Source: Basidiobolus meristosporus CBS 931.73
Taxonomy: Eukaryota; Basidiobolomycota; Basidiobolomycetes; Basidiobolales; Basidiobolaceae
Length of the DNA: 47,660 nt
NCBI GenBank assembly: GCA_002104905.1
Contig: MCFE01000670.1
Coordinates: 1-47,660, forward strand
Reading direction: 5' to 3'
Part shown: positions 1-47,660 of the stretch, piece by piece
How positions within the stretch are numbered: the stretch's first letter is position 1
Layout of the letters: every line of letters begins with the position of its first letter
Notes under the pieces: generated by a model
Told to the model about the DNA's origin: nothing
Database searches by the model: none
What the model saw: only the letters and a program-made list of their open reading frames with translations
Position numbers and translations under genes: made by a program

Positions 1-1140
1 TCCAGGTTGGATGGTGATTTATGCACAAATACCAGTGAGACAACTGTCAGATTATTGCTCTGATACTGTAAGATAGATGACAAATTCAGATTGATGAGAA
101 TCAATGGCCAGCAGGATTTGCTGGTATAGTACTTGTTTAATGAGCATCTATCAAGTGCTGAGGCAAAGGTATGGTCACACATACTTTAAAGTGGCCCTTG
201 CTTCTTAGCTGCTTGTAATGCTTGCCATCAAATATATAGGATATATTTGCGCTTGGTTGATACTGAGTGCAGTACTGTATAGCTTTTCAATATTTGTTGG
301 ACTGCATTAACTTCCTCAGATGAGGTATTACCAAAATATATCTGGAGTGTGAACCATGTTTTCCCTCAATGGTGGTGGATTCCTGACAATTTGGACACAT
401 TGCAATGGTGGCATTTTTGGATGCAAATACCATGCAACTGTTAACACATGCTGGAATCAGGACAGTCTCAGGATCATATGCTGCTAGCCGCATGACAGTT
501 GTCCACTTGTACCATACATATGGTAAGTTGCATCCCGGAATGATCTTGGCAAGGGAGTAGTAATAAATTCTCAAAGTCCCCATTACTGATATTAGTGGAA
601 ACATGCCACTTCTCTAGTCACAACATTACATCATTCAACAGTAGATAGATTACTGGGCTCACTTGGCTCCTTAAAGTATCCTGGCATTTGTTCTAACAGG
701 TGTTGTTTCATTGCATATTGAGATTTGACTGGGCTAATATGTGGTACTGTTGTTAGGGGAGATAGGCTCATAATCCATCAGTGAACCTTCTTTGTCAGAG
801 CTATCACTTGGCATGCCATATTCAGAAGGCTGAGGTTAGCCTAAAGGCATCACAAACTCATCTGACTTGGTTTGCACTAGGTGACAAAGACGGCCAGGTG
901 CCAATATAGAAGCATCAACTGGCTGGCAAGATAATGTTGGTAGAGTAGTGACTGGTGAATGGTCAAATATAACTTGTGTGGCAAAACACTGGCCGTAATC
1001 CTTGTAATACCTCCTATGCTGTCTACATGCTTCATGGCTGAGAGGCTTGCTACAATAACCACATGGTCTTTTTTTTTCTCTTACAATGTTGAGTCAAAGT
1101 AGTCTTGTTCATAGGGCAAACAGTTTGACCTTCAACTACC
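1..1140 (-). pseudogene. TNP2/Transposase_21-like transposase fragment (copy A)
   Basis: Reading leftward, the N-terminal zinc-binding stretch (CGYCSKPLSHEACRQH, 990-1075) is followed by a second Cys pair (IPACVNSCM ... MCPNCQES, about 390-465) and then a helix ending IPHLRKLMQS with YCEAI-like continuation. This is the usual order upstream of the catalytic part of TNP2 transposases of CACTA/Plavaka elements. Beyond about 290 the matching sequence continues to base 1 with frame breaks and lines up with 33700-34010, where the diagnostic ALDGFS ... LNLPP ... SGPK ... LDIYLYPLLDEL signature is intact. The catalytic C-terminal half lies outside the window or is lost. Confidence 0.7.
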
Positions 1141-1334
1141 TAATGCTATTATATTACTTTTTGGTCAATACTCATGGGAATTTAAGACAGTCTTGTATTT
1201 GAGATATTGCACCTACATGAATGTAAGATTCAATGATGACCCACCATAGTAAGTACTATAAATAAAGTTGTGGTGCCACATACATATGAATATGTTACAC
1301 TATTTCCCCTATGGCTTGACTCACTTCAATATAT
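1141..1334. promoter_or_regulatory. Putative bidirectional promoter of the CACTA element
   Basis: This short spacer separates the start regions of the two divergent frames. Closely similar spacers lie at 32800-33057 (copy B), 34630-34768 (copy D) and about 5500-5594 (copy C). All carry a related stretch around acatatacatatGtgtatg-type AT/GT alternation close to the second gene. Conservation among decayed copies and its position imply a shared promoter; no individual box can be assigned with certainty. Confidence 0.35.
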
Positions 1335-4150
1335 ATGCCGCAAAAAAATAATGCAAAGTTGTCTAGTTCCCAGCCAAGCCCCACCTCAGATGGCAGCAGA
1401 AGTAAGGTTGGACAACAGCTTGCTTTGACATTTAGTGCACAAGCAGGGCTACATTCAAAAAAGGCCATATTAACAGTGATCCCACTGAAGGTAACAGTGC
1501 AGTCTCCTCAGGCTCTCAGTCAAGTCAGCAATTGAGAACCTCTGCAGAGCCACAAGCTGACCATTATGCTCAAGCAGATGAGAATGTAGCAAATGCAGTA
1601 CCCTCAGTGGCTGTTAGGATTGAAGTGATGGCCCAGAGAAATTAAGAAATAGTCCAGAAACAGGATGAGCATATAGTACATGTAGAGCAATCAATATCCC
1701 AGGTGTAGAAAGCAGTATCTTTGCTGCTAAGAATGAACTCAAGTAGCTCAATGTTAGGGCCAAGAATTGAGCCATTTCCCAATGTAGCAGCAGAGGAAGA
1801 CTGTAAGATCTTTGAAGTACAAGAACCGTGCCCAAAGATAAAGCTCACAGAAAAATCTATCACTGTGTGGGAGGGCAACAATGTGATGTTTATATCAAAG
1901 CCTAAACATCAAAAGCATGAAAGATCTGTGAAGCCATTGAGTGCAATAATGAAGGGTGGGCTAATATTCAAGAGGCCATCAGAAGTCTAGCATGCTATCA
2001 CCTTAAGGCTGGTATACCATGGAACCATCAGGAACTTGGGGCTGAGTAGAATGCACTTGACTTGTTCCATGAGCATTATCTGGATTCAAACAGGCAAACA
2101 GATTTTGGGCCTGCATTTGTATGCTAAGAGAGTATGTTAAGAATAGCAGAAACTATCAAAGGCAGAAGAACAATGGTGCAAGGCTAAAAACTAGCAGCTT
2201 CCTCAAGACCTGTTACAAGCAGGGCTGAAACTCAAAACAAGTGGAAAAGAAACGTCAGGTTGCCAGAAGAGTGCCACCAAGGGACAAGCAGGTCAAGACA
2301 GATGCATCAGAGCAGAATTTATCAAGAAGAAAATGTTGTCCATTACAAAAGCACTCAAACAAAGTAGCAGTGGAAGACCTGGCAGTGTTAAAGGAGAAGG
2401 TAACGGGAAAAATGTCTACCCAAGCCTGAAACAGGGAGGCATGCTAAAGAAACTGCAGTTCTTGCCAATTAATGCCACAAGCCTGGAACAGACTGAATCC
2501 CATGAGAGCCAAGAAGAGTTACCAACAAGAAAACAGCTGTTTTCACAAGAGTTGGAAGCGCAGCCAGTTGAGCTACACTCCAGCCAGGTAAATGAGTTTG
2601 CAGAAAAAGGCATTTGTCTACCACAGCCTCCACATCCTCCATTGTTGATAGAGTGGAGATCCCACTGACAGACAAGGCTATGACATCAAGAGCCCAAAAG
2701 ACTACTACAATTCCTTCAGTGGAATTTTGGAACATCAATAGGCACACCAAGAGATTACAGCACTTCTTCAAAAGCAGTGCTCAAGAAAATGCACTTGAAT
2801 ATTGCTAGGATTTATTGCAAAGACTGGCAGATGAGGTGCAAGACCTTGCAGTGCTGGCTGAAGACCAGAACATTGTGGTGGTGTATAAGTCTAAGGGAGA
2901 GATATGTCCAACACTTCTCAAGTGTTTTGTGTGTGGGGTGCTCACTGGGTGCAATAACCTCTGGCAAAAGCTTGCTAGGAATACTTGGGTTTTGTCTCTA
3001 ATCTAACATGATGGGGAATAAAGCCACAAGCTTGTCAAGGGAAAACTATTGATCTATAATCCCCAACTTGGTTGGCATCTTAACAAAAGTATATGCTGGG
3101 TTCAGCATCCTTTGAGATGACAATGTACTAAAGCTTCCAAAGTCAAAACAACTGTAAACTCCACTGGCAGGGACTTGATAAGAATGCAGCTGTGGTCTAT
3201 AGTTACAAAGACAGAAATGTATCTTTGCCTGTACAAGAACAAACTTGGGAAAGAATCAAATATAATAAAAGATACCTACTCTGAGTATTCCTCACAAGTA
3301 GTGCCTCCAAGGTCAGTTGGCTGTCAGCATGGTTTCCTGTGAGTGTGCTGTGGTCTGGGGTTGGCAGTTCAGGTAGCAGCAGGTAGCAGTGAACACACTA
3401 ATCAACAAGCTGGTATATTGATAAAAGGGATGATGATTTATTGTTGAGCAATAGCCTCCTTTATATACTTTTCTTTTTGTCTAAGTGATCACTAAACATG
3501 TTGTTCCAGAAGGTGCCGGATATCAATAGATATCTTAATTACATCAGAATGACCTAAGAATGTTGTAAGTAGGTGCTGGAAGGTTCTAAGAGGCATAGCA
3601 CATCCAACCAATCAGGAATCAGTACTTGGAAACCTGTGTAACATACAGATACCATATATGGTATGAAAATTGTAGGGATGGTGATATGGGTTGATCATGT
3701 GTCATTGGTACCAGCATGTGTACCTGCCTAATATAGATGCACTTATTACTAGTAATCTTACATAAAGCAAGGGATAACTTATGCAATAAGGTAAGCTGGT
3801 GTGATAGTTAACCAGTTTATGGGATAGTACTGATCAGGTGAGACAAATGGGATAAAACTAAAATAAGGGTAGTAGAGAAATAGGGAAGTAGAAAATATAG
3901 CAATGAGCACATCTGTCAGTGGGTGTCACTGTGACCCCACTACAACGTGTGAGAACCAGTGAATGACAGTGTCATAAAGCTGTTGAGTTCCTGCCAAAGT
4001 TGTGGAACCAGAGTGTTACAGCAGAAATACTTATTGAGCTGTGGATTTTAATGGAATTACTTGTTGAGTGTGGGGTTGGGCTTAATGTTAGTTTAGGGTA
4101 TAGGGACTTGTATAGGTCAATACAGTTGGCAATTGAGGTACAACTTAAGT
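1335..4150 (+). pseudogene. Second CACTA-encoded protein, unknown function (copy A)
   Basis: Starts MPQKNNAKLSSSQPSPTSDG and continues through several frames. Recognisable blocks, judged by comparison with copies B, C and D, are: a hydrophilic Gln/Ser-rich N-terminus (1335-1620); a block with aromatic and Arg residues (1900-2190); a block with NRHTKRLQHFFKSSAQENAL (about 2730-2800); and a Cys pair CFVCGVLTGC (about 2920-2955). I do not recognise a domain. It is probably the accessory protein of the transposon. In this copy the RHTKRLQHF block sits upstream of the Cys pair, whereas in copies B and C it sits in the C-terminal part. Multiple stops; not functional. Confidence 0.5.
3345..3660. repeat. 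Internal segment repeated (inverted) at 30545-30850
   Basis: This non-coding stretch matches 30545-30850 on the opposite strand. Both carry a 10-base palindrome CCATATATGG (3652-3665 region; 30561 region) and an AATAAA-rich motif near the gene-proximal end. It sits at the equivalent place inside copies A and B, so it is either part of the element or an old LTR-like insertion shared by both. No TG...CA ends with target duplications could be defined. Confidence 0.45.
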
Positions 4151-4548
4151 TTTAACAGAAATAATTCAATTTGTATGCATGAAAAGTAAGAGTAACAAAT
4201 GAGTCAGGAAGTAAGGAGCGCAAAAAAGAGGCAATAGCCAGTCAATGCACACAAATGTAGCAGGTGATAGATTGTCTGGAATCAGAGAGTGAGCAAATTG
4301 GCAGGGAGCCAATCAAAAGCCACTTATACATTGTTGTGATGAAAATATTGACCAAGTTTTTTGTGAAATCTGGGGTGCAATTATTTTTCAACAGTCTCTG
4401 GACAGTGTCCTGACAGAATCAGTACCTCTTAGTCACAGGACTTTAACTTTGCAACAGCCTTTTGACAGGATCATCACAATAATTTTTCATAGTGGATGTA
4501 TTGGTAGTGTTGGCATTTAAATGATATTGAGTGTGGTGGCTTAATGCT

Positions 4549-5545
4549 TCACAGTATTTGACACACGGCACATGCTACTTTTGACAGGGTAATGCTAGAA
4601 CATATCCAGAATATGAGCAATCTTGTCTTCTTGTGGTTGTGGATGACTGAACAGTTGGACACCTTGCAATGGTGGCATTCTTTGTTATGAATGTCATGTA
4701 AATGTTGGTACATGCTTGCAGCAAGAGAGTTTTTGGGGCATATTTTACCATCTGAATGATAGTTGGTTACTTGTACCATGTACATGGTATGTTGCATCTC
4801 TGAATGACTTTGACAAGAAATAGCTGTAAATCTTCAAAGCTCCCATTGTTGCAATTGGTGAAAACATACCACTTCTCTAGCCAGAGCATCTTGTCATTCA
4901 ACAGTAAGTGGACAACTAGGCTTGTATGACTTCATATAGTATCCTTGGCTTTTTTCAACTGTTTTCATATTGTGTATTGAAATTTTGCCAGTCTCATAGA
5001 GGGTATTATGGTCCTGGAAGATAGGCACAGAATCCACAACTGAGCTCTCTTCTTTAGATCTAAAACTGTGTGGGCTATGTTTTGCATGCTGGGGTGGGCC
5101 AAAAGGTTTCATAACCACACCTAATTCAGTTTATGGAAAATATCAGATGTGGATAGTAGTTATTAAAGAAATATAAAGTAGCCAGCAAGATATTGTAGGT
5201 ACAGTGGTGACGGATGGATGCTCATATAAGACTTGTGCAGTATAACAATGGCCATGATCTTTGTAATACTTCCTATGCTGTCTGCATGCCCCATGACTGA
5301 CAGGATTATCTCAATAGCCACAAGGTCTTTTCTTTCTTCTCTCAGGGTGCTGAATGATAGTAGTCATGTCCATGTGGCAAACCTCTTGGCACTAAATAAT
5401 GTAGCAATATTATATCACCTTTTGTCAAGACTCAGGTGGATATGTGACATTCTTTTATTTATAACATTACACCTACATAAATGCAAGCTCAAGTGATGTC
5501 CTACAATAGTAAGCATGCTAAATAAAGCTGTGGCACCACATACAC
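4549..5545 (-). pseudogene. TNP2-like transposase N-terminal fragment (copy C)
   Basis: The zinc-finger region lies near 5240-5345 (reverse strand: tandem Cys and His as in copies A, B and D). A Pro/Ser-rich linker at 4894-5118 is followed by the block equivalent to the Cys-pair region of the other copies around 4640-4700 (ECHHCKVSNC). Frames are split at least three times. No catalytic region is present. Confidence 0.55.
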
Positions 5546-5594
5546 ATAGAAATGTAGCGCTATAAAACCTTTGGTTTAACTCACTACCATATAT

Positions 5595-6110
5595 ATGCCA
5601 CCAATAAGCAAGGTTATCTGGTTCCTAACCAAACAGCAACGCAGACTGGTTCTGAGGAGCTGTTGGACAACATCTTGCTTTAACATTTGCACACTCTCAG
5701 GGAACTATCTTAAAGCCTACAGTGGAGTTTAGGATCAGCATTAGCCACAACAAGAGGTTACTGCACCTCTTTAAGAGTAGTGCTCAAGAAAATGCACTTG
5801 CATATTGTAAGGATGTATTGCAAAGACTGGCAGATGTGGTACTGGACCTTGCAATGCAGGTAAAAGAACATGATATATAGGAGCCAATAGACAAACAATG
5901 GCATAAGCCCATTGGGCTTCTGCTGAAGTCATGGGCAAAGGGCATTCTAGCAGAAACACCAAATGAATAGTGGATGTTAATGCAGCTACTTACTAGATGT
6001 GTGGGTGGACTTAATGATGGTGCTGGGAAAAGGGACCTGAATAGGTCAACAAGATCATTGATTGAATTAAATCCAATTATTGCATGGAAATAAATCAACT
6101 TGTATGCATC
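5595..6110 (+). pseudogene. Second CACTA protein relic (copy C)
   Basis: The N-terminal remnant near 5600-5690 (start-proximal residues like copy A) runs directly into the C-terminal block (5745-6090: the HKRLLHLFKSSAQENAL-like helix, then the Trp-rich tail). The middle two thirds seen in copy A are deleted. In-frame stops include TAG at 5877. The arrangement of the terminal block matches copy B, not copy A. Confidence 0.5.
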
Positions 6111-6417
6111 AAAAGTGGTATAATGGTTCTGCTAAGAAGTGACATGGTGGAAAAAGAGGCAATTTCTAGTTGATGTATGCAAATGTAGTAGATAGTTGAG
6201 TGTCTGGGATCAGGAAGTGAAAGAAATATCAGAGGACCAGGTAAACAGAGCTTGAGAGCCAATGCATTGAAAGACTTTGACTAGGTCTCAAGTTAAATAT
6301 GCATGCAATCTTTTCCAGTGGACTTTTCACAGTGTGATAGTTGCATCCATCCTTATTAGCCACAGGATATTAATTTTGTGATGGCCTGTTGGCAGGATCA
6401 TCACAGCTATTTCTCAT

Positions 6418-6636
6418 AGGGATTATACCAAGGAAGGGACAAGCGCATGTGTACAAAGTTTGGGGTTGTTTAGACAACTTGAAGGAGTTTCATGTATTGG
6501 GTACCTTATATTCAGGTGGAAGTTTCCAAGTAAGTCCCAATAAGAAACTTGCTCAGGATGCACCATTACTTATAGGTAAGGATTGAGGTGACTACATTTG
6601 TTGACTATTTTGGTTTAAATACAAGTGTTCTCAACA
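6418..6636 (-). repeat. Copia LTR fragment (3' LTR of the older minus-strand copia)
   Basis: On the minus strand it begins TGTTGAGAAC at 6636 and follows the 343-349 base LTR family of this window (blocks with cccaaactttg and tacccaa). It stops after about 220 bases at the CACTA copy C terminus. It directly follows the remains of the older copia interior (6637-7190), so it is best read as that element's truncated 3' LTR. Confidence 0.6.
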
Positions 6637-7190
6637 GAAACTGCCCAGATATTGATAACTTTGAGCCAAAAGGTGCAAAATGCTTATCTATAGCCTATTT
6701 CAATAAGACTTGGGTATACAGGCTTTACAATAGCTAAGCAACAAGGCTGAACAAGTCCAGGGATCTGCTGTTTGATGAAAACCAAACTTCTTGACTGAAT
6801 ATTACAATAGATCAATATACAGATGCAATCTAGAATGCACCAACAGCCCATAATAAATCACAGAGCTGCTATTTGTTGGATTTTTAGCAGGTATTCTGCT
6901 TGTGTACCAATGGTATTTTGCTAGTTTTCTACTGGGGAGTATGCTTTGATTTTTCAGTTGCAATCTTTGGTATCTAGTCCATACTGTGCAAGAGCAACTT
7001 GTTTTTTGGTACAGTAAACTTGTCAACACTTCAACCCCAAATTTGCTATTTTCTTCTTGCACTCTATTGCCCTGTATCTTGGCTTCCTGCCATAAGTAGA
7101 GACACTAAGTTTTTGTGCTCAATTGTATAACTAACAGCAATGGCACATTTTTCAACTCTACCAAGAGCCAGGTAATCTACTGTTGGATCA
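6637..7190 (-). pseudogene. Older copia interior, distal part
   Basis: Minus-strand remnant containing ETDPTVDYLALGRVEKC near the right end and badly degraded sequence after it. It is the continuation of the gag fragment at 10761-11160. The two halves are separated by the younger copia insertion at 7196-10755, whose 5-bp duplication (gtttc) marks the break. Frames are interrupted throughout. Confidence 0.5.
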
Positions 7191-7195
7191 GTTTC

Positions 7196-7538
7196 TGTTG
7201 TAAGAGTCTCAGATTGACCTGAATATTCACCTAACTTAGTCACTGGGATCATGACCTACAAGTCTTATGGTATTCTTCCAAAATTCCTTGTTGGGACTTG
7301 GTATGTATTCACTAGTATATCAGGTACCATGGACATGACAACTCCAATATTTATCTAAGCAGCCCCAAGCTTTGTACACATATTCTTGGGACATTTCTAA
7401 GCCTATTCTGCATGCTTGTTGTCCCAAGACTATGTAAAAGTATAATTCCCACTTTTACATCCCATCAATCATTAGTTAAAATCCTATAATTCACTGGTCC
7501 TTCCAGTCACTTCTAATATCTCCATGAGTCTTACAGCA
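7196..7538 (+). repeat. Copia 5' LTR
   Basis: Runs from TGTTGTAAGAGTCTC to CTTACAGCA (343 bases). It pairs with the 3' LTR at 10408-10755. The terminal TACAACA of the family has become TACAGCA. It contains an internal ATGTAAAAGTATAA-like stretch, probably the TATA region. Confidence 0.85.
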
Positions 7539-8027
7539 GGTTTTAAGCCTTGCACTGTCACTTTTGGCAATGTCTACTACTGCTATTACTGAAACTTTAC
7601 CTCTGCTGAACAGATGGATAGATCTTACTACCAAGTGTGGAAGATGGAGATTAAGATGATACTACAAGAAAGAGGACTTTGGCATATTGACATGGGAGAA
7701 GAATGCCTTCCTGAAAGCCTAGGAGAGGAAGCAGAAGAAAGGACAAAGTGCCTCTAGCTGCATTTGCCTCAAAGTTGCAGACAAATGGCTAATTCAATGC
7801 TCAAGAGCAAGAATGGCAAGCAATGCCTGCAAGGCATTGGAGGACACATACTAGCCATGTTCAGCTGCTAAGAAAATGTATCTTTGGCCAAAAGTCTATA
7901 CTATAATGATGCTGCCTGGAGATGAAATGAAGAATCTAACTAACACAATTACTCTATAGGCTGATGAGATGGAATCTGTGGGTGTACCAACTACTGATGT
8001 GGCTGTAATAGTTACCATCCTGAATAG

Positions 8028-8376
8028 TGTTGTAAGAGTCTTGGAGATATTGGAAGTGATTGGGAGAACAAGTAGATTATGTGGTTTTCACTTAATGATT
8101 TATTGAATGTAAAAGTAGTATTTATACTTTTACATGGTCTTGGCATAACAAGCACATAGAATAGGTTAAGGAAGGTCCCAAGAACATGCGCGCAAAGTTT
8201 GGGGCTGCTTGGACAACTTTGAGAATTTTCATGTTCTGGGTCCCTGGTATTTTGGTGAAAACATTTCAAGTAAATCCCAACAAGGAATTTGGTCAGTATT
8301 CTCTAGGATTGGAGGGTAATGATCCAAGTGACTAAGTTAGGTGAATATTTAGGTGGAATTACAAATTTTTACAACA
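8028..8376 (-). repeat. Nested solo copia LTR 1 (reverse orientation)
   Basis: A 349-base LTR with TGTTGTAA/TTACAACA ends, inserted in gag. Flanks aatag (8023-8027) and aatag (8377-8381) are a perfect 5-bp duplication. Its orientation is opposite to the host element. Confidence 0.9.
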
Positions 8377-9547
8377 AATAGTCTGACAGACCGGTTGCAA
8401 CACCTTATATCAGCCCTAGAGTCCAGAACTGAAGATTTGACCTTAAATTATGTATATAGAAGGCTCCAGGATGAGCAGTTAAGAAAATCAAGTGCCAATA
8501 AGAAGAAGAAGAAAGTAATTTAATAAGCAATGCTGACCAACAAAGAAGGTACTCAAACCCTTTAGATGCAATAGTGACCTGTTTTGCAACTACTGCTGAA
8601 GGATAGGTCACACATTGGACCAGTGCCTCCAAAAGAGATATAGCCAGCAGAAAAAGCTTGAATATGGAAATACAGCCACAACTGAAGATAGAATATTCAT
8701 ATCTACTCTAAATATGACCACCAGCAAGGATTCTCAGTTTTGGTATATTGACTCTGGAGCATCTCAACACTTTACACACTAAAGGAAACTTTTTACACAA
8801 TATCACAAAACTCCAATTAAGAAGGTTTTAATGGGTAACAATAGAACACTGGACGCAGTTGGCAAAGGAACCATCAAGTTAACCTCTGCAGTAATGAAGG
8901 AAGCCAAACACTTATCTTCAAACAAGTACTCTGTGTGCCAGAAATAACCAAGAACATAATATTTGTAAGCAATGCCACAGCAGAAGGACTCAGTCTCAGC
9001 TCTGATAATTCTCAATGCAGGATCACTGATCAAAATGGTGATCATATGGCTTTGGGTATCAGAGATCAGAATCTATACAAGTCAACTTCTATTCCATCAT
9101 ATCTGGAAGCCAGTTTAAGTAACTTACATGTAGAACCAACAACGCTTTGATGCAGGAAATTTGGACACATCAACTTTGATTATTGGTGCAAATGATCAAA
9201 GATTAGCCAATTTCAGGAGTAAAAATTGATCCCCTAGCAAATTTGGAGCACAGTGAATTCTGCATTAATGGGAAAAATGCCAGAAAACTGCTCAAGAGCA
9301 CTGGGCTGATCAAAACTAAGAGAAATTAGATCTAATTCACTCAGATCTGCATGGACCTTTGCAAACTTTTTCCATAGGTGGGATGAAGTGCTTAGTCACT
9401 TCCATTGATGATTATATGATAAACATGGGGCTACTTCATGGGATAAAAGGAAGTAGCTCTGTCTATGCTGAGGGAGCGCAAAGTCATGGTGCAGAGAGAA
9501 ATCAGTGAAAAAATCAAGAAAATACACTCTGACATTGGTAGAGAATG

Positions 9548-9896
9548 TGTTGTAGTTATTGAGTTGTCACCTAAATATTCACTCTAACTTAGTCACATAG
9601 ATCTTATACTGTGATTAGCACTCTGCCCTGACCAAATTTCTTGTTGGGATTTACTTAGAATATTCTCACCAAATTGTCAGGTACCCAGATTATTATTTTT
9701 CTCAAAGTTGTCCCAAAGACCCCAAACTTTGCACACATATTCTTGGGACCTTCCTTAACAAACTCTACATGTTTGTTTCCTCCACCTGATCAAAAGTACA
9801 AATACCATACTTTTGATCAATAAATCTACAAGTGAATAACATGTAAATCCTCTTGTTCACCACATCACTTCCAATACTCCTCAGAATATTGCAACA
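9548..9896 (+). repeat. Nested solo copia LTR 2
   Basis: A 349-base LTR inside the integrase region. Flanks are gaatg (9543-9547) and gaacg (9897-9901), differing by one C/T at a CpG, which fits deamination after insertion. Integrase reading resumes right after it. Confidence 0.88.
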
Positions 9897-10407
9897 GAAC
9901 GTACCTCATGACTCTTCATTTACATCTGCAAATTCATATGATAAAGCACAAGACTACTGTACCATACTCCCCACAGCAAAATGGAGTGGCAGAATGTGCC
10001 AACAGATCAATAACTGCTATGGCAAGATCTTTGATCCATGATCAGAAATTATCCTATGATGTTTGGGTGGAATCAGTTGCTACCACTGCATATCTCAAAA
10101 ATTGGAGTTATAGCAGAATACTTGGGCCTTTTAAAGACTTAGGTTTATGTCAAAAAACACATATTACTATGTTTCAAGATAATCAAGGATGTTAGCAAGC
10201 AGGTAGAAATCCAACTGTTCAGGCTGGAACTAAGCACATAGAGATTAGACATCATTTGATAGGTGAAGCCATAGAGAATAGCTCAGTTCACTGTCCTACC
10301 CATGAGATGCTTGCAGTCATATTTACCAGACCATTAGCTAGTGACAAATTTGAATATCTTAGGTCAAAACTAGGACTGGTCAGTATGAACATCAAGTTGA
10401 GTGGAAG

Positions 10408-10755
10408 TGTTGTAAAGATTTGTAATTCCATCTAAATGTTCACCTAACTTGGTAACTTAGATTATAACCTAAAAATCCTAGAGAATACTGACCAAATTCC
10501 TTGCTGGGAATTACTTTGAATATTTTTACCAAAATATCAGGTACCCAAAACATGAAAATTCTCAAAGTTGCCCAAAAGCCCCAGACTTTGCACACCAGTT
10601 CTTAGGACCTTCCCAAGCCCATTCTATGTGCTTGTTATACCACAACCATGTAAAGGTATAAATACTACTTTTACACTCAATAAATCATTAAGTGAAAACC
10701 ACATAATCTACTTATTCTCCCAATCACTTCCAATATCTCCAAGACTCTTACAACA
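10408..10755 (+). repeat. Copia 3' LTR
   Basis: A 348-base LTR running from TGTTGTAAAG to CTTACAACA, following the RNase H tail. It is followed by gtttc, the target duplication shared with 7191-7195. Confidence 0.88.
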
Positions 10756-10760
10756 GTTTC

Positions 10761-11160
10761 TGATCTTTGGATTTCTCCATGTGGCAGTCTGGTTCTGACA
10801 TAGCCAAGATTCAGATCTTTGCTTGTGAACTCAATCAGCATTGTTAGACACTGAAATTTGCCTGGCAGGCTGTTTAGCAGGGTAACCATCATGTCATTGT
10901 CAGCAACCCCAGTGCCAATGGACTTCATTTGTTCTGCAACAGAGGTGATTCAAGGAATGGATACTCTTTGCTTGCTGCATTTTGACAGTTTGTAACCTCC
11001 CTCTCAGATACTGTTTGTTTGACATCACCTTTGTTGGGTAGATTTGTTCAGGTAGATTCCAGGCTTTGGCAGCACTTTCTTCAGTATGTACACTCACCAG
11101 AGGTGAATATTGGACCTTCAAGCAGATAGCATGGGAAGACACTTGTTTCTCTCCCCCTGA
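10761..11160 (-). pseudogene. Older copia gag fragment
   Basis: On the minus strand: EESAAKAWNLPEQIY, then a block with RGRLQTVKMQQAKS, then VTLLNSLPGKFQCLTM. This is the typical order of the copia gag domain (UBN2 type). A frame break separates the two halves near 10960. It ends at the junction with GC-rich unique sequence near 11160 and continues, beyond the younger copia insertion, at 7190. Confidence 0.7.
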
Positions 11161-12070
11161 ACTTGGCAATAGCAACTTCGGCAATAAAAGCTTTACAACA
11201 TACCCTAGGAAACGATCTTGGCCTAGGCCAGCAGAATGTGGACGGAATACCCGTAGGATCAATGATTCCCAGTTCTCGGGTGGGACACTCCCGTGGAGAA
11301 GGTCATCCATGTCATCACCAAGAAAGTCCTCTGGGGAGATATTGGCCGGCGGCTCTCAGGAATAGTGTTGATACTGGAAGTGACCGAACATTTGGTTGCC
11401 ATCCGAAGGACTCCTCCGCCCCAAGCTTTGTGCACGATTCTCCGACGCTTTTCACCCTCCATTCTGGTCATATACGCTTTACTTCAATCCGATAAGTCGC
11501 CAAGTGACGTACCGCACCTTCGTTCTTATGAATAAACCCCTAGGTGCAGGATTGATGGTGGACCTATCCCTTTTGGGGAGGACGTGACCTGGATGACCGG
11601 AAGCGGGAGGGGGTCAGGGGTAAATCTTCTCTGGGGCGAATTGATACCATCACAATACAGTACCACTCAACACAACACAAAACAACAGTCCAAAGGCAAT
11701 GTTGCATGGGGTCAGCAAGGCTGGGCTTTAATCGATTCTAATAAGATGGATTCGGACGGGTAATAAGTGGGGTGGTATGGTCCACCAGACAGCGTCGGAC
11801 TGGGTTGGATTGGGCGGAAGGGTCTAAGGCTCAGGGTAGGTGAAGGGCGTGGGGATTCAATCCGGGGGAACGGACTTGGGAGAATCCGTCGGGTACCGCG
11901 TAGACCGCCCCCACCACCACCCACCAGGAAAAGTGAGGGGAGAGTGGGGGTTCGACGGTGAGGATTGATCGCGAACCGGGCTCAGCTTGAGGTGGGGTGG
12001 GGCGGTGGCAGGAGGGAGTGGCACCATACCACTGACCCGCGAAGATGGTCCACGAACGGGGGGACGGGGA
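11161..12070. other. Boundary between repeat-rich and GC-rich DNA; no gene recognised
   Basis: GC content and CpG frequency rise sharply from about 11160. Overlapping short frames on both strands (for example 11259-11471 and 11293-11535) have no recognisable motif. From about 11700 the strand becomes purine-rich with a C-rich run near 11907-11930. Likely the 3' flank of the LRR gene. Confidence 0.4.
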
Positions 12071-13160
12071 TTATATACAGGAGGGGGCGCAGATCGGGTG
12101 ACGCAGGACAATCCAATGGCGTAAGATGCATTGCACACTCTCCACGAAGTAGACGTCCGGGTCGGTGAAGATTAGCCGGTGACATCGGGTGCACCGCGGG
12201 ATCAGCGCCGGGAGAGTGGGGCAGGAGGCGAAGCAGCCCCGCGGGAGTAGGGATCGGATGCAGGCGAGGGGTCGACCGGACGTTCGACGGGGTCCGGCGA
12301 GGGATTCGCGGGAAGCGAGCTGTGTGGGTGGGGACCGGTCCCCTGAGGAAGTGTGCCGGCAGTAAAAGTGGGGATCTAGAACGCAGCACCTCCCGATCAC
12401 CTGCTGGGCAAAGTAGGAAAGGGAAGGGACGTTCGGGGGGAAGGCGAAGCTCTTGCTCCGACTGGGCTCGAAGTCGTACGGCTTCACCGCGGGGTTCCCG
12501 TCCGCCCACAGTGTGTACAGGGACTCCAGCTTCCCAACGGACCCGGGTAACCAGACGAGCTTGTTCCCAGTGATGTCCAGGGTCTTCAACTTTCTCAGCC
12601 GGCCTATCTGCGTAGGGAGCCGGGACAGCCGATTTTCGTGAAGAAAGAGTTGCTCCAGATTGACGAGCCTCCCCACCTCGGCCGGCAGCGAAACGATCTG
12701 GTTATAGCCGAGGTTCAGCTCCACCAGGTTGACCAGGTGGAACAGGCCGTTAGGTAGGCAGGACAGCCTGTTATCCTCCAGCCTCAAGGCGACCAGGTTC
12801 CGAAGGTCGTCGGCGACCGGGCGCGGCAATATCTATGGGCCCATGGCGAAGAAAACATTTGAGTCACGTTGCAACTTTACTTTGGGGAGCTCAAAAAGAA
12901 GGGTTGAGCGGGAGGGGAACTCCCGAGGCCTGAAAGATACTCACCAGACGGGACAAGCCGAAGTGTGCTAGGTAGAGCGTGCCCTTGATCGGCAATGTCT
13001 CGTTGCGGACCCTTGGCCGGGTGTGGGGTCGCGAGGAGGTGACGGGGGCTGGGGCCGGGGTCGGGCGTTGTTTGTGCAGATGGGTGATGGCAAAGGTGCT
13101 TTTGTCGGAAGATTCGCGCCGCCATATTATGAGGGAATATTCAGGCGCCGCTTCAGGCAT
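12071..13160 (-). CDS. Small leucine-rich-repeat protein with C-terminal Cys pairs
   Basis: Two exons: 13160-12945 and 12832-12071. The 112-nt intron is GTGAGT...CCATAG in phase 0 and joins FGLSRL to ILPRPVADD. Product 325 residues. About five LRRs of 23 residues (roughly 75-190) repeat the LxxLxLxxNxLxxLP pattern typical of SHOC2/Ras-suppressor-type proteins. The C-terminal third has CTRC (286-289) and CAPSC (320-324) flanking FTDPDVYFVE, which recalls the Cys-pair tail of short fungal LRR proteins and may bind zinc. The N-terminal 60 residues are low complexity. LRR proteins of this kind are protein-interaction scaffolds; the partner is unknown. An alternative second intron near 12410 (GTGATC) is possible, but the continuous frame keeps the Cys motif. 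Confidence 0.75.
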
Positions 13161-13966
13161 TCTTGGGTAGGGGAATGTGACGCAGAGAGCTAAGCTGCTC
13201 TTGGTGAGGTGGGTGATTGTTCAGTGGAATCAGGGAGATTCGACGATGGGGGAATTTTTTGCGCCAGACGGACGTGGCCATCCTATGTGAGAATCACTGA
13301 TGCGATGGGAGTAGCCGTCCAACGATCCCAGATCCGATTTTGCTTGGCGATGGACGCCACTGGGCCAATGGTGACATCGGAATCAATCCGGCTGGACTAG
13401 TATTGAGCCCGCGTACTCCAATCGGAGCTCCCTCTGGTGTCGTATGCTCAGTGAGGGCGAGTAGCGCGATGTGGAGCTGCTTGTAAGAAGGGTTCTGGTT
13501 TTTGTGGGAGAACGTGGTTTAGCCATCAAGTTAGGGACAACGCGGCGTCCATATCGGATGCGGAGCAGCAGCTACACTGGCGATGATGTGGCCATAACCC
13601 TGCTGGATACCTGTAGTGCGCAATACCATTGAATGCATTCTGGGACACAAAGAAGGGTGTAACAGGCAGGGGTGGCTGGCGGTTGCTGTCAGCAGACATC
13701 ACCGGGTCCGCCGTTACTGGTCTTCGGCCAAGATCTGCCAAAGCGAGCGCAAGCTCAGGGGGGGCGTGTGACGTTGAGCAACCCGGCCCAACCTTGCTTA
13801 CTATCACACCACCCCGCCACCCCTCTCACCTTGCACCAACTAAACCGGTACCTACACACCTACACCTACACCTACGCCTACGCCTATCGCACCCACATGC
13901 TTCTCAAAATTCCATCGAATGTCAACCAGGGAACCAGGGATTTTATTGGGTTTAGACGCAACGAAG
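13161..13966. other. Intergenic region upstream of the LRR gene
   Basis: No convincing gene. A degenerate CCTACA/CCTACG hexamer run lies at about 13850-13890. Overlapping short frames on both strands lack motifs or signals. Expected to contain the LRR gene promoter and the 3' end of the 13967-15104 gene. Confidence 0.4.
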
Positions 13967-15104
13967 CTAGGCTGAAGACTCAGGCCCCCAAGCTATCACC
14001 CTTCGCTTGTCGCTAAATATCTCGAAATCGTCGTACTGGAAAATCGGGGGATGCGACAGAAAGCCATAGTCGGCGCAGCAGGGGACGGACAAGCAATACT
14101 TCTCTTTCACCGTCAGCCGGTCCCAGAACTCCTGCAGCGGAGCATGACTGTGGACGCCCAGCACTATGTGGTAGTCGTACTTTCCCTCCGCCAGCTCCTC
14201 GCTGGGGATCTCGAAGTCCTGCGAGCAGGCTTGCACGCATATGAGTCTCTCGCTAATGTCGAGGCCCAGTTGTTGCGGCTTCACCGGCTTCATACGGGGA
14301 TCGATCGAGTAGATCTTCCAGATATCCGGGGTTTTCAGACAAAACACCCCCGCTGTGAAGGGGATCTTGCCGTCGCCAGGCACCCAAAGACACACCTTCT
14401 TCAGCCAGAAGTTGATCTGCAGCTGGGATTGGAGCTTCTGGAGTCCGATAAACACCCCGATGGTCTCGGTGATCTCCTTCGCGGTGATCTTGGTTTTGTG
14501 AAGGACCAGCTTCATCAGTGGCTGGTAACGGGTCTTCAGCAGCTTGTCGTGGAATATCAGCAGAAACTTCGTGATGTGGATACCGGTCGGGTACACGAAG
14601 GGCAGCTGCTCGTAAAACTCCTGCTTGTCTATGGCCCCCGCCTGAAGGGCGGTCTTTTTCTTGGCCTTCTTTGGATTGATGGGTACCAGCTCTTGGGCCC
14701 CCTCAACACCGGTGGGTTCCAGACTTGTCGCAGTCTCTACGGCCATTGGCTCCTCTGGATCTCTACGATCAGCGCACTGGCACTGCTCGAGCTTCCCCTC
14801 TAGCTCTTTCCTTAGCGTGCGCTCTCTAGCAAGCTCAGTCTTAAGATTGATGACATTGCGCTGGGTTTGGCGCAACAGGATTTCCAAGGTCTCTACTCTT
14901 CTCTCCAGCTGGGTCACTTCATCATTGGCCGTATTCAACATGACAGTTTCTCTGGCACCCTGTGGTTCTCTGTGAGAAGTAGCGAGCCAACTTCTGGAGC
15001 GCGCTCACGCACCTGTAGATCTCAACGACCCAGTGCTGCTCAGATCTAGAGGAGGAGCAGACCTGATTTGATGGATACCGCTTGGATCCTCGATTTTTTT
15101 TCAT
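13967..15104 (-). CDS. Unknown conserved-looking protein: coiled coil plus possible methyltransferase-like domain
   Basis: Exon 2 is an uninterrupted frame 14969-13967. A 43-nt intron (14970-15012, GTGCGT...CACAG) joins it in frame to exon 1 (15104-15013) that starts MKKNRGSKRY, giving 364 residues. If that intron is wrong, the first ATG inside exon 2 (14941) gives 324. Residues 45-95 form a heptad-rich coiled coil with Arg/Glu; 100-140 is Lys-rich. The C-terminal 220 residues contain VPGDGKIPF (227-235), YSIDP (251-255), VHSHAPL (303-309) and VPCCADYG (326-333). That order resembles motifs I, II and IV of Rossmann-type methyltransferases, but the match is loose and the assignment is my inference. 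No membrane segments. The function is not known to me. Confidence 0.7.
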
Positions 15105-15613
15105 CGATCTGGATCGGTGCGGAGAGTGAGCACACAGTCGGTCGAGTCAAACGAGATCGAAATCATCCGTCAACCAAGCACCAACCACGATCGGATTGAC
15201 GATCCCCATGGGCATGTGAACCGATCTGATGTTTTTAATAAACAAGCTGAGCTGCATCTTTATGGTGTTCAATGGAGACAGCATTCCATGAGAATATCCA
15301 TGCTAGCAGCAAAGGCCGTACGCAACACGAACCATTAAAGTGCGGTGTCGGTTGGACCTCATTCGACGCAGGCTCAAGTGCGTATTGCGACCTACGTTCC
15401 CACCAACTACGAACAGCAGGCATCCGTGACGCCACAAACTATGGGAGCTCTATCTACTTCCAACAAGATTCCAGAACCGAGCGCATACGCTGCCATAGCA
15501 TCCATCGGCCAACCATGAACATGCTCGGTGTCGGCAAGAGGACTAGACTGGACGTGGATTCCCAGTGCAAAAGAAAGGATTTTATTTCGTAATCGAGGCT
15601 TCTATAACGATGC
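15105..15613. other. Intergenic region, nothing recognised
   Basis: Between the 5' end of the coiled-coil gene and the 3' end of RPS28. Short frames exist on both strands without motifs. Probably the promoter of the coiled-coil gene plus the RPS28 3' UTR. Confidence 0.4.
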
Positions 15614-15896
15614 TTAGCGAAGGCGTCTAGCTTCACGCTCGGACTCCATAAGCACCAAAATGTCGTTCTCGCGAACGGGACCCTTGACGTTACGGATGAT
15701 GGAACGGGAGGTATCGTCCATGAACTCAACTCGGACCTGGGTGACTCCACCACGGGAGCCTGTGCGACCGAGAACCTTGATGACCTTGGCGTGCTTGACG
15801 GGGGCTTGTTTTTCCTGTTCAAGTGGTGGTTAGTACGGGGCCCTTGACGCCGAACGCGAATGGATGGATGGACAGAAGGTTAGATGAACGTACCAT
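15614..15896 (-). CDS. RPS28: 40S ribosomal protein eS28
   Basis: Exon 1 is only the start codon (15896-15894). A 79-nt intron (15815-15893, GTACGT...CTAACC...AACAG) follows in phase 0, and exon 2 (15814-15614) encodes the rest. The 67-residue product equals the usual eS28 length. It contains [19 protein letters not shown], then [16 protein letters not shown], and ends in [10 protein letters not shown], all diagnostic of eS28, a small-subunit head protein near the mRNA exit channel. An intron directly behind the ATG is common in fungal ribosomal protein genes. Overlapping longer frames in other phases here are not coding. Confidence 0.95.
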
Positions 15897-16384
15897 TTGT
15901 GATCAAAGGCGGCAGCAAGAAAAGGGGGGGGAACTCCTAGGAATCCTTAACTAATTTATTCCCAATAGCACCGATTTCAATCCAGGCATCCATATATAGG
16001 CTGGCCCACCCAATTTGTCCATCGAATTGGTCAAGATCATGGATTTCTTTATTTCGCCTGAAGCCTCTCGATCGATTCGTGATTAGGTGGAGGGGTTGCC
16101 AGGTCTGCTGGTGACCGTCTACTTCCGACGCTGCTGGCACGGTGACCAGGGGGACTCAAAGGAACGGAAGATAATGAAGGAAAGCGACCATTGTCCGAGT
16201 AAACCCTCGGATAAAGAAGTTATGTACATCAACTGCCAGGATACGCTGGGGTATGTCGCAGGCCGGAGAGTTGCAAGGCAATAGGGCGGCGACCAGATGA
16301 CCGACGTGGGGATTAACTATATTACAGGAATGGAAGAGACGGCGAGCAGATGCACTGGCCCTCGCCATCCCGGGCTGGGGAGGC
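15897..16384. other. Intergenic region between RPS28 and the PP2C gene
   Basis: Holds the RPS28 promoter/5' UTR and the PP2C 3' flank. No pyrimidine tract or TATA box stands out and no gene is recognised. Confidence 0.4.
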
Positions 16385-18180
16385 TCAATTTCTCATGGCA
16401 GACACGCCCAGCAGACTCCAGGCTTTCTTGATGTCGGCCGATGTCAAGACAGAGGTGTACGGTCTGTTGAGCACGGAGAAGAACATGGACACCACATCCT
16501 GAGTGGAGGAAACTTGCTCGGCCTCCTCCCCAGGCAGGACACCCACTCCGATGCTCAGCTTGATGTTGAATTTCGCGATCTGCCGGCGAAGCTGCTCTTC
16601 GGATAGTTCGGTGTGCGCCCCCTCCTCGAACAGGGTTTTGATGGTTTGCTCCCTGACGTCAGCAGCTTTCGCCAGATCAGTGTACATCCCCGACCCCAAG
16701 CGAGGCCCTCTGGACGACGCGTTCTCCAGTCGGTACCTGCGAATATCGGCCGAAAGGTCTGGCATGGGAGTGCCCCAGCCCGGAAGGCGGACCACCTAGA
16801 GGTGGGCAGTACGGTGAGCGGTATGCAGTGCGGATCGGTGCGAAGGATACTTACCATTGCTGTGATGTTGTCGGCGGAGCCGAATTGCTCAGCGTAGGAT
16901 ACGATGCGCATTGCCGCCGTGGTAGGGTCCGGGCATGTTTTGACCTGGGATTCGGTTAGACAGGTGATGGCATGGGTGGCTATGGTCTAACTGGACTTAC
17001 CGAATCCACAATCTCTTGATCGGTCATGACCGAGGTCACCCCGTCGGTGACCAGGACCATGAAGGCAACCTCCTCCCCAGCGACCTTCCGCACGATGATA
17101 TCCGGCTCGGCGATGACTCCGTACCGCTTCCCAATAGGGTCGCCGAAGGCTCGGGTATTGGCGAATTGGCCAACGGTCATCTCCTCGCCGAAAGAATCTC
17201 TGGTAAAGAAGCCGCCGTACTTGCGGATGCGGTCGAACTCCTTCTTGATGCTTGGGTGGTGGTCGGTGGTCAGAGTGTCCGCCTTCCCATTCCGAGTGTT
17301 GCAGAGGATCACCCTAGAAAACGACGGGGATCAGTTACCGAAGCGGCCGTGCAAAGCACCATGCCCACCGAAATTCGTTACCTGGTATCTCCGACGTGAG
17401 ACACGGTGATGTTAAGCCTGGGGGAGGCCCAGAATGGGTTTCCGTTCATGGGTTCAACGAGCGCCACGGAGCCGGTGGAGCCGTCGTGGTAGCGTAGGAT
17501 CTTGGTGACCTCCAGGTCAATCTGCAGAAAGGCCAGCACCATGCGCTGCTCCAATGAGAGCTTCCTCTCGTGTGTGGCACCGTAGGTGGAGAATTTCTTT
17601 TGGTAAAGCAGAGGGCCGATGTACGCCGGGACGTACTTCGACCAACGGATACCAAACTTCCTGTAGGCATCCACGATAAGTTCGGCGTCCTCGGGGGTCA
17701 TGCCTTCGAGCTTCTCATGAAGATGGGCCGAGAGATAATCGACACAATGGGAGCCTCCGTGGCTACAAAACAAAGGGACAGGTAAACAAAGGGATGAAGG
17801 AGCTGAGGGAGGTTTAATTCTGTAGCTCACCCATCGAATACTCCAAAATACAAGAGTTGGTTAGGGAGGTGGTCGAGCTTCACAGTGGAGCTCTTATATC
17901 TGTCCTCATTGTAGTCTCTCATCCCTCTGGTAGACCGTATGCCCACCAGATTGGGCGAGTTCTTCAGGTTGACACGAAACGTATGACTCTGCGGGGTACG
18001 GACAACATAATAGTTTCGACCTAGTTTGGGCTTTTGCTTCGCCTCGGCTGCCCCGTTCGGTGCGGTGGAGATGGAGCTATATCGTAGGGAGCTGCCTTGA
18101 AAACAGCGTGGTCTGAAGGCAACTTTGGATCTTTTTAGCTGAAAGGTGGCTCTGGGTAATCGAAGGAGTGCAGAATTCAT
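16385..18180 (-). CDS. PTC6: Mitochondrial PP2C-family Ser/Thr phosphatase, Ptc6-like
   Basis: Five exons: 18180-17831, 17762-17382, 17313-17001, 16944-16855, 16795-16385. Four GT-AG introns of 56-68 nt keep one frame; product 514 residues. The N-terminus (1-40) is rich in Arg/Ser/Leu without acids, a typical mitochondrial presequence. PP2C metal-site motifs appear in order: RDYNEDRY (88-95), DGHGG (116-120, split by intron 1), VGDTR (240-244), RAFGD (298-302), LVTDG (331-335) and GSADN (370-374). All catalytic Asp residues are present. The family removes phosphate from Ser/Thr with Mg/Mn; yeast Ptc6 works in the mitochondrion, in dephosphorylating pyruvate dehydrogenase and in mitophagy. The 130-residue C-terminal extension is as in Ptc6. 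Symbol assigned by family resemblance. Confidence 0.9.
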
Positions 18181-19013
18181 CTCACTGGGGTATGGAAAGA
18201 AGGATATTATTTAAAGCAGAATGTGTCTTGGGTGAGGCTCGCTTGTTTCAACGGAGTTTATCCTTGGACTATCCCAATGATCCGATGATAGTGTAGGTAG
18301 GTGTATGCTGTGATTGGGCTGACATCCCTCCCAAAAGCTATTTGGCACTAGAGTTGGGGTGGCATGCACATGTTTCCAATTTCGACATTTGGTGGAATTG
18401 AAATATGTCTCTTTGCAGGTTGCAGCGCAATCCATGGAAATCCCATCGTAAATCCCATCATTTCAGGAGAAGTCGGACTGCTCTCCTCCAATTGCGCAGC
18501 CAATGGCCGCATTGGGGGCGCAATGTCAATTAATATTAAACCAGCTATCTAGTCTGTTGTTAGCAATATACAACCACGACAACATGTTACCTGCTGGGAA
18601 CCCGTAAGCCATGGAATTCCACGGGCCAAACATCCCTATTGCTCCCTCAATGAAAAATGCCACTACTGATAGAGATGCAGACGACACCAACAAATTGCTC
18701 GAGCTTTCATATCTTCCGAGTGCCCGATCTGCTCTGGAGCAGCTGGCCATCTAAGCTCTGGAGCAGCTCGTGGCCAATTGGACAGCCGCACGAATCCACT
18801 AGACATCTTGGATATAACAGTGTGCCATCTCTGGGATTGATTCTGAAGAAAGTAACTTTATATTGGGGGGAGGGTGTGATGATTTCAGGAGGTTGAGGTT
18901 ACAAAAGAGCACCGAATACGTGGAGAATCGAGGGGACGGGGGATTGGGCCATGCCCAAGGTTGGTATAAAGGATCCCGCATCAATAGTTAACATGCATTT
19001 GAAACGATACGAG
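18181..19013. other. Intergenic region between PP2C and tricalbin genes
   Basis: Contains the PP2C promoter and the tricalbin 3' flank. A minus-strand frame at 18526-18750 has a hydrophobic stretch (LSVVAFFIEGAIGMFG) that could be a membrane segment, but lacks further support. A direct repeat ctctggagcagct occurs at 18732 and 18758. Confidence 0.4.
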
Positions 19014-22000
19014 TTATTTTCTCTTGAAAGTGCTGAGATCAAGTCTTTTCTTTGTTGAGCCAGACAGAGAATTGGCCATCTCGCTTGAGCCAGGTGAGTT
19101 GCGTTCGCTGAAGGTGAACTTCAATAGGATCTTGCCTTTCGTAGCCTTCTGAAGGTCGACCCACACGCCTTCGGCTGGCTGGCTGTTGGTCAGATCAATG
19201 TGATCCCATATGTTGGTCTCATATTCGCCTAGGTCTACGTCTTGAAGCATGTTGTGATCGCGAACCAGGAAATTCAGTCGAACCGGAGAGCCATCAACGG
19301 GAATCGTGAAGCTTTCCTGCCACTTGGGCTCAAGTGTCTTCTTGATTATCTTGGTCTTGTAGACGGCCTTCCGGCCCCACCGGACTCGAACGTAGGGATC
19401 GCTGAGTCCATTACTGTCAACAGCAGGCAACTCCTTACCCTGAAGGATATCGACGGTTAAGAAGCCTGGCTCACCACACTTCTCATCGCTATATTGATCT
19501 AGAGCACTGCTGTCCCCGGATATCACACTCACGTCGTCCAGGTTCGAGATGGACAGCCTAGTGTTTGCCATGTCGATGCCTGGTGACTGGGGAACGCTAA
19601 GTTCTGACTGCGACTCATGTGGTCCCGAACGATCGTCAGCCATATCTTCCTGCATGCTTGGGCTGTTGGTCAGGCTTTCATTGATGCTGGGCGCGTCTTG
19701 TTCAGGAATTGGGCTTTGCGTCTCGGGGGTAGTGATACTGGCCTGTGGACTCGGTGGCGCATCTGGTGAGCCCGGCATGTTGGGCATGTTGGGCATATTT
19801 GTGCTGGCGCTTGTGCTGCTGCTAATGCTACTCCTGGTTGAATACGCCTCTAATGGCATATTGGAGTTCGCCGCAGGGGCAGCGATACTGCCCCGGTCCG
19901 ATGACTTTTTCTTCAGACCAAAAAGCCCGCCCACACCCTTCCCAACCCCTTTGCCAATCCCACCAATAGTTCCCCCGACAACCTTGGTGGCGCCACCCAC
20001 ACCTTTCCCAATAGCGTTCTTGGTGACTTCTTGGAAGGTCTGTTTACGATCGGTGGCCATACGCCCCACATGCTCGGGCTTAAACATCAACTTGAGACTG
20101 AGCGTGCCAGAGCCATCGCTGAGTGGGTAGTCTCCTTGAATCCAGGTTAGCGGCTCGAGATCCTTGGTATTGATCTGAAGATAGCCTAGGCGCTCGTATG
20201 ATTGGACTTGATTCCAGTCAAACACCTCGAAGATCAAAGAGTCTATGTTACGGGCGTGCACTGGGGCAGTAAACTCCTCCCCAAACACCGGGGAGAGCGT
20301 TTTCTTGATGACCTTCGTCTTGTGCACCTTATCTTTGTTTAGCTTGACCAACACAAATGGGTCGCTGGTTCCCGAGGAATCGGCCGCCCTCAATCCCTGG
20401 GCCTTCAGAATCCTCACCGTCACCAATCCTTTGTTGATCCAGCTCTGCGACTCGTCGATTTGGATCTCGACTGGGTAGAATTGGAACTTGAGGAGCAGCT
20501 TTCCGTCGGTGTTCTCGAATTCGTACCAAAAGCCTTCGTCTGGGCTGTGGTTGGGGTCCGACATTTGCGCCAATATGGTGGACAGCTCGATGGTCTTCCG
20601 TGCGACTATGCTCCTGTCGTCATCCATCTCGCGAAGGTACACCGAGATCCTGGCGAATTGAGATTCCTGAATGAATACCTCGCACTCCTCGTCAAAGTTT
20701 GGATTCTGCGCCCTTTTCTTGGTTTTGGTCCGATGGACGACACTGTACTCGTTGTTGTTGAGGAGCACCTCCGCGTACACCGAGTCTAAAGGCTGTCTCA
20801 TTCCTGTCGTATGGCACACAAGGACCGAGAGCAAGCCGGTGGAGTAGCGGGTGTAATCGACCGATGCGGCCTGGCCTGTGGCTTCAGTTAGAGAGTCCTG
20901 GGCCCCGCCGAGCTCGGACGGCGACTCGGAGACCTTGCGACGAGGCACCAGTTCGTTGATGGGATTGAAGCTAGCCTTCAGGTGGATCTGCCCCTTTTCC
21001 TTGCCTTCGAGGTTCAGCTTGAGCCTTAGATCCTGGGGGGAGCCGGGTCCCCACTGGTGCTCGCGGATCTGCTCCCCTAGCAACTGGCTGACTGGGATCG
21101 ATGTGGAGCCAAGAAGTCGATCTTTCCCCACCTTATCAAAGTCGTATACGTCAAGATAGATGATCTCCCGCGCGCTTCTGATCCCAACATAGTGCGTCTC
21201 GTTCCATATGGGGTTCAGGTTGTTGTCGATCACCTCGGTCTTGGAGATTGGCTTCCCGGAGATGGATACAACAACATATGGATCGGATTTGCCGATCTTC
21301 TCGACGTTCTTGAGATTCTGGGCTCCAACAAGATCCAGTCTTACCACACCTTTGGGTGGAGCAAGATGCCCGGGGGGGATGATGTTGTCCTTCATTTCGA
21401 TGGGTTTCCAGACAAAGGACAGCCGCACTTTGCCCGTGGCATGGCCGTTAAGAGTGAACCATTGGTTTTGCTCTGCCATTCGCTGTAACGCCTCATCCAA
21501 GCTAATGGTAAAGCTTCCTAACACCGGGTCAACAGCAAGGCCGCGTTCATCCATGACCTCAAAGGTAAAGGTGGCCTTCGACTTGTCGCTGATGAAAAGC
21601 TCCACCGGATCCTCCCAAGCAGGATTGGCCTTCCTCTTCAGGATCTTGGTGGTGAGGATCTTGGTCCCCTTGAGCTTCACGACGCTGTAGGGATTGAGTC
21701 TGGTATTGGCCCGGTTGTCAAGGTCCTTGGCTTGATGAACAAAGATCTTGAGGATTCCGTGGTTGGACTCGATTTGTGTTGTCGTGCCGTCCTCCTCGAC
21801 AATCGGCTCCACCACAGGATAGTAGGTGATGTCAAAGCAGACCTCTCCACGCTCCTTCCCGCCCTCTCTAATGACCTTGGCAATCACATTATCCTGCACG
21901 GGCTCATCCAGCAACGATACCAAATTGAAGGTTGCTGTGCCCAAGCTTCGGTCCTTCTTGATCTCCTCCTTGTCGAAAATCTCGAGAGTGAGGGTTTCGC

Positions 22001-23845
22001 TGAGGTTGTGCGCCAGAACGAAGAACGTCTCATCCCAGTTTGGATTCAGGGTGTTCTCCTTGACCGTCGTACGACCAAGCTCGGCTCTGTTGCCGATATG
22101 GAGTCTCACGTAGGGATCCGAGAGTCCGAGGACCTCGACGTTTTTCAGGTTTCGAGCGTGACGAATATGGATTCTCAAGATACCGATTGCTGCTTCGGTG
22201 TCGATGCCACTGATGATCTGCTCCAGGTCCAAGGTGAACACATTGGGGCTGTACATCATAGGACCAAGGACGGCGTGGATTTGCTCTCTGATGAAGGAAG
22301 AAAGCCCCGGGATATGGGCAATGTCGAAGCCAAACGTCTCACCTCCAATCGGCTTCAGGACATAGTCAATGCTCGGGATCTCCACAAACGAAAGGTCGAC
22401 CGCTTGCATGTGGGGGAAGTTACTGCCGAGCTTCAATTTGATTCTCATGCGGCCACTGAATGCAATGTTCTCCACAAGAATAGGCATCCCGGCACCAACA
22501 AAGCCTTTGCCCACTCGCACTTCCAGAACAACCTTTGGGTTGGTTTTGTTTTTCAACTGGCGGGGTGTAATGTCTTCATGGTTGTCGGTAAAGGACACGT
22601 CCCACTCCATTTCCTTGGTGGAAGACAGTTAGTTCTTTGCCCCTGGTGCGTGTATTACCTATGCGCACTCACCACAGCATCGGCCTCATCGCTCACAAAG
22701 CTTTTGACAGACTCCACTCTTGGCGCCGTGGTTCCCAGAGTGAACTCTGACAGTCGGAGGGAGTCCAGGAATCCTGGGGCAGAGGCAGCCAGAATACCGT
22801 CGGCAATCCCAACTATAGTGGCGGATAATACCGGCTCATAAATTAACCAAAATTTACTCAGGAAGGTGTTCAGCCACTCGGTGGACTCCGCATCTTTGAT
22901 AACCTATGAACAGCAAGGGATAAGTTGTCAGGCATCACGAAACATTCTACACCTCAGTTGGCTCACCTTGTCGATGGCTAGCTGGCGGTTGATGTCGTCT
23001 CTCACGTTTCTGCGAAATCTCTTTACTGAGTTGACGTAGTATTGAGCTGCACAGACAAAATCATTAGTGGCGTTTTCGCAGGAAGTATACATCCATCCCT
23101 TACCCACAAAGAAAAGAACAATCACACACCACCCGAAGCCAAAGCCGAAACTGACAAGGGTGTAGGTTGACAGTACAATAGTAACCAGGCATAGTGCGTT
23201 GCGCCACTCTTGCTCAGCATGGGACTCTAATGACTTCTCGCTACATTCCTTCCAACCAATAATTGCTGGGGGTAGAGAGGAGAGGACGGAGTTGACTGAT
23301 CTATTGGTTATTGTGGTAGATGAACGTTTGAGTGACTGAGAAGGCGCCTCGCTGGTCCCCAGATCCACGTCGCTGATTAAACCCTCTGCAGCGCCAGTGA
23401 GCAAAGGATTGTTAGATATAACCGTACCGGCGGCTATTATGGCTTTCTTGGCTTTTTCCTCGGGAGAATCATCTGGATTGAAAGAGTGGATAGGAGTATT
23501 GGACTCGGATAACTCTTGGCTTAGTAATTTCTCGACAGCTTCCTGAGAAGCTGGAGCACTCTCAGAGGAGGCTACAAACGTCGATCGAGATGCTTTACTC
23601 AAGTCCTCCTGGCTGCCTGCATTGACTGTCCCCGGCATATTGGGTACATTTGCTGGTCTCTCCAAGTTGCTTGCAGGCGGCTCCTTAGCACCAGCAGCCA
23701 CCTGTGGAACGTTGCTGCTCGCTTCGTCCTGTGGGATGGCAGGAATGTCAAGGGGCTCGGCGGTTTTCGGTTCGTTAGGAACATTACCAGCACTCCCTGT
23801 GTGCTCTACACTAGAGGTGCTTGGCATATCGGGAATATTCGACAT
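19014..23845 (-). CDS. TCB: Tricalbin: ER-plasma membrane tether with SMP domain and six C2 domains
   Basis: Exons 23845-22967, 22903-22673 and 22613-19014; introns of 63 and 59 nt, both phase 0; product 1569 residues. Order: Asn/Pro/Ser-rich N-terminus (1-205) with repeated N[IVM]Pxx P units; hydrophobic hairpin (217-250) that inserts in the ER membrane; FRRNVRDDINRQ; SMP lipid-transfer domain (about 297-500); C2 domains starting near 514, 655, 792, 962, 1099 and 1419. A Gly-rich linker (1240-1272) and a low-complexity stretch with NMPNMPNMP (about 1310-1318) lie before the last C2. Several C2s keep SDPYV and the second-loop Asp residues of calcium binders; the fourth (962) lost most. The family bridges cortical ER to plasma membrane and moves lipids. 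Longer than yeast Tcb1/2. An upstream in-frame extension lacks an ATG. Confidence 0.95.
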
Positions 23846-26331
23846 ACTAAGTAGATATGAAGACAAAGTGCACAGCTAGAACTTCGAATGCTAGCGTCAT
23901 GTTTAGCATGAATATTATAGAATTTACTCGGATGATTAGCGGAGATTGGGTGATTCTAATCTCATTGGCCAGGAAAGAGCTTCGAAATCTGGATATTATA
24001 CAAATCAATGTTGTACGTGGATATCCAGTACCGACAGCTATCCTATGAACATGAGCATCCGGTTGGCCAATGGGAGAGGGGACACACAAACTATGCTTGC
24101 TGCAGACTTCAATCTCGACAACCTTGCAGAAAACACACACTCCGCTGTGGCTTCAAAATGGAACCAAACACTCTTTACTCTAGATCTTTGAGGTCGTCGA
24201 TGACCGCCTGCCGTTGGTAGTGAGGCTGGTGCTATCGAATTGTGGGCCATTGGCCGTCTAATTCAGCTTTACCTTGACCATTGGAATATATCAAAATCAA
24301 CGATGGAATCTTCGATGCATGAACGTTGATTGCATTCACTATGGAATTGGGGTATTCCTGGTCGAACCGATTCAGAATAAAATGCATATGTGGTATGCAT
24401 GTCACCTAACGCGACGACTGATGTAGCACTGTACTATATAGCGCACTTTGCTCTCTAGTTTGCTCAGACTGGCGGTAAACATTAGGATTAGCATTTGCTT
24501 ACCTTCACGCCAGTTGGGTTGGTCATCAATGGGGCTACGAAAACTTTACTAAGCTTTGGTAGCTCCGTTGAACTTTGATAGGGTCAGCGCCACTAATTTG
24601 AATAATGCCACTAATGATAGTGAGGAAGCGAAAGACAGTGCTAAGCGCTGCCGATCTCGAAGGAACCTTGAGAGAAGAGTATTGCGACGCTTAATGCGTA
24701 GCATCTGTGTTGCCAAGTGGCCATTTTGGTATAATTTGATGACCAGTCCCCACGGGTGGCTAAGCTAGGCGCCATCGAATGGATTGATTCAACCGGCATT
24801 TCTGATGGCGGTGCTTATCTACAAACCCGTGTTTCATCACATATAGTGTATCGAGCTTGATTTGCAATTAATTTAGCACCATGTTTCAAGATATCCATTG
24901 GCAGTACAGTGCCTAGAACTTTCCCCCTCATGTAATGTGAATCGTTTCAGCAGGAATGATCACCAGGTACGTTGCAATGGATCTAGATACCAGAGGGGTG
25001 CCCCTTCCCGATTATTCCCAAAGTTTTGCCCTCCCTAACTTGGTCAGGTTCATGCTGGATGGATTTTCGCTTGCCATTTCGACTCCAGCTGACGCAAGAT
25101 AGTGGCTTCTGTAAATGACGCGCAACTCCAGGGTTGACAGAAAGGTTGGCTTCAACCAACCGATTTCCAGTTTGGCGACAGCAAAAACGAAGAACATTGT
25201 TTGAAAGTAGGCCGAAAGTAACTAAGGCCAGGGACATGAAGTATTATTTCCCAGATGTTTGCAGCAGTCCCGAGTAGCGTTCTAACGGTGTCACGTCACT
25301 TACTTGCATCCTATAGTTCAAAGTGCACCCATCTGTCCACCAAACGATGCATCTACTGAAGCGTTTGGTTTAGCTGGCTGTTTAACAATGAGGCACTTAG
25401 CTATCTTCCCTTAAATTGCATCAATTCATAACTACCGTACCAGTTCATATGGTTATCTTCGAAAATGGTCGCAGCGCACTCGGTTAACACAGCTTTGACC
25501 AAAACGTGCAACTGACGCTTTATTTGCGAGCACTGCAAAGCTATGAAGACACTGGCCATATATATACATCACTTTCGTAGGGTGGTTCTTACACATCTAT
25601 TGATTAATACTGTTGTTGATTGCGGGCTTTTGCATGCATAATTGACTGTAACATCGCTGAATGTACTAGTGCATCTTCGCCACAACCGTCGTGTTGCACA
25701 GGTGCATGCTAGCCATCTGCTACACAGAGAGCATGCATTAGCAACATATACAGTAAGGAGAATTTTGATGTTGATAATCCTACACTTTTGGGTAAGTGGC
25801 AAGCCATCCCACAAATAGCGCAAGATGGGCATACCAATAATGGAGCTAGAACCCATAGTTGGTGGATAGTCAGGCGCTTAACCATTTATTCACGACGAAA
25901 TACTCACGTATATAATACTGCATTTTGTGTACCACCTATGTGTTCATACACTAAGGTTATAGGCTGCTTTAGTTTGTAGACTGGGTACCAGATATATGCG
26001 GACAATGGGCATGGGAATACTCGGGAAAGTATCGGATAGTGTCTGCTCAATATACCTTGCACAAAGAAAGCTTAACAACTATCTAAGCGTATTAGTAAGA
26101 GTTCAACCAAGCTCAAAGTCAAAAGAAGCGTTAGGCGCCATGGCAATTCTTCGCAACTTACTGGGTGCCAGCGATGGTTAGTGAGCGTCTAGAAGACCAA
26201 CATTTATAATGATCTTTGATGCTGCATCAACCCACCATGTGAATGAACTAGCAGATAGGATACTAGGTTGACTATTCCACTACGGAGCAAGAGCAGTGTA
26301 TCATTTCTACACAAGTGAAACTGGGGAACAT
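23846..26331. other. Long region without a recognised gene
   Basis: The first few hundred bases are the tricalbin promoter. The remainder is unique-looking sequence of intermediate GC with short frames on both strands (24556-24768 plus; 24983-25237 minus; 25569-25856 minus; 25996-26181 plus), none with a motif, signal peptide or coherent splice structure. No transposon similarity seen. Confidence 0.4.
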
Positions 26332-26776
26332 TTATTCCAAATGACGTGAGATGGTGAATTTCGAACACGAGTGATCCAAGGGCAGAGGGAATAGGCACTG
26401 ATTTGAGTCACATACATATTCGGTTTTGATGGCCGTTTCTAGCTTTGTATCCATGAATGAGCATTGTACTGTTTTGCTTGGAAGTAATCTCAGAGTAAAT
26501 TGAATGCCCCCAAAGTACGCATAATCATATGCAGACGATTTAATGGTCATTGTATGTAAGCACAAATTGAACATATGGAGCACGCTCAGCTATCTTGATG
26601 CGCTCGGGAACTCTTGATGGCCCAGAAAGCTTCCATCCAGTAGAGGCTTCAGCTAACGGAACCATCAATGATGAGACTCCCGCCAGTGGCATCCAGCAAT
26701 CATCAGTGCGTGATATGTACATTAAACGTAATTGCAGTCCTAGGTTATAACTAAGACGTGAGGAACAGTGATCCAT
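26332..26776 (-). CDS. Weak candidate gene of two overlapping frames
   Basis: A frame from ATG 26776 (MDHCSSRLSYNL..., 78 residues) overlaps a second frame (26583-26332, 83 residues, ending SCSKFTISRHLE) in another phase. An ATAAATACT TATA-like box lies about 20 bases upstream of 26776. The second frame looks protein-like (four Cys, balanced composition), so the two could be exons of one gene or a frameshifted relic. I recognise neither part. Confidence 0.25.
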
Positions 26777-26949
26777 ACTAGGCCAGTATTTATGGGAGAG
26801 TGGATCTATGGGAAAGTGAGATTTGTTTTGCTGGAAAATAAATTCCCGGGAATTCCTTGATTTAGTATGCGAGATTTGAATGATGTTTAATATGTCTTGA
26901 AACGACGATTACAATTTCGGATGATCAATCACTCAATGAATTCGGCAAT

Positions 26950-27132
26950 TTAGTGCGGTACGTTGAAATTGAAATCATTGAAAAGCTTGATTGTCAAATC
27001 CTCTTTAGTTAATGCTGGGTGGCATTTTTGTTTATTCCCAACCACGTCGCCCAGGTAACTAGAGCGCAGGTAAACAAGGGCACGTTGATTACGTGTAGCA
27101 TATTGCTGTACCTTCCAGTTCATCAGACGTTC
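26950..27132 (-). CDS. Possible 3' exon of an unidentified gene
   Basis: An acceptor TTTTGCAG precedes a 61-codon stretch beginning ERLMNWKVQQYATRNQ and ending FNDFNFNVPH before TAA. Composition is protein-like and there is a clean stop. No convincing upstream exon is visible between here and the gene at 27308, so this may be a fragment of a broken gene. Not recognised. Confidence 0.3.
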   Translation of the reverse strand, partial: ERLMNWKVQQYATRNQRALVYLRSSYLGDVVGNKQKCHPALTKEDLTIKLFNDFNFNVPH

Positions 27133-27307
27133 CTGCAAAATTGGCATCTCAGTACAACAATTAGGCCAAGCATATTCGCCACAATGAGCATTTTATGAAT
27201 TGTAAATTCCACCCATCAATCGCTAGAGTTGCGTTGTATCGCTTTTATTGAAAGTAGATGCCATTGATGTTGTCGTACGTCTATTTCAAGTTTTGCAGGT
27301 CTGATCA

Positions 27308-27577
27308 TTAATCACGGCCTTTGGTTGCGGGTTTTTTCCCGTTTCCTGGGGCGGGAACTTTCTTCTTATTATCAACGTTGGGCTTTTTGGCCACTGGTTT
27401 GGGCTTCGCTACTGGCTTTGGCTTTGCTACAGGCTTGGGCTTCGCTACAGGCTTAGGCTTTGCTGCCTGGCCACCATTACGACTTACACCTTTAGAGGGG
27501 AGAGCACCTGCTTGAGCGGAATTGATGGCAAGAGCCACAAAGAAAATGATTAAAATCAATGGACTAGTGAACCTCAT
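27308..27577 (-). CDS. Small secreted Lys/Pro repeat protein
   Basis: 89 residues. The start at ATG 27577 is chosen because it begins a clear signal peptide (Leu/Ile-rich core, cleavage after SAQA) and lies 35 bases downstream of a TATA box; an upstream in-frame extension would bury the signal. The mature part is about 67 residues, very basic, and contains four to five tandem copies of the hexapeptide AKPKPV, then KKPNVDNKKKVPAPGNGKK. No cysteine. The DNA of the hexad is a perfect-like 18-base tandem, so copy number may vary. Such a chain should be disordered and could bind polyanions or wall polymers; the function is unknown and this is inference. Confidence 0.7.
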   Translation of the reverse strand: MRFTSPLILIIFFVALAINSAQAGALPSKGVSRNGGQAAKPKPVAKPKPVAKPKPVAKPKPVAKKPNVDNKKKVPAPGNGKKPATKGRD

Positions 27578-27611
27578 TGTTGGATATATCGTAACTACAT
27601 TTTTGCAGTAA

Positions 27612-27620
27612 CCTTTTATA
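27612..27620 (-). promoter_or_regulatory. TATA box of the Lys/Pro repeat gene
   Basis: Reads TATAAAAGG on the minus strand, about 35-43 bases upstream of the ATG at 27577. Confidence 0.6.
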
Positions 27621-28850
27621 GAGATGGGGTCAACTGTTAGCATCCTAGCGCAGTCAATACTTATTGCTCTAAAAATAGAGAACTTGTTGGGTAACACTAA
27701 TAATCTGCGTTGCAAACAAAAGAAGGAATTCACAATATTCCAACCATCCACGCTCTGGTATCCCAATCAACACATTTGGCAGTTTGTGCCATCCGAACGT
27801 TGTATTAGATAGAATCTCTTAAGATCCGAGAGAAGCGAAGGATAGCCAAGGAACAGTCTAGTCTCCAAAGACATTAAATACTGATATCCCGTATGTGTCC
27901 GACGATTCTTTGCAGTCGCTCTTCTAAGCGCATTTTTTACCTAGCAACTCAGGCACTTCTTTCGGAGAGTTTCGTTGTGGTTTGGGCTATTTTGATCCAC
28001 TACTCATCTTGTTAAAATTAGCCAACCATATAGAAGTATTTGTCATGCTGTAATTTATCAAGTGTAAGGATACTCGATGCTGACTTCCGATTGCTGCGAT
28101 GAGGCTTGGTATCTGGTGGTTTCCATTTTCAGTCTCCTTAGCTCATTCTGCATTCTGGTGACCACGGTGAATAACAATCCTAGCTGGGCTGATAGAACGT
28201 TGAGACTGGTGCATTGAGGTAACACGGTATTGCTTGCTGACTGCACAAATGAGAATGCTTGGATCCTTAGGAAATGATGTGACTGCTTCTGCCTCGGGTG
28301 CTATTCTCTACTTGTCAGTATGGCAGTAAGCCCTGATATTCATATTTGTGAGAGCATGTATAGAAAGAGCCAGCTATCTTGAGCAAACTACAAACTGGTA
28401 GAGGGGACAGGTTGCTTGACGTCGTCTTTGTGACATGCTGGTGATATTAATTCCTGATGATTAGTTGTACTGTACTACGTGATAATATAATTGTCATAGC
28501 TTCATGGATGTTACAGGTTTTTTGTGTTTGTTACCTTAACCATGGTATTGGTAGAATAGCTGCGATGCTAGCCGGTGGATTTCATTGGGATCACAGCATT
28601 TGGGTCCGATTCAGGGTGGTTTTTTTTGTTGCCAGGGTGATTAGGATTACAAATACTTGATTCCAAGATGGAGTTAAGGATTGGTCATACTTATGAGAGT
28701 AACAAAGTGTGTTGCAGTAGTTAGACGATGGGGCATACTGCGCCTCAGTAGCATGCCCGTTTGTACCAGATAGGAACCAAGTCGCAAATAGCACCGTAAA
28801 CAGTGCATAATACAACATGTCAAAGGTGTCCACCACCCACCAGTATTTAT
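27621..28850. other. Region without a recognised gene
   Basis: Unique sequence of moderate GC. A minus-strand frame 28058-28246 ends in a short amphipathic stretch (TRMQNELRRLKMET) but lacks a start context or exons. Other frames have no motif. Sequence turns AT-rich and repeat-like from about 28850. Confidence 0.35.
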
Positions 28851-29486
28851 GCTTTCAAACATTGCATACTTTATGGCATTATAACTGCAAGGAATACATG
28901 AAAATAATCTAGATAGAGTCAAGAAGGTACTCAATTGTGGATTCATCATATGTAGTAGATCAGCAACTTCCCCTATACTCAAAATTGCCTCAACACACTC
29001 TGCATCTTAAGTGTTGTGTGTAACCACAACAATACCCATAGTGTCCATGTCCCCAGAATCTACCCCTACTCCCTATAAGCAATAAATACAAGGAACTAGA
29101 ATAATAACAGCATATATACAAGCAGATATTCATATTTTCTTATAGCTTGTATTCACAGTACTGCAATTTCTAGTGTCTACAGTGACTATCAGACAGCTAC
29201 TCTAGAAAGAGTTGTGCCAGGGTAATTCTTTCACCAAATATCCTAATGAAAGTTGTTTGAGCTCTGCAGGTGTGTCCAGTCTAGAATATATGTCAAGATC
29301 CTGCAAACACCCCATCACAACAACCATACACTTTCATTCTAACCTTTCTTTTCATGTATTTGATAGGATCTTGACAGCCTTCAGAAGGTACCCAGCTGAC
29401 CACTATGCTGGCTGCCAATCATGGTAAGAAACATGACAGGATTTTTATGACTCTTTAGGAGGTTTTTGATCAATATGACACCTCCA

Positions 29487-29770
29487 TATATTGTATGAGT
29501 TTTGGAGATATTGGAAACAATTGGGAGAACAGTTGAATATTTTGTAGTACTTCTAAATACTCACCTAGTCAAGTTGCTTGGAGTTTGATGTACAGAGCAT
29601 ACAGAATCTTAACTAAAATACATTTTGAGATTTCTTACAATATTTTCACCACAATATCAGGTACTTATTGCATTAGAAGCATCCAAGTTGTCCAAACAGC
29701 CTCAAACTTTGCAAATATGCTTTTCAGGTCTTCCAGAACAAATTCTACATATGTGTTTTGCCAAGACCTA
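29487..29770. repeat. Two head-to-head copia LTR fragments
   Basis: 29487-29530 matches the reverse-oriented LTR start (gttttggagatattggaaac...), and about 29540-29770 matches the forward LTR (ctcacctag ... aatatcaggtac ... cctcaaactttg). Both are truncated where the CACTA copy B begins at about 29778. An additional LTR-like stretch may start at 29012 (TGTTGTGTGTAACC) but could not be closed. Confidence 0.5.
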
Positions 29771-29777
29771 TAGAATA

Positions 29778-30326
29778 TCAGGCACCACATCTTATATACA
29801 AGTCCCTATACCCTGCATTAACATTAAGCCCAACCCCACGCTCAACAAGTAACTCCATTAAAATCCACCACTCAATAAGTATTTCTGCTCTAATGCTCTG
29901 TTTCCATGACTCTGGTGGGAACCCAATGACTTTATGCCACTGTGCATTCACTGGTTCCCATATGTCCTGGTCTTCAGCCAGCACTGCAAGGTCTAGCACT
30001 TCATCTACCAGTCTTTGCAATGAATCCTTGCAATATTCAAGTGTGTTTTCTTGAGCACTACTCTTGAAGAAGTGCTGCAACCTCTTGGTGTGCCTATTGA
30101 TGTTCCAACATTCCACTGAAGGCATTGTGATAACCTTTTGAGTTCTTGATGCTGTTGCTTTGCCTGTCAGTGGGATCTCAGCTCTGTCAACAATGGAGGA
30201 CATGGAGGCTGTGGTAGACAAGTTGCCTTTGTCTGCAAGCTCATCTACCACACTGGAGTGTAGCTTAACTGGCAGCACTGTGGTGGGGCCACAGTGACAC
30301 CCACTGACAGATGTGCCCATTCCCAT
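29778..30326 (-). pseudogene. C-terminal block of the second CACTA protein (copy B)
   Basis: The longest uninterrupted piece of this protein in the window (182 residues, MGMGTSVSGCHCGP to GYRDLYI). It includes the RHTKRLQHFFKSSAQENT helix, the LQRLVDEVLDLAVLAEDQD segment and a Trp-rich tail (ESWKQS ... EWWILMELLVERGVGLN). It is predicted mostly helical. Sequence matching its flanks lies at 3905-4140 in copy A, where the central 310 bases are missing. Confidence 0.5.
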
Positions 30327-30858
30327 ATTTTCTACTTTCCTATTTCTCTACTACGCTTATTTTAGTGTTATCCCATTGGTCTTATCCAATCAGTACTATC
30401 CCATAAGCTGGCTGACTAAAATACCTGCTTATTCATTGCATGAGTTATCCCTACTTTATGTAAGATCTCTAGACATAAGTGCTTCTATATTAGGCAACTA
30501 CCTGCACTTGGACCTGTAACATATAATTGAGCCATGTCACCATTCCAACCATTTTCATTCCATATATGGTATCCCTATGTTACACAGGTTTCAGAATCCT
30601 AATCCCTGATTGGTTGGATGTGCTGTGCTCTTAGAACCTTCTAACATCTACTTAGAACATTCTTGGCTCATTCTGATGTCATCAAGATTTCTATTGATCT
30701 TTCAAACCACTGGAACACCTTGATTGGTAATCACTTAGCCAGTGAAAAAGGTATGTAAGGGAGGCAAGCCCTCAACAATAAATCATCATCCCTTTTATCA
30801 ACATACTAACTTGTAGATTAGTATGATCACTGCTACCTGCTGCTACCTGAGCTTCCAA

Positions 30859-32791
30859 TCATAGACAACAGGACACTCCCAGGAAACTGTGCTGACAGCC
30901 AACTGACCTTGGAGGCACTACTTGTGAAGAATACTCAGAGTAGGTATCTTTTATTATATTTGATTCTTTCCCAAGTTTGTTCTTGTACAGGCAAAGATAC
31001 TTTTCTGTCTTTGTAACTATTGACCACAGCTGCTTTCTTCTCAAGTACTTGCTGGTGGAGTTTATAGCTGCTTTGACTTTGGAAGCTTTGTTACATAGTC
31101 ATCACAAAGGACACTGAGCCCAGCACATACTTTTGTTAAGACTCCAACCAAGTTGGGGATTGTAGCTCAATAGTTTTCCCTTGACAAGCTTGTGGCTTTA
31201 TTCCCCTTCACATAAGAGTAAAGACAGAACCCAGGTATTCCTAGCAAGCTCTTGCCAGAGGATATCACACCCAGTGAACACCCCACACACATAACACTTG
31301 TGAAGCATTGGACATGTCTCTCCCTTGGACTGATACACCACCACAACACTTCCAACTCTTATGAAAACAATTGTTTTTGTGTTGGTAATTCTTCTTGGCT
31401 ATGGTGGGATTGAGTCTATTCCATGCTTATGTTATTAAATAGCAAGAATTGAAAGTTTTTTCTTTTGCTTCCTTGTCTCAGGCTTTGGTATACATTTTTC
31501 CCTTTACCTTTTCCTTTATCACTGCCAGGTCTTTCACTGCTACCTTGTGTGAGTGCTTCTTGTATCAAACTACATTTTCTCCCTAATAAGTGCTGCTCTG
31601 ATGCATCTGCTTTGGCCTGCTTGTCCCTTGCTGGCATTCTACAGGCAACCTGATGCTTGTTTCCTGTTTGTTTTGAGCTCTCAGCCCAAGTTGTGTCAGG
31701 ATCATAAGGTAATCACTGGTTTTTATCACTGCCAGGCCCTCACAGCTACTTTGACAGAGTCTTCTTGGGTGCAACCACACTTTCTTCATGATAAATGTTG
31801 TGCAAGTGCATCTGTGTCTACCTGCTTGTCCCTTATTGGTGCTCTTCCAGCTACCTGATGTCTCTTTGATGCTTATTTGGAGCTTTTGCCCAGCTTATAA
31901 CAAGCTCTTGAAGAGGCCACTGGTTTATAGCCTTTGCACCCTTGTTCTTCTGCCTTTGATAGTTTCTGCAACTCTTGGGATACCTTCATAGCACACCAAT
32001 GCTGGCCCAAAGTGTGTTTGCTTGTTGGAATCCAGAATAATGCTCATGCAACAATTCAGGTGCATTCTGCTCAGCCTTGGGTTCCTGATGGTCCCATGGT
32101 ATGCCAGCCTTAAGATGTAGGCATGCAAGACTTCTAACAGCCTCTTGAAGATTAACTCACTCTTCATCAGTGCACTCAACAGCTTCACAGATCTTCAATG
32201 TCTTCTGATTTTAGGCTTGGGTATAAACACCACAGCTTCTCCCTCCTATGCCATGGTAGGTTTTTCTGTGGCCTTCCTCTTTGGGCACTGTTGCTGTGCT
32301 TCAAAGACTGTACAGTGTTCCTCTGCTGTTATGTTGGCAAATGGCTCAGTTGTTGGCTGCAACACTGAGCTACCTGAGTTCATTCTTTGGAGCATAGATA
32401 CTGCTTTCTCTACCTGTGAAATTGATTGATCTACACATATTATCTGCTTGTCCTGTTACTGGAGTGTTTCCCAATTTCTCTGGGCCATTGCATCTATACT
32501 ATCAGCCACTGCACTTGATTACCTCATTAATGCTTTGGTATGAACTGACAACAAACTTGCTAATATGGGTAGTGGTGATATTATGACAGCATCTTGCTGG
32601 TCTTCAGCTGAAGGTACTGCTTTTGCTACATTCCCATCTGCCTTAGCATTGTGGTCAGCTTGTGGCTCTGCAGAGATTCTCAATTGCCTATTTGACTGTG
32701 AGCCTGAGGAGTCCACATTAATACCTTGAGTGGGCACACTGTCAACATAGGCTTTTTTGGTTGCAGCCCTGCTTGTTGCATTGAATGTCAA
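30859..32791 (-). pseudogene. Second CACTA protein, N-terminal and middle parts (copy B)
   Basis: Blocks from right to left: hydrophilic N-terminus (32791-32519; SQSNRQLRISAEPQADHNA), the KLLSALMKSELIFKRLLEV block (32188-31925), a Lys/Gln-rich linker (31637-31416) and the Cys pair CVGCSLGV (31355-31167). Several stops and frame changes separate them. The same order is seen on the plus strand from 1400 in copy A. Confidence 0.5.
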
Positions 32792-33057
32792 AGCAAGCTG
32801 TTATCCAACTGTTCTTCTGCTGCTGTCAGCAGTGGGGCTTGGTTGGGAACCAGAAAACTTTGCTATATTTTTAGGCAGCATTTATATGGAAGTGAGTCAA
32901 ACCAAAGGGGAAATGGTGTTACATATAGGTGTATATGCAGTGCCATAACTTTACTTATAATGCTTATTATGACCGGTGATCATTGAATCTTACATTCATG
33001 TAGGTGCAATGTCTCATATACAATACTGTCTTAAACTCACAAAAGTATTGACAAAAG

Positions 33058-34042
33058 ATGATACAGCAGTATTATGTTGTTGAGTGTCAAACTGCTTGTC
33101 CCATGGACAAGACTACACTGATTCAACACCATAAGAGAAAAGAAAAAAGACCATGCGGCAATTGTAACAAGCCTCTCAGCCTTCTGAATATGGCATGCAG
33201 AGTGATAGCTCTGAAGAAGAAGGCTTACTGATGGACTGAGAGCCTATCTTCCCTGACAACAGTACATTGCATGAGCCATGCAAAATCCCAATATGCAATG
33301 AGCCAACACCTGTGGAAAAAATGCCATGGATACTTCATGGAGTCAGTGAGCCCAGCCATCCATTCACTGGTGAATGAAGTAATGTTGTGGCTAAAAAAGT
33401 GGTGCCTTTCCACTAATATCACTCATGGAGGCTTTGAGGATTTAATACTACCTCTTGCCAAAGTTATCCCAGAATGTTACTTACCATGTATAAAGTATAA
33501 ATGAACAACCATCATGTGGCAAGCAATATTTAACCCAGAGACCATCCTGATACCAGCATGTGTTAACAGTTGCATGGCATTCACATCAGAAAATTCCAAC
33601 ACTGCAAGGTGTCCATCCTATCAGGAATCCATCACCATTGGGGGAAAACATTGCTCACACTGCAGACATATTCCAGTAATACCCCATCTAAAGTAGCTTA
33701 TGCAGTCCAACAAATATTGTGAAGCTATAAAGTACAGCACTCAGTGGCAATCAAGTGCTAATATATCCAATATATTTGATTGCAAACATTACAAGCAGCT
33801 AAGAAGCAAGGGCTACTCTGAAGGCATGTATGACTATGCCTTTGCCTTGGCACTTGATGGATTCTCATCAAACAAGCATTCTACCAGCAAATCCTGCTGG
33901 CTAGCAATTCTCATCAATCTGAATCTGCCACCTATCTTATGGTATCAGAGTAGAAATCTTATGGTAGTCTCACTGATATCTGGGCCTAAGTTACTGCCCA
34001 ACCTGGATATCTACCTGTATCCATTGCTTGATGAACTTAGAT
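33058..34042 (+). pseudogene. TNP2/Transposase_21 transposase relic (copy B), with the diagnostic core
   Basis: Begins MIQQYYVVECQTACPMDKTT; zinc stretch CGNCNKPLS at about 33155; second Cys pair IPACVNSCMAF ... CPSYQES (33550-33625; the second Cys of the pair lost); then from 33700 the family signature in one frame: YDYAFALALDGFS, LNLPPILW, VVSLISGPK and LDIYLYPLLDEL. This is the conserved block of En/Spm-Plavaka (CACTA) transposases. It stops abruptly at 34042, where inverted sequence of copy D's second gene begins. The rest of the RNase H-like catalytic region is absent. Confidence 0.8.
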
Positions 34043-34628
34043 GGCTGCTGTTACATTGGGAAATAATGCAATTCTTGGCTGTGACATTAAGCTACTTGAG
34101 CTGCTTTCTTGCAGCAAAGATACTGCTCTCTCTACCTAGGATATTGCTTGCTCTACATATATTTTCTGCTCATTCTATTTCTGGACTATTTCCTGATCTT
34201 TCTGGGCCATTGCATCTATCCTATTGGCCACTGTACCTAATTATCTCATTGATTCTTTGGTGCAAGCTGACAGCATACTTGCTAAAACAGGTAGTGGTGA
34301 TGTTATGACAGCTACTTGCTGGTCTTCAACAAAGGGTGCTGCATTTGCTAAAATTCTTGTCTGCCTGAGCATTATGGTCAGCTTGCAGCTCTGCTGATAT
34401 TCTCATTTGCCTACTTGACTGTGAGCCTGAGGAGTCTGCATTATTACCTTCAGTGGGAACACTGAAAACATGATCTTCATTGTTTGTAGCCCTGCTTGTT
34501 GCATAGAATGTCAAAGAAAGCTGTTGTCCAACTGTTCTTCTGCTGCTGTCAGCAGTGGGGTTTGGTTGGGAACCAGATGACTTTGCATTATTTTTTAGTG
34601 GCATATATATGGAGGTAAGTCCAGCCAA
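34043..34628 (-). pseudogene. Second CACTA protein, N-terminal part (copy D)
   Basis: Starts MPLKNNAKSSGSQPNPTADS on the minus strand (the 34628 frame extends a little upstream) and runs to about 34326 in frame, then degraded to 34043. It aligns with 1335-1800 of copy A. The junction with copy B's transposase at 34042 fuses the two into one spurious plus-strand frame (33700-34308). Confidence 0.5.
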
Positions 34629-34768
34629 AGAAGAAATAGTGCCACATATACATGTGTATGTGGTACCACAACTTCATTTACAATGCTTACTGTGGCAGGT
34701 CATCATTGAATCTTACATTCATTTAGGTGCAAAGTATCAAATACAAGACTGTCCTAAACTCACTTAAG

Positions 34769-35320
34769 TATGGACAAAAAGCAATATAATAGCATTATGC
34801 TGTTGAGTGTCAAACTGCTTGCCCCAAGGAGAAGAACACTTTGATTCAATGCTGTAAGAGAAGAGAAAAAAGACCATATGACTATTGTAGCAAGCCACTC
34901 AGCCTTAAAGTACACAGGCAGCATAGCAAGTATCACAAGGATCATAGACATTGTTTTGCCACACAAGTCATACTTGACCATTCATCAGACACTACTGTAT
35001 ATTATTGTGGAAAATTGTTTAGCATGTGAACAGCAAATGGGATGATGGACAACTTACCTATATCTTAAGTCTATCTGCTTGGAACATGACAAGTACAGCA
35101 GTCACAAGAAGAATCTGTTCAAACTTGGTGGTACTACTAGATTTCTGGAACATCCAAGCTCGACCAATTGGTGATACTGGTTGCTCACTAAAGAATGTGA
35201 CTCCCCCCACTGAGCAGCTCACATGTCTTCCTAGTGGGTCTGCTGAGATGGCTGCACAACCTAAAAGGTCACCATCAAAGCTCCAGAAGAGAGTGCTCCC
35301 ATCCAGTGTGAAGCTGTAAA
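34769..35320 (+). pseudogene. TNP2-like transposase N-terminus (copy D)
   Basis: The zinc stretch YCSKPLSLKVHRQHSKYHKD (about 34885-34945) and the following FATQVILDHSSDTT correspond to copies A and B. Then TCLPSGSAEM-like sequence degrades by 35320. Frames are interrupted. No catalytic part. Confidence 0.5.
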
Positions 35321-36554
35321 CTGTGCAGGAGATTGATGCTCACTTTAATGACAAATTGCAGTTATGATCTTCAATCTCATAATTTTGCAATTTTCAATTG
35401 TCTCTGGTAGCTTGGGATACTGTTTAATTAGTAAAAGAGTTGGCCAAAGCAAAAGTCAAAGAAATATTGGAGAAGTGGCATTTACTAACTAAATACAATG
35501 GCAAATTGTTCTCTGTAGATCTAATATCAACAAGATTGGGCATTATAACCAATTGCAAATGTTCTCTGGACTGCAAAAGTTTAAGATTGAAAGAAATGAT
35601 TGGCATGTCAACTAAGATATAGGTTGGTGGAGAGATCTCTATGCACTTGGCTTGCTCATGGCATTCTGGAACTTAAAAAGGAGGCTTCTTGGTGGATGGG
35701 CAAGCAGTAATTGAAGTGGCAGAAATCATTAGCAAAGAAGAAAATCAAGAAATTAGTGAAGTGCTAATGAAGCTCACACACTATTTAAGTCCCTTGACAT
35801 ACCAAAGATGGCATCAACTCCTTTTAGACTAATGCACTAATTAAGTTTTTGGTTGCCAGTTAGACATGGTTATTGGATATGAGCCAGATTCATCATTCTG
35901 GACTCCTGCAATTGGTTCCTTTTGGGGTTGAATCACATCATTACAAATAGCTTATGCATTTCAAGCTGGCTTGCTGGTAATACTAATTGATGGGTATTTT
36001 GCCAAATTCCTTGGACTGTTTGTACCATATGTCCCCTGGTATCTATGTTCATACCATGTCTCTATTGAAACACATGATTACTTGACCAAATGTTACTTGC
36101 ATTGATGTTCAACAATTGCTGAATCCTATTTATGTTTTGTCCATAAATATTCTGAACGCAGGCAGCATTACGCAACTATCCATTCCAACATCTTGTTCAT
36201 AATCACATTGGTGAAAATATACACAAGTGGCTAAATTTCAATTAGTCTGAAAATCAAGATAAAAGTGATAGCTTTACTTCAACATCAATTGACCAATATG
36301 ATCTATTGAAACTTGTTTCATCTGCCGGTTCAGGTAGTTGTATTTCCTCAAGCAACATGGCAATAACCTCCCCTGCCAGTGTGAATCTACTCTGAACTAG
36401 TGCTTTTTCACAAAGATTGTCCCCAGTTGTAAGTGGAAGCTGTTACTCGCAGTCAATTCTTTCAAAGAGTGCTTTTTGTTCAGTTTCATGTTACAGGTTT
36501 TGCCATTATATTTTAGTTGTGTTATATGATTTACTCTAATCCCCGATCAAGCTC
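35321..36554. other. AT-rich degraded sequence, no gene recognised
   Basis: Contains frame fragments such as VKEILEKWHLLTKYNGKLF (from 35440) and SPLTYQRWHQL (about 35790) that look like remains of a protein. Stops are frequent, and I cannot assign a family. Presumably another decayed mobile element. Confidence 0.4.
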
Positions 36555-36626
36555 GCCTGCTTAGCGCAGTGGTAGCGCGTCAGTCTCGTAAACTAAAGGT
36601 CGCCAGTTCAATCCTGGCAGTAGGCA
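36555..36626 (+). tRNA. tRNA-Thr (CGT)
   Basis: 72 nt fold as a full cloverleaf: acceptor GCCTGCT/AGTAGGC with one G-T pair, D stem GCGC/GCGC, T arm GCCAG-TTCAATC-CTGGC, discriminator A. The anticodon CGT is at 36587-36589. The anticodon stem TCAGT/ACTAA has one C-A mismatch. A T-run follows at once, as expected for RNA polymerase III. The body also resembles elongator tRNA-Met (CAT), from which it differs in the anticodon middle base, so identity rests on the anticodon. Confidence 0.85.
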
Positions 36627-37340
36627 TTTTAAGGTCCATACTTAATGAGCTGAGTATTGCAAACAGAAATTAATGGAATTTTATAAAAATCAAAAAATTT
36701 ATGGCTCGCTCAAAGTAGCGTATTCCCGCAACAGCATTTCGTATTTCATGATGCGCATTAGTGGATGTTTCAACGATCTCCACTCAAAGTGATACGTCTA
36801 TTTAGCATCCAGTTATACGCCAAAACCCATTGATCTAATTCATCTAGCTGCTGTTAGAATCTACACTCCCGATCGGAGGGTACATGAGTACGGTTTGGGG
36901 GTGAACTTTTAAAGTACCAATCTTTAACTTACGGCCAATGTTAAGAATTGGAAATCACAAAGCAGACATCATCACAGCCCAAGTCATATGAGCGGCTTAG
37001 TAAAGCTGCCTGCAGTACTTGCATAATCAGCCGCCACCACGCCCATAACTATATAAAATTCAGAATAGAAATCGCAAACATGCAAATCATCGCTATTGAA
37101 GGATGTCCTGGCCACTACTCACAGCGAAATCGATAAGCTGGCGCGGATTGACCGGCGGGGCGGAGGTATTTGAGCAGCTTAATATGGCGATTAACCGTAG
37201 CCAAAGGCGACTATCATTGGCAAACATTGCCTTAATTAGGGATCCAATGAGCGGGCCTTGCTTTGAGATGGAGCTTTATACTTTTGAGCGATATGAATAT
37301 AAATGGATTTGCTCGGAAGTCCCAAGTGGCTCATTGAACT
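36627..37340. other. Intergenic region upstream of the secreted-protein gene
   Basis: No gene seen. A TATA-like AATATAAATGG is at 37296-37306, about 40 bases before the ATG at 37341. Confidence 0.4.
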
Positions 37341-38156
37341 ATGGTCACTACTTCTCCACTCCTTTGCTTTCTCCTGGCTGCTACACTCAGCGCTGTACAA
37401 GGCCAGATATTGGTAGAGCCTGTGGTATTCCCTGCTCAGTTCGAATCGCGATCTGATGCCTTCTTCGAAGGTACCCGTGTGCGGGCAAATGCCATCAAAG
37501 AGATTGCTCAAGCTAAAAATGACTTGCGAATCAAGAATATTGATTTGATTCCCGCCGAGTTGTTGAGAGATAAAAATCAATTGAACTACATCGCTTCCCT
37601 CAGTATCAATAACAAGGAAGCATACAAGAATGATGAATGGCAGGAAAACTATGATACGAACCCAGAAGGCTGTCGAATCTACGGCCAATTCCGCAAACAA
37701 GTGCAAAGATGCTCCAACGCGTTCATCGCTAAGAATCTTTTCCGGGATAACTCCCGGAATGCTGGATTTCGCTATGCTTATGCATGCACCAATACCATAG
37801 AAATATCTTGCCCTCGAAGTGGGTGCAAATACGATCCTACCAAGCCTGTCTACAATAGTAATAATAAGCCAATTTTCGTAAAGGAGGCCAACATCATGAA
37901 GCCTGACGGTAAAGGAGTCGAGGAAGACATCGAGTTTGCTGATGACAAAGACGAGATAATCTTATTCCCTGGAACAAGAACAATGACTCTACGAGAATGT
38001 CATTCTCGTCAAATTTACTTTGCCACACAGGTGATGATTGGCGGTAGTAAGAAGGATGGCTATTTTGCTCAGAGCGAAAATGCGGAATCTCAAGTGGGTT
38101 ATAGTGGTGATAGTGAAGTTCGTGTTCAACGAGCATGGTTTGTGTACTTGAGTTAG
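37341..38156 (+). CDS. Secreted cysteine-containing protein of unknown function
   Basis: 271 residues in one exon. Residues 1-20 form a signal peptide (LLCFLLAATLSAVQG), so the mature chain begins near Gln-22. It has six cysteines (111, 124, 149, 157, 162, 220), an even number that fits three disulfides in the extracellular space. There is no membrane segment after the signal and no recognised catalytic motif. The middle (140-175) is Asn/Tyr-rich and 190-205 is strongly acidic. The start is supported by the TATA-like box and by the signal. It lies 340 bases upstream of a secreted subtilase on the same strand, but each has its own promoter. Family not recognised; a secreted enzyme, binding protein or host-interaction factor are all possible. 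Confidence 0.75.
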   Translation: MVTTSPLLCFLLAATLSAVQGQILVEPVVFPAQFESRSDAFFEGTRVRANAIKEIAQAKNDLRIKNIDLIPAELLRDKNQLNYIASLSINNKEAYKNDEWQENYDTNPEGCRIYGQFRKQVQRCSNAFIAKNLFRDNSRNAGFRYAYACTNTIEISCPRSGCKYDPTKPVYNSNNKPIFVKEANIMKPDGKGVEEDIEFADDKDEIILFPGTRTMTLRECHSRQIYFATQVMIGGSKKDGYFAQSENAESQVGYSGDSEVRVQRAWFVYLS

Positions 38157-38448
38157 GTCTGGTTTGTAACTAGTTGAAATAAATGGAATATATTTTCCCA
38201 TAGGTAGTTTACGGTAAAAAATGTTAATTACCTAGATTGAAGCTTGTGTGTATTTGATAGTAAATGCGAAGCTTTAATACTAGTTTATTGCTGCGCGCTG
38301 ATCCCTTTCCATAAGAATATCAGCCTTAGCCACCAAGGTCCTGGATAACCAGGTAACGAGTCGCCTTATAAGTATGAATTAAAAATTAGCTTTCCTGTAT
38401 GTCGATTCTCACGAATGATAGGAAGGGCGGCTCTCCCGCGCGTTCCTC

Positions 38449-38456
38449 TATATAAA
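38449..38456 (+). promoter_or_regulatory. TATA box of the subtilase gene
   Basis: TATATAAA about 45 bases upstream of the ATG at 38499. Confidence 0.6.
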
Positions 38457-38498
38457 CCTTAGCATCCTCATGGATTCGTATTAACTTGAAATTCAAAG

Positions 38499-39740
38499 AT
38501 GATCGCTATTCGTGGTATCGCCTTGGTTGCCTTAGTGTCTATTGTCCTAGCTGCTCCATTATTGGAAGTTCAATCACCGGAACTTGTCAATCGCTACGTC
38601 GTGAAGTTCAAGAGTACGGCCGATACAGCTAAAGGTAAAAGGTGATGGCTTGATCTGCTCCTTACCTGTACTAACAAGGCTATAGCCGAACAATTCCTAA
38701 AGACAAAGCTGGACCAGTATAACCGTGGTCGTAGTGGGAATAATACACTCAAGAATGAGATCAAGGGAAATCTTTCATTTGAAAGCTTTAATGCTTTTGC
38801 TGGGGTCTTCAGTGAATCTCTTGTCCGTGATCTAAAGACAAATGGGGATGTTGAGTATATTGAAGCTGAGCAAGTGTTCACTATTTCAGGCTCTCAGAGC
38901 AGTCCACCGAGCTGGGGCCTACCAAGAGTTTCGCAGAGAGCAAGAAATCCCAACGCGCCCTATACCTATCCTGACAATGCTGGTTCAGGGGTAGATGTCT
39001 ATATTATTGATACTGGGATCAATGTAAGGCATTCCGACTTTGGCGGCAGAGCTAGTCTCCCGGTTAGCTTTATCAATGGTGAGGCAGTTGATGATCTTAA
39101 TGGACATGGCACCCATGTCGCTGGTACGGTTGGCGGAACTGCCTACGGTGTTGCTAAAAAGGTTAACTTAATTGGAGTTAAAGTTCTGAGCGGAGCCGGT
39201 AGCGGGAGCACGTCAGGAATTATCGCTGGTGTTAACTGGGTAGCTCAAAGGGCTAGAAGCTCGGGTAGAAGGAGTGTGGCCAATATGTCACTAGGCGGGG
39301 GAAACAGTGAAGCTCTGAAGGCCGCTGTTAATGCAGCCGTCCAAGCTGGGGTTAGTTTCATAGTGGCAGCTGGGAACGAGAGTCAAGATGCTTGTAATGT
39401 ATCCCCAGCTAACGCTTCGGGGGCTTTTACTGTAGCTGCCACCACCGTTTCTGATACAGCAGCAAGTTTCACCAACTACGGACAATGTGTGAACATTGCT
39501 GCTCCAGGGAAGGATATCACTTCTGCTTGGATTGGTGGTACCACAGCTACGAACATAATATCCGGTACTAGTATGGCCAGTCCACATGTTGCTGGGGTTG
39601 CTGCGCTTTATTTGGCCCAGGGAGACGTTGCTACTCCACAGTCAGTCTATAACGCCCTCTCCGCCAGAGCCACCAAAAATATTATCACTGGGCTCAGAAG
39701 TGGTACCCCGAATCTTTTGGTGTATAACTCTAACCAATAG
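38499..39740 (+). CDS. Secreted subtilisin-like serine protease (S8, proteinase K-like) with I9 propeptide
   Basis: Exon 1 38499-38634, intron 38635-38685 (51 nt, GTAAAA...CTAAC...ATAG, phase 1), exon 2 38686-39740; 396 residues. Residues 1-19 are a signal peptide (IALVALVSIVLAAP); 28-108 match an I9 inhibitor-type propeptide (NRYVVKFKS ... EYIEAEQ). The catalytic triad is Asp-154 (IIDTGIN), His-186 (NGHGTHVAG) and Ser-341 (GTSMASPHVAG), with oxyanion Asn-276 (AAGNE). All are intact, so it should be active. Only two Cys (282, 313) lie in the mature part, fewer than in many fungal proteinase K relatives. Such enzymes degrade extracellular protein or insect cuticle. It sits between a secreted protein gene and a tRNA, near repeat-rich DNA. 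Confidence 0.95.
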
Positions 39741-40107
39741 GCGTGCACCAGTAAAGGACGTATCGTTCACAATGTTAGGAATAAACTTTATCGATACTTG
39801 TACCCCAAGATTCCAATTTACTCTTGGATCTTCTATGGGGCTAAAGTCAGTATCCCACAGTTGTTGTTAAGAAGAATATACTCTACAGGACAAGTAAACG
39901 GCATGTATCAATCGTTGTCAATTGCGCAACTGGTTGTTTGCATTAGCTACAATGATGTAGTGTCACATCTTTAGCGTGATTGATGAATGCTCCCCTATAC
40001 GCGCGTATAACTGATAACTGGGCCAGTATTCGGCACAATAAATCTAATATGTGGAGATAGAATTACAAATATTCCTAACAGAAATTGGAATAAACCTAAC
40101 ATCAATG
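39741..40107. other. 3' flank of the subtilase gene
   Basis: No gene. Contains GAATAAAC (39778-39785) about 40 bases after the stop codon, a plausible polyadenylation signal. Confidence 0.4.
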
Positions 40108-40188
40108 GGTGAGATGGCCGAGTGGTCTAAGGTGATGCGTTAGGTCGCAGTCTCTCCGGATGCGTGGGTTTGAACCCCACTCTCATCA
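40108..40188 (+). tRNA. tRNA-Leu-like gene with a defective anticodon loop
   Basis: 81 nt. Acceptor GGTGAGA/TCTCATC (one G-T pair), D arm GCC...GGT, a long variable arm (CTCTCCGGATG-type) and T arm GTGGG-TTTGAAC-CCCAC identify a class II tRNA of leucine type. The anticodon arm reads ATGCG-TTAGGT-CGCAG: the loop has six instead of seven bases, with the first anticodon base apparently lost (nAG), and the outer pair is A-G. Discriminator A and a T-run follow. Probably a pseudogene, unless an unusual fold is used. Confidence 0.7.
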
Positions 40189-41402
40189 CTTTTGCTTGCA
40201 AACCAGAAATAAACCATTTGTGAATACATGAAATAAAGCGCTTCTATCAATATTACACATCTGTTCTGCTCTAGTTACTATGGAAATGTGCTGTATTGAT
40301 CTGAAATTTGCCTTATTGTTGGGCATTCATTAACATTTGGGTCCTACTTTGTGTTCAAACCATTGACTTTGCTTCTTCTGAGTCCTGTGGATTATTCTAA
40401 AGCATGATGGTATTCCTACCTGGCTCTTTGCGCAGTAAATGCTACTAGGTATTTGAAGAGCTAATCAGCTGCTTGATAACCTGAGGAACATTGTGTAGAT
40501 TTACAATGATAGTATATGAGTACCTATTAAGATGTTATAGTTGTTAGACTTGTTCTGTTGGATGGGACAACATTGAGCCATGAGTGCTAAATAGCACCAC
40601 AGTGTACCATAGAGGCACAGCAGACCTATACTTGGCCACACGCTGTGAAATATAGTACTATATCTTCATGCAAAGTAGCCTATGTGTTTCACTCACCATG
40701 TTGGGGAAAATCCATTTTTAGACCTTCTTTTGGGATCAATGTTGGTCATGATGCGTAAAAGCACAGAAGGACTGAAGACATGTTATATCCAAGAGAAAAT
40801 TTGAATTAAACTTTTGGAAGGTTGAACTAAACAAAAGGGACAACTAAGTGCAGCATCTTAGAATTGTCAGAGATTGGCAAAATATTAGCAGAGAGATTCT
40901 GGTCTAATATGGGTGTGTATACAGCTGAGCTGGGCTATAAAGGCAACAGAGTTTGTTTGCTATACAGGCTAGGCTTGGTGTTCTTGAGAATGCTAGATAT
41001 GCTAGGCTTGGGTGGAAACTAGAATGAAATTGCTGAATTCTTAATTTTGCTGAGGCACAATCTTAAATTTGTTGAGACACACACTAAACCAAAAGGTTCA
41101 GTAAGCTTTATTTATATTTTTCTGGTCAAGTTGAATTAGTACGCGCCAAGAGACTGGACTAATTGAAATCTGTTGGGGTGTTTGTAGGTGCATAAGATAA
41201 ATGAGAAATTGCATCATTAATCAGCTGATGTCTTGGCAACTGCTAAGTGGATAAATAGATCTCAGGTGACTAATCACTTGGAAAGGCTTAGCAGATCAGT
41301 TGAGGATGTAATGACCACATGAAAATTGATCAGGTGTGACCACTAAAAATAGATTCTGAGAAGTGATAAGATAAACAATAACTGGAATTAGTTATGCTTG
41401 AG
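40189..41402. other. AT-rich degraded sequence, no gene recognised
   Basis: Few open frames and no motif. CpG-poor like the mobile elements around it. A TATAAATAAA-like stretch occurs near 41108-41125 on the minus strand. Likely old repeats. Confidence 0.35.
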
Positions 41403-42107
41403 TTAGGGAATATCAGTTACGGTACTGGATTTTCTAACCAAGTAGAATAGGCTAAGTTTCAAATGTTGATGCACAACATCACTTACTCCCAGGAGAGGAG
41501 TTTTCTGATATCTTCTGGGTTCCCCTGCAGCTCCAATACTGATTGATGATGGCAACATCATCAATGTTGGTATAAGGTTCCCAGGTGTTGTGTTTGGCAT
41601 CATAACCGTTCCACTTGACAAATAATGGCAATTTTGTTCTTTTCCATCATGGTCAACAATAGCTACAACTTCATAGGATTCTGAAGTAACTGGGTCTGGA
41701 GATATAAGCTTCCATGAAGATTCAGGCACAATAGGAGATATCCTGGCAGGAGGAGGAGTATCCAAGGCAGTAACAGAGGCAATTCTTGTTGGTGAAGCAG
41801 CAGCAGGGGAGGCAAGCCTGATCAGAAACTGGGCAGGAGAGAGTGCTTGAGGAGAGGGAGTCTTCAGCATGCCAAGCATGTCTTCCATCAGAGTGATACC
41901 AATATTTCTGGTGCATTTGCAGAGAAAAGTAAGCTTCCTGAGTCTGCCAGCTCTTCCATTCCTTCTGATAGTTCCTTTGTTTCCACAGTTGGGGCAAGAA
42001 ATCTTCTTGACAGACTTGTCAGAGCAATCAAGAACCATCCTTTCAGGTGTAGTGGGCTCCTGTTGAGGTTTTGGTGGCATATCCAGAGTTTCAGCTTCAA
42101 ATTTCAA
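41403..42107 (-). CDS. Zinc-ribbon protein of a retroelement-like unit (possible LINE ORF1)
   Basis: 234 residues, uninterrupted. After an acidic/Pro-rich start it has CPNCGNKGTIRRNGRAG followed by LTFLCKC, a CxxC...CxC zinc ribbon of the kind found in transposase N-termini and some LINE ORF1 proteins. The rest is Pro/Ser/Ala-rich. The upstream side (right) ends about 200 bases away at a TTAGGG-type tract (42306), and the stop codon itself lies in a CCCTAA hexamer (41403-41408 on the plus strand reads TTAGGG). Its place and orientation in the array suggest it is the 5' part of a related element. No reverse transcriptase follows. A host gene cannot be excluded. Confidence 0.5.
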   Translation of the reverse strand: MKFEAETLDMPPKPQQEPTTPERMVLDCSDKSVKKISCPNCGNKGTIRRNGRAGRLRKLTFLCKCTRNIGITLMEDMLGMLKTPSPQALSPAQFLIRLASPAAASPTRIASVTALDTPPPARISPIVPESSWKLISPDPVTSESYEVVAIVDHDGKEQNCHYLSSGTVMMPNTTPGNLIPTLMMLPSSISIGAAGEPRRYQKTPLLGVSDVVHQHLKLSLFYLVRKSSTVTDIP

Positions 42108-42305
42108 TTTTTGAGATTTTTGGGTGATTTTTGATGGACGGGATCAAAATTAGGGCTAGGGTTGCGCGCTGTGACTGCTTTTTACAATTGCAAGGTCAGA
42201 ACCTAGGAAAAAATAAAAATAGTTAGTAAAGGTGATTTAATGGATGGATGGATGGATTTGGAGTCAGATTCAATCAAAAAATCAAATTGTTGACTAATTT
42301 AAAGA

Positions 42306-42316
42306 GGGTTAGGGGG
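42306..42316. repeat. Telomere-type tract 1
   Basis: GGGTTAGGGGG on the plus strand, directly left of a LINE-type 3' terminal hairpin (42324-42337). Confidence 0.6.
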
Positions 42317-42523
42317 AGGAAAGTCACCAAGTGGTGAAATCTTTATTTACTTATGACAAGTATCTAAAGAAGCCAAGTTAATCTGAAGTAATTCCTAGAA
42401 AGCTAGGCCTGAGAGATATCTTCCTGGTAAGCCAGGTCTGAGAGTTGAGAAGCTGAGTGGTACTATATCTCCTATTTAGCTAGGTCTGAGAGAGGTTTCC
42501 TGGAAAGCCAGGCCTGGGTTGGA
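42317..42523 (-). mobile_element. 5'-truncated LINE-type unit E1 (3' end only)
   Basis: About 207 bases. On the minus strand it ends with AATAAAGATTTCACC, the hairpin TCACCA-AG-TGGTGA, then a C-run and TAACCC. It carries four short palindromes (see 42394-42512). It is nearly identical over 200 bases to the 3' part of the next unit (42534-42914). No coding sequence. Confidence 0.65.
42394..42512. repeat. Array of four short hairpins (unit E1)
   Basis: CCTAG-AAAG-CTAGG (42394), CCTGG-TAAG-CCAGG (42423), CCTAT-TTAG-CTAGG (42471) and CCTGG-AAAG-CCAGG (42499). Each is a 14-base palindrome with 4-base loop followed by [C/T]CTG. The units vary in stem sequence but keep pairing, except the third. 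Confidence 0.75.
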
Positions 42524-42533
42524 GTTAGGGGGG
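42524..42533. repeat. Telomere-type tract 2
   Basis: GTTAGGGGGG between units E1 and E2, directly left of the 3' hairpin of E2 (42541-42554). Confidence 0.6.
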
Positions 42534-42914
42534 AGGAAAGTCACCAAGTGGTGAAATCTTTATTTACTTATGACAAGTATCCAAAGAAGCCATGTTAATC
42601 TGATGTAATTCCTAGAAAGCTAGGTCTGAGAGATATCTTCCTGGTAAGCCAGGTCTGAGAGTTGTGAAGCTGAGTGGTACTCTATTTCCTACTTGGCTAG
42701 GTCTGAGAGAGGTTTCCTGGAAAGCCAGGCCTGAGAAGTGAGAATCTGAATAGATCTGAGCTAAGTTATACTGGTTTGCGGTAGCTGAATTGTGGCCGGA
42801 ATGGCCAGTAGACTGGGGAACTGAGAGGAATTTCTGGGCAATCACTGGCCAAATTTACTAGGCAAATCTGGCCAATTAGCATTTCAAGGATTTGAGCCAA
42901 TCAGAGCCTTTACT
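42534..42914 (-). mobile_element. 5'-truncated LINE-type unit E2
   Basis: About 380 bases, same 3' end as E1 with the same four hairpins (42611-42624, 42640-42653, 42688-42701, 42716-42729). It is longer on its 5' side. A minus-strand frame at 42612-42845 has no motif. It is bounded on the right by the tract at 42915-42936. Confidence 0.65.
42611..42729. repeat. Array of four short hairpins (unit E2)
   Basis: Same order and spacing as 42394-42512: CCTAG-AAAG-CTAGG, CCTGG-TAAG-CCAGG, a degenerate third (CCTACTTGGCTAGG), CCTGG-AAAG-CCAGG. Confidence 0.75.
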
Positions 42915-42936
42915 TTAGGGTTTAGGGTTAGGGGGG
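42915..42936. repeat. Telomere-type tract 3
   Basis: Two TTTAGGG units followed by TTAGGGGGG, between E2 and the 3' end of LINE copy 1. Confidence 0.7.
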
Positions 42937-42942
42937 AGACAG

Positions 42943-42956
42943 TCACCAACAGGTGA
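42943..42956 (-). other. 3'-terminal hairpin of LINE copy 1
   Basis: TCACC-aaca-GGTGA, with AATAAAG immediately 5' on the element strand and CTGTCTCCCCCC then TAACCC on its 3' side. The same module is at 46708-46721 (copy 2), 42324-42337 (E1) and 42541-42554 (E2). Confidence 0.8.
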
Positions 42957-42990
42957 AATCTTTATTTCAGTTGAAACAAAGAAGCCAGCG

Positions 42991-45760
42991 CTACTGTTGT
43001 AGCTTTGATACAAGAGTGTATAGCTGAGGGGAATTTGTAGGTAAGTTAATGAGAAGTGATGATAGTTCTTCAGTGCTCAAGACACTGTTCAGTGGGAAGG
43101 GGGGTAGCAAGAGAGGTAAGAATGACTTGTGAACAACATTAATGAGGGGAATGTGATAAGGATTGATATTCATCATAAAGGGAGTGTGCTGCTGCAGATA
43201 TTGCTGCCAAAGGTCTGTCAAGTACTTCAGGTAGGCCAGCTTGGGTTTTTCTGACTGCAGAATATAGTGAGCAAACTTCTTGACTTCAGGATCTCCAAGT
43301 ATAGTTCTCCAGCAGGAGTCCAGGTGTTGTGTGGTGTGTTCTCTTCCAGGCCTTAATCAGTGGGTTGTTGCAGTTGTGAAGTCTGAGGTATAATCTGGTT
43401 CTAAGGTAGAGAAGTCCGATCTTATAGGGCATAAACCCAAAAGCACCAAGAATAGCATGTCTGTAGGGGCATTCAGGCAAATGAGGCACCAAGGAGGTAA
43501 TGCACCATACTGCAAACTTGTCAAGCTTAGTGCAGTCTCTAGAAGTAAGAGAGAGAAGTGGTAAGCCAAATTCCAGGACAGGGAAGACAAACTGCTTGAG
43601 TAGAAGGAGGCAGCTGGGAGCTGAAGTTGTAGGAGGAGTAACAGCCAGTAGCTTGTGGAGTGCCTGTCTTGCCAGGATAATTCTCTTCTTCAGGTGTGCT
43701 CCAGAGTCTAGTCCAGTAGGAAGGAAAGGAAAGCCAAGATATGTAGCAGAAACCTGAGCAGGTAGAGTGGAGTTCTCCAAGTTGATGGGAGAGCCCAAAG
43801 GTACTGTCTTTGCAATGGAAAGCTGGAGATTATTCTTCTGCAGATGCTGGTGGATGGTCTGGGAGTCTTGTTGCACATTGGAGGAGGATATTCTGATGTC
43901 ATCAGCAAAGAGAGTAACCAGGCAGTCAGCTGAGAGTCTTGGGAAATCATTCAGGAAGATGGCAAACAGTATAGGACCAAGCACAGAGCCTTGAACCACT
44001 CCATTAGGAACTGAGAACACAGCTGATTGCTCACTTGGGTGCAGAATTCTTGCTTGTGGATCCAGAAACAGAGACCTGACAAGGAGGGTGAGAGAGGTAC
44101 TGGAGAAGCATTGCAACTTGGACCAAAGCAGATTTCTGTCAACTGAATCAAAGGCCTTAGTAATATCAAACAGAACAGAGGGATACTTGCACTGGAGAGA
44201 GTGATCTTGGCTAAGTATGACTGCATATTCCAAGGAGAGGCCAGGAACAAAGCCAAACTGTGCAGGATGAAACTTGAGAGAGTCAGAGTAGAGCTCCTGA
44301 GCAAGCAGAAGCTCAAACACCTTTCTGCAGGTGGGCAGCAGAGATATTGGCCTGTAGGAGCTAGGATCCAGGTGCTTTCCTTTACCCTTGTACAGTGGCA
44401 GAACATTTGCAAAGGACCATTCCTCAGGAGTAGAAAGCTGGGCTGAGCATTGCTGAAACAGTGGAAGCAGAAGTGCAGACATGGCCTTGGTACTAGTCTT
44501 CAGAAGCTCATAGGAGATTGTGTCCACACCTGGAGCAGTAGAGTTGGGAAGCCTCTTGAGCACATTATGGATTCTCCTTTGATCAAGTGCAAGTGGGATG
44601 GGCAGAGTCTTGAAGTCAGGATGAAAGCCAGGAGTTGAGTACTGCTTTGTAGAGAAGAAGATGTTAGCCAGCTGTTCTGTTGAAGGTAACTTCCTGGAAG
44701 AGGGCCTCATTGCCCTGTAGAGTCTTGATACTGTTCTTGTTATAGAGTTGGAAGATTGCAGAGGCAAGGAACTCATAATATGATCCCAGAGCTGAGTATG
44801 CAGAGTGTGGTGAATTGCCTTGGAGTGGTGTATTGCTGTCAGGAGGAGTTTCTCTGTTTTTGGGTTAGGGAAGCTCAGGTAGCTTTGTTGCAGGGCTGAA
44901 ACAATGGATTCCCATTTTCTTGAGGTAACAGCAGTAGTCTTGCATGGCAGTGAGAGGGAGGCAGACACCAGAATCAGATGCTTCACAAAGAGCCAGGCAA
45001 AGTTGAGATCATCTGGCAGAGAAAGTAGCAAACTGGCAAGCTTCAAGTAGTTCCCAAAGTCTTTCTTCTGATTCTTGGTAGCTTTGTGGGTGAGCACAGT
45101 AAGTTTTGGCAGCTTCTTCTTCACAACTGGTTGCATAGAAAGGGACCAGGCTGGGTGGTCAGAGGCTCTCAAGGATCCTAGCTCAGCTCCAGAGAATTGC
45201 TTAACTTCATTCACAAAGTAGAGGGCAGCAGCAGAAGGGCAGATCCAGTCAACACATCTTTTCTCAGATTGAGCACCTAGTGCTAGCAGGTGGCTTTCTC
45301 TCAGGAAGTTCAGTAGGAATGTAGACCTTGGCTTCATTCTTGCAGTCAGAGTAGTCTTGTTCTCAGGATGGGGAATGTTGAGATCTCCAAGCAAGATAAC
45401 AGGTGTTGATATAGATTGTTGGTATTGCTGAACCTTCTGGCATATAACTTGCACTTCCTGAAGGGCTAGACTTGGAGGCAGATAGCAGAGCACCAGACTG
45501 ATAGTTGGCAACTGGAGAGCAGCACAGTAAGGGGAGTAAAGAGGAACACAGAGCTGAGGAGTATTGATGGTAGAAGAGATGAAGCAGATAGAGGAGGTAT
45601 TCTTTGTTCTAGGAGTAGAAAAGCAATATAGATTAGTCAAAAGTATAGAGGGTAGCTGGACATCAATCAAACACAGGAGGGAAAATCTTGAAAGAAGTCT
45701 CTCTAGAGTTGGTCTTGATGGCTGTATGCTGTTGCAGTTAAGCAACAGAACTTCAGGTAG
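42991..45760 (-). pseudogene. LINE ORF2: APE endonuclease and reverse transcriptase, frameshifted
   Basis: Begins right after the ORF1 stop with LPEVLLLNCNSIQPSRP; no ATG precedes the endonuclease. Endonuclease motifs: LLGDLN (about 45378-45395), VDWICPS, ASDHPAW. Reverse transcriptase: TAPGVDTISYELLK, SYRPISLLPTCRKVFE, FDITKAFDSVDR (about 44147-44170 and on), NGVVQGSVLGPILFA, and the catalytic FADD (43898-43909). A C-terminal domain follows. An extra T at 43319, absent in copy 2 (47083 region), shifts the frame and cuts the protein at 43286; the true tail continues 43318-42991. The usual endonuclease Glu (QE) is not obvious near the start. Otherwise intact, so inactivation is recent. Confidence 0.9.
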
Positions 45761-45763
45761 TCA
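45758..45763 (-). promoter_or_regulatory. Candidate UGA readthrough site between LINE ORF1 and ORF2
   Basis: TGA followed by CTA, with both flanking frames in the same phase. UGA-CUA is a known leaky stop context in eukaryotes. ORF2 has no ATG before its endonuclease domain, so readthrough would make an ORF1-ORF2 fusion. Inference; needs other copies to exclude a mutated sense codon. Confidence 0.5.
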
Positions 45764-46672
45764 GGCAGAGGTTGTAGCTTCTTCAGAGGCAGCATTAACA
45801 ATGTGACCTGCAGAGTCCCAGAGCTCTTCAAATGGTGCATCACTTAAGTCAGCAAGGAGGGAAATGGCATGGTTCTTGAGGAAGTATGCCACATCATAGG
45901 AGGGGGCTTGTCTCTTGATGGCAGCAAAGAAAGACAGAATGGCAACATGGGCTGGAGGCTTGTTGAACAGTAGAGAGTCAGAGGATTCAGATTCTTCAGG
46001 CACTATCTTGAAGTCAGTTTTCAGCCAGTTAAGGTTCTTCTCCACAAAGGCAACAAATGGGTCAGCAATGTTTTGGTCTAGGATAACCTCCAGAATCTTC
46101 CCTTTTCTCCAGGCCAGGTTGACAATTCTTGAGAGCTGAATATTGCATGCCTTGAGTGCTTTCCTGATGTTGGAAATGGGGGTCCAGGGAACTTGCTTCA
46201 AGTACACCACAGTCCAGGTAGAAGCTGGTGGTAGGTTTGCTGGGGGCTTGTAAGTCCTTCTGTGTTGCAATGGAGCTGCAGTAGTCAGATTGGAGTCCAC
46301 ATTCTCAGTAGAAGGTTTTCTTGATGTGTCTTGCTGAATAGTACTGGAGCTGGATGTGCTGATAATTCTTGCTAGAACCTTGCCTGCATAAGTCTGAGGT
46401 ATAGCTGAGGTGACTGTAGAGGTGGTGGCAGCTGGTGCAGGTGGAGAGGCAGAGACTGAAGCAGGAACTGAGGTCACCTGGGAGAAGGCAGTAGAAGCAG
46501 GTTTTCTGGGAGGAACAGAGTTCACTATCCAGTTGTTCTGTAAAACACTGGAGTAGCTTTTCTGTGGAACAGGATCTTGCTCTTGAACAGGAACAGAAGC
46601 AGGAGGCTGGGGCTGAGCAGTAGTGGTAAGGCAGTGGCTCAGGAGTTGAGGATGGCAGTAGGCGATGGTCAT
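45761..46672 (-). CDS. LINE ORF1 (probably 5'-truncated)
   Basis: About 303 residues from the first ATG inside the element (46672). The N-terminal half is Pro/Ser/Thr-rich with QKSYSSVLQNN. From about residue 150 there is an RRM-like fold signature (WTVVYLKQVPWTPISNIRKA ... RIVNLAWRKGKILEVIL), usual for ORF1 proteins that bind the element RNA. Ends SEEATTSA then TGA at 45763-45761. The frame continues without shift into ORF2. Only about 14 bases separate the ATG from the telomere-type tract, so a longer N-terminus was probably lost by 5' truncation. No zinc ribbon is present, unlike the unit at 41403-42107. Confidence 0.75.
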   Translation of the reverse strand: MTIAYCHPQLLSHCLTTTAQPQPPASVPVQEQDPVPQKSYSSVLQNNWIVNSVPPRKPASTAFSQVTSVPASVSASPPAPAATTSTVTSAIPQTYAGKVLARIISTSSSSTIQQDTSRKPSTENVDSNLTTAAPLQHRRTYKPPANLPPASTWTVVYLKQVPWTPISNIRKALKACNIQLSRIVNLAWRKGKILEVILDQNIADPFVAFVEKNLNWLKTDFKIVPEESESSDSLLFNKPPAHVAILSFFAAIKRQAPSYDVAYFLKNHAISLLADLSDAPFEELWDSAGHIVNAASEEATTSA

Positions 46673-46686
46673 GAGTGCATGGTCAG

Positions 46687-46700
46687 TTAGGGTTAGGGGG
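46687..46700. repeat. Telomere-type tract 4
   Basis: TTAGGGTTAGGGGG between the 5' end of LINE copy 1 and the 3' end of copy 2. Confidence 0.75.
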
Positions 46701-47660
46701 GAGACAGTCACCAACAGGTGAAATCTTTATTTCAGTTGAAACAAAGAAGCCAGCGCTACTGTTGTAGCTTTGATACAAGAGTGTGTAGCTGAGGGGAATT
46801 TGTAGGTAAGTTAATAAGAAGTGATGATAGTTCTTCAGTGCTCAAGACACTGTTCAGTGGGAAGGGGGGTAGCAAGAGAGGTAAGAATGACTTGTGAACA
46901 ACATTAATGAGGGGAATGTGATAAGGATTGATATTCATCATAAAGGGAGTGTGCTGCTGCAGATATTGCTGCCAAAGGTCTGTCAAGTACTTCAGGTAGG
47001 CCAGCTTGGGTTTTTCTGACTGCAGAATAAAGTGAGCAAACTTCTTGACTTCAGGATCTCCAAGTATAGTTCTCCAGCAGGAGCCAGGTGTTGTGTGGTG
47101 TGTTCTCTTCCAGGCCTTAATCAGTGGGTTGTTGCAGTTGTGAAGTCTGAGGTATAATCTGGTTCTAAGGTAGAGAAGTCTGATCTTATAGGGCATAAAC
47201 CCAAAAGCACCAAGAATAGCATGTCTGTAGGGGCATTCAGGCAAATGAGGCACCAAGGAGGTAATGCACCATACTGCAAACTTGTCAAGCTTAGTGCAGT
47301 CTCTAGAAGTAAGAGAGAGAAGTGGTAAGCCAAATTCCAGGACAGGGAAGACAAACTGCTTGAGTAGAAGAAGGCAGCTGGGAGCTGAAGTTGTAGGAGG
47401 AGTAACAGCCAGTAGCTTGTGGAGTGCCTGTCTTGCCAGGATAATTCTCTTCTTCAGGTGTGCTCCAGAGTCTAGTCCAGTAGGAAGGAAAGGAAAGCCA
47501 AGATATGTAGCAGAAACCTGAGCAGGTAGAGTGGAGTTCTCCAAGTTGATGGGAGAGCCCAAAGGTACTGTCTTTGCAATGGAAAGCTGGAGATTATTCT
47601 TCTGCAGATACTGGTGGATGGTCTGGGAGTCTTGTTGCACATTGGAGGAGGATATTCTGA
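46699..47660 (-). mobile_element. LINE copy 2 (cut by the window edge)
   Basis: Starts with the same 3' C-run, hairpin (46708-46721) and AATAAA as copy 1 and continues into ORF2. Very few differences from copy 1 over 960 bases, including a CpG in copy 1 (43416 region, tccgat) that is TpG here (tctgat). The element continues beyond the window. Confidence 0.9.
46756..47660 (-). CDS. LINE ORF2 C-terminal part, intact frame (partial)
   Basis: Runs from the window edge, just past the FADD motif, to the stop at 46756 without interruption: LQLSIAKTVPLGSPINLEN, a thumb/connection region, then the C-terminal domain with FAHFILQSEKPKLAYL and VSKLQQ at the end. It shows that copy 1's break at 43319 is a private mutation. 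The remainder of ORF2 and ORF1 lie outside the window, so this copy could be functional. Confidence 0.85.
   Translation of the reverse strand, partial: RISSSNVQQDSQTIHQYLQKNNLQLSIAKTVPLGSPINLENSTLPAQVSATYLGFPFLPTGLDSGAHLKKRIILARQALHKLLAVTPPTTSAPSCLLLLKQFVFPVLEFGLPLLSLTSRDCTKLDKFAVWCITSLVPHLPECPYRHAILGAFGFMPYKIRLLYLRTRLYLRLHNCNNPLIKAWKRTHHTTPGSCWRTILGDPEVKKFAHFILQSEKPKLAYLKYLTDLWQQYLQQHTPFMMNINPYHIPLINVVHKSFLPLLLPPFPLNSVLSTEELSSLLINLPTNSPQLHTLVSKLQQ

What the first reader, a model, noticed from the sequence alone, without database searches (positions are those of the whole stretch)
41403..47660. Head-to-tail array of APE-type LINE units punctuated by TTAGGG tracts: a candidate telomere-targeted retrotransposon system
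Seen: units E1, E2, LINE copy 1 and LINE copy 2 (and probably the zinc-ribbon unit) all lie on the minus strand, with TTAGGG/TTTAGGG tracts at 42306, 42524, 42915 and 46687 between them. Each 3' end runs into the C-rich telomere strand. The G-rich strand points right, so element 5' ends face the presumed chromosome end, as with Drosophila HeT-A and other end-extending elements. Known: telomere-specific LINEs are SART/TRAS (insects) and MoTeR (a fungus, but with a restriction-enzyme-like endonuclease). An APE-type member in a fungus with an array like this would be new or little described. Inference: insertion by target-primed reverse transcription at telomeric repeats or at open chromosome ends.
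Basis: partly seen in the sequence, partly recalled or inferred. Interest (0 to 1): 0.9.

Follow-up and report, generated by a model that had tools for sequence, protein, structure and literature searches.

The report
Fungal chromosome ends built from retrotransposons
The ends of this apparently fungal genome's chromosomes are stacks of jumping genes of several related kinds, pointing the same way and capped by ordinary short telomere repeats, much like fruit-fly telomeres but in an organism that seems to keep a telomerase gene.

Summary
The array is real and genome-wide. The window is a whole contig of an 89 Mb, 1,311-contig assembly. LINE-A (copies 1 and 2) lies almost only at contig ends with its 5' end outward: of 83 listed exact 3' junctions on contigs over 40 kb, 80 lie within 15 kb of the outward end and none within 15 kb of the other end (chance about 11). 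A control repeat is mostly interior and two-sided. In 15 of 19 sampled telomere-bearing contig ends the outermost unit is LINE-A or a relative. Between units the telomeric tract is only 4-35 bp (median 11, 64 junctions), against about 220 bp from tract start to contig end. This fits addition to nearly bare ends rather than insertion inside a long telomere.

Corrections: the zinc-ribbon unit is the 5' part of LINE-A; E1 and E2 are truncated SINE-like elements. The endonuclease is APE-like by motif only. A telomerase-like gene was detected.

Retrotransposition, reads at the ends, and the clade were not tested.

The parts
40781..41478 (-). LTR of an LTR retrotransposon (neighbour, not part of the system)
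   Evidence: 84% over 700 bp to a solo-LTR-like insert inside a LINE-A copy in L011
41479..41717 (-). Chromodomain-like 3' coding end of that LTR element, fused at 41718 to LINE-A
   Evidence: chromodomain read by eye, not searched; junction
41718..42307 (-). 5' 590 bp of a LINE-A element: 5' UTR and N-terminus of ORF1 with zinc ribbon (CPNC...CKC); its 3' part is missing
   Evidence: 97% to positions 3970-4562 of the complete LINE-A in L020
42308..42312 (+). telomeric junction (GTTAG) running into a G-run
42313..42516 (-). SINE copy (E1), 5'-truncated, with the shared hairpin 3' tail
   Evidence: 98.5% to SINE ref 9-212; fold
42517..42529 (+). junction with one TTAGG unit
42530..42916 (-). 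SINE copy (E2), 5'-truncated
   Evidence: 97% to SINE ref 9-396
42914..42933 (+). telomeric tract TTTAGGGTTTAGGGTTAGGG
42934..46686 (-). LINE-A copy 1, 5'-truncated; ORF2 frame shorter than in other copies (broken near its C-terminus); last 48 bp at the 5' end of unknown origin
   Evidence: 99.4% to LINE-A ref 1-3704 over 42934-46638; other copies have the longer open frame
42925..42999 (-). 3' RNA end of LINE-A: AAUAAA, hairpins, C-run, UAACCC tail
   Evidence: fold z -3.6 against shuffles; same layout in other tail families
43286..45745 (-). LINE-A ORF2 (APE-like endonuclease, reverse transcriptase), part of the 922-codon frame seen elsewhere
   Evidence: RVT_1 E 2.1e-25; Exo_endo_phos_2 E 3.7e-4, below cut-off; motifs located
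45758..45763 (-). in-frame TGA CTA between ORF1 and ORF2
   Evidence: identical in 15 of 15 copies found by an exact downstream anchor; also in the sister LINE-2
45761..46638 (-). C-terminal part of LINE-A ORF1
   Evidence: complete 502-aa ORF1 in L020
46687..46698 (+). telomeric tract (TTAGGG)2
46699..47660 (-). LINE-A copy 2, 3' 962 bp, cut by the contig end
   Evidence: 99.8% to LINE-A ref; window = whole contig C947

Best explanation
A consortium of non-LTR retrotransposons extends chromosome ends. LINE-A and its sister LINE-2 encode ORF1 and, by inferred UGA-CUA readthrough, an APE-like endonuclease and a reverse transcriptase. ORF1-only half-LINEs (families B and C) and a SINE carry the same 3' RNA layout and are inferred to borrow that reverse transcriptase. 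Inferred mechanism: the RNA 3' tail (C-run plus UAACCC) pairs with the G-rich 3' end of a chromosome that has lost almost all its telomere. That end primes reverse transcription outward, usually incompletely, giving 5' truncation. The new end is then re-capped by telomerase or receives another element. Shown in the assembly: location, orientation, 3' tails, short tracts between units, TTAGGG tracts directly outside truncated units near contig ends, 99.2-100% identity among 19 copies, a telomerase-like gene. Inferred: priming at the end without a nick, trans-mobilisation, readthrough, present activity.
For: Outward position at contig ends: LINE-A 80 of 83, all with true contig lengths; SINE 70 of 71 (36 with true lengths); half-LINE B 29 of 30 (20 with true lengths); none of these within 15 kb of the inward end. 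Control repeat: of 29, 5 outward, 4 inward, 20 interior. Outermost unit belongs to the consortium in 15 of 19 sampled ends (partly by eye). Tract between units 4-35 bp, median 11 (64 junctions), against a median of 223 bp from tract start to contig end (20 sampled). Two terminal stubs, a G-run plus 5-7 element nucleotides, followed by TTAGGG repeats, in L014 and L029. Four of 64 junctions without TA before the G-run. 54 distinct flanks among 60 junctions. Hairpin-rich, C-rich 3' end in several tail families. Telomerase_RBD matches at C880.
Against: No retrotransposition or read-level check of chromosome ends was possible. Repeats tend to break assemblies, so contig-end position alone is weak; orientation and terminal TTAGGG tracts carry the argument. 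Several contigs end inside LINE-A without a telomere, the window among them. Endonuclease motifs are conserved between LINE-A and LINE-2, which suggests that nicking matters and argues against purely nick-free priming. Some internal arrays exist (C558, C726), and internal tracts of at least 30 bp (C337; C595). Of the two telomerase matches, one contains an in-frame TAG, and I found no long open frame around them, so the gene's integrity is open. 4 of 19 sampled ends carry other sequences.
Confidence: 0.7

Rival explanations
1. Site-specific target-primed insertion: the endonuclease nicks inside telomeric repeats, as described for SART/TRAS; short tracts arise later by loss or recombination.
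For: APE-like motifs kept in two families about 43% identical over 531 residues; TTAGGG-type sequence at 60 of 64 3' junctions.
Against: Tract lengths between units (4-35 bp) do not look like a random cut of a ~220-bp telomere (KS p 2e-53, treating junctions as independent); junctions with only a G-run exist.
Confidence: 0.25
2. Arrays were spread mainly by recombination between ends (break-induced copying at interstitial telomere tracts), as described for MoTeR arrays in telomerase knock-outs, not by serial retrotransposition.
For: PMC8381367 describes such amplification (passages); subtelomeres here share units.
Against: 54 distinct flanks among 60 junctions and many different 5' truncation points; outermost copies truncated and capped individually.
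Confidence: 0.12
3. End-to-end template jumping: one priming event lets the reverse transcriptase copy several RNAs in a row, so short tracts are copied from RNA 3' tails.
For: SINE 5' ends directly followed by the next unit's 3' tail in many copies; very short tracts.
Against: Many inner units are 5'-truncated at varied points; some tracts hold several repeats.
Confidence: 0.15
4. Assembly artefact: a dispersed repeat that only seems terminal because assemblies break in repeats.
For: Several contigs end inside LINE-A without a telomere, including the window.
Against: Orientation is one-sided (0 of 83 near the inward end); contigs end in or near TTAGGG tracts; another dispersed repeat is mostly interior and two-sided.
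Confidence: 0.03

Closest known systems
HeT-A / TART / TAHRE (Drosophila)
   Same: Head-to-tail arrays at chromosome ends (abstract of PMC3828246 in listing); a Gag-only partner, HeT-A, beside RT-bearing elements (PMC5009743 passage); 5' ends outward (recalled)
MoTeR, FoTeR, Cnl1 (fungi, CRE clade)
   Same: Telomeric LINE arrays in fungi, telomere repeats at the 3' end, truncated copies (passages)
   Different: FoTeR and MoTeR1 carry a restriction-enzyme-like endonuclease C-terminal to RT in one ORF (PMC12857005 passages); here an APE-like domain N-terminal to RT, two ORFs, no such motif found
SART / TRAS (insects)
   Same: Two-ORF LINEs tied to telomeric repeats (listings; APE type recalled)
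   Different: Those insert into telomeric repeats (PMC10088271 passages); here tracts are 4-35 bp and no poly(A) was seen at the 67 junctions. SART1 couples its ORFs by overlapping stop-restart (PMC5972666 passage)
Zepp (Chlorella)
   Same: LINE accumulated in telomeric regions (PMC10088271 passages)
   Different: Green alga; further details of Zepp recalled only, no side-by-side test here
Athena/Coprina Penelope-like elements
   Same: Telomeric; priming at G-rich 3' ends proposed (recalled; title seen in a reference list)
   Different: Those lack an endonuclease and have another RT type (recalled in part); here RT matches RVT_1 and LINE-1 ORF2p

Membership tests
LINE (non-LTR retrotransposon) | LINE-type reverse transcriptase | tested here: met
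   RVT_1 E 2.1e-25; LINE-1 ORF2p E 5e-13
LINE (non-LTR retrotransposon) | 5'-truncated copies sharing one 3' end, no flanking LTRs | tested here: met
   39 LINE-A copies with intact 3' end, reach 105-4562 of 4562 (some short ones are cut by contig or region ends or by insertions)
APE-type LINE | Exonuclease/endonuclease/phosphatase domain N-terminal to RT with N, E, DxN, D, SDH motifs (motif set recalled) | tested here: inconclusive
   Exo_endo_phos_2 E 3.7e-4 to 2.3e-3 and Exo_endo_phos E 0.011, all below cut-off; motifs LNCNS, GDLN, CVDW, SDH in order, but LIDV where the Glu motif is expected; sister LINE-2 has LNCNS, LIDV, GDIN, CVDW, SDH. Fold model unusable
CRE clade (MoTeR/FoTeR/Cnl1) | REL endonuclease with CCHC C-terminal to RT | tested here: not met
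   no CCHC pattern anywhere in ORF2; only one R/KxD in the C-terminal 240 aa
R1 clade SART/TRAS | RT phylogeny within R1 | not tested
   no reference set; protein database switched off
R1 clade SART/TRAS | insertion within telomeric repeat arrays | tested here: inconclusive
   TTAGGG-type sequence at the 3' side, but between-unit tracts 4-35 bp against ~220 bp from tract start to contig end
HeT-A/TART-like (functional analogy) | head-to-tail, 5' outward, at chromosome ends | tested here: met
   contig ends taken as chromosome ends where a TTAGGG tract is present
HeT-A/TART-like (functional analogy) | ORF1(Gag)-only element present | tested here: met
   families B and C: ORF1 then the shared 3' tail, no ORF2 between them in the copies read
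HeT-A/TART-like (functional analogy) | Gag-only element uses another element's RT | not testable with these tools
   inferred from the shared 3' tail
HeT-A/TART-like (functional analogy) | telomerase absent | tested here: not met
   Telomerase_RBD, two adjacent stretches over cut-off, one with an in-frame TAG
SINE | tRNA-like Pol III promoter and LINE-like 3' tail | tested here: inconclusive
   tail shared; A-box-like TAGCCTTGTGG and B-box-like GGTTCAAATCC about 43 nt apart, read by eye (consensus recalled); Rfam gives no tRNA hit
Penelope-like elements | PLE reverse transcriptase; telomeric forms without endonuclease | tested here: not met
   best structural-database matches of the RT are LINE-1 ORF2p; APE-like motifs N-terminal to RT. 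No PLE model was compared

The most novel reading that the evidence does not exclude
A telomerase-bearing fungus in which most chromosome ends are renewed by a three-tier consortium: autonomous APE-like LINEs expressed by UGA-CUA readthrough, HeT-A-like ORF1-only half-LINEs, and a SINE. All are recognised by one 3' RNA structure whose C-run/UAACCC tail primes on nearly bare G-strand ends. This would be an independent origin of a Drosophila-style retrotransposon telomere, still coupled to telomerase.
Probability: 0.55. Interest if true: 0.9.

Novelty: new variant of a known kind. Interest (0 to 1): 0.82.

Why it matters
Retrotransposon-built chromosome ends are known from few lineages. The fungal telomeric LINEs met in my searches are MoTeR, FoTeR and Cnl1, a group with REL-type endonucleases. 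This genome adds an APE-like LINE family, a Gag-only partner and a SINE sharing one 3' RNA end, together with a telomerase-like gene. It offers a state between telomerase telomeres and Drosophila-type telomeres in which the coupling of the two can be tested. The conserved UGA-CUA between ORF1 and ORF2 would be an unusual way for a LINE to make its polymerase: the reviews seen here in passages mention stop-restart for SART1, a separate start codon for TART and 2A-like StopGo in some non-LTR elements, and no readthrough in LINEs in the passages shown.

Tried and rejected
Separate zinc-ribbon element: rejected, it is the 5' part of LINE-A. E units as mere LINE remnants: rejected, complete copies are ~525 bp with their own head. 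REL endonuclease: no motif found. tRNA cloverleaf in Rfam: none found. Structure of the endonuclease: one-sequence AlphaFold model with mean pLDDT 42.9, so no fold search was made. Preference of tract starts for C (64 C, 6 A among the 70 [AC]-preceded starts, counted by eye) was considered as a trace of the telomerase template; between units it is 11 C against 12 A, so no conclusion. Clade assignment by a tree was not possible for lack of reference proteins. A genome-wide count of terminal stubs did not complete. The host name is not established: Basidiobolus meristosporus CBS 931.73 is only a guess from a recalled assembly size; PMC7466969 (passages) gave no size to check. Passages of PMC4700185 gave nothing used here.
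Full report
Context. The window is the whole of contig C947 in an unnamed assembly of 89.0 Mb and 1,311 contigs. The right end of the window is therefore the contig end. The host looks fungal from tricalbin-like and MUG190-like SMP domains (that these are fungal is recalled); no tool named it.

Observation. The units described are present on the minus strand, with telomere-like tracts between them. LINE copy 1 spans 42934-46686; copy 2 starts at 46699 and runs off the contig. They are 99% identical over the two 300-bp stretches compared. A DNA search with the 3' 470 bp listed 41 places, 40 of 733 candidates being scored.

Where copies lie. Twenty regions around those places were fetched with contig lengths, then two more. 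Contig numbers turned out to be the alphabetical sort of size-ranked names: no order violation among 127 known lengths. The exact junction GTTAGGGGGG plus element 3' end occurs 160 times forward and 8 times reverse, with 0 in the reversed control. Of the 100 places listed, 83 lie on contigs over 40 kb. With the true lengths of all their contigs, 80 are within 15 kb of the end to which the 5' end points, 0 within 15 kb of the other end; median distance 3.8 kb, chance 10.6. The three exceptions point outward too, at 18.2 kb (C1), 21.8 and 24.7 kb (C473). An earlier script had printed 81 with interpolated lengths. In the DNA search 30 of 32 are outward near an end; the exceptions are C726 and C558. 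SINE heads: 70 of 71 (100 listed of 220; 36 of the 71 with true lengths; the exception is at 17.9 kb). Half-LINE B: 29 of 30 (20 with true lengths; exception C558). A control repeat from window 2873-3509 gives 5 outward, 4 inward and 20 interior of 29, where chance gives 3.9 per side. Assembly breaks at repeats would not give this one-sided orientation.

What caps the ends. A pattern for tract starts preceded by A or C has 70 places. Twenty of these were fetched with 900 bp of inner flank. One (C337, L039) is not terminal, since the contig goes on for 814 bp with a SINE head in it. In the other 19 the tract start lies 141-297 bp from the contig end; only the first ~40 bp of each tract were fetched. 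The outermost unit, assigned and partly by eye, is LINE-A in 5 (L032, L034, L045, L049, L050), SINE in 1 (L041), half-LINE B in 4 (L031, L042, L044, L047), half-LINE C in 1 (L036), LINE-2 in 3 (L037, L043, L048) and a further zinc-ribbon ORF1 in 1 (L046). That is 15 of 19, read as 5' end outward. The other four look copia-like (L033), gypsy-like (L038) or unassigned (L035, L040), by eye. The sample is limited to tract starts preceded by A or C.

Junctions. In W and L009-L030 a motif search found 67 3' ends, 64 with a stricter pattern. The telomere-like tract on the inner side is 4-35 bp, median 11. Tract starts lie a median of 223 bp from the contig end over all 20 sampled. The G-run is preceded by TA in 60 of 64 and by TTA in 51 of 64. 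Among the 60, 54 have distinct flanks, so most additions look independent. In L014 and L029 the terminal SINE is followed by a G-run with 5-7 more nucleotides of an element 3' end and then telomere repeats. These look like additions broken off almost at once and re-capped. LINE-A copies end at many different 5' points (39 copies, reach 105-4562 of 4562), although the shortest include some cut by a contig or region end.

Anatomy of LINE-A. The complete element is about 4.56 kb. ORF1 has 502 codons: zinc ribbon CPNC...CKC, probable coiled coil, C-terminal region shared with relatives. A single TGA followed by CTA separates it from ORF2 (922 codons) in the same frame. TGACTA is identical in 15 of 15 copies found by an exact downstream anchor. 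In LINE-2, whose ORF2 is about 43% identical over 531 residues, TCTGCCTGACTA is kept exactly, in frame, in both loci read (L017, L043), while the surrounding protein differs. The first Met of LINE-A ORF2 is residue 142, beyond the GDLN motif at 125, so a start at AUG would lose the N-terminal endonuclease motifs; in LINE-2 the first Met is residue 59, before GDIN at 129 but after LNCNS and LIDV. UGA readthrough contexts are the subject of PMC4207609 and PMC4359377 (listing and abstract starts); that UGA CUA is the motif is recalled. Readthrough here is inferred. ORF2 has RVT_1 (E 2.1e-25) and resembles LINE-1 ORF2p in the RT. The N-terminal domain reaches Exo_endo_phos_2 and Exo_endo_phos only below their cut-offs. 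Motifs LNCNS, GDLN, CVDW and SDH are in order, with Asp (LIDV) where I recall a Glu; LINE-2 has the same. Nineteen copies are 99.2-100% identical over the 3' 900 bp, which suggests recent activity. Of six copies translated, two had both frames open and two more an open ORF2; the window's copy 1 has a shortened ORF2.

Half-LINEs. Families B and C have one ORF related to the ORF1 C-terminal region (B: 35% over 162 residues, E 4e-22) followed directly by a short 3' UTR and the shared tail, with no RT between. The ~101-bp repeat at the 5' side of B is found 1 to 13 times per fetched locus (five loci; L053 holds two copies of B). The arrangement resembles HeT-A beside TART.

SINE. Complete copies are ~525 bp with an A-box-like and a B-box-like motif near the 5' end and the LINE-like tail. 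Rfam found no tRNA.

Shared 3' end. The RNA ends of the two SINE copies of the window fold into two hairpins before an unpaired C-run and UAA tail; the LINE-A end does so too, within a larger fold in one version (z -3.6, -2.4, -2.7). The second stem UCACC/GGUGA is constant with varied loops, but the search pattern demanded it. In the first, the inner pair is C-G in LINE-A, G-C in B and A-U in C, by eye; no pair counting was run, and a few rows fold otherwise. An AAUAAA lies in the first hairpin of most.

Telomerase. Two adjacent stretches over the Telomerase_RBD cut-off lie at C880, while 14 control genomes give none. One contains an in-frame TAG, perhaps an intron, and no long open frame was found around them, so a working gene is likely but not shown.

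Mechanism. The 5'-outward order means that cDNA continues the G-rich strand, so the chromosome 3' end is the primer. If elements entered a ~220-bp telomere at random points, long tracts would remain between units; none of 64 reaches 50 bp. The simplest reading is addition to ends that have lost almost all repeats, primed by the C-rich RNA tail, followed by telomerase capping. Conserved endonuclease motifs remain unexplained by this reading and keep the site-specific-nick model alive.

Literature. Ten searches of the held library were made. Telomeric LINEs named in the rows and passages seen are SART/TRAS, GilM/GilT, Zepp, MoTeR1, Tx1-1_ACar, HeT-A/TART/TAHRE, Cnl1 and FoTeRs. None of the rows or passages shown describes an APE-type telomeric LINE with Gag-only partners in a fungus; the listings were capped, and subscription papers and Repbase were not searched.

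True contig lengths replaced interpolated ones for LINE-A (the count of 80 of 83 stands); the telomerase statement was weakened, and the confidence of the best explanation was lowered from 0.72 to 0.70 for that reason.

Noticed in passing
window 41718: LINE-A 5' part fused to the 3' half of an LTR retrotransposon (chromodomain-like by eye), not at an LTR edge: a chimeric junction, perhaps a healed break.
   Followed up: partly
window 46639-46686: 48 bp at the 5' end of copy 1 do not align to the other mapped LINE-A copies: filler of unknown origin before the next telomeric tract.
   Followed up: no
L019 (C726:52000-61999): Two arrays in opposite orientation with facing 3' ends inside a contig: chromosome-end fusion or misassembly.
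   Followed up: no
L021 (C558 near 97.5 kb): Internal array of half-LINE B and LINE-A far from contig ends: possibly an internalised end.
   Followed up: partly
70 tract starts: Of tracts preceded by A or C, 64 follow C and 6 follow A, which may reflect the telomerase template.
   Followed up: partly
C424 (312,558 bp): SINE heads point outward at both ends of this contig (148 and 676; 311568 and 312317), so it may be a nearly whole chromosome.
   Followed up: no
L011:333-1029: Solo-LTR-like insert in a LINE-A copy; LTR elements also invade the arrays.
   Followed up: partly
L057 (C351): About 13 tandem 101-bp repeats at the 5' side of a half-LINE, possibly promoter monomers.
   Followed up: partly
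L033, L038: Telomere repeats directly on copia-like and gypsy-like sequence (by eye): ends without LINEs, probably healed breaks.
   Followed up: no
window 1-6000 and 29700-35000: Long diverged inverted repeats with a tnp2-type transposase domain (33700-34308).
   Followed up: no
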